Shown here: positions 1 to 64,000 of the stretch, piece after piece | Numbering within the stretch: position 1 is the first letter of the stretch | Layout: every line of letters begins with the position of its first letter | Origin: Ophiura sarsii | Taxonomy: Eukaryota; Echinodermata; Ophiuroidea; Amphilepidida; Ophiuridae | Direction of reading: 5' to 3' | Length of the DNA stretch: 64,000 nucleotides | NCBI GenBank assembly: GCA_035610835.1 | Contig: CM069441.1 | Coordinates: 102,173,606 to 102,237,605, forward strand | Translations under genes and position numbers: made by a program | Notes under the pieces: generated by a model | What the model saw: only the letters and a program-made list of their open reading frames with translations | Told to the model about the DNA's origin: nothing | The model's database searches: none

Positions 1-835
1 ATCATGTCCAAAAAATCAAATCAGGACACATTTTATGGTGTTTGTCATTTTTTAGGCTAAATTGTCGGATTTTTTTTCTCTCCGTCAAATGTGTTGCAGT
101 ATGACCGGCTAGCTACACAGACTTCATACGTAGCTCAAAATGTGAAATCATATCCAAAAAATCAAATTGGGACACATTTCAAGGTGTCCGCCATTTTTTA
201 GGCTAAATTGCCGGAATGTTTTTTTCTCCGTCAAATGTGTTGCGGTTTGACCCGTTAGCTACACAGACTTTATACGCAGCTCAAAATGTGAAATCATGTC
301 CAAAAAATCAAATCAGGACACATTTTATGGTGTCTGTCATTTTTTAGGCTAAATTGTCTGATTTTTTTTTCTCCGTCAAATGTGTTGCAGTATGACCGGC
401 TAGCTACACAGACTTTATACGTAACTCAAAATGTGAAATCATATCCAAAAAATCAAATCGGGACACATTTCATGGTGTCCGCCATTTTTTAGGCTAAATT
501 GCCGGAATGTTTTTTTCTCCGTCAAATGTGTTGCGGTTTGACCCGTTAGCTACACAGACTTGATACGCAGCTCAAAATGTGAAATCATGTCCAAAAAATC
601 AAATCAGGATACATTTTATGGTGTCTGTCATTTTTTAGGCTAAATTGTATGATTTTTTTTTCTCCGTCAAATGTGTTGCAGTATGACCGGCTAGCTACAC
701 AGACTTTATACATAGCTCAAAATGTGAAATCATATCCAAAAAATCAAATCAGGACACATTTTATGGTGTCTGTCATTTCTTTAGGCTAAATTGCTGGACA
801 TTTTTTTCTGCGTCAAATGTGTTGCAGTTTGACCC
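1..835. repeat. Satellite array, ~146-bp monomer, alternating types
   Basis: Six monomers begin (at the shared CCAAAAAATCAAAT block) near 8, 154, 300, 445, 591 and 736, giving a 145-146 bp period. Two types alternate: one has ATGTCC, GGTGTCTGTCAT and GCAGTATGACCGGCTAGC; the other has ATATCC, GGTGTCCGCCAT and GCGGTTTGACCCGTTAGC. This makes a ~291-bp higher-order dimer. The last monomer is mixed. The array is cut by the left edge of the window. No coding capacity is evident. Confidence 0.93.
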
Positions 836-839
836 GTCC

Positions 840-1075
840 CTTATGAAAATCGCAATCAATTCTGCAACCTTGCGCAAGGTTAAATTTGGAAAAATACAAC
901 CTTGCGCAACCAGTTTGGTTGTTCTGAGAAGGTTGCGCAACCTTGAAGCAATCATCCACAACCTTTGTGCAACCTTGCGAAAAACTTGTGCAACCTTACG
1001 CAACCGTGCGACAACCTGTGACAAACTTGTGCAACCTTACGCAACCGTGCGACAACCTTTTGGTGATTGCATTTT
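840..1075. repeat. Low-complexity GCAACCTT/TTGCGCAA-rich patch
   Basis: The stretch is built from iterations of GCAACCTT, TTGCGCAA and CAACCGTGCGACAACC, with a direct repeat of ~50 bp around 984-1058. It interrupts the 146-bp satellite, because a diverged monomer resumes at about 1091. Open frames across it come from the low complexity and are not evidence of a protein. Confidence 0.8.
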
Positions 1076-1090
1076 CGTAAAGGGAATACA

Positions 1091-1185
1091 GTACACAGAC
1101 TTTATAAGTAGCTCAAAATGTGAAATCATCCAAAAAATCACATCGGGATACATTTTATCATGGTATCCATCATTTTTTAGACTAA
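1091..1185. repeat. Diverged partial satellite monomer
   Basis: The blocks TACACAGACTTTATA, AGCTCAAAATGTGAAATCAT, CCAAAAAATCA and CATTTTTTAGACTAA match the 1-835 array in order, with substitutions and small indels. It marks the right edge of the satellite. Confidence 0.75.
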
Positions 1186-1189
1186 GTCG

Positions 1190-2645
1190 ATATCCCGGGG
1201 CCCATTTTGGGACCCGAGATTCCCAAAATGTCTCTAAACATTTGATTCTGGAATTATCCATCATTTCATTCATCAAAATAAAAATAATAAAAAATAATAA
1301 TAAGCTTATTTAAAAAAAAAATTGTCGGCTAAATCACGATTATTTAATGCACATTTAATGTGGAGATTCATTTGAAATTGATTTATTTTGTATTTAATCT
1401 GTGCATTATTTTTACTCTTTCGCTAAAATGTGATTCTTCGCCGGGTATTTTCATTTTCGTAACTGATGTAAGCTCTAGTTTTGATAGATTGGTACCAAAT
1501 CTATAATTTGGGTATCGGGTAAAAGTACAATGTTGGAAGGGAATCATTTTTATGGCCCACTTGGTCCCACCGTCCATGGACTCACTCACATTTTTGGCGA
1601 CTCAAACTTGTCCTTTTATGTTCTCTTTGGAATTCATGACATTGCTATGAAACTAAGAGCTAGCAAAAGTGGTTCAGAAAAGTCGCATTGGATCTTTTTA
1701 TTTATGACTAGCAAGTAAACAACTGTGGTATTAATACAAAATCCTGAGGGTGGTATATACGTACTAGTCTCAGACAAAATCTTCGTCGGCCATCTTAAAA
1801 AACAATTGGTAATTTTGTTTTTCTGTGTAAGCATGTAAGGCCGGCTACCGGATTGAATTTCATCCGAATAATAGATGCATATGGGTCAAGAAACAGGTGA
1901 GCACTCATTTTTTAAGTTAAACCTGTCCGATATGTCCGTGAAAAACCGAATTTAGACATTAATTATTATGTTAAAATTAGTCACATGATAGCCTTGTCTT
2001 TTTGGTATGGTTCCCCCTTATTCATTTGCCTGAAGAAGTACTGAAAAGGACTACGTGAGCTCATGGTATCAATGAACTCACGCCAGCCGATTTGCTTGAA
2101 TTATAATTGACTATAACTATCCGCATTCATTAACGTAGGCAAATAACCTTATAAATAGCGTATAAATGACAACAAACACCAACATATTATGCCAGTGAGA
2201 AGAATGAGAGGAAAATGATTGATGAAATACAATAAATACAAACACAAACCACATTTTAATTCCATGTAATTCGGGGTCTACTTCTTTATGCGTAGAAACT
2301 ATCGTAGGGGCGCATCACTGTACATCCTAACACATATACCTAAATGTGAAACAGAGAACGTGCCTTGGTTACGGCCCAAAAACATCTTAGTAACGCCTAA
2401 TTCTGGACCTCAAAAATATGCTCATGCAGTAGGTATCAATATAATACACAACTTATCAAAATTTCCTTCAACCAACGTCCTTACTTTTCAAGATTCTTGT
2501 GCCACAAAAAATACGATAAAAAGCCACGATAAAAGGCAGTAACTGGTCCGTGATAACACAACACATACGGACAAAACCCCCTAAAAATGGCTACAAATGG
2601 AGATGATCAGAATCATGCTACCAAACACAGTATTCGAGACTTGTA
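1190..2645. other. AT-rich DNA with no recognised feature
   Basis: I see no repeat with a second copy in the window, no RNA gene and no open frame with protein-like composition. The short frames of 60-84 codons here look like chance. Confidence 0.5.
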
Positions 2646-2652
2646 GTCATCT

Positions 2653-3165
2653 CATAATAAGTGAGCATTGCTATCTACCCCTGATGGCACAGCAACAGTA
2701 TGTAATAAGTGAGCATTCCTATCTACCCCTGATAGCACAGCAACAGTATGTAATAAGTGAGCATTGCTATCTACCCCTGATGGCACAGCAACAGTATGTA
2801 ATAAGTGAGCATTACTATCTACCCCTGATAGCACAGCAACAGTATGTAATAAGTGAGCATTACTATCTACCCCTGATAGCACAGCAACAGTATGTAATAA
2901 GTGAGCATTACTATCTACCCCTGATAGCACAGCAACAGTATGTAATAAGTGAGCATTACTATCTACCCCTGATGGCACAGCAACAGTATGTAATAAGTGA
3001 GCATTACTATCTACCCCTGATAGCACAGCAACAGTATGTAATAAGTGAGCATTGCTATCTACCCCTGATGGCACAGCAACAGTATGTAATAAGTGAGCAT
3101 TACTATCTACCCCTGATAGCACAGCAAAAGTATGTAATAAGTGAGCATTGCTATATACCTCTTGT
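2653..3165. repeat. 48-bp minisatellite, about 10-11 copies
   Basis: The unit is 48 bp: TAATAAGTGAGCATT, then a variable base, then CTATCTACCCCTGAT, G or A, GCACAGCAACAGTA. Copies differ mainly at two sites: G, C or A after GCATT, and GATGGC versus GATAGC. Because 48 is a multiple of 3, a 16-residue repeat stays open on both strands (190 and 156 codons). This is a by-product of the period, so I do not call a protein. The last unit decays at 3150-3170. Confidence 0.92.
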
Positions 3166-3169
3166 ATAG

Positions 3170-4335
3170 CCTCATAAAAACAATATACACTGTCGCATCC
3201 TCTCGTAAGTGCTATCTAAAATATTGCCATAGATAGGGCTTATATCCTTGAAATGCATTCTAAAAACTGAATTAAATACAACTGATTGTAATAGTTCAAT
3301 TGATAAATGTGTTGTATGTGGCTAAAATGTGTAGGTAATTACAATTGTATCATGTTACTACAGCCCATTCAATATAACATGGACTACAACGTTTGTTCAA
3401 TATGACATGGAACACAGCAACCTCTGACGCTAGAAGAAGGCTTGCTACAAGGCTTGGTCATATCTCAAGATAAACTAAAATACTTTTAAAATGCTTTACA
3501 TTTCCCTTTCGTTTTATCTGGATTTTCATCTTTGGCTAATTAGCCACAAGGAAATGACCTGTGAAACGCTATTCCATACACATAGAGAAGGACGACTCCA
3601 GAGTGCCCACTTCACTGGAAAGTCATTACCCCCAGGGTGTACAGGCTGGCTGCGGAATAGATTCGTCCGACGCAATCGTTAGTTTGCGCTGTAATATCAG
3701 CTGTTTGCAAATCATACATTTGTAATGTTGTCCAAATAAGGGATCAAGTGATTAGTGGTTGGAATGGATTCGCACTCGAATTCAAAATGAGCGTAGGGAA
3801 TGCTGGGGTGGGAGGTTTGTGTGGTACGGTTGGAATTCTAAAATGATTATTTGACGTATTGGTATATAGTGTGATAAAAAATAAACCACCTGCGCCCTTG
3901 GTGAGTTGGGATCTGCTCTTTAATTTGGAACTTAAAACAACAAATTGAAAAGATTTTTTTTTTATGACAAATAGTAAATATCTGTAATTGTCTCAGCTGT
4001 TTGATTATGCTTCACATGTCAAATATATTTCAAAAAGTATTTTGAGTGATGGTTGATTTCTGTTTAATATTCCTAAGATTGTTTGATTATAATAAGTGCA
4101 TCCATCATTTTCTGTTGTGTCAAATTCATAATCGAATAATTATAAGAAAGAATGGGAACAGGTTAAGTCTTAGTATGCTACAAGACTTTTTTTCCCACTC
4201 CTTCAACATACCACCTATCATCGCTTTGTGGTATTAGCTTCAAAGCTGGGGTCAAGGGTCATGGCATGATATCAATTGAACACATACCGCAAGTGCATGT
4301 ACACTGTTAATACAGTGTTTCAAAACGGAGACAAG
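3170..4335. other. AT-rich DNA with no recognised feature
   Basis: I found no second copy within the window, no inverted-repeat element and no coding signal. Confidence 0.45.
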
Positions 4336-4343
4336 ATTAGTGT

Positions 4344-4391
4344 TTAGGTTGTTAAAGTGTTTAGCATTTAAACACTTCTAATAACCTAAGT
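4344..4391. repeat. Imperfect hairpin
   Basis: TTAGGTTGTTAAAGTGTTTA is followed closely by its imperfect inverse TAAACACTTCTAATAACCTAA. It may be the core of a fold-back element or chance AT-rich symmetry. No flanking duplication was identified. Confidence 0.5.
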
Positions 4392-4649
4392 GTTTAACAT
4401 TGAAGCACATCAGTTTTCTGGTCTGGTTTCTTGTTGAACATCTACAAAATGTGTCAGTTTCTCTCTAAAATCTCTCTAAAACTGACCTGGCGTAGACACA
4501 TGAAATGGCATTTGTTATACATGTATCTGACAAATAAAAAGCTTTCCAAGCAACTTTCATTGATACCCTATTTTTCAAATGTGATTCTATACTTTTGCAA
4601 TTATGGTGTGGAAAACAATATGTTGTATACTGAATATGTTCTGTATATA

Positions 4650-5322
4650 CAGTCATCAAAAAAAGTAACTATACAGGTAATAAATAGGCTTTTAATTCTA
4701 AACATATATATCCTACCTAAAAATATTAAATTACAAAGTTGTTGAGAAATTTATCTTCTTTAATATGGGACATTGCACGCTAAGATCGGTTGAATATTGA
4801 AGAAGTGACAATCCAAAATGTAAGGTAAAGTCACAACTTCATTTTCACATATTACTTTTCAACACGGGGGAGAGTATGACTGGTAGCGTTTGTGTGGCGT
4901 ATTGATCCATCGGAACAATACGGCCAACTATCCAACCTGCGCATGCATCCCCAATTGCACTACCAGTAATCGATTGAATGTACCCGTAGCTGGGTCCGCG
5001 TGTAGAAAAGAAAAATGTGAAATTTTTGTGTGTACTTATTATATATTTGCTCTTTGTGTATTGATTGCTTTGTTATTTTTTGTATTGTTTTGTCAATTTG
5101 CCAAATAAACAACAAACAAACAAACAATTGAAAATTGGACTTCACCTTACATTTTGGAGTGTCACTTCCTTAATATTCAACCGATCCTAGCGTGCAATAT
5201 CTCATATTAAAGAAGACAATTTTTTTAACAATTTTATAATTTAATATATCTGGGTAGGATATATATTTTTAGAGTTAAAAGCCCATTTATTACCTGTATA
5301 GTTACTTTTTTGATGACTGTAC
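4650..5322. mobile_element. TA-flanked DNA transposon (Tc1/mariner-like) with ~190-bp inverted arms
   Basis: The outermost bases are CAGTCATCAAAAAAAGTAAC on the left and the inverse, ending GATGACTG, on the right, each next to TA. About 190 bp at each end (4650-4840 and 5133-5322) are inverted copies of one another with scattered mismatches. The middle is unique AT-rich DNA with no transposase. TA duplication and CAGT ends fit the IS630-Tc1-mariner superfamily in its non-autonomous form. The family assignment is an inference from termini only. Confidence 0.82.
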
Positions 5323-5329
5323 GTTTGTG

Positions 5330-5868
5330 ACATGGTGCCTTACCCATATCTATGTACATCTGGACAGATTTGTATTCACATGCTAATTTCTTGCACTAAT
5401 TCATTCACTTGCTCTTTCATTAAACCCACGAGATAAGTAAGTGCGTATAATATATTTTTCCTGCATTTTTATTACTACAAGATTTCCTAAATTAACTCCC
5501 ACAGAGTTAAAATAAGGAAGTGATAAAGTGTTTTCAGCGAAGGCAGTGTAATTGAACAAAAGTGAAATACAAGTCATAAATATCAGTTAAGTGTTATAAT
5601 TGTAATAAGCAAATTTCCATTTTTATCATTGACATTTGATCAAATAAAAGGTGAAGGTTAAAATTGTAATAAGCATTTCCATTTTTAAATTCAAATTTAA
5701 CTAAATACATTGACATCTACTTTGGTACAGTGGCATGGTGGCGGCAGTAAAACAATTTTAGGGGGCGACAAGCCCAAAGTTTGTTTTATAATGTTGAGAT
5801 ATGCGAGGAAACATTTTCAGTTTTTTTAACTAAACGGGCCAGAAAGACGTTCCTGAAGCTACCTTGTG
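5330..5868. other. Non-coding AT-rich DNA with a small direct repeat
   Basis: AATTGTAATAAGC followed by TTTCCATTTTT occurs twice, near 5598 and 5650. Nothing else is recognised. Confidence 0.45.
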
Positions 5869-6390
5869 TGAGAAATTGAGCTTATTCAAGCTTATATTGA
5901 TAAGACACTGACACTAATGTGTGCAAAGCATGCAACAATTAGCAATTTTAACACTAGAATGATCCAGTCACCCGTCATTCTGTCATTACATCAACCAAAT
6001 CAAAAATACAGTATTGCATCATTGCAAAATGGAGGTAATTTAGCTAACTATCCAAATATAATGTCTAGCTGTAAGACAAACTAATGTAATGCTTAGTATA
6101 CAGACTGTAAGACACAATATATACTAAAACCGTATTAGAAATATGTTTCGTTTCATTTTTGTTTTGCATCACAAGGAACAAAAACGTTTTCTTTTGTTAC
6201 AAAAACACTTTGTTTTGGGTTAAATTGATGAAATAATGGCAGAGATGTGGCCAATTTTAGGAGCTATAGCTGCAAAAATTGAGCTTATTCAAGCTTATAT
6301 TGATGAAACACTGACACTAATTTGTGCAAAGCATGCAATAATTGGCAATTTGAACACTAGAATGATCCAGTCACCTGTCATTCTAAGCCA

Positions 6391-6409
6391 CCTCCCCCCC
6401 CCCCCCCCC
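6391..6409. repeat. Poly-C tract in tandem copy 2
   Basis: A run of C lies at the same position as the C tract at about 7210-7222 in copy 3, so it predates the duplication. The two tracts differ in length. Confidence 0.85.
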
Positions 6410-7635
6410 CTGCTTCCACCACCTAAGCTTTGGATCCATGTCTGTGAAAGCATTGCATGTGATGCATCACGAAGACAATAGATAGAATGTAAATATTTAT
6501 GAAATGCAGGGCAACTTTTTCATACCTGAATGTCTCACCTTCCTTCTTGTGAGCCCCAGGAAATGGGTCTTGGTATTTCCTTTAACAAGACATTTGTATG
6601 TATGCGAAGTCGGAGTGTTCGTAATGACACTGTGTGTAGGAATAATAATTACTCATTTAAAAGAATTACTGCTCGAAACTGCCATTGTTAATTCCTTATT
6701 AGATCTGATTGGTTGCTTGTAGAATTACAATATTTCTTACTGTGATCACTGGTTTGCTATGTTGCGGGCTAGTGTTTTTTTTTATGAGTCCACTCCCTGT
6801 ATATAAAGTCACGTATGTCAGGAATTCAATAAAATATTATATTACATCAACCAAACCAAAAATACAGTATTGCATCATTGCAAAAAATGGAGGTAATTTA
6901 GCTAATTATCCAAAAGTATTGTCTAGCAGTAAGACAAACTAATGTAATGCTTAGTATACAGACAGTAACATACAATATATAGTACAATTTAAAACCGTAT
7001 TAGAAATAGTTTTCAGTTCATTTTTGTTTTGCATCACAAGCAACAAAATCGTTTTCTTTTGTTACAAAAACACTTTGTTTGGTGTTAAATTGATGAAATA
7101 ATGGCAGAGATGTGGCCAATTTTAGAAGCTATAGCTGCAAAAATTGAGCTTATATTGATGAAATTGGCAATTTTAACACTAGAATGATCCAGTCACTTGT
7201 CATTCTAAGCCCCCCCCCCCCCTGCTTCCACCACCTAAGCTTTGGATCCATGTCTGTGAAAGCATTGCATGTGATGAATCACGAAAACAATAGATAGAAT
7301 GTAAATATTTATGAAATGCAGGGAAACTTTTTCATAACTAAATGTCCACCTTCCTTCTTGTGAGCCCCAGGAAATGGGTCTTGGTATTTCCTTTAACAAG
7401 ACATTTGTATGTATGCGAAGTCGGAGTGTTCGTAATGACACTGTGTGTAGGAATAATAATTACTCATTTAAAAGAATTACTGCTCGAAACTGCCATTGTT
7501 AATTCCTTATTAGATTGGTTGCTTGTAGAATTACAATATTTCTTACTGTGATCACTGGTTTGCTATGTTGCAGGGCTAGTTTGTTTTTTACGAGTCCACT
7601 CCCTGTATAAAGTCACGTATGTCTGGAATTCAATA

Positions 7636-7887
7636 TGTGACGCGATCAAGAGGAATGAGTCGGATGTCGGGGAATCCCAAATTGAGATATGGCCAATTCA
7701 AAATGGCGGCTTACATAAGTTTTGATGGAAATTCATGTATACAATTTGACATAACTTTGGAACAAAACGTTGTACCGACATGGGGTTTTCAGTTTATGAA
7801 AGCTCTAGGTGTCTTCTTTAAAACCGTAATACAAACTCATTTTCGACCAAGGTCGACATCCGACTCATTCCTCTTGATCGCGTCACA
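7636..7887. mobile_element. TA-flanked MITE, 252 bp
   Basis: The ends are TGTGACGCGATCAAGAGG and its inverse, with inverted arms of ~35 bp, flanked by TA at 7634-7635 and 7888-7889. The sister tandem copy at about 6820-6850 lacks it and shows the uninterrupted ATTCAATA context. A second copy lies at 30454-32762, inverted relative to this one. No coding capacity was seen. TA duplication suggests a Tc1/mariner-type mobiliser, but the termini are not a family I can name. Confidence 0.88.
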
Positions 7888-7984
7888 TATTATGTCTATT
7901 ACATCAACCAAACCAAAAATATTACATCAATGCAAAAAATGGAAGTAGGTAAGCTCACTATCCATAAGTATTGTGTAGCAGTAA

Positions 7985-8599
7985 GGCTATATTAAAAAAA
8001 TTCTTTTGTCTCAAAGCTCCCGCGCGTGTTAGTTAAAGGTAGATGACCCGATCACATTCCGATTTTCAACTTGAAGTTTTCTATTCTACATGAAAGGTCA
8101 TCCTTAAAAAAGTTGTGTTCCAAAGTTTGAGTTGCATAGCTCTAATGGTTCTTATTTTAGACGCACTAGATGCTGTGAACTGTACCCATTGAGTAGTACA
8201 CAAACTATATCGGTGGTTACCACCATTCGCGGTAATTCGACGTTATTTCATCGATTTCTCCGTAATTATACCGATTTAGGCCGTCAAATCTCAGTATGAT
8301 GATGAGAAAAATACGAGCTTTCATATGATATGAAAATCTTCGTATGTTTGAAATAATTCTGTGTTACGAAAATGTGATCGGGTCATCTACCTTTAATTGA
8401 TGCGCGTTAGAAAAGTTTCACCAATTTTTCAGATTTTCATTGATCACATCATTCTATAATATACAAAAGGTCACTTTTACAAGGATTTCGATATTTTATA
8501 TTTATAAATTTGTTTAAAAAACAACTTAAAAAAACCAGTATTTCGCATTAGGTTTTGAAAAACTGAAGAGCTTTGAGACAATTTTTTTTTAATATAGCC
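7985..8599. mobile_element. TAA-flanked MITE (PIF/Harbinger-like), with nested insertion
   Basis: The ends are GGCTATATTAAAAAAA and its inverse ending AATATAGCC, with GTCTCAAAGCTC blocks just inside, flanked by TAA at 7982-7984 and 8600-8602. The sister tandem copy reads AGCAGTAAGACAAACT, the exact empty site with a single TAA. Three-base TWA duplication and GG...CC ends are typical of PIF/Harbinger. Without the TTAA element nested at 8037-8392 it would be ~255 bp. A related copy is at 36626-36929. Confidence 0.9.
8037..8392. mobile_element. TTAA-flanked MITE family 1, copy A (356 bp)
   Basis: It begins AGGTAGATGACCCGATCAC and ends in the inverse, directly flanked by TTAA at 8033-8036 and 8393-8396. 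It sits inside the TAA-flanked element. The related element at 36626-36929 has TTTATTGATGCGC where this one is interrupted, which gives an approximate empty site. TTAA duplication is the hallmark of piggyBac-type transposition. There is no transposase, so it would need one in trans. A second copy lies at 20820-21163. Confidence 0.9.
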
Positions 8600-8824
8600 T
8601 AAGACAAACTAATATAATGCTCAGTATACAGACTGTAACATACGATATATATACTACAATATAAAAAACCGTATCAGAAATATTTTTCATCTTCATTTTT
8701 GTTTTGCGTCACAAGCAACAACATTTCCGTTTGTTACAAAAACACTTTGTTTTGTTAAAATTGATGAATAAAATAATGGCAGAGATGTGGCCAATTTTCA
8801 ATGCTATAGCTGCAAAAACCCTCG

Positions 8825-9185
8825 GGCCGCTTCATGTCTCAAAAGTGACAGAATCAATGGCAAGATAGTCCCTGTTTTAGAGGTAAATGTGGTAAATTAC
8901 AAAAGATTTGGTATTGAAACATGTTATAGAATGATAAATAATTATTTATAAAAAGAAAAAAGAAAAAAGTGAAAAACAACAACAATGATTTGTTTTGTTC
9001 TCTTGGAAAACGTTAAAACTGGCCCATCCCAATCTATGATATCCTTGTTTAAATGAGCAAATAGGCCTAACTTTTTAAATAAATCAGTTATAAATACGAA
9101 CTAAATTGCTTTTGGTATCCAAGCCGATATATTACTTTGTCTGTTCTAGGAAAAAGTATTTCATTCAAGCTTTTATTTTCATGGA
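8825..9185. other. No recognised feature
   Basis: AT-rich DNA with short A-rich runs. No repeat partner or coding signal seen. Confidence 0.4.
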
Positions 9186-9187
9186 TA

Positions 9188-9554
9188 TATTAATATGCAG
9201 CGATGGAAATACCCACATGACTTTCCACCCGGGGTTCACTAGATAGGAACTACACACTTTGTGGACTTAAAATATTTCTAACCCTAACTTTTACAAAAGG
9301 AAATAAATCAGTTGAAAAAGTGGTCCCAGTTGGAATCGATCCATGGACCTCTGCATTGCAAGGCACATAACTCAACTCACTAGATAAGACTAGCAAGGGG
9401 TGAACTGGCCAAAACATGATTTTAATCCCTCTTATTATTGCGGAATAAAGCAATACTACTATTATGATCAGTACACACAATATTATCAATAGAGCCGCGA
9501 CACATGATCGTCAACCCAGGTTGACAGTCATGTGGGTATTACTGCATATTAATA
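9188..9554. mobile_element. Inverted-repeat element carrying a SINE-like insert
   Basis: ATTAATATGCAG and AATACCCACATGACT on the left are inverted on the right (AGTCATGTGGGTATT, GCATATTAAT). The interior contains a tRNA-like sequence and tail on the minus strand, annotated separately. I could not fix the target duplication. Confidence 0.65.
9270..9425 (-). mobile_element. tRNA-derived SINE-like unit with telomere-like tail
   Basis: On the minus strand a tRNA-like stretch has a box-B-like GGATCGATTCC (complement of 9332-9342), with a weak box A ~50 bp before it. It runs through a short body to GTTAGGGTTA (complement of 9279-9288). RNA polymerase III promoters of this form drive SINEs. The same head-plus-TTAGGGTT-tail plan recurs at 38.3, 38.6 and 45.5 kb. 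It is not a functional tRNA gene: the acceptor stem does not pair. Confidence 0.55.
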
Positions 9555-9604
9555 TAGCCTCCCCCCTATTGTATAAATGTTATTGTTAAAATCTGTATTA
9601 TGCA

Positions 9605-9668
9605 TTGAGGTGGTAGATAACGGAAGAGCCAATGAGGTGGGGCATGGTAGATAACGGAAGAGCCAGAG
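9605..9668. repeat. Short tandem duplication
   Basis: GGTAGATAACGGAAGAGCCA occurs twice, near 9610 and 9648, with GGTGGGGCAT between. Confidence 0.8.
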
Positions 9669-9781
9669 TGTATTTGCAATACCTACTCAATGTGGGCATA
9701 AACCTTTTGCTGCATAAATAAATGATTGCATCACAGCGATGTAATCCAAGCTTTTCAAACTGGTGTTATTAATGGAGCAAT

Positions 9782-10470
9782 TATTTGTCACATTTTATTA
9801 GAGACGATCTATTGATGGATGAGCCGGATGAGGCAAGTTTGTCGTATAGGACGGAACAGCGATGTTGAATTTTTGTCATATATTCAATTGTGATATCATC
9901 AATCATTTGAAATGTAATAATCACTCTACAATTATTTAATCTGTTTATAAGAATCTTCTTATCTTATAAACAGATTAAATAATTTACAAAATAATTTTTA
10001 AAAAAAAATTAAAAAAATGATTTGTGAATACTTTACAAAAAATAAAGTTCTAGAAATATTTTGAATCCATTATTCTTGTGGAAATCCACAATCTATTCTG
10101 AATTCCTCACTTTTGGGATTCAGGATATCACACTCTACCCAAAAAACAAGTCCCATTTGTCACATTTTATTAGAGACGATCTATTGATGGATGAGCCGGA
10201 TGAGGCAAGTTTGTCGTTTAGGACAGAACAGCGATGTTGAATTCTTGTCCAATATTCAATTGCGATATCATCAATCATTTGAAATGTAATAATCACTCTA
10301 CAATTATTTAATCTGTTTATAAGATAAGAGATTAAACTGAATTGTGAAAATGTTAACAATAATAAAGTTTTAGAAATATTTTGAATCCATTATTCTTTTG
10401 GAAATCCACAATCTATTCTTAATTCCTCACTTTCGAGATTCGGGATATCACACTCTACCCAAAAAACAAG
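9782..10470. repeat. Two tandem copies of a ~370-bp segment
   Basis: Copy 1 starts at 9782 and copy 2 at 10155 (ATTTGTCACATTTTATTAG). Both run to CACTCTACCCAAAAAACAAG. They differ by scattered substitutions and by the hairpin at 9931-9983, which copy 2 lacks in full form. Confidence 0.9.
9931..9983. repeat. Perfect 22-bp stem hairpin
   Basis: ATTATTTAATCTGTTTATAA plus GA (9931-9952) is followed after 9 bases by its exact inverse (9962-9983). The sister copy has only one arm, ending in a short imperfect remnant near 10320. Confidence 0.9.
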
Positions 10471-10724
10471 CCCCCCCCCCTCACCTCCTTCCCTAGCTTC
10501 AAGGGCTCCTTCCCGGACTCATGTGTAGAGGCCCTTTATAAATGGAGAGGGGAAGAATTGCATCTCACCTTGCCCTTTATACATTAAAGCATGACGTATG
10601 AATTACAAATGAGTGAAAACTTGTTAATCAGGTAACTCATACATACTTAATACTATTAAGGTTAAAGTGTCACTGCAGGTGTGATAATATTGCTTGAGAT
10701 TTCAGTAAGTGAAGAGAAATGCTA

Positions 10725-10950
10725 TAGTTTAATCAGTTCCAAATTGGCGAGAAATATTCAGTTTTTATCTCTCCGTGCGCAAAAATAATCGAAGCGTTCT
10801 CACATCACGCAATTATGGCCTAACGCAACTTCGTTTTGGTGGCGCTCACGCGTCACGCATATGCGCTTGTTGCCTTCATGCTTGCCCGCATCTTTCTGTA
10901 TTCATTCGCTGCTGTAAGAAGGCTTCGCCAATTCTGAACTGATCAAACTA
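10725..10950. mobile_element. TA-flanked MITE, CTATAG family, copy 1
   Basis: TAGTTTAATCAGTTCC at the left is inverted at the right (CTGATCAAACTA), with TA outside each end. Inner blocks CAAATTGGCGAGAAATAT and TTTTTATCTCTCCGTGC match the copies at 52284-52491 and 58257-58418 in the opposite orientation. The middle of this copy (CACGCAATTATGG to GCTTGCCCGC) is different. No protein is encoded. Confidence 0.82.
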
Positions 10951-11029
10951 TATGGATTCTCAGGAAGGTATAATACCCTGTTTGCAATCTGTGATACAGG
11001 ACTCTTTGTGATGTAAATACAGAAAGATA

Positions 11030-12414
11030 AAATCATCTCCAGTGCCAGCGCTAGCATCAACATTTGGAGAGGGGGAGACAAAAATCTGGTGGGTAGGGTG
11101 GGGCAGACAAAAAAATAGGGGAAAGATGCGCGTAAAGCATATGAATATGTTTGGCTTTTAATGTCAAAATTACTTTTTGATGTTTGAGGACTTGACTGGG
11201 GGGCATCCCCCCCCCCCCCCCCCCCAATGCATCAGATCAACATGTAGAAAGAATTTGTAAACAAATTCTGAAATGTTTCTTTTCAAATTAAGGTATCAGA
11301 AGAAAAGAGGATGCTCTCTAATAGGATTTAAATAACAATTAATGTTAACGATCGGCAATGTGATTTGAGCGATAATCATGCACCATTGTTATTCCTTCTG
11401 TATCTACTATTTCTATGTTTGAATCTAATACCCTTCGTGCAATCGCTATGCACTCTCCGCGCACACGCAGATAACGTTGAGCAAATGTATATTAAGAACC
11501 TACTAGTAACGCAGTACGACAAGGCGGGAGGGGAGGCATGCGAGGGACATAAGAATGTTTAGAGTTTATAATTGGAAGAAGTATAACTTCTTTCTGGCAT
11601 AGGCCTATATAAAATCCAATATTGATCGGAAATAAAGTGATAGCTTTTCAATAAAATATTGCTCAAAAGTACATACCAAATCGCACCAAATGGGTTCGAA
11701 AATTGAAGAAGAAAAAAATCCAATTCAGACTCCCCCGTTCGAGCTTTTAAACAATCTACTTAAATCAAGAAAATATCAGTATATATTGCTCAACTTCTTT
11801 CTTACATTGTTAAAAACAAAATATGAATTGGAAATGAAGATGTGGCTTCTCAATAAAATGTTGGTGCCCCCCCCCCCCCCCCCCGACTCCCCCCTGTTGG
11901 AGCTTTTAAACAATCTGTACCTAAATCAAGAAAATATCATATGCACAACTTCTTTCTTGCATTGATAAAAAAAAATGATTGGAAATGAAGAGGTGGCTTT
12001 TAGATAAAATGTTGGTTAAAAGTATACACCAGATCGTTCCAAATGAGTTCGAAAATTGAAGGGACCCCCCCCCCCCCCCTCAGACTCACCCCTGTTAGAG
12101 CTTTTAAACCATCTTAATTTAAATTAAGAATATATCAGTATAATATGCTCAACTTCTTTCGTGCATTGATAAAAACAAAATATTTATTGGAAATGAAGAG
12201 GTGGCTTTTCGATAAAATGTTGGTCAAAAAGTATACACCAGATCGCACCAAATGAGTTCGAAAATTGAAAAAGATTCTACTTCTGAGGGGCGCACATCCA
12301 CCCTCAGACTCCCTCCTGTCCGAGCATAGCTTGGAGGGCGGACCAGCACAATTTCATTTTTGAGCCCCCCCCCCCCCCCCCCCCCCCCCTAAAACTTGGC
12401 TGGATCCGCGCCTG
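11030..12414. mobile_element. hAT-like repeat region with C tracts and ~160-200-bp subrepeats
   Basis: The right end at 12414 reads, on the minus strand, CAGGCGCGGATCCAGCC, resembling hAT ends of the CAG-GGCGGATC type. From 11640 to 12290 several subrepeats share GAGTTCGAAAATTGAA, GAGCTTTTAAACAATCT, AAATCAAGAAAATATCA and GAAATGAAGAGGTGGC, separated by long C runs. The AGTCTGAGGG...GGATGTG block near 12290-12330 (minus) also occurs inside the hAT-type element at 31413-32306, linking the two. I found no matching 8-bp duplication, so the left boundary is unsure. Confidence 0.6.
11206..11225. repeat. Poly-C tract
   Basis: An uninterrupted run of about 20 C. Similar runs occur at about 11869-11884, 12066-12079 and 12365-12389. 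Their lengths in an assembly may be unreliable. Confidence 0.9.
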
Positions 12415-12429
12415 TTCTGGCTAATATAA

Positions 12430-12700
12430 TTTCCCGATAGGTACGTTTTGTCTCTTGGAATTGGCCAAATGAATAGCACTTATATTTTGCTGGTTTTTTC
12501 ATCTGTTTCCGTCACACTAAATGGAAGTTTGGTTTTCAATGCCTCTCCAAAAAAGTACAACCATTACTCAAATAAATTTACAATGAACTTTTAGCTGAGG
12601 CTTCAAGCTACAATTACGTATTATTTCATGAGACTGACTTATATAATAACAGTTATGAGGTAGGAGGTAGAACTTATTGAATGACCCGTGTAGATCTGTT
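12430..12700. other. No recognised feature
   Basis: AT-rich spacer with no repeat partner or coding signal found. Confidence 0.4.
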
Positions 12701-12705
12701 ATTGG

Positions 12706-13003
12706 ATATATCAGCACTGTTTTGTCAAAACCTTGTATCTCCATCCGGCCCTTCAGCATGTATGAAGTAATACTACCCATCCATAGCCTTTGAGCTGTCT
12801 GCTCTAAGCATGTTCAAGGACCAACAACGCATCTATTAAAACCTTGTATGCAATCTTGCCCCAGAAGATGTACAGCACTCTTGCCCCTGAACATGTATGA
12901 AGCAACACTTCCTATGCATAACCATTTGGCAGTCTTACTTTATACATGCTGAGGGGCCGGCAGAAAAAACATACAAGGTTTTGACAGAACTGTAACGATA
13001 TAA
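12706..13003. mobile_element. Fold-back MITE, copy A
   Basis: The outer arm ATATCAGCACTGTTTTGTC, then AAAACCTTGTAT and CCCTTCAGCATGTATGAAG, is inverted at the right as CATGCTGAGGGGCC, ATACAAGGTTTTGACAGAAC and CGATAT. AAAACCTTGTATG recurs internally, so the element can fold over much of its length. A second copy is at 18075-18338. No open frame was recognised. Confidence 0.8.
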
Positions 13004-13004
13004 A

Positions 13005-13655
13005 TCATGAGAAATACAAATGGATATCTCTTTTCCCAGTCTGCAGCTTGCCACCTTGCACAGGGCATCGAACTAACAGAGTTTCCATGGTGTTGTAAAA
13101 TATTCAGGATCTTGACCAGAAGTTTATCGACACTAAGGCGACGAGGAAAAGAAACCATGTTTTCTACGGGCATACGGACGGACCTCTCAGGATGGGTCTG
13201 TCAGTCGGGTGGTTTTTTTTTTTAAATTTTTTTAAATTTTTTTTTTAATTTTAAATTTTCCCCTTTGAAAATGACCTTAAAATCAAACAAATCTGTAAAC
13301 ATCTTTTTTTTAGCTAACTATTTTTGTTGTTGGTTGTTGGGTTGGTATTCATTTGCACATGAAAATTATTTTCACCGATTTCTAAAAAAATGAGTTGGTA
13401 GGGCCCGTAGAACAGGGTTTTGTGTCTTCATTGCCTAATCGAGTGATTTTCGCTTGGTTCTTAATTTAAGGCTTATCGCTTTATTTCAAGTTGAGCGCAA
13501 CATTCAGTATCATGACTATAGAGTTTACTGACATCGACATAAAGTGAGTGTTTTTCACTTACTTTACATCAAGTGAGTAATTTTCGCTTAGTTTTAAATT
13601 TCAGGTTTATCCTTATCATCAGGACAAGAAGAAATATGGAGCAGCATCAAATCTA
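13005..13655. other. Non-coding; T/A-rich low-complexity run at 13210-13260
   Basis: Poly-T and TTTAAATTT iterations, otherwise unremarkable. The ~70-codon frames on both strands near 12940-13225 overlap each other and the preceding MITE. Confidence 0.45.
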
Positions 13656-13661
13656 TTTTAA

Positions 13662-13901
13662 CACTTTCCACGCGGCAGGCAGCTACAGACGACATTCCAA
13701 AATTGCACAAAATATTTCAAAAATGTCAAAATTCTTAAATGTCATTACCATTTTTGGAATCACCATGAGAAACGCATTGAAATTAGTACAAACATGCCTA
13801 GTATTGGTCCAGTAATCCGTGAGATAGACCCTGAAAGTTGGGAAAGGTTTCTGAAAATTCTTGTTTTGTATATGGTAAAACTTACAGCCGCGTGGAAAGT
13901 G
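13662..13901. mobile_element. TTAA-flanked MITE family 2, copy A (240 bp)
   Basis: The ends are CACTTTCCACGCGG and CCGCGTGGAAAGTG with TTAA at 13658-13661 and 13902-13905. The interior (CATTACCATTTTTGGAATCA, AGTACAAACATGCC) is shared with copies at about 16285-16478 and 19411-19659. It is non-coding and piggyBac-type by target duplication. Confidence 0.92.
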
Positions 13902-13909
13902 TTAAAGGA

Positions 13910-15890
13910 GCTATATGAATTACATGTGTTCAAAAAAGTCAAAATTACACACACAAATTCAACGCCAACATTTCCAGATTTAGGACATAGCGTGAGCTTG
14001 AAAATGCAAAACTACCTGTTGTCTGCTTACTAAAAATACACTTTGCCGGTGTCCGTTCTGCACTTTTCTCTTTCCAACCGTACTCTCTTTCTGCAATACA
14101 ATAGCTTGTAGCTATATCAATGTATGTATTCCTGATGGTCTGTGACATGTCTATCGGGGCTCCGCTCTGTTGCCTCACATTTTCAGCGTTTGTGTCTTCG
14201 CTCAGAGCGTTGATCACTCCACCTTTTATGTTCCTTCACAATCAGGACTTTCTAGAAGAAAAAAAAAGAAAAAAATCACTTTCTGTCTTAAGTTGACTTG
14301 AAGTGTAGGACTGTGTGTGCGTAACACTAACAGTTCCTAAAATTATGTTGCATGGGGGTGTAGGGAGGGGGGGGGGGGTGTGGGTGCAAAAATCACGTCA
14401 TTAGGAAGGGTTTTCTTTTTTAATTGTCAAACTTGACAATTGATTTTGAACAACTGTTTTACGTAAACGTTCATGCAGTACATTGAATATCACAATTAGC
14501 ATGTGTCTATGGGAACCACAGCTCATTAATCATATTTCAAAAAACTGATATTTGTTCCCGTAAATATTTACTTATCCGGGTTTCTTCTCATCTGAAAATA
14601 GCTGCATCCCCCCGGAAGTCTACAAGTCTCAGAAGAGACATGATGGACGCAATTTTATTGACTATTGTGACAATGAAACTCGGTTTTCTGACAAGGCCGA
14701 ACTGAAACATCCTTCCTATTTCCTGTGACAGTTTGGCTAGTAGCACCACTCAGCCCATCGTTGTAAAACATTATTGATCGGAAAACTGTTTGGCAAAAAC
14801 ATCAAAACCAAGACGCCTACGGGTGAAAGGAAACTACAACTTCCGTTCGGTTTCTTGGGAACTAAAATGAATCTATATTAATTTGACAAAAATGACAGTA
14901 ATCGTAAGGATAACAATTGTGTTCATATGTTGGTCTAACCAGAAAAAACATCAACATTGTTATATAATTACAGACTGCCACGGGCATCTTTCTCATCTTG
15001 AACCTGCACATAATCTTCTAAATTGTTAAGAATGTTGTAAAGAGAGGCCAATGTCCTTGATTAAAACAAGGGGAGGGGGGCTCAGATATATTTTTGGTAG
15101 GGACGTGCCACCAGCAAAATGAAAATTGACCCAAACAATTTTCGCCGGAAAATGGATCCATATATTTGCTACAATTTCTGTGAAGAACAGCACATTTAAG
15201 AATTTTAGACCCATCAATTTACAAAAAATTGCTATGAAAAGTGGTCATCGTTTGTCAGACGGATGAAAACGGGAACCCTATTTGGTGGCACATCCACGTA
15301 ACATCATATCCACTAAGTACCCCGCCCCCCGGATTCAAACAGTCTTGATCCAATTCCTCCAACTTAAAGTACAATATGTTAGTGTTTTCAATCATTCATT
15401 GAATTACTTTGTCTGCATTGACTAATAACAAATTCATTGCTTTTGTCTACTGTGATTCATCTTAAATTCATTCCCGCTATCAACAGATTAGTCAACACAT
15501 GCACAAATTACTAATAATAATTACATACAAACACCACATCCGAAGATGAGAAGGGTTACGCATCACATACCAACTTATAGAGGATTGTGTAGGCGATTCA
15601 ATAGGGAACTTGAATGTAATTAAATAACAGCGATGATAAACAGAGTACAAACTTTATTTTATATATTTGATAATAATTAGTCTTTCAATAAAACAAGTTT
15701 CTGCTGCAACTAATCATTAAAATTTAAAATATATAACATTTGATTAGATACAGTTAAATAGTAGATTTGGCAAAAAGTGCTCAATGGTGTTTTAGACCAG
15801 AGCGAGTATAATATGCAACTATTTAGTAATGAAATGCCTTAGGGGTTGACTCATTATTTTGTATAAAATGTGATTAGTATTACCAAGAAG
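13910..15890. other. Unassigned AT-rich DNA; G-tract at 14367-14378
   Basis: Apart from a G run, a G-rich patch near 15070 and short A-rich stretches, I see nothing with a second copy and nothing protein-like. The minus-strand 90-codon frame at 13945-14217 has no recognisable motif. Confidence 0.4.
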
Positions 15891-15934
15891 TGTTAGTAAT
15901 GTGCATAAACTAGTGCTGTTATCGAGATCTTTTT

Positions 15935-15985
15935 TCATGTCGACATGTTGCTATTTTAGAATCTCAATATCGACATGATGTCGAC
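15935..15985. repeat. Clustered ATGTCGACAT palindromes
   Basis: CATGTCGACATG and GATGTCGACATA lie ~40 bp apart with ATATCGACATGATG between. The symmetry could be part of an old inverted-repeat element. There is no further support. Confidence 0.4.
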
Positions 15986-16284
15986 ATATTATGATCAAAA
16001 TACCAAGCCGATTGTCCCCGCAATCCATGTCCGCGATAGTATAGAATATTACCGCGGATCGAAAATATCGCCAAGTCAATATGCGAAGTGGTGAGGGGGG
16101 AACTAGCGTAGGCCTAATTACTTTTAACGATTTGATATCGTTGGATATTGGGGTTTTTCACAACTCTTGCCGATTGTCATTTATAAAAATCACTTTGCCG
16201 ATTATTTTTTTCTCAAATCATTACGGACAATTTAATGTCAATTATATCGACATCCCAAAGTAAATTAAGCAGTTAAGCAGGCGA

Positions 16285-16478
16285 TGTTTTCCAAAATGTC
16301 AAAAATTTTAAATTTCATTACCATATTTGGATTCACCATTAAAAATGCATTAAAATAAGTACAAACATGCCCATAGTAATGGTTCAGAAATCCTTGAGAT
16401 AGACTTTGAAAGTTGGGGACAGTTTCTGAAAAATATGTTTTGTATAATATGGTAAAACTAATAGCCGTGTGGAAAGTG
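16285..16478. mobile_element. TTAA-flanked MITE family 2, copy B (5'-truncated)
   Basis: The body from CCAAAATGTCAAAA onward matches copy A. The right end GCCGTGTGGAAAGTG is followed by TTAA at 16479-16482. The left terminus is missing or eroded. Confidence 0.82.
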
Positions 16479-16484
16479 TTAACT

Positions 16485-18070
16485 GAGGTAAGTTGACATG
16501 CGGAAACATAATTTCCTGCCTATTTTAACCATTAGATCATATCATGGGTAAATTAATACAGTAAATGACTTCAATCAAAACAAGTTTCTTCTTTCATTCC
16601 GCAGTTTTAATTTGAATGACGCACAACTTATTCCAGTCATCGTAGGTGCTTGCGAAACTTTGGATCCACTGGTTGTTGTTTTTCGTCAGAATTTTTTTTG
16701 CATTTTGGTTAATTTTGACACTATAGAATTGACAATGTGTGAAATGTACCATGTAGCATAGTGAAAACTGGGTAAGCACAAAATTAACCAGTCGTGTAAT
16801 GTCTCTTTTCTTCTAAATGTCAATTATGAGTGCGAAAATACATGAACAAACCAAGTTATATACTTCAGTGTTTATGAATACACTCAAACCCACTTAGGAT
16901 ACAGTACAAACAGTGGGATGCTATCGATATAGTAAACTTCATTTATTAATAAGATCTTCCTCCATTTTTTCATCTCAATTAAGATAAAGTAGTCATGAGT
17001 ATATGGTAAATGTTGGATTTCAAACTAATTTCCCTCGATGGCAAACACTGTATTGTCATATAGACTAGACGCCGAGTCAATTTCTTTGAAAAATGTTCAA
17101 AAGGAAACTGTTTTATAGCACTATACGTCCATTTTTGTGCTCACTTTTTGTTTAAATATGACTTTTTACAACGCTAGTCTTTGATTTTAAATACCTACAT
17201 AGTGTAGATTTTTCTTAAGATTTTTCTTAATTTAACACAAAATTGAAGTGTTTCTATTTAGATGATTTGTAAAGTAAAGTAGCACATGCATTTTGACTCA
17301 AGAGAGACGTTCAAATGTGAATTTTTTAATCAGTTTCTTATAACTAGAGTGACTATATCAACCAGTATAATGGAGATTTAGACACTAGATTCTAATTGTA
17401 GGAAGTGGCCTGGGGGCGGGGCCACTCAGATATAAAGTTCTAATCAAAGACGGTTTTGTTCTAAGCATTGGTGTAAATGAAAATGAGGATAAAGGGTGAG
17501 GTGTTTTACTGCTATCAAATTCACAATTTCAGAGAATATGGGAGGGTGTATTTCTTAACAACTCGTATCCGAGCAAAGATTCAGTCCCGTAAATGGTGTT
17601 AAAATTGCCTTAAAGGCAAATGAATTGTGAAAACTAAGTAAAATTGCTCAAACAAATTTGAGTATTCAATTGAATCAATCTAAAAAGTATTGGAACAGTG
17701 TATTTTAAGTTGGATTGATTCCTACTTTTTTAGAGACTAATTTTATAAAGTTACTCCTTAAAAATCGTCTGTGATTTCACCGAATCGCACATTTTTCGTA
17801 AACAAATATTGAAAGTTTTTTATTTTATCATCTCATGATCATTGTTGGCTGAGATGATTGCTAAAATGCCATACGATATAACTCATTACTAAATTCCTAT
17901 ATGAACAATATCCTTGAATTAAAGTAAATAGAAAAAATAAATAAAAATGCTTCCTAATGAAAAATTACAATATGTTTTCTGTAAAGTTGGTCCATTGGAG
18001 AGCAATCTGGGAGGTTCTTTTGTCCTAATGGTGTCTTACATAAATAATTGAACGATAAAACTATGGGATT
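16485..18070. other. Unassigned AT-rich DNA
   Basis: Only small direct repeats were seen (GATTTTTCTTAA doubled near 17210-17230). No RNA gene or coding signal was recognised. Confidence 0.4.
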
Positions 18071-18074
18071 TTAC

Positions 18075-18338
18075 ATATCGGCGCTGTTCTATCAAAATCT
18101 TGTATGGTTTTCTGGCCCTTCAGCATGTATAAAGTAAAACTGCCCAACGGTTATGCTTAGGAAGTGTTGTTTAATACATGTTCAAGAGCAAGAGCGCATA
18201 AAAAGGTTTTGATATAATGTTTTTTGGCCCTTGAACATGTTTAGAGCAGACTGCCCAAAGATTATACATATGATGTAATACTCTATACATGCTGAAGGGC
18301 CAGATGGTGATACAAGGTTTTGACAGAACAGCGATGAT
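18075..18338. mobile_element. Fold-back MITE, copy B
   Basis: The left ATATCGGCGCTGTTCTATC and right GACAGAACAGCGATGAT are inverted. The interior repeats CCCTTCAGCATGTAT and its inverse CATGCTGAAGGGCC, as in copy A at 12706-13003. The outermost GCGCTGTTCT motif is also shared with the element at 35759-36263. Confidence 0.8.
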
Positions 18339-18339
18339 C

Positions 18340-18843
18340 TAGGAGGGCTCTTCCTACCTTGAAATATTGGTGTCCCTCCTCAGGAAAAGCCATCCTTGAA
18401 ATACACATATACATCATTAAAGATTATTTCTATCAAAATGTTGTCATCAAGATTTGATCTGCAAATGTATCATATGCCTATCCCCCGAGCGCTAAAGAGA
18501 TTGATTGAGATGGGATTTTATTATGTATCCCGTCTATGCACACTGTGTGTATAATAGAAAACTTAACAACTGTGATAGGTACATTTACCAATGTCTCGGA
18601 ACGCCTTGGGACGAATAACCTTGGGATGATCCACATCTATTGGAATGGAATATCGCCAGGATATCAACATGACTGCATTTGACAAGACGTAAAAGATAGA
18701 ATTAAGATAAAATATTGATACAAATTCAAAGTGAATATTTGCAATGTGTATATTAGGATAGATATATCATGTTGTCTGACAATCTATTTTGAACGATATT
18801 GGGGTGTATGACACGAAGTAGGATGGTTTGGTGAAAACATGGT
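18340..18843. other. No recognised feature
   Basis: AT-rich spacer with no repeat partner or coding signal. Confidence 0.4.
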
Positions 18844-18848
18844 TTTAA

Positions 18849-19200
18849 AGGAGGGGTCCCGCAAGCGCAACATTGTGCAATATATGTTAGAAAAATAACT
18901 TTAGAGCCCAACTCTCTCACATGCAGTTTTTGAAACTCGCGGCAATTGAAAGTCCCGGTGTTGATGAAGTCATAGTTATACAATACACATGCGCAAATTT
19001 GAGCACTGATACTCATGACGTCATCGACACCGGGACTTTCGATCGCTGCAAATTTTAAAAATTGCATGTTGAGAGATGGCAGTTTTTATTCGTTTTTGTG
19101 ACAAGTATGATGTTTTGTTCTATATAATTATGCAATTTTGGCTCAATATTTTTTTCTTCTAACAAATAATGCTCAATGTTGTGCTTGCGGGACACCTCCT
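18849..19200. mobile_element. TTAA-flanked MITE family 3 (352 bp)
   Basis: The ends are AGGAGGGGTCCCGCAAGCGC and the inverse GCTTGCGGGACACCTCCT, flanked by TTAA at 18845-18848 and 19201-19204. A second inner palindrome (AGTCCCGGTGT ... ACACCGGGACT) brackets 18950-19040. One copy in the window. A 104-codon minus-strand frame spans the palindrome and is not recognised. Confidence 0.88.
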
Positions 19201-19410
19201 TTAATGTGCATGGGAATGTGCATTATTGGGGGAGGGGGTAGGTGCTGATTTATTCTTTTGGATTAGGTAGGGGTGTGAAGTTCTGCTTTCAAAAGTATGG
19301 CGGAGCTTAAGAATCTTCTTCCTTGGTCAAAATGTTCACTCTTTACTAGCTTAAATCAGATTTATCAAAAAAGCTTTGTGAAAAAAACCCCCACTGTTGT
19401 CTTACTTTAA

Positions 19411-19659
19411 CACTTTCCACAAGGCTATTAGGTTACCATATACAAAACAGATTTTTCAGAAACCTTTCCCAATTTTCAAAGTCTATCCCATGGATTACTG
19501 AACCCATACTGGGCATGTTTGTACTTATGTCAATGCATTTCTCATGATGATTCCAAATATGGTAACGAAATTCAATAATTTTGACATTTTTGAAACATTT
19601 TTGAAACATTTTGTGACATTTTGGAATGTCGTCTGCAGCCGCCTGACGCATGGAAAGTG
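19411..19659. mobile_element. TTAA-flanked MITE family 2, copy C (inverted, 249 bp)
   Basis: CACTTTCCACAAGGC and GCATGGAAAGTG mark the ends, with TTAA at 19407-19410 and 19660-19663. The interior matches copy A in reverse complement. Confidence 0.9.
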
Positions 19660-19664
19660 TTAAC

Positions 19665-20255
19665 ACAGAGCAATACCGTAGTTGACAAATGACTGGCATA
19701 ATGATCGACTTTTGCCGTTGCTTTATATGGACCACAATTACCTGGAATTGTGGAGTAATAGTAGTCAGGCACTGCGGTAACTTATATTCCTATAATTCTG
19801 TAAAAACATCCATTTTTCTGTGTCTTCTAGTGTTGCATTTCATGTACTGCATGTATATATGTCGATGAACTAAACGCACTCTGCAATTAGAACATTAGTG
19901 TTTTATTCTCTGAGCCATTACATTCCTAGGAGAATTGGGCAATCTTGGGGATATAGCTAGCATCCACATGCCATAATTACGCCAATGAGGTTTTTTTGTT
20001 TGTTGTAAAAAGCCCAACCGATCTTTTTTATTTTCACAATTTGGAGAGAGAAAATATTTTGCGTTCCAAAATTAGAATTTGGAATTTGATTTCATTCATC
20101 TACTTGTACGCAGCTTCAATAGATGACTGTTTTGGATGATTCCGTAGAGATATGCTCAATTATTAATTGCAACCGGTTTAGAGATTTACAGGAAAGCAGC
20201 AAATCTGCCCTCCATCCTACTTAAAAATGAATTTAAGAAGTGGAAATCAGGTAGA
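19665..20255. other. No recognised feature
   Basis: AT-rich DNA without a repeat partner or coding signal in the window. Confidence 0.4.
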
Positions 20256-20263
20256 TGATTGTA

Positions 20264-20661
20264 CACTCTTAGTAAAAAGGGTTCCAAATAGAATCTAAAA
20301 GGATCCTGTATGTGCAACCTTTATAGGGTCTAGGAATTAACCAAAATGGTTACTGTTAAAGTGGTTATTTTTGCGCGATTAATTTTTCACGCTTTGTCGA
20401 TTTTGAACTGTTTTGCTTGTTTTTAAATTCACGATTTGTATAGCTTCATCACGTAGACCTATACGCAAAAGAAATATATTCACATATTATTACTTTCATG
20501 GTAGCTGCGTCGAGCGCAAAAAGCGCAAAAATAGATGTAGCACGAACATTTCCACTTTTACCGCAACCTAAATTGGTTCTAGCAAGACTCCTTTTTTCCA
20601 GAACCTTTACATTGAAGGTTCTACATAACAGGACAACCAAGAACCCTTTTGTCTAAGAGTG
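20264..20661. mobile_element. MITE with CACTCTTAG ends and AAGGGTTC subrepeats
   Basis: CACTCTTAGTAAAAAGGG at the left is inverted at the right (CCCTTTTGTCTAAGAGTG). Variants of AGGGTTCT/AGAACC recur inside. This arrangement is known from widespread animal DNA transposons with GGGTTCTT-type ends. The exact family is not assigned and the target duplication is unclear. Confidence 0.75.
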
Positions 20662-20819
20662 CAATAACAGAAATTATTATTATTAGGCCAAATTTTGTTT
20701 TTGTTTGATTGTCCTCGTCCGCCCGACCCTCTAAATCATCCGACTCAATTTTTTTTCTTTTTTTCTTTTTTGAAAATTAAAAATTAAAAATTAAAAAAAT
20801 TAAATCAATTTTTGTTTAA

Positions 20820-21163
20820 AGGTATAGATGTTCCGATTTTCAACTTGAAGTTTTCTATTCTACATGAAAGGTCATCCTTAAAAACGTCGTGTCCCAACAT
20901 AGATGCATAGCTATTATGTTTCTTATTTTAGACGCACAAGATGCTGTGAACTGTACCCATTGAGTAGTACACAAACTATATCGGTGGTAACCACCATTCG
21001 CAGTAATTCAACACTATTTCGTCGATTTCTCTGTCATTATAACGAATTAGGCCGTCAAATTTCAGTTTGATGATGAGAAAAATACGAGCTTTCATATGAT
21101 ATGAAAATCTCCGTATGTTTGAAATAATTCTGTGTTACAAAAATGTGATCGGGTCATCTACCT
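20820..21163. mobile_element. TTAA-flanked MITE family 1, copy B (344 bp)
   Basis: It is flanked by TTAA at 20816-20819 and 21164-21167 and matches the 8037-8392 copy in the same orientation, for example TTCAACTTGAAGTTTTC, GAGTAGTACACAAAC and AATACGAGCTTTCATATG. The left end is changed to AGGTATAGATGTTCC, a short deletion in the GATGACCCGATCACATTCC stretch. The right end is intact. Confidence 0.9.
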
Positions 21164-21169
21164 TTAAGT

Positions 21170-21870
21170 GTTGAGAAAATAAAAATACTCATCAAAATAT
21201 TACATATTTTGTTCCTCCATTTTGGTTACCACAACAAGTACATCTCATTTTACTTTTGGTACCTGAAAAAGGGGCAAGAGAGAAAAAGAAGAAAAAAAAC
21301 CCTTTTCCCGACCGACCTACCCAACTTTTAAAAGTGATCTATGGACAATCAAACAATTTTTTTTTTGCCTTAGCTTGATACAACATACAAGGTATTATTG
21401 TTTTATGCCCAAGCAGGTAGGTGATCAAATGCGTAGGTGTCGCGACACTCATATACCCAGTAAAGTGAGCATCTTTGTAATAGCTTTTTCACAGATCTCT
21501 GTGGAGAAAAAGGGGCTTCGCTCAAAATGGTCTCGTTAAAGCCTGTTCTCTGCGAACAATAGATAAAAAACAAGGGAAAGTGATTAAAATTTCATGATAC
21601 ATGGGAAATGATAGTTCCATTATGCATGAACACGTTTCAGTGCAGACTATACGCTTTATTTGGTTATTTGACATCACCTTTTGTAACTTGGTATTAGAAT
21701 TGTATGACTATAAGGCTTGTACATGTAGGCCTGTGTCGTCAAGTTTCAGAAGGATATTTGAAAGATTTGGATTCGATTTCTTTAGAAAATAAAATGGTCT
21801 GTTTGAAATTAGCAAACAATATTAATAAACTGGTTGCAGAAATAAGCTTCTGAAATTTGACAACTGGTGC
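21170..21870. other. No recognised feature
   Basis: Short A/T-rich runs only. The 63-codon plus-strand frame near 21601 has no support. Confidence 0.4.
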
Positions 21871-21874
21871 ATTT

Positions 21875-22409
21875 ATGCACTTATCAATTGCATCCCCTGC
21901 CCCGGGATAGCGGGGATTAGGGCCAGGACGTACAAATTGCCCATGTGACGTCCCGGGTACAACCGTGTACGGTCCCCGCAGGGCCGGGCACCATTTTTTG
22001 TACGTCCCCGCTACAGTTCCGGCCCCCCTTGGCCGGGACAAAGTGTACAGTCCCGGCCACCCATTTCCCAGGACAAAGTATTCACCCGGCTACAGTCCCA
22101 AGGTCGCTTATTTCTTTCTGCAACCATAACAGAATGCATTTCTATATGTGTTCCCTATGTGTTATTAGGCTTATTTCGTCAAGCGCGTCGCATCTCTAGC
22201 TTATTTACAGCAAGCGCCCGGGTGTACACTTTGTGTACCTTAGCGTACGTCCCCGCTACAAGCCCCGGCTAGCGGGGGCACTATTTGTACGTCCGCGTAC
22301 ACTCCCCCGCATAGCCGGGCATCTTTTTTGTACACTCGTGTACGGTCCCCGCATGGCTCTCGCCATGCCCCGGGTACCCGGGGGCCGGGCTTGCAATTGA
22401 TAAGTGCAT
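21875..22409. mobile_element. GC-rich, GTAC-rich inverted-repeat element
   Basis: The left ATGCACTTATCAATTGCA and its exact inverse at the right (ending 22409) bound a segment strikingly richer in G+C than its surroundings. It is filled with variants of TGTACGTCCCCGC, GTGTACGGTCCCCGC and CCCGGGTAC, many of them self-complementary around GTAC or CCCGGG. Overlapping frames of 75-100 codons on both strands reflect this composition and are not called. The base composition says it came from elsewhere or is under a different constraint. Confidence 0.75.
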
Positions 22410-22414
22410 TATCA

Positions 22415-23795
22415 TAACAGATTTTAGATAATGCACCCAGAAATGCAACCCAGCAAGAAAACAGCACTGTGTATATAATAAAAAACTAAGAGCTGCCTTT
22501 GGTGTTTATCACTCCAATGACATTTCAGGTGTATATAAAGGTGTATATAAGAGCTGTACAGATTTATGAATGATTAATTTGATGCAGTCCCTTGGCTGTC
22601 TGGACCCAATAATTATACCCATAAGCCTCTCATTGCTTATAAATTCATGGGTGAAATCTATGCTATGACATTGTGACCCAGTTCGATAGGAAAGATGCAG
22701 CGGTCATCTTTTTTCTTTGTTTTCCCATATAGACGGTAAAAAGGTCCCTTTCCCACTTTTTAAAACTTTTTTTTGTGCCTTTTTACACTTAAATTGTCAA
22801 ATTTGGTCTAATACTAACTAATTTGATATGAAAATGCACGCTTCCGCGCAAAATTTAGCTGTTTTATGCTAAAATTGTCAACATTTGGTCTAATTAAACC
22901 TAATTAAGTAAGAAAATGTTGCGCGCAGCACGGAAAAAATTGCCTTATTATACTTAAATTGTCTACTACTTTTTTCTTATTTTAATAAAATTCAAAAAAA
23001 AAATTGGGGGGGGGGGGGGGGGAGAATTTTTTCTGGGAGGGGGGCAATTCCCCCCATGCCCCCCCCCCCTCCATGGTGCCGCCACAATGCATCACAGTTT
23101 CATGTGCAAAAGGGGCTTGCATTGCATTTTTAATTAGTGTGGAATGTCACAATAACAAATCACATTGGATTTTGGATTTGTGGGCCAGTGCAACTTCTAG
23201 AATTTAGTATTCTTTGGCGGAAAGCAATTAGAAATCAAAATGGTAGCATTTGGTCCCTCACGTGCTGCTAAATATTGTTGGTGTCAATGCCATGCAATGG
23301 GAGTAACAGTAATCAGAATACAAATTAAATTAAATGTCAGTGTTTGAAGAAAGAAACAAAGGTAGTATTTATAGAACGCTTTTCCAAATATGTGATGCAA
23401 TCTGTGATGTCGCAAAATGTGAACTAGGGATTATGGGTAAAATTGTTTAAAAAAATCTTTTTTTAAAAGATTTGTTTAGAAAATATATGTCCAATACTTT
23501 GTGTCATCATCTTTTATGAAATTTCACCTTCAAAAACTTACTTAAAGTCACTTTTCTTATTAACCTTATAATGTTATTATATTGAACTATGTATCTTTTT
23601 TGGCCTGTTTTCATGATTTCTTTTTATGTAGCTTTTTATGACATCACAATCATTGTGATCGTAGAAAAATGATCAAAACAGTTCTGTAATCAGCACAGAT
23701 TCAGCTTTCTTATGATATAAATATCTCCAATATAGAAAATCCCACCATGTGGCGGGTTTTTACAGATCGCATCACATATGCTCAAAGTACATACA
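22415..23795. other. Unassigned DNA with a G-tract and GGGGG/CCCCC patch at 23006-23075
   Basis: A run of about 16 G at 23006-23022 and C runs at 23050-23070 end in GGTGCCGCCAC, vaguely hAT-like. No partner end or target duplication was found. The rest is AT-rich. Confidence 0.4.
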
Positions 23796-23800
23796 TTTAA

Positions 23801-24120
23801 AGGTATATTATGCGATCTTTTCCAGGGAACACCCTCAATCCTCAAAAAAAAATTGAAGCAAATTTTCTTGCAGATTTACATTTCTGATCATAAATCGTAA
23901 TTACATTCCAAGTTACAGGGCGATCCTGAAAATAAACAGTTCAACAGTTTATTTTCACTTTAAATTCACTCTAAAACCATGATTTTGAGGTAATTAAGAA
24001 TTGTGTCGCTATGCAACTTCGGAATATATTTAAGATTTATGATCAGAAATATAAATCTGCAAGAAAATCTGCTTCCAATTTTTTTCTGAGGATTGAGGGC
24101 GTCTCCTGGAAAAGATCACT
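23801..24120. mobile_element. TTAA-flanked MITE family 4, copy A (320 bp)
   Basis: It starts AGGTATATTATGCGATC after TTAA (23797-23800) and ends CTGGAAAAGATCACT before TTAA (24121-24124). Long inverted arms carry GATTTACATTTCTGATCATAA and its inverse. It matches 44148-44525, but ~10 bp near the right terminus (ATAATATGCC) are missing. Confidence 0.85.
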
Positions 24121-24124
24121 TTAA

Positions 24125-24940
24125 TCTGATGCCACTATAGGATAGATACATCAAAATCAGTTTATTCAGAGACAGTGGAAAGTGGGAATGATCGTCTCTA
24201 TTGAAATTTTGTAGAAAACATGTGTGTTATGTCTGTCTCGCTCGAGCCTGTATGACTCTCAGGTTTGAAAAGCCTGGTACTTCATTTACTGGTACTAGTA
24301 GTCTGTTGCGACGCCTACTCGTATTATGTTATGATAATATTAAACTATCTTCAGAAAAAATGCGTCGGTGGAAATTCAAATCCGTCAAACATTTTGAACA
24401 ACTAAAATTGTTGCATGAAGTCACCGACGCGATTTACGTAACAATATTTAAGAAGTATTTTTTCATTTCATGACAGCGCTTGAGACTACGCGTCCCTTTT
24501 ATAACGGTTCCTTTTGTTCAATTTTAAACCGAGACACATGTAGCTTCAACTGAAAATACCGACTTAGCCGTCCCTTATTTAAATGTCACTGTTTGATTCA
24601 CCTAGATGGCTGCATATCTTGCCCATAGACACCCTCAAAAAGTAGGGTCGGTGACGCGGTAGGTCAGATTTTTTATTTAATTTTTAAAATCCTGTTTTAT
24701 ATAACAATATGAACACTCGCAAACAAAAATACATATGCAAAAGACAAATATTTTGAGGTAAAAAACAAGTTTTATTTATGTTTGTTTGCATTGTCCAGTA
24801 ATGCAAACTCTTTTCATACAACACTTCATAAATCTCCATGGTTTACTTCCATTTTTTTTTCACCAACGAATAAAAGGAGTGTTTATTATTTATTAACTAT
24901 AACATTTAAAAAAAATCTCGGTGGGGACCGTATGACACGG
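24125..24940. other. No recognised feature
   Basis: AT-rich DNA. The 90-codon frame at 24201-24473 resembles nothing I know and has no splice context I trust. Confidence 0.4.
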
Positions 24941-24944
24941 TCCG

Positions 24945-25122
24945 TCGGACGAGGGCAAGCAAACAACTCTTTTTTTTTGGCCTTAGATTGTGATTATCCT
25001 CAAACAGCTCCCCATTTTAACACCTGGGTGGAGAGAAACAAGTCTTGCCCGAGGACACAACACGTTGGCCACATTGGGACTCAAACTTACAATCTTCCGA
25101 TTAGAGGCGGTACTCTTTTAAA
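24945..25122 (-). mobile_element. tRNA-derived SINE, 3' portion
   Basis: On the minus strand a tRNA-like stretch has box B GTTTGAGTCCC (complement of 25076-25086). Then come CCAACGTGTTGTGTCC, CGGGCAAGACTTG and CTCCACCCAGGTG. The same order (tRNA-like head, AACGTGT-TGTGTCCT, GGGCAAG-C-TT) is present on the plus strand at 46985-47110. The box A half is eroded. Confidence 0.65.
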
Positions 25123-25129
25123 TAAAATA

Positions 25130-26145
25130 AAATTGGGCCTTTGGTTCAAGCCCACATCATCTTTGAAGGAAGCTTGTCTGCTTCTAGAATCCTTTTCATG
25201 GCTGAAATTCATATGGTCTATTTATTTAATTTATATATCTTTTTATTTTTTATTTTTTTATTTTTTATTTTTTAAAAATTTTTAATGTTTTAATTTTTAA
25301 TTTTATTTGTTAATTTGTTTTAAAAATAAATAAATGTATTCATTTATTTTTGTTAATATTTAATATATGTGTTAGAATAAGATCAGATTTAATCTTCCTT
25401 GAAGACTAATTAAATAGATATAAAATCCTAATTTTAGTATATTTCTTCCAGAATTTTTGTTTTTATGTTAGGTAAAAAGTTATTTGGTCCCTACACCCTC
25501 TCACAAAAATTAATTGATCAAATATCAAATAAGGAATGAAAATGTTCCAAAATATTTTCAGCGACATTTTTACAATTCAGCCTGTATGTTCCATAACTAC
25601 CTACACACACACATTTTGGAACTAACTCTTGCCCTGCCTACAAATGAGAAAAATCAGACCACTACAAAAGATGATAGCTTATACCTTTTACAATTTTCCT
25701 GAAATATCCTATAGGGTATTCAGAGAATCGAGCACAGCAAAGATGAATAAAAAGGTGTTACTAAACCTGTAATAGGAAAATTAATGGAAGTGAGATCCGG
25801 GGAATCCACCATGTCTTTCTTCAGAATTTAAATTATATATGGCATGCTAACTGAAGTGTAATTGGTTCTCTAACAGTCGATCAGTCATAGCCCATTGCTT
25901 CTATGCTAGCGGAGAGCACTGCTAATATGCTATACCTTCATAGATACATTATCTATCTATTCGAATTGGGTGTGCACGTCCGACGAACCTGATTTTTGTG
26001 TTATTTCTAGAATTACGGAGAAGAACTTCTACATTATTTTGGATGTTTTATGGACTCCATTAGCGGTAAATATCTTGCCCAGGTGTTTTGTATTATGTTA
26101 CGGGACATCAAAGCACGTGATTGGATAATTTGCTGTCACCGTCAT
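25130..26145. other. AT-rich intergenic DNA; low-complexity T/A at 25215-25345
   Basis: Runs of TTTTTATTT and similar. No gene, RNA or repeat partner recognised. Confidence 0.45.
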
Positions 26146-26149
26146 TAAG

Positions 26150-26402
26150 GTACTCATAAATATCACTTGTCATGTCGGTACCAATACATCATCGTCCTGC
26201 GCTACACAGACCGACCCAGCCTGTGCTGTGTGTATTTGTGAGTCTGTAAAATGTGCGCTGGTGCCCGATGGCGTTTGTTTGCGCAGAGAGAGTATCCTAT
26301 TTCGCAAGTACGTCCTTATGCTCTACTTATCGACACGCTTCTCTTCCTCGTCCAATATTTCGCCTCGTGTACCTTATTTTTACCCTTTGCTTTTTTTTGC
26401 AG
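26150..26402 (+). promoter_or_regulatory. Putative promoter, 5' UTR exon and first intron
   Basis: A TATA-like CATAAATATCA lies near 26154. About 30-50 bp on, less AT-rich sequence begins that could be a non-coding first exon. A GTACGT at about 26308 could be a donor, and a long pyrimidine run ending TTTTTTTTGCAG at 26402 is a convincing acceptor just before the coding exon. Transcription start and donor are inferred from sequence signals only. Confidence 0.4.
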
Positions 26403-26426
26403 GTCGTTTGTGTGGCGGTGTAAAGC

Positions 26427-27683
26427 ATGGAAATATCCAGTATGCCGAGTAAAGGGGTACCTGTTTCTGAGGAAAGTGGATTGACTTCTACGACAGACGA
26501 TCAGAAGAAGTCGTCTGCCGCTGACAGCAGGCAGAGGAATCATGCTGGAAGGCCAAATTTAAATACCGATACCAGTTTTGATTCAGAGGAACAGATGCAG
26601 GACAAGAAATGTGAGGCGTGGAATCGTCAAAACGTAAACCGTGAAAAAAATTTGATGAAGGAGGGCCAGGCTGGTGATGAAGGGAGCGTGGCAAAGGACG
26701 AGGAAGCCACAAAGAAAGTTTTGAGAACTCAGGTTAGTGTACGCAGTGGCGAGGCTGACACAGAGGAACCTAATAACAATGTCAACCCTGTGTCGGAATT
26801 AGCGGGACGGAAATTATCCACAACTCTGCCATTGGAGACTATCCCGGAGAACGGGAGCGAGAATGTTGAGCAATATGATGGCGGTAAGTGTTCTGGTGAA
26901 GCTGTGCCATCTGATGATAGTGCTGGAAATAAAGCCCATGAGAGGGCAGGGCAGGTAAATACGCCCAGTAAGAGGAAATTACAGTCCGAAGGTGAGGATA
27001 AGTCTCAGAAGAAAGGCAATCACAAGAAGGGAGTGAAATTTGACGATAAGACCACGGAATTGGTTATTATACCTTCCGATCACGAGTCGGATCAGGACAG
27101 TTGTGATAGTAATAAAACGAAGGATATACAAGACATGTGTCCCACCAAAACTGGGATTAAATCGACAGCATCCAAAGTTGTGTCATCCAAAGTTTGTAAA
27201 CCGGAGCAACGTAACTCTTTGAAGAGGAAGAAGAAGAAAGGCGATAAAAGAACTTCGGGTGAGGATGGGGATGATGACGAGGTGATCTGGGTAAGACAAG
27301 ACAGTATTCCCCAATTGGAAGAACTAGACCTGAAGGAGACTCAACTGGGGAAGGGAAATGATTCAAAAGTGGAAGAAGTGACTTTGAAAGAGACAAAACC
27401 TGAGAAAGAAGAGGTGTCAACACCGGATCAAAGCAGGACCGATCTGCAGGGTCAGCTGGCAGATGGCGCAGCGGTCCAAGTCGTCGTAGCCAATGGAAAG
27501 GCTCGGCAATGCCAGCCCATGAAGAAGAAGGACGAGGCGGCGATTCGGGAGCAGCTCGTAGAGATCAATGTGGATCTACTCTGTGAAGGCTACCTGCAAC
27601 CTTGTAGTTCCCTTGACAATAATTGCAACTCGGAAGAACAAAGGCTGCTCGGAGATCACCCATTACCGGAAGCACTGGAAGAT
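26427..27683 (+). CDS. First coding exon of an unrecognised charged, disordered protein
   Basis: This is the best coding evidence in the window: 419 codons open, far longer than any other frame. ATG at 26427 is in a good context (A at -3, G at +4), and an in-frame TAA at 26421-26423 fixes it as the start. The exon follows an acceptor at 26401-26402 and ends at the donor GTAAGT (27684), in phase 0; the unspliced frame would stop four codons later. The product is rich in Lys, Glu, Asp and Ser with few hydrophobic stretches, so it is probably mostly disordered. Basic patches (SKRK near residue 181, LKRKKKKGDKR near 265-275) resemble nuclear localisation signals. KKGVKFDD near residue 201 fits the RVxF docking motif for protein phosphatase 1. 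Near the C-terminal end KKKDEAAIREQLVEINVDLL could be a short helix. No signal peptide or membrane segment. I do not recognise the family, and downstream exons were not found in the window. Confidence 0.8.
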
Positions 27684-27689
27684 GTAAGT
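27684..27689 (+). promoter_or_regulatory. 5' splice site of the coding exon
   Basis: GAT|GTAAGT is a near-consensus donor. Using it leaves exactly 419 codons in phase 0. Reading through adds only VST before a stop, which supports splicing over a single-exon gene. Confidence 0.7.
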
Positions 27690-27696
27690 ACTTGAT

Positions 27697-28053
27697 GTCC
27701 CCGGGGGAGGGGGTACTCAGTATGATGTCCCAGGGAGGGGGTACTCAGTAAAAGGTGCTTACGGGCTTGTGCTGTAAACATAGGTAGCTAATTAAGCACA
27801 CAAGTACTGCAATCACTCTTATTTCAATCCCTTTGTAAAACATCATTGATTTTGTGACAACTTTTTAAATTACTGAGCAAACCCTTTTTAGATAAATCGT
27901 TGAGATGGTGACAATCACTTTAAGTTACTGACCTTTTGGTTTGTACATACAGTAGTGACAAATGTAACTGTTTGAATTTTACTTACAAATCCAAATATAT
28001 TTTTTTAAACTGAGGTTAATTTCCATCAAAATATATCTGAGTACCCCGTCCTT
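27697..28053. mobile_element. Probable intronic inverted-repeat element with GGGTACTCAG ends
   Basis: GGGAGGGGGTACTCAGTA is tandemly duplicated at 27705-27750. The inverse, CTGAGTACCCCGTCC, lies near 28038-28052. The body is AT-rich. It begins within ~15 bp of the splice donor. The boundaries and target duplication are not fixed. Confidence 0.5.
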
Positions 28054-28059
28054 GTTCCA

Positions 28060-28475
28060 TTTATGTTGTGTATAAATCTTTATGATGATTAGTATTGTTA
28101 AAAAGATTCTTTTTTACAGGTATACTTCATTTGGAGAGAAAAATTGCAAAATGTCACCTTCTACAGAGTTGCCTATACTCATTTCATGAATTTGGATGCG
28201 GGTGACTTGTAATGCAAGATAATAATGTTTCCTTTAGGTAGGGATGTAACTAGTGAACTGAAGCCACTAGCAAATAATATCCAGCAAAATAAAGCTGTTT
28301 TAAAGTTTTTAAATCTAAAAATTGTGTGTTGAGCAACAGTAGTAATTTTGCCCACTACCCGAAACCTTTCCTGTTTGATATAACAGGAAAGGTGTTTTTA
28401 AGCTGTAAAGAGAATAGTCTCACTGCAACTTACGACCAATATATATACTATATATGTACAATTTCAGTCAATAAA
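28060..28475. other. Intronic or intergenic AT-rich DNA
   Basis: No second coding exon with convincing splice sites or protein-like sequence was seen. Confidence 0.4.
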
Positions 28476-28479
28476 AAGG

Positions 28480-28825
28480 GCTATAGTATGGATTGTTAAT
28501 AATAATACAAATAATACAAAGCATTTATAAAGCGCTCTATACGGAGAACACAGCGCTACATGTAGTACATAAAAACAAGGAAAACAGGGAAACAAATTAT
28601 GTTGGGAACAGATAGGTTTTAAGCACGCCTCGGAAGGCAGGCAAGGAAACATAATTCTCTCAGATGTATACTGGGAGCTCATTCCATAATTTGGGAGCAG
28701 CAATCAGGTAGGAGGAATCACCAGCTCTTTTCAATCTTTTATTACGAATTATGGTGGTTTTGGGTCCACTTTGCGGCATGGTTCATTGAGACGAGTGTTT
28801 TAATCTAACGGTAAGGTGACGAAAA
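28480..28825 (-). pseudogene. LINE (CR1/L2-like) reverse-transcriptase ORF C-terminal remnant
   Basis: Minus-strand translation of about 28740-28590 gives RLKRAGDSSYLIAAPKLWNE, followed by LPVYI, a stop, and then LPAFRGVLKTYLF in the same frame. The pattern AAPKLWNxLPxxI...SLxxFKxxLKTYLF is the usual extreme C-terminus of CR1/L2/Jockey-type LINE polyproteins. It is followed by a 3' UTR containing GCGCTTTATAAATGC and an ATT-rich tail at about 28495-28515, as expected for the 3' end of such an element. It is 5'-truncated, with an in-frame stop, so not functional. The subfamily is not certain. Confidence 0.75.
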
Positions 28826-28967
28826 CACACACCCTGTTTTACGGGTGGACGGACCTAAAATGTCACCAAAATCTGTTCAAGAGTAAGGTTACAAAATATA
28901 CAATGGCAAAAGTGGCAAAACATAGCTTCAAGGAATAATTCCATCTCAGCTAGTGCAAATTCTCTAC

Positions 28968-28993
28968 CCCCCCCCCCCCCCCCCCCCCCCCCC
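28968..28993. repeat. Poly-C tract
   Basis: An uninterrupted C run of about 26 bases. Confidence 0.92.
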
Positions 28994-29239
28994 TTCCTCC
29001 CCTAACAAAAGGTTATGTAGTATTCGTGAAGATTGGGGTTAATACATATTAAAATCAAAATACACAAAATACAGAACAATTCTCAATTCCTAGTGGGAAA
29101 CATGTAGGGCATATAAAAACATAATGGGCAGAATTGGCAATTATACATCAAATATTAAAATACATCATAAAACATGAGGGCCTATCCAGAAACCAGCCCT
29201 AGGGAAACCGCCCTATAAAATATCAATTATTGCACTGTT

Positions 29240-29475
29240 GAGAGAGAGAGAGGCGAGTTATTGTCCCGAGTGGGTTCCTGTGGGTAAGAAAAATAGAAGG
29301 CGTGAGATTTTACAGTTTCAAAGTGCTATGAAGGTTTGCAGTTATAGTATGATTTCAGAATCATTTCAAATGGGGTTACCTGCATGGGTGACTCCATTTG
29401 AAATCTACACTCCCTGTGTGGAAGATTAAGGTCATGTTTTCCATAGGCTGGGGGTGTATGGATTTCAAATTGAAT
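29240..29475. mobile_element. Dispersed repeat with ATGGGTGACTCC / GGAAGATTAAGGT core, copy A
   Basis: ATTTCAAATGGGGTTACC and its partial inverse GGGTGACTCCATTTGAAAT fold together. Then come CTCCCTGTGTGGAAGATTAA and GGTGTATGGATTTCAAAT. A second copy is at 37258-37385. The ~60-codon frame across it is incidental. Confidence 0.7.
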
Positions 29476-29479
29476 AGCC

Positions 29480-30450
29480 CATTGTTGTAAGGTTCATCCT
29501 TGCCATAACAATAATTCTTGAGAAAATGGTGTCTAATTTTCCAATAAATGCAGTTGCGATTATTACATATTATGATTTTGTATAAACTTTAAACTTCTCA
29601 AATATTTTGTTAGTTTATTTGTTTGTTTTTCTACGGCCCTGTTTACCCTGAGCCCGAATTCGGGATTGTGGGCATACTTGAATACTTTATTTTGTGAGCA
29701 AACAGGAATTAAAATAGATTTTTAAAATTAAAATTCAGAAAAATGTTTAATTCAAAATTAGGCTCCCAAAAAGTTTGTCTCAGAAGACTGTGTGCTTAAA
29801 TTTGCATTTCAGGGCATAACTGTTTTTATTCATTTTTTCTTTAACTTTTGAAAAACGAAGCTTCTTCATATTTTAAGTACCATATCAGCTTCATTGTCAT
29901 AGCCTATTAGAGTAAAATTGCCTCATACAAATGTTTTTTTAATTTTTTTTAAATAGGCCTACCATATTTTGCATAGCATTTGATACTAAAAAAGAAAAAG
30001 AAAAAGAAAACACATTTTGCATAGCCTTTTTTCAGGTTTCTTCCGAGGCAATATTGTTGTTGGACGTGTACACAGCTCATAGAAAATAAATTGATGCTAA
30101 TCTTAGGTTGCAGCTCATAGAAAATAAATTGATGCTAATCTTAGGCTGCAGTTGCATTTTATTTCAAATCTAAAGTCATCTTCGCTCTGTGTAAACACAG
30201 CCCTTTCATGTCGATAGGTTTGGATGGTATGTCTCAAGTGCGGGGCCTAAACAAACTCTAAGAAGACATATTGAAAGCCATTGTAACATAAATAGGTCAT
30301 TGTAGCAGTTATTGTAGTTCAATGTTTTGGATTTAAATGTGTCTAATTGTGTAATATAAGTAATTAGACTGATATTACTTTGCCATTTGGAAGTCTTTTC
30401 ATTTTTATGATAACAAATGCGAGTGTGGAAAGATTATCAGCATTCACACA
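29480..30450. other. AT-rich DNA with small local repeats
   Basis: Contains an AAAAAG microsatellite at about 29990-30010 and the duplication listed next. Nothing else recognised. Confidence 0.4.
30075..30151. repeat. Tandem duplication, ~38 bp
   Basis: AGCTCATAGAAAATAAATTG followed by ATGCTAATCTTAGG occurs twice in direct succession with one difference (T versus C). Confidence 0.9.
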
Positions 30451-30829
30451 ATATGTGACGCGATCAAGAGGAATGAGTCGGATGTCAACCCTGGTCGAAA
30501 ATGAGTTTTTAATACAGTTTTAAAGAAGACACCTAGAGCTTTCAGAAACTGAAAACCCCATGTCAATACGACGTTTTGTTCCAAAGTTATGTCAAATTGT
30601 ATACACTAGCGGCACGCCCGTCCTGCGGACGGGCTCTCCCGCTAGGGAGTAGGGCCTACCAGATAGACACCTACAAAAATAAAGTGTTGAAAATTTATAA
30701 CGAAACACATAGGAATAGAACAATATTTAAAACATTTTTGTTTTATATCAAAAGGTTTTGTAGCCTAATTCAAAAGTTTTTAAATTAGTCAATTTAAAAA
30801 AAAATTGGAAAATTACCCCCCGCCCGCAC

Positions 30830-31404
30830 ATGCCCCGTGGCATATTTCAACACCAAGGCCTAAACCTTAACCATCTCCCGTACCCCACCCGTCCTTCCCC
30901 CTCCCTGTCCCCTCCCGGCCCGCCCCCGTCCAGTGGCATATCCGTTACGCAATTTAGCATCACATTTTTTCATTAACCCCCTGTCTCCCAAACCACATTA
31001 CATCATTACACACAACCCCCATTCGTCACCGCCCCGCCCGCCCCTCCCCGTGACATACCTCAAGCCCAAAGCCCAAAGTTCCCCGCCCGCAATTTATCTC
31101 AACGCCAAGGCCTAACCTTAACTATCTCCCGTAGCGCGGCGTACTTCTCCAATATTTGTCCGCCCGCGTGTCACATACAGTATCAAATCCCACATCTGAC
31201 ACTCGTTACGCAATTTAATAATACATTTCTTTATTAACCCCATCCCAAACTACATAACCATACCATAACCTAGGCCCTAAAGGGATCATTACACACAACC
31301 CCTAACCGCCCCGCCCCCGCCCCGTGGCTTATGCAACCCCAAGGCCTAAACCGAAACCAACTCCCGTGGCGCAGCGTATTTCTCCAATATTTGCCCGCCC
31401 GCGT
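30830..31404. repeat. C-rich subrepeats inside the Helitron
   Basis: Two to three imperfect units of ~200-280 bp share CCAAGGCCTAA-CCTTAAC, CTCCCGT-GCGC, CTCCAATATTTG-CCGCCCGC, CGTTACGCAATTTA and ATTACACACAACCCC. Base composition contrasts with the AT-rich flanks. Confidence 0.8.
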
Positions 31405-31412
31405 GTGTAGGG

Positions 31413-32306
31413 CAGTGGCGGCTCGTGGGTGTTTTGAGGCCCGGTGGCGATTTTATAGCTATGCTATGCCAGGGGGAGTCTGAGGGGGGATGTGCCCCCC
31501 TCATAAGTTAGAAAATTTTGAAAATATGCAACGAAAATGGTGCAATTTGGTGCATACTTTTAACCAAATTTTCGACGAATATGTGTTCAAATAATCAAGA
31601 CAAAATACATGGGAGGCTATCAACTCTTACATAATATTAAATAACCTCACTAGACCGGGGGACGGGGGTGCATATTTGATATATTCCACCACGCGCCCTG
31701 CATTTTAATAATGTACCCTATCGTGTCTGCATGGAATCGCCCATCCCAGCTTGCTTATGCAGCCACGCTCTGCACTATCGGTATCGTGCTAGACTCTAAT
31801 GTTACAGCGTAGTGCTAAACATCATGCCGATATGTAATCTGTGGAAAAGACTAGACTTGCAGTGCTGGAACACCATCAGCACTGGTACATGCCTGTATTG
31901 TGGCGTTGTTGACTATGGACTTCCTACTACTAGTACTAGCCACTAGTTTTCATTAAGAAACAAGAGCACTACCAGTGCAAACTCCTATTAGAACCGGTGA
32001 AATCAGCTAGCGCATAGCTGCCCTAGCATTGTGTTGGGTGGGTTTATCAGTGTATGATTTCTATGCAGTTGATGTGGGGGCGACTCGCTCGTGCTGTATA
32101 CAGGGCCGTATACTTTTGGTTAATCAGCGCTGACTGTTTGAACGCAAGGGTTTAAACCTGGTTTAATTTAATTTCATATATTTTCGGGATATTTTCATCA
32201 ATATCTTGGTTGGTTTGTGTGAGGACTGGAGGGTTTTGGTTTTTTTTGCTTTGGAAATTTCAACCGGTGCTAAGAACCGGTAGAACCAATTGACCAGCCG
32301 CCACTG
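31413..32306. mobile_element. hAT-type element with perfect 8-bp target duplication
   Basis: The ends are CAGTGGCGGCTCGTGG and the inverse GACCAGCCGCCACTG, directly flanked by GTGTAGGG at 31405-31412 and 32307-32314. Eight-base duplication plus CAGNGGCGG ends is characteristic of the hAT superfamily. The 894-bp body contains AGTCTGAGGGGGGATGTG and GGTGCAATTTGGTGCATAC, related to the C-tract region at 11.0-12.4 kb, and no transposase frame. It is nested within the Helitron. Confidence 0.93.
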
Positions 32307-32599
32307 GTGTAGGGGTGCGTGGGTGTAGTGCGTGTGCGCGTTTATTTTGCATGGCGCACTGCTGCTCGCTATGTGTAACGCTCGCCGACTGCATGGTTAC
32401 AGTGTACGCAGAGAAAAACAAACATGGCCCGTAGAAATTAGTCTCAAAAGCCGGGCTGAAAAGGCCTAAATTGGACATCATTTTGCTCATATCTCGGTCA
32501 ATTCTGTACGGTTTTCGGTCATTTATAGCTTATAACCCGTCTCAAGACATCATCTATTATCAGTGCAATATTCACGGCTTTAAGACGCAAAATGAGAAA

Positions 32600-32641
32600 G
32601 CCTTTTCAGGATACATACATACTCACATACATACATACAAC
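32600..32641. repeat. CATA microsatellite near the Helitron 5' end
   Basis: ACATACATACTCACATACAT and similar tetranucleotide units just inside the Helitron terminus. Confidence 0.85.
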
Positions 32642-32769
32642 ATACGGTGAATTATAGTAAGATGAATTTCCATCAAAACTTATGTAAGCCGCCATTTTGA
32701 ATTGGCCATATCTCAATTTGGGATTCCCCGACATCCGACTCATTCCTCTTGATCGCGTCACATATAAAT

Positions 32770-33910
32770 CAACTTGAGGGCGCCATTTTTACATCTAACT
32801 ATACTAACACTCTTGCTAATGCACTGTCACTGTCTATCTACCCCATAAGGTTAACATTTAATGATTTAACAGATTATAAGATAAATATCCAGATTTTACC
32901 CAACATGCCCCTCGATTAAGAAACATCTGCTGAAGGTACCTATTTGCAACTGTGTTTAACTCTATAATCAACCAGTGTCAAAAATCCCTCATACATTTTT
33001 GATAAATGCTATGGAATTTGATGTACATCATGGAAAAAAGAGTGTTCCTCATGATGTGATAAACTCCTGTTCTGATCTGAAAATTATTTAGCTGCCGTGT
33101 GTTGCATTTATAGTTATACCTGTGTAGTAGCGTTGTGTAGCATTAAAGGTACATTCAGTGAGTTTGAAACAGGATGTTTATGTTCAAATTTTATTCAAAA
33201 CCATTTATATACACACTTAAAAAAGACCATGATCTATTATTTGCCTCAACTAGTCATAAATAGGTGAAAACACATCAATTTGGGGTTGTTTCTAAAGATA
33301 TTGTTAAAATTCTGGAAATCAATGTTACCGGTGTCTCCACAAACTTGCATGCATGACCTACCTGCTGAAATGGTTCTAAAAATTGTGTATGATATCTATT
33401 GGTATTGCTCGATTTTTTTATTAACAAAGTCATTTATTTGCAATAAGACTCAAAATGTGATTCTTTCCTGTTATCTATAGAAAAGTATTAGGTGTACATA
33501 CACAAATAGCACCCCAAAACACAAATCTGTTTTTTGAAGAAAACTAAATGTTACAGCACCTCCCCATGCCAATGACTGAGTGTAAGTTTAAACAGCAGTT
33601 GGGTAAGGCAGCCATTCCCACTTCCATGACCCAGTTCTGACCTGTAAAAGCTGCCCTGAATCAATTTGGATGATTGTAAACTATATAATGACCAATATAG
33701 CGTCATATTTAACTTAAGGCAGCCCATCACTTGTATGACAAGCGCTCATTAAGTTCCCTTAGGGATTTAAAACTGTTTAATAGTAACGAATGAATGCTTG
33801 ACACTTTTCTATAGCTATAGGCGCACTGAAGAGTTACATATCACCTTGTATTTTAAAATATAATAATGTAAAAAATAAGGTTGCATAGAATTCCAAGGAA
33901 TGAAAAACAC
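32770..33910. other. Unassigned AT-rich DNA
   Basis: No coding, RNA or repeat signal recognised. TTAAAGG at 33144 resembles the left end of the TTAA/AGG families, but no right end follows. Confidence 0.4.
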
Positions 33911-33917
33911 CACATTT

Positions 33918-34010
33918 GGATGTATTTGGGCAGTGGATGGAGCACTTGGAGGACAATACAATTTGTAGTTGCCAGTTCAAATCTTGCCATAGTCATTCAT
34001 TGTAAGCCAT
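33918..34010 (+). mobile_element. tRNA-like, probable SINE head
   Basis: GGGCAGTGGATGGAGCACTT resembles a box A region, and AGTTCAAATCT (33974-33984) resembles box B, ~45 bp apart. Acceptor-stem pairing is not evident, so a retroposed tRNA-derived element is more likely than a tRNA gene. Confidence 0.5.
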
Positions 34011-34019
34011 GTACTCTAC

Positions 34020-35755
34020 ATTATGCATATATCCAGTCCATAACCCATGGTGGTTCTAAACCTAGAATCTGTTATCAAATTAATGCTGTTTTCAGCAGTT
34101 TCGTTAATTTAACGCTCATGTGGGTCATTCAGTTAGGCCAAATTTATGAAGAAAAAAACCCAAAACATATAAATGAGAATATTGATGAATAGTTTTAATT
34201 CATTTGACATTTTTGTTAATTAAAAAACAAATAAAGGGTAAAAGATTTCAGCACAACACGTACAGCTGAGCAATTCTAAAAATTAAAAGGGCAAATTCTC
34301 AAATAAGCGATATCTGCACACTCGTCATTTCTAATTTATTTGAATTGTCACTCCGGCAAGCCCAATTGCTCATACACAGTGATAACCTCATTAGTGATAG
34401 AAAATAAAGCTATGAATATTTGATAATGCAATTTTATTTGTATCTCAATCCTAGCCGCCTTTTTTGCCTTTCTCGTATACATGCACACACACACACCGGC
34501 CCTTAACATCCAGATGCAGTCTGCGAATCTGCTTATGTGTAATACTCGGGGTGTTGGGAGACCTAATTTTACATAGCTTGATTTGTTGGGAACTTTTGCT
34601 GCCTCATGACGCAAGTCTTGAATGATTCACGATTTGCACGGCGTGGGATAAATAAAAGTAGTCTGGTTGCCAGGTGGAAAAATTAAGATTACAAACTCAC
34701 AATCTTTTAGCTGTTTTCATGTATTTTGACAGATATAGCAGCAAATTTGGCAATATTATAATTGTCAGTGCAACTGCAAGGGCTTATTTTTCTAAACTGA
34801 AAAAAAAAACCAGAATAAAGGGCAAAAGTTATTACATACAATTAATGTGTAATTTCATACAATAAGGGTATAGGCCTAGCATGCATCAACCCAGTATGTA
34901 AAGATAGTACGTACTTTCTAGAAAAGTACATCCTAAATTAGCTTATTAAATATTCAAACGTACCTGCTAACTTTGTTCCCCTTTGACAAATTATTACATA
35001 AATTTATGATCTTTCATATCACCAAGTTTGAGCAAGTCGCAATTTAAAACAAAGAATCAATATTCATTTATTATTTTTTTAAAAACTTTATGGACCCTCA
35101 AATCAATATAATGCGTAAAAATGAGCCACTGAATGCTGAGAACGACAATAAAATCTGTGCACCAGTTCTTTCCTGTTCTGAAAAGAGACTAGCCAACATT
35201 TGTGCATGTCATTATACTAGGTAAGGCTTCCTGAACAAGTTATCGGCCTGAACTGCTAAGTGGACCCGATACTACATCTGCGTTTTGGTGTATTTTTCAC
35301 TCTGTGAGAATGCGATTTGTATGTGGACTCGTACCTAGGTACGAGTCCTTAGCTATCATCTTCTAAAGTGGGAGCACGACCTAAGAACAAGGCATATTGT
35401 GTTAGTCATGCAGACACAATATGCTATTCCATTTGAAAACCATGCACCCTATGGATGAAATTACTAAAGAATTATTTTGTGAATCCAACTTATTCTGATT
35501 TGCCTACCGCCATAAGGCCCGGCCCCGCGCATTGATTTGTGTAGGTTGCTCTTTTGTGTTATAACAACCCATTCCTCGTCCAATCAGATTTGGTGTTCGC
35601 TGACCCGCTAAATTTGCCTTTGTTAAGCAGTCTTGCTATCTTACCCAGGCTGTTGTTTTGCCGGGTCCCCTTTTTTCTCACATTGCAATTTTGCCAGCAT
35701 ACCAGTTGGATGTCTCTGAAATTTCTCACCCAACCACCCTGTAAGCTGTGATGCT
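34020..35755. other. Unassigned DNA
   Basis: Small features only: a CA run near 34485-34497 and an inverted ACTCGTACCTAGGTACGAGT at 35327-35346 in a block (ATGCGATTTGTATG) resembling part of the 55.8-56.4 kb repeats. No gene recognised. Confidence 0.4.
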
Positions 35756-35758
35756 TGT

Positions 35759-36263
35759 ATATCGTCGCTGTTCTGACATACCGGCACATCACAAAAAACA
35801 GCATTTTGAGAAAATCGTGTTTGAAAATTTTCCAATTTTTAAAGACTTGTTAGAGAGCATTTACATCAAATGTCACTATCATTGTCAAAGAACACTAATA
35901 TATATATACTTATGTTTGTTATGAGCATGTTACAACAACAAATTGCAATTATTAATCAGGAGTAATTATGTCATAAAGTCATGTGCCGGTATGTCAGAAA
36001 GAAGAAAAAACCCTTCATATTCGTCCTACAGTGATATGCCAGTGATATGCTGGTATGTCAGAATACAAAATGAGGTTTTCATGCCGGTATTATGTTAAAA
36101 CCCTGGCATATCACACTAATAGTGCGGTATCTCATTAATTAATTACCTTTTTGTCTCAATTTTTTTGGAGAATAAAGAGTTTCATTTGTAGATCATAAAA
36201 TGCAACTTAACTAATTTTGCCCAAAATGGCACATGTGCCGGTATGTCAGAACAGCGACGATAT
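35759..36263. mobile_element. TA-type MITE with internal GCCGGTATGTCAGAA iterations (505 bp)
   Basis: ATATCGTCGCTGTTCTGACA plus TACCGGCACAT at the left is inverted perfectly at the right. Variants of GCCGGTATGTCAGAA recur at about 35981, 36048 and 36083, some inverted. Outer ATATCG...CGATAT could include a TA duplication. The GCTGTTCT terminus is shared with the fold-back family at 12.7 and 18.1 kb. The minus-strand frames near 35559-35835 straddle its left boundary and are not called. Confidence 0.85.
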
Positions 36264-36269
36264 GTTAGG

Positions 36270-36620
36270 TGGGCAGGTTGGTATACATTTGAAGCTACAA
36301 CATCACTTTAAAATAAGTCAAATAAATCACCAATTTTCTCATCATTGAGAGGGATGGGTTTTTTGCGTCTCAATGCCTTGTGCATTTTTAATACACATTT
36401 GATCTTATTTATTTAGAAGAATAGTGCAAAAAAGATGCTAGAGTGTTAAGGCACACCCCAAAATAATTAAAAAGTTTGGTGCTGAATTTGGCAGAATGGT
36501 TATCCTAAATTTGTCTTCTGGTAGGGAGCTGTTTCTCATGTGGATGCCTTCATATATAAATATGTAATTCTCATTCATTGTCTGCCACAATTTGCAGTCA
36601 TTCATATATCCCTTAAATGG
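36270..36620. other. No recognised feature
   Basis: AT-rich DNA without a partner in the window. Confidence 0.4.
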
Positions 36621-36625
36621 ACTAA

Positions 36626-36929
36626 GGCTATATTAAAAAAAATCTTTTGTCTCAAAGCTCTTCAGTTTTTCAAAACCTAATGCGGAATGCTTTTTTTCCC
36701 CTTTTTTGATTTTTTTTTTAAATATAAAATATTGAAATCCTTGTAAAGTGATCTTTTGTATTTAAAATAATGTGATCAATGAAAATCTGAAAAATATGTG
36801 ACATTTTTTGATTTTTTTTTTTTGATTTTTTTTTGATTTTTTTTTGATTTTTAAGATTTTTAATTTTCTAATGCGCATCAATAAACTGACACGTGAGCTT
36901 TGAGACAAATGATTTTTTAAAATTTAGCC
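36626..36929. mobile_element. TAA/TTA-flanked Harbinger-like MITE, copy B (304 bp)
   Basis: The ends GGCTATATTAAAAAAA and ...TTTAGCC match the 7985-8599 element in reverse complement, including GTCTCAAAGCTC and CCTAATGCGGAAT. Flanks are TAA on the left and TTA on the right, one mismatch from a perfect duplication. This copy lacks the TTAA insertion. A TTTTTGATTTTT low-complexity expansion fills part of it (36805-36865). Confidence 0.85.
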
Positions 36930-36934
36930 TTAAG

Positions 36935-37255
36935 TTGGGATAATTACTGACTATCAAACTCAATGTCGCTAAGAACTCTAAATCCAATGGATAAGAGTTA
37001 ATAACATAAATGCCTTAAAAGGTCATTTACTTTATATATCTACAAGAGGATTCCGATATATCATTGATAATAATAATTTTGTGTTTCAACAGCGCCAGAG
37101 AAGCTGGTAGCTGTTTGTGTGTAAATATAATTTGGGGGGGGAGGGCAAATTAAATGTCCGATTGGTATGCTGGCAATCAACACGCAGCACCTAAAACTTT
37201 TGTGTCACTTTTCTCTCTTACCAAAAGTCTGTAGGCAACTTAATATTCCCTACAG
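36935..37255. other. No recognised feature; short G run at 37132-37141
   Basis: AT-rich DNA. Confidence 0.4.
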
Positions 37256-37257
37256 GA

Positions 37258-37385
37258 AGTGTGAATTTCAGATGAAGTTACCAACATGGGTGACTCTATT
37301 TTAAATCTGCACTGCCTGTATGGAAGATTAAGGTAATGTGTTCCATAGGGTGTGTATGGATTTCAAATGACAAATGCCAATTTTA
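37258..37385. mobile_element. Dispersed repeat, copy B
   Basis: ACATGGGTGACTCTATTTTA, TGGAAGATTAAGGTAATGTG, TTCCATAGGG and GTATGGATTTCAAAT match the copy at 29240-29475. Confidence 0.75.
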
Positions 37386-37904
37386 GCCTTAAGTATGGTC
37401 CTCCTCCATGATTCTGATTCATAACACCATTGTCGAATAGGAAAGGGCCTTTTGTCTTGCCACTACCCCTCAAACTAAAACGAGAGCATCAATGATGCAG
37501 AAGCTCACTACAATTCTGATTCATAAAACATGTCTATAATATATAAACCACTTTAATCTGTCCAGCATATGACAAATTATGTAAAGCTCAAATCCACATT
37601 ATACCTTACATGAAACATACATGTATATATATATTATGCATTCACAGTGTAAGCAAATTTGCCCTTCTATATATGCTTCAGTTAAGATTACATAAAGGTA
37701 ATTGTGTCATCTTTGACTGAACATACTATAATAGTGGCATATTTGTTTTATGCTGTACAGGTGATATGAGTCAGTATATACTATCAATTATTTGGATTAT
37801 TTGAAAAGCCACACAAAACTGTGTGTTAATTATAGTTGCAGGGTTTTGCATTGATTCTAGAGCGAGAATACATCAAAGAAAAATGATATCAACTTAAAAT
37901 TTGG

Positions 37905-38170
37905 TACAATGTCTTATCATGACTTCCTATTTAATTTCAATATCAGAGCTTCAGTTTTTGAATAATTAACTAACAAATGTATGGCCATAAAAGAAAAAAA
38001 TGGTGTTTCTTGTACAGAATTATTACTTAAATTACAATGTCTTATCATGAATTCCTGTTGATTAATTTCAATATCAGAACCTGTTTTTGCATAATTAATT
38101 AAAAATTATTTTAAAAATGTATGGCCATTTAAAAAGTTGTGTTTCGTGTACAAAATTATTACTTAAAATA
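37905..38170. repeat. Tandem duplication, ~125 bp
   Basis: ACAATGTCTTATCATGA, TTTCAATATCAGA, TGTATGGCCAT and TTATTACTTAAA occur in the same order twice, starting near 37908 and 38035. Confidence 0.85.
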
Positions 38171-38256
38171 CTGTGTAAACAAAGGGGCAAAAAGCATTTT
38201 GACCAGAAATATTTAAATAATTGTATTTTACTTAGCCTACTGATACAATGTTTTAA

Positions 38257-38530
38257 CCCTAACCCCGGTTTAGGATTTTTGACCGGGATCACAATTTTCG
38301 AGGAAAAAACACCAACTAAATCTCCGGGAACCTGCCGGGATTCGATCCGGGGACCCTCCGTTCTCGAGCCCCACCTTCCTAACACTAAGCCACGGCCCTC
38401 AGCTACACATTCGTGCAGTATACTGCACTCATTATATAGGCTCGGTTGACTACGTCATCGAAAACCGACGGCGCATGCGTTTGGAGAGGGACTTTGGATT
38501 AGCATTTTTTAGCACTCAGGGGGGTTAGGG
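38257..38530 (-). mobile_element. SINE-like unit with TTAGGG-type inverted ends, copy 1 (274 bp)
   Basis: It starts CCCTAACCCC after TTAA (38253-38256) and ends GGGGGGTTAGGG before TTAA (38531-38534), so the ends are short inverted repeats at a TTAA pair. Inside, the minus strand has a tRNA-like stretch with box A GTGGCTTAGTGTTAGG and box B GGATCGAATCC (complement of 38338-38348). It then runs to GTCAAAAATCCTAAACC and the GGGGTTAGGGTTAA tail. It combines a tRNA-SINE plan with piggyBac-like TTAA context. Which mechanism moved it is open. Confidence 0.7.
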
Positions 38531-38572
38531 TTAATAGAACACGAAAAAAAAAACTTTTTTTTTTTACCATAA

Positions 38573-38846
38573 CCCTAACCCCGGTTTAGGATTTTTGACC
38601 GGGATCACAATTTTCGAGGAAAAAACACCAACTAAATCTCCGGGAACCTGCCGGGATTCGATCCGGGGACCCTCCGTTCTCGAGCCCCACCTTCCTAACA
38701 CTAAGCCACGGCCCTCAGCTACACATTCGTGCAGTATACTGCACTCATTATACAGGCTCGGTTGACTACGTCATCGAAAACCGACGGCGCATGCGTTTGG
38801 AGAGGGACTTTGGATTAGCATTTTTTAGCACTCAGGGGGGTTAGGG
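38573..38846 (-). mobile_element. SINE-like unit, copy 2 (274 bp, nearly identical)
   Basis: The same length and almost the same sequence as the preceding unit; I noticed one difference (TATATAGGC versus TATACAGGC). The left flank is ATAA rather than TTAA; the right flank is TTAA (38847-38850). A 38-bp A/T-run spacer separates the copies. Box B lies at 38654-38664 on the minus strand. Confidence 0.85.
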
Positions 38847-38849
38847 TTA

Positions 38850-39960
38850 AGATATAATTTTTGTTGTCGGATCTAAACGCTTCGATCAATGGGCCTCATA
38901 TTTGGCACACATGATTATCAACACAAGCCCTTTCAATAAATCTCTATAAAATAAATGTATGAGTTTAATATTTGATCTAATTTGCATATTAATTAGCCAT
39001 TTTAACGAGAAAATGACTAAAACGAAGTATTATACATCAATAGATTAAAATACATACCAATGTCCATCAAAATTGGCACAGATAATTATCTACATATTAG
39101 TCCTTTCAATAAATTGCTATAAAATAATCATGTCACTTGAATATTTAATCAAATTTGCATAATTAATTAGCTATATTAACAAGAAAATGGCTAATATCAT
39201 TATTTTCATCGTCAGATCCAAACGCTTTGATGAATTGGCCCCATATTTGGCACACATAATTATCAAAACAAGCCCTTTCAATAAATCTCTATAAAATAAA
39301 TAACTGTATATGAATTGATTAATTGATCTAATTTGCATATCAATTAGCCATTTTAACGATTTTAATCAATACGTTAAGATGCATTAATGATTGCGTTAAA
39401 AATGAGAATATACCAATATCCACAAAATTAGGATAGCAATATCTACATCCTTAATAAATTGGTATAACATGTGAATGTAGCTTGAATAATTAATCAAATT
39501 TGCATAATCAAATTTGCATATTAATTGGCTATTTCAACAAGAAAATGGCTAATATAATTATTATCAGATCCAAATGCTTTGAATAATTGGCCTCATATCT
39601 GTCACACATAATTATCAACAAAAGCCCTTTCAATAAATCTCTATAAACATAGTGTATGAATTCAATTGTTGATCTAATTTGCATACTAATTAGCCATTTT
39701 AACAAGAATATATTTAAAGTTTACTCATCAATACAATTCATTAAAATGCATTTACCAATATCCATCAAATTTGGCACAAATCTACATAAGTCCTTTCAAT
39801 AAATTGGTATAATTCGCATATTAATTCTAAGCTATTTTAATAAGAAAATTGCTTAAATTGATATTATTTTCATCTTCAGAACTAAACACATTGATCAATT
39901 AGCATCATATTTGGCATATAATTGTTGCATGTACAGAATGCGGATAATTTTCTGTAACCA
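38850..39960. repeat. AT-rich tandem array, ~170-bp halves in ~340-bp units
   Basis: GATC(T/C)AAACGCTT(C/T)GAT recurs near 38869, 39215, 39567 and 39872. Within each unit two related halves share TTTGGCACA, CCTTTCAATAAAT(C/T), AATTTGCATA-TTAATTAG and AACAAGAAAATGGC. Copies are diverged and carry indels. No coding potential. Confidence 0.88.
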
Positions 39961-40019
39961 AATTGATCAGGAAAGTCGCTCAAATTGATTGATCAGAAAT
40001 ATTTGAGAGGGGCTCAAAT

Positions 40020-40805
40020 TTAATCGACAATTATTAGATCCTTCTTGCGGAGATCCTTTAGTATGGGAAACTCTTCTGTTATAGGTTCGTCAGAAGATAA
40101 GGCTTCTTCATCATATTTGATTGTAAATATAGTTTTATCACCATCAATTGTTGCCTCTTGAAGTGAGATTATTTTCCCATTATACCACTGCGGTATTCCT
40201 GCTGGATTTATGCACTTGTGGCGTACACGCTTGTCAACCAATAATCGGGGTGACTCTAAGAATCCGTCTAAGTACTTCTTGGAGTTTTGTACCGCTCGTT
40301 TTATTCTCTGTCCTTCTAGTTACTTTGCAATTTCAATCTTCTTGAGCTTGATGGTGGGAGCGGTAAAGAGGAAGGAATACGAGGTCTTGCTTCAGACAGA
40401 GGCTCAGTCACCGGAACCATGGACTCCTCATCGGAACCTAAAAGAATCAGTTTGAAAAGTCAATTAGAAAAATTGAGATAGAAATACAATTTATTTAATA
40501 AAAATCCAACAACATTCAATCCCCCAACTTATTACCGTAGTATTTATATAATTCATGGGACATAATTTATTTAGTATTATGAATGATTATGTTATAAAAT
40601 TCTACCAAATACATACCAGCTTGATTTGATGACTCTGAAGCCATATCCAGTGAGACTGATGTTGATGGGCCAGAAAGGGAAACATTGACTTCTTCTTCTT
40701 GATGGTGGGAGGCTGGGAGCGGTATATAGGAACGAATACCAGGTATTGCTTCAGAAAGAGGCTAAATCACTGGAACCATGGACTCATCGATGTCTTCATC
40801 GGAAC
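40020..40805 (-). pseudogene. Decayed gene fragment: duplicated exon plus a Tudor/chromo-like 3' exon
   Basis: The minus-strand frame ending at 40020 reads ...YLDGFLESPRLLVDKRVRHK, then WYNGKII and FTIKYDEE, to KDLRKKDLIIVD. The V-H-K...WYNGKI...I-YD-E pattern resembles small beta-barrel (Tudor/chromo-like) domains; the family is not secure. Upstream are two related exon-like blocks. One spans 40805-40617 (acceptor TTATTAG, donor GTATGT, phase 1). The other begins at 40437 (acceptor TTCTTTTAG). They share SDE-(DID)-ESMVPV...PLSEA and Ser/Pro-rich sequence. The first contains an in-frame stop just after ESMVPVI. The second runs into a stop after RRLKLQSN, in a different frame from the barrel-like part. 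Intron-side sequence (GTCAATTAGAAAAATTGAGA) is duplicated too. It looks like a broken gene or a transposon-borne cargo gene. Confidence 0.55.
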
Positions 40806-40975
40806 CTAATAATTATTATAAAATAATTAGTTTGAAAAGTCAATTAGAAAAATTGAGATAAAAATACAATTTACCTATAAAAATCCCAGCACAGGGATGT
40901 AATTTAGGTGGCGGCATCCCCTGCCAGAAGGCTTGCCTCCACTGGTGCCCTCCCACCAATGAAATGATGTGTGTG

Positions 40976-41320
40976 TAGGCCTAAGTAAAGTAATGTAACA
41001 TAACGCAAAGTAACCTAACGTAACGTAAAGTAACCTAGGCTAAAGTAACGTAACTTAAAGTAACGTAACGTTAACTAATGTAACGTAACGTAACGTAAAG
41101 TAACGTAAATTATCCTAAGGTAAACTAATGTAAAGTAACGTAACGTAAATTAAGGTAAACTAATGTAAAGTAACGTAACGCAAAGTAACGTAACGTAACG
41201 TAAAGTAAATTAACCTAAGGTAAACTAACGTAAAGTAACATAACGTAAAGTAACGTAACGTAACGTAAAGTATTAAACGTAATGTAACGTAAAGTAATGT
41301 AACGTTTAAAGAAGTAATAA
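40976..41320. repeat. GTAACGTAAA short-period array
   Basis: Iterated GTAACGTAAC, GTAACGTAAA and CTAAGGTAAACTAATGTAAA units of mostly 5 and 10 bases, irregularly mixed. No coding value. Confidence 0.93.
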
Positions 41321-41329
41321 AAGCAAGTT

Positions 41330-41820
41330 CCGTAACATAAAGTTCCCCTACCTACCTAAACAATTAAGATTTTAATTTTTATGCAAATTCAATTTTGAAA
41401 TTTGGATTAAGTCATTACAAAGAACCCTACCCCCCTCCCAAAAAATTATGAAAACTATTACTATTTGTTTTCACTATAATAAATACAAATTTAGAACCAA
41501 AACTAAAGGCATAATAAAAGGACAAGTAAGTCATGAAGTAGTAAGTTCGAATTAATTTGTATTGGAATATTTTTACTTTTCCCCATAAAAAATGTTTACA
41601 TTTACGACCAGTGCAGTGCTATAATTTCGGCCTAGTAATAATTAATTAGGCACGTGCCTATATTATGCAGTATGGATGGTAAATTAAAGAAACTTATCCA
41701 AGAAATTCATTAACTCAACGCATTTTATTATAATTTCTGTCTAAAATATTGAATCATAACAAAACTCAATCGCAATTAAAAATAACCCAAGCCAGTTTAC
41801 GCCCAACGTATGTGCAAAGA
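41330..41820. other. No recognised feature
   Basis: AT-rich DNA. Confidence 0.4.
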
Positions 41821-42005
41821 AAGATTTGTTTTGGGCGCATCATGTCTAATTGCACGGTTTCGATGATTTTATGAATGGCGAACTTTGAACAAGCGCCCAA
41901 ATAGGGCGCATCGGGAAGGTTGTGGGCGGTTACTATAAACAAGATGGCGGTTCGACAGAAAAATTATTGCGACGATCGTCTGGTTTCAGTGATGATTTTA
42001 AGCAA
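41821..42005 (+). promoter_or_regulatory. Candidate promoter with AAGATGGCGG initiator and short coding start
   Basis: GCGCCC-AAATA-GGGCGC (41892-41910), a GC-box-like GTGGGCGG (about 41922) and AAGATGGCGG at 41941-41950 lie together. AAGATGGCGG matches the YY1-type start-site motif of many animal housekeeping genes. ATG at 41944 would give MAVRQKNYCDDRLVSVMILS before a possible donor CAA|GTATTT at 42006. No further exon was found, so a gene here is speculative. Confidence 0.25.
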
Positions 42006-42009
42006 GTAT

Positions 42010-44140
42010 TTACATCAAAACATTACAACTACTGCATTTTCAAGTGAAATACATATCAGTCCTCTACCAAGTGCACGATTTCACGGCAAAATCATGTCGT
42101 AATGAAAATGAACCGCATGTTGTATGCTCACTGCAGTGGCGTACGTGCATAAACGACATCAGAGTTGCCTGCCACACTCATGTAATGGGCCAAGCTGTCA
42201 ATACGAAGTATAGCCTAGGGTACTCAGAACAAGAACATTTCATCATGAAAGTTGCGGGTGAAAATGAATTAAAGTCTACGATATTATTAATTATTATTAA
42301 TCTATATAATATTATTTACTACCATACCTACTCGCTACATTATCGGACGAAATCTTCAGGTGGAAATTTGAAGATGAACTCTTCACATCGTCGTAACTTT
42401 TGAACCACTTGATCGATTTTGAAGCGAGAAAAGATGAAGTTGGGTGCATCTATCGTTTTTCCGAAGATTCATTCGGCAGTGCACAATGACCAATCAAAAC
42501 CCCGCAAATTTTCCTCCGAAGACCCGAGCTCCAAACCCGGAAGTGTTTTACCCATTGAGTTTATGTCATTCGTCCACAAGTTTTATCAATGGCAGACGAT
42601 ACCAAACTGGTGGGGGTAATAAAAAATATTACGCACGATAATGCACGCAAATTCAGCATTTTGGCAAGGCAATATTTGCAAGTTTTACTCTTTTTCGCGA
42701 ATTTTTAACAGCACCTCATGATGAAAAACCTTTGAAAACATTATTTTCCATTAATTTTGGCCGCTGAAATCGGAGATATAGTTTGAAGAATATATACAGA
42801 AGCGATTAACATCAATTAACGAAACACGATCTCCCCACCCATTTTTGCCGCTGATTTCGTATCATGAATAATAATGATCTCTCGTAGTTAAACCAATCAC
42901 AATAAGACAATCACGCTTGTACGTCATGAACACGCGTGTCATTGTTAATAAACTTCTCTATCATAGCGTTTTCACATGCATTTTCAATACAATTTTGACA
43001 ATAAAGAAAATAACGCAAAATTACCTATTTTGTCGAATGGCAATCAAGCCCATTTTATAACATATTTATGCGATCATATTGTTTCACTATCTCAAGTACA
43101 TTTCCCGACAAATACCACTTGTGTGACCAAGATAAAACCATATTTCATAGTCGCACTTTCCCCTTGACCTATACCGTGACCTTTCGCTTCGAGTCTCTTT
43201 AGCTTACTTGTAGTAAGCTAAAAAAAGGGGGGGGGGGAAGGCTCTCAACTCTGAAATTTGCTCTCAAAAAGAGTGGACTTTCACCATTTTTTATGATAGC
43301 TTTATCATCAAAATGAATATACATTTATCATCCCTGTAAAGACTAGAAGCATTCATGTAGAGCAGCAGAGACACTTAGTCATAACCAAGAAGTTCTTTTG
43401 GTTGACTTTTTGTGGCTCTTAATTTTTTTATTTGTATTTTAGAGCATTCATTACTTTCAATCGAGATGTAACATTTGAGTGCTTCTCACTGCAGACTAAG
43501 AACAAGTAAGTTCCTTTATTTGAGCATTACTCGACCCTTTTTATTCATCTATCTTTGACATCACGCTCACTTTACGTGCCACCTTATATCTGATCGTAAC
43601 AGACTTTGGGATTACTCTGCATTCAAGATAACCCCTCTGTCCCCTCCTGGCTGCATATCATATTAGTTGTCTAGTGCTTATGGCTTCACACGGATCGGTG
43701 GCATCATTGACAGTCGGAACCGTGTGCAATATGCCATATGAGCCAGCCACATAGGGGAAGAAATGTCGAGAATACAAGAGTCTAGTGTCCAAGCCTTTTT
43801 TAACAAGTACCCGTCACATACAATTTAACACTTGAAGTGTACGTCGGAGGTACGTCTACCATACTGCAATAGACATAACACATTGAGCGGACCACTACCT
43901 TTCGCCTTCGATTACAAACACTTGAGATTGTACATAGTGGCATGAGTAGTTAGCATGCTGTGGGGTTGATACATAGGCTTAGTCTCCTCTCGATGGTCGT
44001 GCGATTTGGTTCTTGTCACCAGTGTATGCGACTGCTATATTGGAGGTTTCATTTTGCTTTTTAATGATCCTCCAGAAAGCCAGGGTGCATTATAGCTCTT
44101 CTTTATTGGAATGGAAATTCATCGCATATAACCTGATATG
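42010..44140. other. Unassigned DNA; hairpin near 43199-43220 and G-tract at 43228-43238
   Basis: AGCTTACTTGTAGTAAGCT is a perfect small hairpin. Plus-strand frames at 42044-42403 and 42419-42641 (60-119 codons) show no motif and overlap in different frames. No repeat partner recognised. Confidence 0.4.
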
Positions 44141-44147
44141 ATATTAA

Positions 44148-44525
44148 AGGCATATCATGTGATCTTTCCAGGGAACGCCCTCAACATCAAAAAAAAGAAA
44201 AATTGAAAGAAGATTTTCTTACAGATTTACATTTCTGATCATGAATCGTACATACATTCCAAGTTACAGGGCGATACGATTCTTAATTACTTCAAAATCA
44301 TGATTTTAGAGTGAAAATAAACTGTCAGATATCCGACAACTTATTTTACTCTATTCTAAATTCACTCTAAAACCATGATTTTGAGGTAATTAGGAATCGT
44401 ATCGCTCTGTAACTTGGAATGTATGTATGATTTATGATCAGAAATGTAAATCTGCAAGAAAATCTACTTTCTAAAAAAAATAATGAATAAAGGGCGCTTT
44501 CTGGAAAAGATCACATAATATGCCT
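44148..44525. mobile_element. TTAA-flanked MITE family 4, copy B (378 bp)
   Basis: The ends AGGCATATCATGTGATC and GATCACATAATATGCCT are inverted, with TTAA at 44144-44147 and 44526-44529. Long arms include ACATTTCTGATCATGAATC, ATTCCAAGTTACAGGGCGAT and TAATTACTTCAAAATCATGA and their inverses, so almost the whole element folds back. It is the complete relative of 23801-24120. Confidence 0.92.
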
Positions 44526-44665
44526 TTAAAAGACAGTCCAAGTGTGTCTGCCTTTAAAGCCTTCCTATTAGCTCAAATTGACACTTGAATGTCACAAACA
44601 ATATTTAAATGAGCTGATGCCCATATAATCTTTTTTTTTCTCACCGAGCAAAATTGCCAATGCAG

Positions 44666-44882
44666 GTACTGTAAAACAACTTAATTTCATGGCAACTTAA
44701 TTTAGCGAATAAGCATTTAGTCAACTTTTTTGCGGCAATTTAATTTCACTGATCTGTATCATCTTCCTATATATAACAATTATAAATAATACAATTGGCG
44801 GCCATTTAATTTGGCGATTTGGATCTCCTAGCGAAATTAGCGAAATTAAATTGCTAGTGAAATTAAGTTGTTTTAGTAAAAT
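44666..44882. mobile_element. MITE with ACAACTTAATTTC ends
   Basis: TACTGTAAAACAACTTAATT at the left is inverted at the right (AATTAAGTTGTTTTAGTA), with ATTTAATTTCGC variants and their inverses throughout. TA at both borders is compatible with a TA duplication. The repeated AACTTAATTTCGCG-type motif is familiar from animal MITEs. Confidence 0.8.
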
Positions 44883-44889
44883 ATTTTGT

Positions 44890-45435
44890 TTAAAAATCCA
44901 CCTTCCACAAATACCATGTTTTCATTAGTAACTAGACGCCCATAACTAACCTCCATCCACTTTTTGAATACTTTTTTCGTTTACCGATTTTGTCAGCAGA
45001 AGAGATGGACCTCTTCCTCAAATATTTGAAACATATATCTTCAGAAAATAAATATATGCCCATAATTAACCTCGATCCACTTTTTAAAATACATATTTGC
45101 TAATGCTTGATAGATTTAAAGGAAAGGATGGTCCACATTCCTGAAATATCTGAACAGATGTTGTTAGGAAATATGCCTGAAATTAACCTCTTTCCGTTTT
45201 GAATACATTTTCTTTTGCTATTTCTTGAAGTTGCCGAGGAAGACGTAGTTGCTTTCACAAATATGCCCTAAATTAACTTCTTGTCAATGTTTTGAAAGTT
45301 TTGATAACCGTAACTTTACCAGAGGCCACAAAAAGCCACAGCAAATAGCTGCTGTACCGCATACCTCACGGTTCTATCTCGTGGCACGATCCGACGAGCT
45401 GTCAAATGGTCTAGATCTTGAATAAGATAACTTTT
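44890..45435. other. Diffuse repeats of CCATAATTAACCTC-TCCA
   Basis: GCCCATAACTAACCTCCATC, GCCCATAATTAACCTCGATC, GCCTGAAATTAACCTCTTTC and GCCCTAAATTAACTTCTTG recur every ~95-120 bp (about 44939, 45058, 45173, 45265) with CACTTTTT-GAATAC-TTT between. It is an old four-copy tandem repeat. Confidence 0.7.
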
Positions 45436-45439
45436 TCAA

Positions 45440-45605
45440 GCTCCCCTGTTATCATCTGGTCGTCTGCCCATCCGCCTGTCATGCGAGCGGTTCGGGTTCG
45501 ATCCCTGGCGTGGGCAAACAGTGATCTTTCTCCCTAAATTAGATCCAATTTTCTCTGCTGATAGTTGAATTGTCAAAAACCAGCTTAGGAAGTTAGGGTT
45601 AATCC
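45440..45605 (+). mobile_element. tRNA-derived SINE-like unit with TTAGGGTTAA tail
   Basis: The tRNA-like head (ATCATCTGGTCGTCTGCCCA, box B GGTTCGATCCC at 45495-45505) is followed by a body with TTGTCAAAAACCAGCTTAGG and the end GTTAGGGTTAA at 45592-45602. The GTCAAAAA-CC---TTAGG...GTTAGGGTTAA 3' end matches the minus-strand ends of the 38.3/38.6 kb units. Confidence 0.65.
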
Positions 45606-45609
45606 ACCA

Positions 45610-46980
45610 ATATTGTCAGTTGAAGAGATGGTATGTGTTATTAATGCATTATAAGAGAAATGTAGTTGACAGAAACCATTCTGCTATTAAAAGAGCCTCT
45701 TTATCAACACATTTGTGTTAGACGGTATCATATGGCTCTTGGGTTTCTCACAAAATGAAAAGTCCCACCATACGACTAGTGAGATCATTGTGTATTACGA
45801 CTGGAAATACGATCTCCTGCCTCAGACGCGCTTGGCGGGAAATCTTGTCACAGACACGAGGTACCCTTCATATTGCATGTACATCCAGGTACATGTGTAG
45901 TAATATATAATAAAGAGCTGACCTTCCCAAAATCATATTTGTAACTAGCCTAAAACCATTTTTTTATATAAATAGACACCGCCTCGTGCATTTTGTTTAT
46001 TCAATAGGTTGGATTTTTATAGACATGGATATCGCCTGAGCTTTTATGCAATTGAATACACTGGATGTTTAGGCAGCTGATTCCTCAAGCAGTGTATAAA
46101 GTCATGTACGGAGGATGTGGAAGGTTTTTTATGCTGTGCTATGCATAAACCATGCGATGGGGCTATATGGAGTGTTTGACAGTTGTGCATGACATATAAA
46201 CACGGCGATTTGGTCCACTATAAGTGACAGAAGGCAAATGTATTGATGGCAACATGTGTAAACCTTTCAACAATGTGTTATGATTGCTAATATTGGTTCT
46301 TAATTTCTTTAGCTGAACTATGGGTAATACCAAAGGCGAAAATTGTGAGGCTTGCATTTGTACATGTGAAAAAGGAATCCCTACTGGCAGACGCATCTAT
46401 TAATATTAAAGTGTGCATCATCATGCATATCAGAAGTACATGCCTGTTTTGCTTGTAGCAAGCCGTGTTTGGTCTCTTCACAAAGAAGATTTTAAGGTCT
46501 TCCCACAATGCATCGCGCAAAACACCAGCCAACTAAAGCTTTTTTCACACGATGCATTTGTCGAGCTCTAGAAAGTTTAGAAAAAGAAAAAGGGACCCTA
46601 ATAACTAATTTATTCATTGATATAAACTAGAACCCAAGAGCTCCAACGATGAACGCGCTGTGAAGCCATGATTGTGTGCTTATGTCTATGGGAACCGAGA
46701 CAAATTAGAGACCAGAATTAGGGCATTTTGCAAAAACGCAATGCATTGTGGTGGTGTTTTTAAAAAGCTTCTTTGGTCTCTTCTTTATTTCCAATGTGCC
46801 TAACACTGTCTTGAAACAGTTTACTAAGTGATGAGGGTTGACTATTTGGAACTGAACAAACAATAACCAGGTCTCTACTTAATTCGGATCCTACTTCATT
46901 TGAACCGAAGCAAAGTAAGAACATGATGTCAGTGCATGTTCCAGTAATTGTTGCAGCATGTATACACGAGTGCCTGGGTT
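45610..46980. other. Unassigned; weak inverted repeat 46472-46785
   Basis: CACAATGCATCGCG and AAGAAGATTTTAAGGTC near 46480-46520 are imperfectly inverted at 46735-46780 (GCAATGCATTGTGG, TTTTTAAAAAGCTTCTTTGG). No other feature supported. Confidence 0.4.
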
Positions 46981-46984
46981 TGTC

Positions 46985-47215
46985 TGTGATCATTGATGTG
47001 TGGTTCAGTGGAACAGCGCAGGGCTCCTAATCATAAGGTTGTGAGTTCTAGCCCTGCTGGTGCCAACGTGTTTGTGTCCTAGGGCAAGGCACTTAGTCTA
47101 CATTGCTTATTTGGGGTTACTATACATTCATAACCCCTAAATATAGTCTATATGTAGGGTTATGAATGTAGTATGTTCATGTTGTTTATGTCGCAACTGG
47201 GCGCTGATTTAGCTC
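46985..47215 (+). mobile_element. tRNA-derived SINE
   Basis: Box-A-like TGGTTCAGTGGAACAGCG (47001-47018) and box-B-like GAGTTCTAGCC (47043-47053) are ~30 bp apart. They are followed by CCAACGTGTTTGTGTCC, TAGGGCAAGGCACTTAG and TCTACATTGC. The GTGTCCT-GGGCAAGGCACTT body is shared with the minus-strand copy at 24945-25122. A hairpin of GGGGTTACTATACATTCATA and its inverse follows at 47113-47170. Confidence 0.7.
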
Positions 47216-47219
47216 CTGC

Positions 47220-47655
47220 CTTGACGTTGCATTGTTTGATATTTTATAATAATTTACATAATTTGAAATGTGGTTACAATTCGGCCGGTTGGTTGCGATG
47301 ACAATACAATTAGATTATCCTTCTTCCATCACCCTTCACTGTAGTACAGTGTTCTTCCACACCTAGAATAATAGAATCCCAAATTTCCTGGAATTTGATG
47401 GGATTTCCTGAAATCTTCAAAATGACTATATCCTTGGTATTTTTGGTTGTGGCAGGCAGGCAAGGATATAATGCCGTGTGTGGAACTCCGGAATTGGATT
47501 TTAAAAAAAATTGAAATTTAGGGGTTAGGGTTGAATAGATTTATGAATGGACTATTTAGAGGGCGCTCATTATGTGTTTTGAAAAAGCAAAATGGATCAG
47601 GGGGTGATTGTCGACTAATGTTAGCAATTGTTTAATATTATTATGGGCACCAAAC
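47220..47655. other. No recognised feature; GGGGTTAGGGTTG at 47520
   Basis: Otherwise AT-rich. The TTAGGGTT motif echoes the SINE tails, but no tRNA-like head precedes it. Confidence 0.4.
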
Positions 47656-47657
47656 AT

Positions 47658-47863
47658 CAGTGGCGTAACCAGAGAGGGGGGAGGGAGGGGCAGGGGGCAT
47701 TTGCCCATCCCCCTGCCAGAAGGCTTTCCCCCCTGATTCCCCCAAATAAAATGACAAACTCTATGTAAAAGAGTCAGATATGCCCCCCCCCCCTTGATGA
47801 CATGCCTGTCCCCACATGCCCCCCACCCCCCACCCCCAATAGAAGACCCTAGTTACACCACTG
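47658..47863. mobile_element. hAT-like MITE, 206 bp
   Basis: CAGTGGCGTAACCAGAGAGG at the left is inverted at the right (CTAGTTACACCACTG). The interior is G-rich then C-rich. These ends are typical of short hAT derivatives. The adjacent 8-mers (CCAAACAT, CAACATGA) do not match, so the duplication has decayed or the ends are slightly misplaced. Confidence 0.75.
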
Positions 47864-48059
47864 CAACATGAATGAAAAAGAACACAAGGGGAAAACGTTG
47901 TTTTTTCTTCTTTAAAGATATAAATTATCACACATTTTGAAATTTTCCAAAATTGCCTGGAATTATTTCATTTCCTGAGCAGAAATCCACCATAATTTCC
48001 CGAATAATTTCCTGGAAAGTGGAAATATTGTGGTAGTAATTTTTCCACATGGTGAAAAG

Positions 48060-48480
48060 TTACCGAAAAAAATCGCCACAAACCCCCCCCCCCCTTGAAC
48101 CACTGGGCACAAGATTTTCCAGTACACCACCAGTGTCAAGGATACTTGGCGTAGATACTGCGCCGATACTGCGCCAAGTATAGGCTGGGCCCATTATTTC
48201 ATCAAAAAATGTCCACGCCAGGTTATACAAACAGGCTGGGTCGTGGTAATTTGTGGTGTATGGTAGGGTTAGGGTTAAGAACTTACTTTTTCCCAAATTT
48301 GTTGAGTAAGAACACCAATTTTTCAAAATATTGGGGCTTCGGAATGCAAAATGTTATGATTTTTGTTTTTTTTAATAAAATAAGGGTCTTAAGAGCTGAT
48401 GCAGGCTCAAAAGGGGGGTCTTAAGAGCGAGCAGAAGAGGGCAAGAAAGGGAGTCTTCAAGGCGGTACATACCTATATCG

Positions 48481-48511
<31 letters not shown>

Positions 48512-48600
48512 GGGGCTTCGTCCCTGGACCCCACTAGGCCCACTAACTAGGGCCTTCAGTGGGCCCCTGGACCCCACACTTACAAATTACTGCTAATGTA
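48060..48600. other. C-tract region with TTAGGGTTAA motif
   Basis: C runs at about 48081-48093 and 48484-48511, TAGGGTTAGGGTTAAG near 48262, and CTGCGCCGATACTGCGCCAAG near 48160. It looks like one or more degraded mobile elements; no boundaries are secure. Confidence 0.45.
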
Positions 48601-49338
48601 ACTGGTGTAGGGATGGGATAGTGAGGAGCATAAGATGGCGATTAGGATTAAGTAAATAGCAGAATTTGTATGACATCAGGGGAGTGTCGACAAAACATAA
48701 ACTTAAGATTACGATCATACAAATTACGAAGCAAAAATATGATAACTGGTGCATTTTAATCGGTCAATTCTTTTTATACTATTCAGATGGCAATCTGGTC
48801 CAATTTCACTGACAAAAATTCAGTTACTTCTGTCTGAAAATTCTCTCTATTGTAATTCATTAACAATGTACAAAGGATAAATCAGTGAACTAAGTTCTAG
48901 CATAGTGCCTCTGTCTACTCTCTATGCAAAGTTATTCTTTCAAGGGGCCTATCTACAATCCTTGACTGTAAGATTTGGAAGGAATAGGTTGATTACAAAT
49001 ACGTGCTGAGGATGCTAATGTATCACATGTACTGTACATAGTTTAGCTTGTTATGTACACCTATCTATGTTGATGGAATGGGCTGTCGGGGTTTGGTTTA
49101 GCTCACTGACTGTGCTTAGATAAGATGGTAAAATAACCATCATCAAGACTTTATTGTTGTAAAGAGGGTGATCATTCGCGTCACAATTGTGTTTGTACGT
49201 GGTCGTTTTAAACAGCATGCTTTAGTATTTTCACTTTCGAGACTGCTAAGGCAATTTGACTTTATTGTTGTACAAAAGGGTGGTTCGCCTCATAAATTAA
49301 ATTGCTGTTTTAAAGGTACAATTTGTGTGTATCACTTA

Positions 49339-49759
49339 GAGTGTGTTTCTGCTGGGGAAGAAACCGCTAATAAATGCTAAGTTTGCCCAGTAGAAACAGG
49401 CAGAACCCGGCAATAATCGGTATTTTTGGTAATCCAAAAAAACCTTCACAAACCAGGTTTGGAACAGGCAATAATCGGCAATAAGCCCAATAGAAACAGA
49501 AAGGCGATTCTTAGCGGTTTGCGCCGTGAACCGTTTCACGCTGGGTAATACACATTATTGTGAAGCAATCTTTTTCAGGTGCGGTGGCATTGTTAGATAT
49601 TACAAAAGGTCAAATTTCGTGGCCCATCGACTAGGATCAATAAACTTAGCGGTAACTTTTCGCGAGTAGAAACAGGGGGGGGGGGGTTAAAAACTGACCG
49701 ATTGAAACTTAGCGTTTATTAGCGTTTACTTTTTGCAGTGGCCCAGCAGAAACACGCTC
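49339..49759. mobile_element. TTA-flanked Harbinger-like MITE (421 bp) in unit 1
   Basis: The ends GAGTGTGTTTCTGCTGGG and CCCAGCAGAAACACGCTC are flanked by TTA at 49336-49338 and 49760-49762. Sister units read GCTTAGAGATT-CCTG without it, near 53487, 59517 and elsewhere. The interior has AATAATCGG and CCAGTAGAAACAGG iterations and a G run at 49676-49687. TTA duplication fits PIF/Harbinger. Confidence 0.9.
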
Positions 49760-50841
49760 TTACAGATTGCCTGCACTTCTAAGTAGAAGGGAGTTTAAAT
49801 CAATCACCTATTCAAGATTGACACTCACAATCTTGGTAATAACATTTCATCTCTATATCATAGAGATGGGCTATGATAAATGACATGACCATCATACATC
49901 ATAGCCATGCATATGTAGGTTACGATAATGTTTGAAAGCATTCAAGTCTAGAACTGAAACCATGTGATTTATCTTGGCATGAATTGAATAAGGTACCCCT
50001 ATGTGATCAAAGTTAGTTATGTTGATGCGTTAGAAGTTAAATAAAATAATCAATTTGGTATTTCTCCAAATTTAGAGTAGATTGCATGTACCAATCCAAT
50101 CAGCCTAGGTATATATAAAGCAATTGGGGATTGAATATTTTCAACAAAATACAGAAAGCCTTTATTTCATCATTTTGTGTGCTGTGTATATTATAGTCAA
50201 TGTTGTTGTACCTGGAGAATACAAAAAATCAATCTGCAATTTGAAATATATCCAAGAGTTAAAGCAGTCTCGAATTGACTGTTTTTTCAACAACAAAAAG
50301 AAATGCTTTTGTCAAAACTCTTATGCCCCCTACTTGACTCGAAAAGTATTTGTACGTGAAAAGCCTGATGTCTTGTTGTATCAATTGCATCCACAGGCAA
50401 ACTCGCAAAGTGAAGCGTGATTCCCAGATGTGTGCCAGATTAAATTGGTAGAATGGGCTCTGTTTTCTGCTTTTCCATCCCCCTATCCTTCCCTCCAACC
50501 ATCCACCTATCTTTACCAATGGCTTCAGGGAGAGATCTGCTTCCTGATAATTTACCATGGATGTGTGCTATCACCTCCAATGAATAGCTGCATGACTCAT
50601 TCTAGCTATTTCAGATAGGGGACCTACTTTCTGCTTATGTATCAGCAATGTAAAAGTTGAGGTGATGACTCGAAGGAATGGATGAAATAACAAGATATTT
50701 GAACACAAAGTGGTGTTTCTTGGCCTTTCTTGCATGCTGCCAATCATTGATAAAAACAGCCTGTATCTGATGACATGTATTGATGGGTACAAGACTCAGG
50801 GTACTTACTACACATTATCTATCACCTGTCTTTATTATTAA

Positions 50842-51334
50842 CCCTTTGAACCCGGAGTTATTATAAGGGTTCGGTACACCCACCCTGACTTCTCCGGGGG
50901 TAAAATGCTAAATATAGTACACCTATATCATCCGTAATATATGTTACCGATGATAGAGGGCAGTATGCCATTGTACTACACGTATAACGTAACCTATTTA
51001 TAACATAAAAACGTCCGGTTTTATCGCCAAAATTGCCAATCATGACCGTAAAACAATGCATCCCTGTCTACCTGAGAATCATCTACGCCATATTGTGTTG
51101 CATATTCATCCAATTTTGCGCTATTTTTGACTGTTTTCTTCAGCTAAATGACATCGAATCACAACGAAAACCTTGCGAAACAATGTATTTCACATCGGGT
51201 GAACATCACATGACTTTCAAGTCATATGACCACTCAGTCATATGATCAATGTGTCATCTGTTCGCTCAGGTCGATTTATCGACCTATCGGGTTATAGACG
51301 TTCTCCGATAAATCGACCTATCGGGTTCAAAGGG
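50842..51334. mobile_element. TTAA-flanked MITE family 5 (493 bp) in unit 1
   Basis: The ends CCCTTTGAACCCGG and CGGGTTCAAAGGG are flanked by TTAA at 50838-50841 and 51335-51338. Sister unit 3 shows one uninterrupted TTAACAC at about 57524. CGATAAATCGACCTATCGGG is repeated near the right end. CCC-type ends at TTAA are what piggyBac itself has. The 70-codon frame inside has no known motif. Confidence 0.92.
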
Positions 51335-51887
51335 TTAACACTTAGTGTGTGCTCTGTAGGGGACTGGAGTCTATAATTCAACATCGACACAACCTTCTAT
51401 TAGATAAATCCTGTATTTGTATAAAAAGGAAGAAAATGACACCGATATCCTGACCAGAATAGTAAACAAAAGATAATTCACTGATGCGCCACATTTGTCA
51501 GAAAGTTTCATCCATTTATATCGATGACCACTTCTGTCTAATTTTTGAAGAACATTTTACATATGGTTTCATTTTTTGATGTGATAGACTTTTAGGATAT
51601 AGATTTGATATCCATCACCCCTTCGGCTATGCTCATGGACATGACCTTATTTGAATTGTAAAGATAGACTCATCTAAAGAAAATTGTTTCTGAACCTCTT
51701 TTGAATATGTAAGTACAAAATGCTCTATTCTCCAATATGAGAGGATATTTGTTTAAGCAGGTGTTTGTTTGAAATTAGATGGCAAAAGCTGTTGATATTG
51801 TTTGTGATGGGATTAAGCAAAATGAGTGAGAAGTTGCGAAAATTGATTTTGAGATATAACCAGACAGAGGATAGATTTGTTTATGTT

Positions 51888-52108
51888 TTCTGTTTAGAGA
51901 ATAATGACTGCGTAACAACTGTTTTCGCGAATTTGTTTTAAAATCAGCGGTTTTTGTTCTGGTCTAAGGAATTGTCCCGAGGGGCGCAGCCCCCGAGGGA
52001 CAATTCCGAATGAACAGAACAAAACCCGAGGATTTCATCTTTCATCTAACGATTAATTTGATTGGAACGCACTTGGAACGGAGCTATCGCGATTATTCAT
52101 GAAGTTAT
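51888..52108. mobile_element. Insertion with GC-rich hairpin, in unit 1 only
   Basis: Relative to unit 3 (about 58082) ~215 bp are extra. They contain the near-perfect hairpin GGAATTGTCCCGAGGGGCGC / GCCCCCGAGGGACAATTCC at 51968-52007, bracketed by TTTTGTTCTG and its inverse CAGAACAAAA. The outer ends are not clearly inverted and the duplication is not resolved. Confidence 0.6.
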
Positions 52109-52283
52109 GAATGTTTTTTAAACCCTTCTGTAGTAATATCTTTAAAGTTAATTGTCCATATTTATGTGGTTTTCTGCAAGATGTCGCTTAACGAATGGCA
52201 AATACAATCAAGGAGAAAACTAAAAATGTTATACTATCGACTTCAGACTCATTTTGCTTGATCGCATCATATTTGATCTTCTA

Positions 52284-52491
52284 TAGTTTGATCAGTTCCA
52301 AATTGGCAAGCCTCCTTACAACTGCGAATTAATACAGCAGGGTGTAGGCGTACATGAATGCAACAAGTGCACTGTGCATTAATGTGTGATGCATGGTTTT
52401 GGCCAAAATCGTGTGCGTTCACTTTGATTACTTTTGTGAGTGGAGAGATAAAAGCAGCATATTTCTTGTCAATTTTGAACTGATTGACCTA
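52284..52491. mobile_element. TA-flanked MITE, CTATAG family, copy 2 (unit 1)
   Basis: TAGTTTGATCAGTTCC and GAACTGATTGACCTA are inverted, with TA outside (52282-52283, 52492-52493). The B-type units lack it: 54594 reads TCTTCTAGCAACT and 61670 the same, exact empty sites. Confidence 0.92.
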
Positions 52492-55400
52492 TAGCAACTT
52501 CCAGTGTGTCATTTTGACAACCAGTTTGTCTTGTGCCATGATGTACTACTGTTGCAAAAAGTGTGTATTGTAACATTTACAAGATGTGACCCACATCAAT
52601 AAACCTGCAACTAGTGCAAATTTTAATGATACTGAAAAAGTGGTGATTTTGGCATTTTGTGGAAAAGTATGAATCAAATTTGGTTGAATTGTAGCTAAGA
52701 AATCAATATTGATCAGAAGAGGGATGGGGATTAGAGGGGAGGGGGAATGTATGTAGGGTAGGTAGGAGTGCAATAATTTTGTGAAACTGTCTGGAACAAT
52801 AAGTTCAAATTTGGAATTATTTCTATGAATTTTTTTAATTATTTTTCTTTGATTCCTGATGAAACTCATTTCTAATAATTGTGTCTTTTGATGGGACAGT
52901 GTATATCGTATGATAATTGAACATTTACAGATTGACCCCAAAGCATGGTGACTCTTTGCCTCTCAATTTTTGTATGTTTGATGGGACTGTGTCAACCGTA
53001 CATTAATTACAAATTTACAAAGGAATAAATCAGTGAACCCAAAATATCACAGTGCCTCTTTCTACTCTCTCTATGTAAAGTTATTCTTTCAAGGGGCCTA
53101 TCGGTGCAATCGTTGATTTTAAGATTGGGAGGGTACAGGTTGATTACAAACACGTGCAGACAGTGCTAATTTATCACAATATACCTAGTTAAGCTTGTTA
53201 TTATACACACCTATCTATGTTGATCAAAAAGGCTGTCAGAGTTTGCTTTAGCTCATAGACTGTGCTTAGATAAGATGGTAAAATAACCATCACCAAGACT
53301 TTATTGTTGTGTAAAGAGGATGATCATTCGAATCACAATTGTGTTTGTACACAATCGTTTTAAACAGCACACTTTAGTATTATCACTTTCCAGACTGTTA
53401 AGGCAACAAGACTTTATTGTTGTAAAAAAGGGTGGTTAGCCTCATAAACAAAACTGCTGTTTTAAAGGTACAATTTGTACATATCGCTTAGAGATTACCT
53501 GTGCTGCGAAGTAGAAAAGGAGTTTTGATCAATCAACCTAATCAACATCAACACCCACAATTTTGGTAATAGAATACCAATACCATAGAGATAAATGACA
53601 TGAGCATCATACATCATAAACATGCATAGGCAGATTACGATAAGGTTTGAAAACATTAAGTCTAGGACTGAAACCATGTAAATTATCATGCCTTGAATTA
53701 AATAAGGTACTCCTATGTAATCAAAGTTATGTCGATGTGTTAGACATTATATAAAATGATCAATTTGATATTTCTCCAAACTTTGAGTAAATTGCATGGA
53801 TCAATCTAATCAGCCTAGATAAAGTAATTAGGTATTGAATATTTCAAACATAACAACAACAAAAAAGCTTTTATTTAATCATTTTATATGTATAGTCAAT
53901 GTTATTGTATCTATAGATTACCCACAAAAATCAATCAGTATTATTTGAGTATTCAGCGTTCTGCAATAGCCAAGCTGTAAAGCAATCTAAGATTGGCTGT
54001 TTTTCAACAACAAAAAGAAGCGCTTTCGTCAAAGCTCTTATGCCCCTACTTGACTCGCAATGTATTTGTACGTGAAAAGCCCAATGGCTTATTGTATCAA
54101 TTGCATCCATAAACACACACGCAAACCAAAGCGTGATTCCCAGATGTGTGCCAAATTAAATTGGTAGAATGGTGTCTGTTTTCTGCTCTTCCTCCCCCTT
54201 CCCCCTCCTTCCCTCCAACCATCCACCTATATTTACCAATGGCTTCGGGGACCACAGGAATGGATTTGCTTCCTGATAATTCACCAAGGGTGTGTGCTAT
54301 CACCTCCAATGAATAACTGACTGACCCATTCTAGCTATTTCAAATAGGGTTTTCATTTTTCTTTCTTTCTGGGACAGATGTTTAGGATATAGATTTGAAA
54401 CCCTTTCGCCCATGGACATGACCTCCTATTTGAATTGTAAGATAAACTCATTTAAAACTGTATGTTTCTGAACCTCTTTTGGTATGGATATGTATGAACA
54501 AAATGCTTTATTCTCCTATAAGAGGATGTCTATCTGAGCAGGTGTTTGTTTGAACTTAGATGGTAATAGCTGTTAATATCATTCTATCTTCTAGCAACTG
54601 CTACAATGTAGTGTGTCATTTTGACAACCAGCTTGTCTTCTACTGTGACATTCTGATGTGGTGTATATTGTGACATGTTGTTTTAAATTACAAAATGTGA
54701 CCCACATCGATAAAACTAGAACAAGTGTATGTTTTTTATAATGCTGAAAAAGTGGTGATTTTGGAATGCTTTAAATTTTTTGTTATCTTCCATATCAAAT
54801 CTTTGAAATGGTATTCCTTTACATATTACCTTGTTTATCATTAAGAAACATATTGGAGGAACTTGCTCCCTCCCTGCCTAATGGGCCATCTAAGTATGGT
54901 AACATTCTGATTGTTTGTGACCCCGTTCAGCCGGCAAAGTGGTCCATTGTGACTGGAAAATGTAAATGAAACAATTCTAAGATAAATGTCATACAGCAGG
55001 CTTACTTTTGACGACTTGTTTTTTAATTTATTTTTATTTGACATGCACAACACCATGTCTGCCGTTTCTTTTCACGTTTTCCCTCTGAACAGTTGCAGTG
55101 TGTTGGCTTTAGCCACATTCTTTGAGAAACTGACTTATCCCTGAAAACTGACTTATCCCTGTTGCACCATTAAGCTGTACAATGTACAAGTCTGACTTGA
55201 AAGTCATGGTATAATATCTAGGGATTAAACCTTGATTATAAGATGTAGGGGGTTTAGAGAGCTGTAGGAATGTGGGTTTTTAGGGATGGAGGGCACACAT
55301 AGTTTTGTGTTTTTGATGGGATGATTACTATATTATTCAATAATTACATATTTTACAAAGAAATAAGTCAGTAAACCCAAAATAGTGCAGTGCCTCTTTC

Positions 55401-55829
55401 TACTCTCTCTAACATGTCTAATATGCAAAAGTTATTCTTTCAAGGGGCCTATCGGTGCAATAGGCGATAGAAGGATACAGGTTGATTACAAACATTAGCT
55501 GACAGTGCCAATGTATCACATGTATACCTAGTTTAGCTTTGTTATATACACACCTATATATGTTGATGGAAAAGGCTGTCATGGTTTGCTTTAGCTCAGG
55601 TACTGTGATTAGATAAGATGGTAAAATAACCAACATCAAGACTTTATTGTTGTAAAGACGGTGATCATTCGTGTCACAATGGTGTTTCTACAGGGTTGTT
55701 TTTAGCAGTACACTTGATCATTTTCACCTTAGAGACTGTTTAAGGCAACAAGTCTTATTGTTGTTAAACAGGGTGGTTCGCCTCATAAATTAAACTGCTC
55801 TTTTAAAGGTACAATTTTTGCATATCACT

Positions 55830-56430
55830 TACGGCGTGTTTAGTACCAGGACATGGACTCGATGCTACACTGTGTCTACTTCAAAGCCTAATGGGAACGC
55901 GAAAATTATAAGGGGTCTCGATGCTACAACCAGGATGTCAAATCGAGTCTACCATCAATGATGTAATCTCGATGTTATGACGGTACCAAATGCCTTATGA
56001 GGACGCAATTTGTATGCTGACTTGGACCTAGGGTGGTTTGCCTCATCAATTAATCTGCTGTTTTAAAGTTACAATATAAGCATATTTTTACGGCATGTAA
56101 ATTGAAAATCTGGTTTCTGCACCTACTCCGGCCTCCTTCAAGAACAGACTGAGAGTCCTTCCCATTGGAAAAGAGGACTAATCAACCAAGTATACCAAGT
56201 AAGTATACAAGTAAGTATTCCCACTATGCCTGTTTATAGTACCAGGTTGTGGAATCGATGCTACATTGTGTCTACTTCAAAGCCTAAATAAGTGGAACGC
56301 AAAATAAGTGGGTCTCGATACTACAACCAGGATGTAGCATCAAGACCACATCAATGAGGTAGTCTCTATGGTATAACATGGTACCAAATGCCTAATGAGG
56401 ACTTGATTTGTATCAGTCCACAAAGCTATC
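55830..56430. repeat. Two ~390-bp subrepeats with TCGATGCTAC blocks, unit 3
   Basis: GTACCAGGA/TTGTGGA-TCGATGCTACA, TGTGTCTACTTCAAAGCCTA, GGTCTCGAT-CTACAACCAGG, CGGTACCAAATGCC and GAGGACGC-ATTTGTATG occur in order twice (from 55841 and 56237). The same pair is in unit 5 at 62898-63345 and absent from units 2 and 4. The fragment near 35250-35345 is related. Confidence 0.85.
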
Positions 56431-58256
56431 ATTTTCTGTAGCGGGAACTTAGAAAATTTCCTGTCACTGCCTGTGGTCCGAAGTAGAAAGGTTTTTTTAA
56501 TCAATCACCTATTCAAGATCAACAAAATGTTATCCCAATATCATAGAGATGGGCTATGATAAATGACATGAGCATTCATACTATATCAACCATAGGTAGA
56601 TTACAATAAAGTTCACAAGCATGAAGTCTAGGACTGTAACTGTGTAATTTATCTTGCCATGAATTGAATAAGGTACCCTATGTAATCAAAGTTATGTCGA
56701 TGCATTTGATGTTATATAAAATAATCGATTTGGTATTTCCCCAAATTTTGAGTAAATTGCATCCATCAATCCAATCAGCCTAGGTATAAAGCAATAGGGA
56801 ATTGAATATTTCAACAATAATAGAAAAACACTTTTTATTTAATCGGCATTTTGTGTTAATATAGTCAATTTTGTTGTATCTGGAGATTAACAAAAATCAA
56901 TCTGTATATATTTGAGTATTCAGCATTCTGCAATAGCCAAGCTGTAAAACAATCTCAAATTAACAGTTTTTCAATAACAAAAAGAAACCCTTTTGTCAAA
57001 ACTCTTATGCACCCTACTTGACTCGCAGAGTATTTAACGCAAAAAGCCCTATGGCTTGTTGTATCAATTGCATCCACAGGCAAACTCGCAAAGTGAAGCG
57101 TGATTCCCAGATGTGTGCCAGATTAAATTGGTAGAATGGGCTCTGTTTTCTGCTTTTCCATCCCCCTATCCTTCCCTCCAACCATCCACCTATCTTTACC
57201 AATGGCTTCAGGGAGAGATCTGCTTCCTGATAATTCACCATGGATGTGTGCTATCACCTCCAATGAATAGCTGCATGACTCATTCTAGCTATTTCAGATA
57301 GGGAACCTACTTTCTGCTTATGTATCATGTCAAAAGTTGAGGTGATGACTCGAAGGAATGGATGAACTAACAAGATATTTAAACACAAAGTGGTGTTTCT
57401 TGGCCTTTCTTGCGTGCTGCCAATCAGTGATAAAAACAGCCTGTATCTGATGACATGTTTGTATTGACGGGTACAAGACTCAGGGTACTTACTACACATT
57501 ATCTATCACCTGTCTCTATTATTAACACCTTGTGTGTGCTCTGTAGGGGACTGGAGTCTATAATTCAACATTGACACAACCTTTTATTAGATAAATCCTG
57601 TAATTGTATAAAAAGGAAGAAAATGACACTGATATCGTGACCAGAATAGTAAGCAAAAGATAATTCAATGATGCGCCACATTTGTCAGACAATTTCATCC
57701 ATTTATATCGATGACCACTTCTGTCTAATTTTCAAAGAACATTTTATGGTTTCATTTTTTTTCTGTGATAGACTTTAAGGATATAGATTTGAAACCCATC
57801 ACCCCTTCGGCTTTGCTCATGGACATGACCTTATTTGAATTGTAAGGATATACTCATCCAAAAAATGTTTGTTTCTGAACCTCTTTTGATCATGGATATG
57901 TAAGAACAAAATGCTCTATTCTCCAATATGAGAGAATCTTTGCTTAAGCAGGTGTTTGTTTGAAATTAGATGGCAAAAGCATTTTATAATGTTTGTGATG
58001 GGATTAAGTAAAATGAGTGAGAAGTTGCGAAAATTGATTTTGAGATATAACCAGATAGAGGATAGAATTTCTTTTGTTTTCTATTGTTTTTTAAACCCTT
58101 CTGTAGTAATATCTTTGAAGTTAATTGTCCATATTTATGTGGTTTTCTGCAAGATGTCGCTTCACAAATGGCAAATGCAATCAAAGAGTAAACTAAAAAT
58201 GTTATACTATCGACTTCAGACTCATTTTGCTTTATCTCATCACATTCGATCTTCTA

Positions 58257-58418
58257 TAGTTTGATTAGCTTTAAATTGGTGAGCCTCCTTACAACTGCAA
58301 ATTAATACAGAATGGTGTAGGCATACCCGAACGCACACTTGTTGCGTTCACTTTGATTACTTTAGCACGGAGAGATAAAAACAGCATATTTCTTGCCAAT
58401 TTGGAACTGATTGAACTA
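58257..58418. mobile_element. TA-flanked MITE, CTATAG family, copy 3 (unit 3)
   Basis: The same element at the same site as copy 2 (52284-52491), shorter by an internal deletion of ~45 bp. The shared site shows the insertion predates the duplication that made units 1 and 3. Confidence 0.92.
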
Positions 58419-59371
58419 TAGCAACTTCCAGTGTGTCATTTTGACAACCAGTTTGTCTTGTGCCATGATGTACTACTGTTGCAAAAAGTGTGTATTGTAA
58501 AATTTACAAGATGTGACCCACATCAATAAACCTGCAACTAGTGCACATTTTAATGATACTGAAAAAGTGGTGATTTTGGCATTTTGTGATAAAAGTATGA
58601 CTCAAATGTGGCTGAACTGTAGCTAGGAAATCAATATTGATCAGAAGAGGGATGGGGATTAGAAGGCTTTGGGAGGGGGAATGTAGAGTAGGAAGGAATG
58701 CAATAATTTTGTAAAACTGTCTGGAACAATAAGTTCAAAATTTTGAATTATTTCTATGAAATATTCTTATTATTTTTCTTTGATTTCTGATGAAACTTGT
58801 ATCTTATAATTGTGTGCCTTTTGATGGGACGTACGATAATTGAACATTTACAAAGGAATAAGTCAGTTAACCCCAAAGCACGGTGCCTCTTCACCACTCA
58901 ATGTTTGTGTGTTTGATGGGACTGTGTCAACCGTACATTAATTACAAATTTACAAAGGAATAAGTCAGTGGACCCAAAATATCACAGTGCCTCTTTCTAC
59001 TCTCTCTCTATGTAAAGTTATTCTTTCAAGGGGCCTATCGGTGCAATCGTTGATTTTAAGATTGGGAGGGTACAGGTTGATTACGAACACGTGCAGACAG
59101 TGCTAATTTATCACAATATACCTAGTTAAGCTTGTTATATACAGACCTATCTATGTTGATGGAAAGGGCTGTCAGAGTTTGCTTTAGCTCATAGACTGTG
59201 CTTAGATAAGATGGTAAAATAACCATCACCAAGATTTTATTGTTGTAAAGAGGACGATCATTCGAATCACAATTGTGTTTGTACACAATCGTTTTAAGCA
59301 GCACACTTTAGTATTATCACTTTCTAGACTGTTAACGCAACAAGACTTTATTGTTGTAAAAAAGGGTGGTT

Positions 59372-59463
59372 GTATATATTCTTTGTATCATCACAAACCG
59401 CTGTGATCTATATGAAATGGCGGTATATAAAAGCTTATTGTATGTATGTATGTATGTATGTAT
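59372..59463 (+). mobile_element. Short LINE/SINE 3'-end insertion with TATG tail, unit 4
   Basis: Inserted in GGGTGGTTCGCCTC of sister units, with GGTT on both sides (59368-59371, 59464-59467). It contains CCGCTGTGATCTATATGAAA and TGGCGGTATATAAAAGC, then a TATG microsatellite. This is the kind of 3' end left by a heavily 5'-truncated LINE or its SINE partner. Confidence 0.75.
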
Positions 59464-59641
59464 GGTTCGCCTCATAAATTAAACTGCTGTTTTAAAGGTA
59501 CAATGTGTGCATATTGCTTAGAGATTGCTTGTGCTGCGAAGTAGAAAAGGAGTTTTGATCAATCAACCTAATCAACATCAACACCCACAACTTTGGTAAT
59601 AGAATACCAATACCATAGAGATAAATGACATGAGCATCATA

Positions 59642-60739
59642 CAGGGTGTCCCAAAAGTCTATGCACGTTTTTGAAGAGTCATATCTCATAAAATATAAAT
59701 CATATGGTATAAATTTAACCATATTTTGATAGACGAGATTTGGGAAATTATTTTGATACCAAACACAACCCTATTGGTGAACCACCAACATTATAAAACT
59801 GGTTGAAAGTTTTTGGCCGTGTGAGACCTATCCATACCAAGAACCACACATTGTTGCTAAAACCAGGTGCGCATATATTAACGGTATGAAAGCAACGTTG
59901 CGCATTAGTTACAGTTCACTGCTTACCTTGAAACATTAATGTTATAACCGAACTCGGTCACTCACAACATAAATAGGCGCAGTAGACAACATTGCACAGC
60001 AAAAGTCTTCATTCAAGATGGTTTACAGCATAGATAATCGAATACAAATTGTATGGTTCTACGCTGAAACAAACTCAGTTCAACTTACTCAACAAAGTTC
60101 ATAACACATTGAAAGTGAAACGCGCACCAGGAAGAATATCCATTCTGAAGTTGGTGGATACATTTTTGAACACAGGAACTGCATGATTTGTCTCGATGTG
60201 GTAGAAAAAAGCTTGATCAACAAGTCACATTGATGTTATAAAACCAAAGAGATCTATTCGCCGACTTTCCGCAGAAAACAAGATTAAAAGATCCACTGTT
60301 CACAGAATTTTGCGTAAGGACTTGAAGAAGTTTCCATACAAGATTCAGATCAAACAAAACATTTAAACTAGATTTCACTATAGAAACGAAAATTATGTGT
60401 TATACAGTTTGTTATTATGAATGGGATCACTGTAAGGTAAAATTTTAAATATTACATTGGATGGATCACTTTCCGTGTAACCAACTCTACCCGTCTTTTT
60501 GTTAATCTCAATAGGTATGGATTTATGAACTTTATTCCTCCGAAGTATAAAATTACATTTTTGCAGTAATACATATTTTACTTCTAGGGTGGCATTACAA
60601 ACGGATGTTACTCCAATGTTTGGATCAAAATTATTTCCCACATCTCCTCTTTCTAAACATGTAGTCATAATTTCAATACGACTTATATTTTGTGAAATAC
60701 AAAGCTTCAAAGTCGTGCATAGACTTTTGGGACACCCTG
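59642..60739 (+). mobile_element. Tc1/mariner-type transposon with broken transposase (1,098 bp)
   Basis: The ends CAGGGTGTCCCAAAAGTC and inverse are flanked by TA (59640-59641, 60740-60741). Unit 2 near 53610 has the single-TA empty site CATCATACATCAT. Plus-strand frames after 60019 read MVYSIDNRIQIVWFYAETNS and, after stops and frame changes, RAPGRISILKLVDTF and KRSIRRLSAENKIKRSTVHR followed by ILRKDLKKFPYKIQIKQ. These match the N-terminal helix-turn-helix part of IS630/mariner-like transposases, which ends KFPYKIQ. Several stops make it non-functional. The DDE catalytic part is absent: 60370-60710 is unrelated sequence carrying a minus-strand frame. Confidence 0.9.
60393..60710 (-). CDS. 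Open frame of unknown origin inside the transposon (105 codons)
   Basis: Intact from ATG to stop on the strand opposite the broken transposase and filling the place where the catalytic domain should be. The sequence (for example CLERGDVGNNFDPNIGVTSV and VLLQKCNFILRRNKVHKSIP) has mixed, soluble-protein-like composition, but I recognise no family. It could be captured host exon sequence, part of a second element inserted here, or chance. No promoter or splice signals were assigned. Confidence 0.3.
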   Translation of the reverse strand: MKLCISQNISRIEIMTTCLERGDVGNNFDPNIGVTSVCNATLEVKYVLLQKCNFILRRNKVHKSIPIEINKKTGRVGYTESDPSNVIFKILPYSDPIHNNKLYNT

Positions 60740-62889
60740 TACATCATAACCGTGCATAGCCAGATTACGATAATGTTTGAAAGCATAAATTCTAGGACTG
60801 AAACAAATGTAATTTATCTTGCCTTATATGTAATCAAAGTTGTGTCGATGTGTTAGACATTATATAAAATGATCAATTTGATATTTCTCCAAACTTTGAG
60901 TAAATTGCATGTATCAATCTAATCAGCCTGGATAAAGTAATTAGGTATTGAATATTTCAAACATTACAAAAAAGAAGCTTTTATTTAATCATTTTATATG
61001 TATAGTCAATGTTATTGTATCTAGAGATTACCCACAAAAATCAATCAGTATTATTTGAGTATTCAGCGTTCTGCAATAGCCAAGCTGTAAAGCAATCTAA
61101 GATTGGCTGTTTTTCAACAAAAAGAAGCGCTTTCGTCAAAGCTTTTATGCCCCTACTTGACTCGCAAAGTATTTGTACGAGAAAAGCCCAATGGCTTATT
61201 GTATCAATTGCATCCATAAGCACACATACAGAGCGAAGCATGATTCCCAGATGTGTGCCAAATTAAATTGGTAGAATGGTGTCTGTTTTCTGCTCTTCCT
61301 CCCCCTTCCCCCTCCTTCCCTCCAACCATCCACCTATCTTTACCAATGGCTTGAGGAGGCTACAGGGATAGATTGGCTATCACCTCCAATGAATAGCTTA
61401 CTGACCCATTCTAGCTATTTCAAATAGGGTTTTCAATTTTTTCTTCTTCTGGGACAGACGTTTAGGATATAGATTTAAAACCTCTCGCCCATGGACATGA
61501 CCTCTTATTTGAATTGTAAGATAAACTCATTTAAAACTATATGTTTCTGAACCTCTTTTGGTATGGATATGTATGAACAAAATGCTTTATTCTCCAATAA
61601 GAGGATGTCTATCTGAGCAGGTGTTTGTTTGAACTTATCTGGTAATAGCTGTTAATATCATTCTATCTTCTAGCAACTGCTACAGTGTAGTGTGTCATTT
61701 TGACAACCAGCTTGTCTTCTACTGTGACATTCTGATGTGGTGTATATTGTGACATGTTGCTTTAAATTACAAAATGTGACCCACATCGATAAAACTAGAA
61801 CAAGTGTATGTGTTTTATAATGCTGAAAAAGTGGTGATTTTGGAATGCTTATAATTTTTTGTTATCTTCCATGTCAAATCTTTGAAATGGTATTCCTTTA
61901 CATATTACCTTGTTTATCATTAAGAAACATATTGGAGGTACTTGCCACCTCCCTGCCTTATGGGCCTTCTACGTATGGTAAATTTCTGATTGTTTGTGAC
62001 CCCGTTCAGCCGGCAAAGTGGTCCACTGTGACTGAAAAATGTGAAAGAAACAATTCTAAGATAAATGTCATACAGCAGGCTTACTTTTGAGACTTGTTTT
62101 TTAATTTATTTTTATTTGACATTCACAACACCATGTCTGCCTTTTCTCTTCACGTTTTCTCTCTGAACAGTTGCAGTGTGTTGGCTTTAGCCATGGTCTT
62201 CGAGTAAACTGACTTATCCCTGTAGCACCATTAAACTGTACAACATACAACTTACAAGTATGACTTGAAAGTCATGGTATAATATCAAGGGATTAAACTT
62301 TGATCATAAGATAGGGTTTAGAGAGCTGTAGGGATGTGGGTTTTTAGGGATGGAGGGATCACAAAGTTTTGTGTTTTTGATGGGATGGTTACTATTATAC
62401 CATAATTACATGTTTTACAAAGAAATAAGAGAGTAAACCCAAAATAGCGCAGTGTCTCTTTCTACTCTCTCTCTCTCTAATATGCAAAATTTATTCTTTC
62501 AAGGGGCCTATCGGTGCAATAGGTGATAGAAGGATACAGGTTGATTACAAACATGTGCTGACAGTGCCAATGTATCACATGTACCTAGTTTTAGCTTAGT
62601 TATATACACACCTATCTATGTTGATGGAAAAGGCTGTCGGGGTTTGCTTTAGCTCACATACTGTGATTAGATAAGATGGTAAAATAACCAACATCAAGAC
62701 TTTATTGTTGTAAAGACGGTGATCATTCGTGTCACACTGGTGTTTCTTCAGGGTTGTTTTTAACAGCACACTTTAGCATTTTCACCTTAGAGACTGTTTA
62801 AGACACCAAGTCTTATTGTTGTAAAACAGGGTGGTTCGCCTCATAAATTAAACTGCTCTTTTAAAGGTACAATTTTTGCATATCACTTA

Positions 62890-63360
62890 GGGCGTGTTTA
62901 GTACCAGGACATGGACTCGATGCTACATTGTGTCTACTTCAAAGCCTAATGGGAACATGAAATAGGGGTCTCGATGCTACAACCAGGATGTAAAATCGAG
63001 ACTACCATCAATGATGTAGTCTCGATGTTATGACGGTACCAAATGCCTAATGAGGACGCGATTTGTATGTTGGCTTGGACCTAGGTTTGTTCGCCTCGTC
63101 TATTAATCTGCTGTTTTAAAGTTACAATATACACATATCACTTACGTCGTGTTCCCACTATGCATGTTTATAGTACCAGGATGTGGAATCGATGCTACAA
63201 TGTGTCTACTTCAAAGCCTAATGGGAATATGAAATAAGTGGTCTCGATACTATAACCAGGATGTAGCATCAAGACCACATCAATGAGGTAGTCTCTATGG
63301 TATAACATGGTACCAAATGCCTAATGAGGATGCGATTTGTATGAGTCCACATTGCTATCA
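62890..63360. repeat. TCGATGCTAC subrepeats in unit 5
   Basis: A two-copy block as at 55830-56430, starting near 62898 and 63171. Its presence in units 3 and 5 but not 2 and 4 is one of the characters separating the two unit types. Confidence 0.85.
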
Positions 63361-64000
63361 TTTTCTGTAGCGGGAACTTAGAAATTGTCTGTCACTGCCT
63401 GTGCTCCTAAGTAGAAAGGTTTTTTTAAAATCAATCACCTATTCAAGATCAACACTCACAATTTTGGTAATAGAATTTTATCCCAATATCATAGAGATGG
63501 GCTATGATAAATGACATGAGCGTTCATACTATATCAATATGCATATGTTTGCAAGCATGAAGTCTAAGACTGTAACTGTGTAATTTATCTTGCTATGAAT
63601 TGAATAAGGTACCCCTATGTAATCAAAGTTATGTCGATGCATTTGACGTTATATAAAATAATCGATTTTGTATTTCCCCAAATTTTGAGTAAATTGCATC
63701 AAACAATCCAATCAGCCTAGGTATAAAGCAATAGGGAATTGAATATTTCAACAATAATAGAAAAACACCTTTTATTTAATCGGCATTTTGTGTGAATATA
63801 GTGGATGTTGTTGTATCTAGAGATTAACAAAAATCAATCTGTATATATTTGAGTATTCAGCATTCTGCAATAGCCAAGCTGTAAGCAATCTCAAATTGAA
63901 AGTTTTTCAATAACAAAAAGAAACCCTTTTGTCAAAAATCTTATGCCCCCTACTTGACTCTCAGAGTATTCAACGCAAAAAAGCCCTATGGCTTGTTGTA

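Follow-up and report, generated by a model that had tools for sequence, protein, structure and literature searches.

A single locus at positions 30452..32764 of a 64,000-nt window (the window being the whole stretch of DNA analyzed here, with a G+C content of 36.5% and many repeats) appears to hold three mobile elements, one inside another. The question it raises is to which known kinds these elements belong, in which order they arrived, and whether the middle one, read as a Helitron in the first-pass annotation, has the structure of a canonical rolling-circle transposon. Both a reading of the window and sequence alignment gave the same nest, that is, a miniature element flanked by TA (TA-MITE) on the outside, a Helitron within it, and a hAT-type element within the Helitron. 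Each boundary proposed in the first-pass annotation was found again, and the three-level order that it had claimed is backed by the structural criteria that could be tested. By this nesting the order in time is supported, in which the MITE would have inserted first, the Helitron second, and the hAT-type element last. The nest thus gives relative dates for three insertions. It is an ordinary, well-delimited set of non-autonomous elements, and not a novel type of element.

The Outer TA-MITE

An unsplit copy of the outer element, 252 bp long and on the plus strand (7636..7887), serves as the reference. The copy in the nest lies on the minus strand and is in two parts. The first part, 30452..30605 including the flanking TA, is 93.75% identical over 160 bp to 7736-7895 reversed; the other, 32663..32764, also including the flanking TA, belongs to a stretch identical in 104 of 104 bp to 7633-7736 reversed. 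This second alignment spans 32662-32765, and 1 bp is common to both parts. Taken without their flanks (TA at 30452-30453 and at 32763-32764), the halves 30454-30605 and 32663-32762 rejoin to 252 bp with a gap of 0 and a duplication of 0, and correspond to the reverse complement of 7636-7887. The earlier statement that the reference copy is recovered exactly once the insert is taken out is true of the junction and fails for the sequence, as nine substitutions separate the two copies. All nine fall to the left of the split, in the half of 152 bp, and the half of 100 bp is free of them (Fisher p = 0.013, post hoc, computed with the TAs included, on 154 and 102 bp). The one-sided differences may be due to chance, to a subfamily mosaic, or to a conversion tract.

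The inverted ends of the MITE are 33 bp long and intact, with no mismatches, at all four ends of both copies, the end at 30454 being identical to that at 7636. TA borders both copies on both sides, and the flanks read ATAT everywhere, so the exact duplication is uncertain. In its TA flanks and inverted ends the element resembles TA-MITEs of the Tc1/mariner-like kind, and it may belong with them. A protein search with the MITE frame yielded two candidates, neither of which scored, and the frame of the reference copy had no Pfam match at E-values up to 0.1.

The reference copy is inserted in a tandem duplicate (5985-6831 versus 6841-7635, 88% identity), of which the former unit is without the MITE. 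At the related unfilled site near 6831 the TA is present, and the right side is AT-rich and diverged. This tandem duplication, which extends over 5985-7985 and has the MITE in one unit only, is accompanied by related pieces at 8600-8818. Weak matches to the 33-bp end were also observed within repeated units at 52239 (seven mismatches) and 58212 (eight mismatches), possibly by chance.

Ends and Target of the Helitron

The MITE is split at 30605|32663 by an insert of 2,057 bp on the minus strand (30606..32662), delimited by alignment to the unsplit copy. On that strand the junctions read ...TTCA|TCTTACTATAATT...GTGCCGCTAG|TGTATAC.... The insert begins with TC at 32662-32661 and finishes with CTAG ending at 30606, as do Helitron1 elements at their ends, and it lies between A and T with no target duplication, again as in Helitron1, the unsplit MITE copy representing the empty site. 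Its placement is ambiguous by 1 bp, as for any insert that starts with T at an A|T target, and the intact MITE copy locates both ends of the Helitron with this 1-bp tolerance. The length, the minus-strand TC and CTAG, the A|T target, and the lack of a duplication had all been noted at first pass and were recovered by the alignment.

These traits agree with published descriptions of canonical Helitrons, which are characterized there by a 5' TC, a 3' CTRR, a palindrome whose distance from the 3' terminus is 10-12 nt, insertion at A|T, and no duplication (PMC4067079, PMC5148889). The ends of the insert are set by homology to the unsplit MITE, independently of the TC and CTRR motifs. Assuming equal base frequencies, simple arithmetic puts the joint chance of TC, CTRR, and A|T at about 6e-5, or about four times higher if either strand and a 1-bp shift are permitted. 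Terminal inverted repeats are absent, as in Helitron1: exact complements between the first 40 nt and the last 120 nt reach a length of 5 nt at most, the value found most often in 2000 shuffles. The target has an A+T content of 75% over 40 bp, versus 63.5% for the window, and this accords with the preference described for the active Helraiser element, which inserts at AT-rich targets (PMC4778049).

The 3' Hairpin

A GC-rich hairpin of 19 nt, GCCCGTCC-GCA-GGACGGGC, with an 8-bp stem and a 3-nt loop, occupies 30616..30634 on the minus strand and stops 10 nt short of the Helitron terminus, where it had been placed by the first-pass annotation; it was seen again both in the sequence and in the fold. 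In length and spacing it falls within the range of Helitron1 palindromes (16-20 nt, about 10-12 nt from the end). Folded as DNA, the last 60 nt give -18.9 kcal/mol (z = -3.65), and one of 200 shuffles was equally good. For a control, perfect stems 8 bp or longer, located 4-19 nt before CTRR|T, were counted at the 468 CTRRT sites on both strands. Four such matches occur in the window, two of them belonging to one palindrome near 4340-4380; 30 shuffles gave 1.07 on average and 4 at most. By itself, then, the hairpin is weak evidence for a Helitron, and the weight rests on its coincidence with ends that are fixed by the unsplit copy.

The same coincidence bears on an origin of the insert as a gap-filling or template-switch product at a break in the MITE, with Helitron-like ends arising by chance. 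Such an origin would be in line with the single copy seen and with a central array that could be any filler DNA, but TC, CTRR, A|T, the lack of a duplication, and a well-spaced hairpin all coincide at the homology-fixed ends. We therefore rejected chance as the source of these ends, and consider this origin extremely unlikely.

The fold of the last 60 nt further predicts an outer stem, CTAGCGG/CCGCTAG, so that the hairpin would have two tiers (30606..30645, minus strand). The last seven bases of the Helitron, CCGCTAG, would pair with CTAGCGG located 5' of the inner hairpin, which places the terminal CTAG in the predicted duplex. A partner for the outer-stem 7-mer was present in 52 of 20000 sequences made by shuffling the upstream stretch, and when the inner hairpin and CTAG were fixed and the remainder shuffled, 61 of 2000 sequences folded at least as well. 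This folding model, post hoc and drawn from a single copy, is suggestive of a two-tier terminator with CTAG inside the duplex, and makes the predicted 3' end mildly unusual. For Helraiser, the hairpin is described as lying upstream of CTAG (PMC4778049), whereas here the predicted outer stem takes in CTAG. If the outer stem recurs in other copies, it can be tested whether the terminator also presents the cut site, the alternative role for the terminator hairpin being only to pause the helicase.

Interior and Classification of the Helitron

Without the hAT-type element and one copy of its target duplication, the Helitron is 1,155 bp long and consists of a 348-bp 5' part, a 589-bp array stretch, a 212-bp 3' part, and a 6-bp segment between the tandem array and the target duplication. 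The 5' part (32315..32662, minus strand) contains a (TGTA)n-like microsatellite, located roughly 18 to 52 nt inward of TC, and it matches the rest of the window solely via this TGTA stretch (59438-59464). The center is occupied by a diverged tandem array (30818..31406, minus strand) with main-family spacings of 235-261 bp. On the Helitron strand the array is G-rich (G+C 0.543, GC skew +0.519), and five quadruplex-type motifs at 30883-31323 lie on the strand running from TC to CTAG (minus), with none on the opposite strand within the element. The longest open reading frame of the insert is 89 aa. Of the 13 frames of 50 aa or more overlapping the insert, nine were compared with Pfam, and none had a match at E-values up to 0.1; a protein search with the frame crossing the Helitron 3' end gave no candidate sharing three words.

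This arrangement is the layout of the HINE/DINE-1 elements described from Drosophila and, as Cg_HINE, from oyster (PMC4067079, PMC7492417, PMC8268682). The oyster Cg_HINEs are reported to consist of a 5' part, a tetranucleotide microsatellite, central tandem repeats, and a 3' part with a palindrome (PMC7492417), and in other oyster work the combination of a microsatellite with tandem repeats is called usual for Helitrons (PMC8268682). Since the layout occurs in Cg_HINEs and is called usual for Helitrons, it counts against the novelty of the interior.

The insert could then be read as a non-autonomous Helentron of the HINE or DINE type, since its (TGTA)n-like stretch, the spacings within its array, and its 3' palindrome match the Cg_HINE layout as reported (PMC7492417). 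The microsatellite and the central tandem repeats are indeed present, but such features are frequent and do not define the group. For Helentrons and Helitron2 elements, the descriptions give inverted repeats that are subterminal or asymmetric, a hairpin at each end, and targets rich in T (PMC4067079, PMC5148889). In the insert, a search for exact matches revealed no subterminal inverted repeat longer than 5 nt (11-12 bp in Helentrons), and the first 60 nt contain no exact inverted repeat of at least 6 nt and fold at 0.0 kcal/mol. The insert thus differs from HINE/DINE-1 in being without exact subterminal inverted repeats and without a 5' hairpin, and its target is A|T, not TT or T-rich, with TC and CTAG at the ends. 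A Helentron identity was rejected on the absence of exact subterminal repeats and on the wrong target, and we regard it as very improbable.

With high probability, the insert is a canonical rolling-circle transposon of the Helitron1 type that is non-autonomous and measured 1,155 bp until the hAT-type element entered it. That class had been proposed at first pass, and the insert has all the structural features of Helitron1 that could be tested; the structural reading stands, while the outer stem over CTAG, the microsatellite, and the central tandem array had been overlooked. Compared with Helraiser, the active model, and its bat relatives, the insert has no RepHel frame in the open reading frames tested, and has a central G-rich array and a microsatellite. 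Two cases from the literature concern the relation between ends and lineage. A Phytophthora element with a Helentron-like protein is described with canonical ends and A|T targets (PMC4067079), and in Fusarium two groups of Helitron2-like elements favor insertion at AT and can start with TC (PMC5148889); according to the same description, the latter do not end in CTRR (PMC5148889). These cases imply that the end structure does not fix the RepHel lineage of the insert.

We also considered a Helitron lineage of its own, in which canonical ends and A|T targeting would be combined with a Helentron-like interior (a 5' microsatellite and a central satellite array rich in G) and with a 3' terminator hairpin of two tiers, in which the CTAG cut site is part of a duplex. 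This is rather unlikely; if true, a canonical-ended lineage with such an interior would provide a variant termination signal and a further vehicle for satellite DNA. The tandem array of the canonical Helitron would give the association of satellite DNA with rolling-circle elements, already reported, a further example with canonical ends.

The hAT-Type Element

The innermost element (31413..32306) is 894 bp long and non-autonomous. It ends in CAGTGGCGG/CCGCCACTG, which form terminal inverted repeats of 14 bp with 13 of 14 positions pairing (93% complementary). The 8-bp target duplication GTGTAGGG is found on both sides, with the left copy at 31405..31412 and the right copy at 32307..32314, so that the Helitron is split by this element in the way that had been noted. 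Ends of the CAG type are a hAT trait. Elements of the hAT superfamily are described with 8-bp duplications and inverted ends of 10-25 bp (PMC3942097), and the 894-bp element has in common with non-autonomous hAT elements the 8-bp duplication and the short inverted ends; no transposase was seen in the 894 bp. The earlier assignment to hAT, a probable one, is based on these two traits only. Among the open reading frames tested, those overlapping the element gave no Pfam match at E-values up to 0.1.

Superfamilies with 8-bp duplications also include the P and Merlin types. The element could belong to such a superfamily rather than to hAT, as the call is made from the ends and the duplication length, with no transposase seen; the 8-bp duplication and the short inverted ends fit hAT as described (PMC3942097), and another superfamily is improbable. 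A separate stretch at 11585-12400 on the minus strand, adjoining poly-G runs and tandem copies, aligns over 119 columns, at 78% similarity, with the inner left portion of the hAT-type element (31457-31572) and, from this alignment, looks like a degenerate relative of it.

Proposed Course of the Insertions

The end state of the Helitron is observed directly and resembles that of Helraiser, with A|TC and CTAG|T junctions and, here, a hairpin of 19 nt located 10 nt upstream. For the active Helraiser, it is reported that TC is joined to A and CTAG to T, that the 3' hairpin is a termination signal and the intermediates are circular, and that the AT target is not absolute, 46 of 1,751 insertions being elsewhere (PMC4778049). 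The enzymatic steps of rolling-circle transfer, with RepHel acting in trans, are inferred from this work. By analogy, a RepHel protein from another element would have nicked a donor copy at the 5' TC and peeled off one strand; transfer of the strand would have halted at the 3' hairpin, with the cut made after CTAG; and the product would have been joined between A and T within the MITE, the target bases not being copied. Later, a cut-and-paste transposase of the hAT type, supplied from elsewhere, would have inserted the 894-bp element with its 8-bp duplication.

Further Copies and the Rest of the Window

Each Helitron end has one match in the 64,000-nt window (at most 7 mismatches in 28 nt; at most 6 in 24 nt), and neither a second Helitron copy nor a RepHel gene was found within it. 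The Helitron 5' end had no match in prokaryotic genome contigs, and the 2.4-kb nest had none among plasmids and phages. Four patterns, drawn from the 5' end and the 3' (hairpin) end of the Helitron, from the array, and from one end of the MITE, had no exact match in viral contigs. Because the collections comprise prokaryotes, their plasmids, and viruses, this silence says little about a eukaryotic element, as which the nest is taken from the repeats and composition of the window. Text searches of the literature with the exact letters of the ends gave matches through single 10-base strings only, which were judged unrelated. This Helitron was not met in the literature search, a result that cannot show the family to be unnamed; the insert may represent a new family within a known kind.

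Scans of the window for Rfam families (at gathering scores) and for tRNAs found nothing. A 423-aa open frame at 26424-27692 has three relatives, the best with 58% identity over 99%, and matches no Pfam family up to E 0.01; it is probably an exon of a host gene. A large cluster of repeated units, without an identified gene, occupies 48855-64000, with about 70-95% identity between pieces (for instance, 90.5% between 53610-56085 and 60740-63138). Finally, a 48-bp tandem array at 2655-3159 has 10.5 copies with 96% matches, and its frames are open on both strands.
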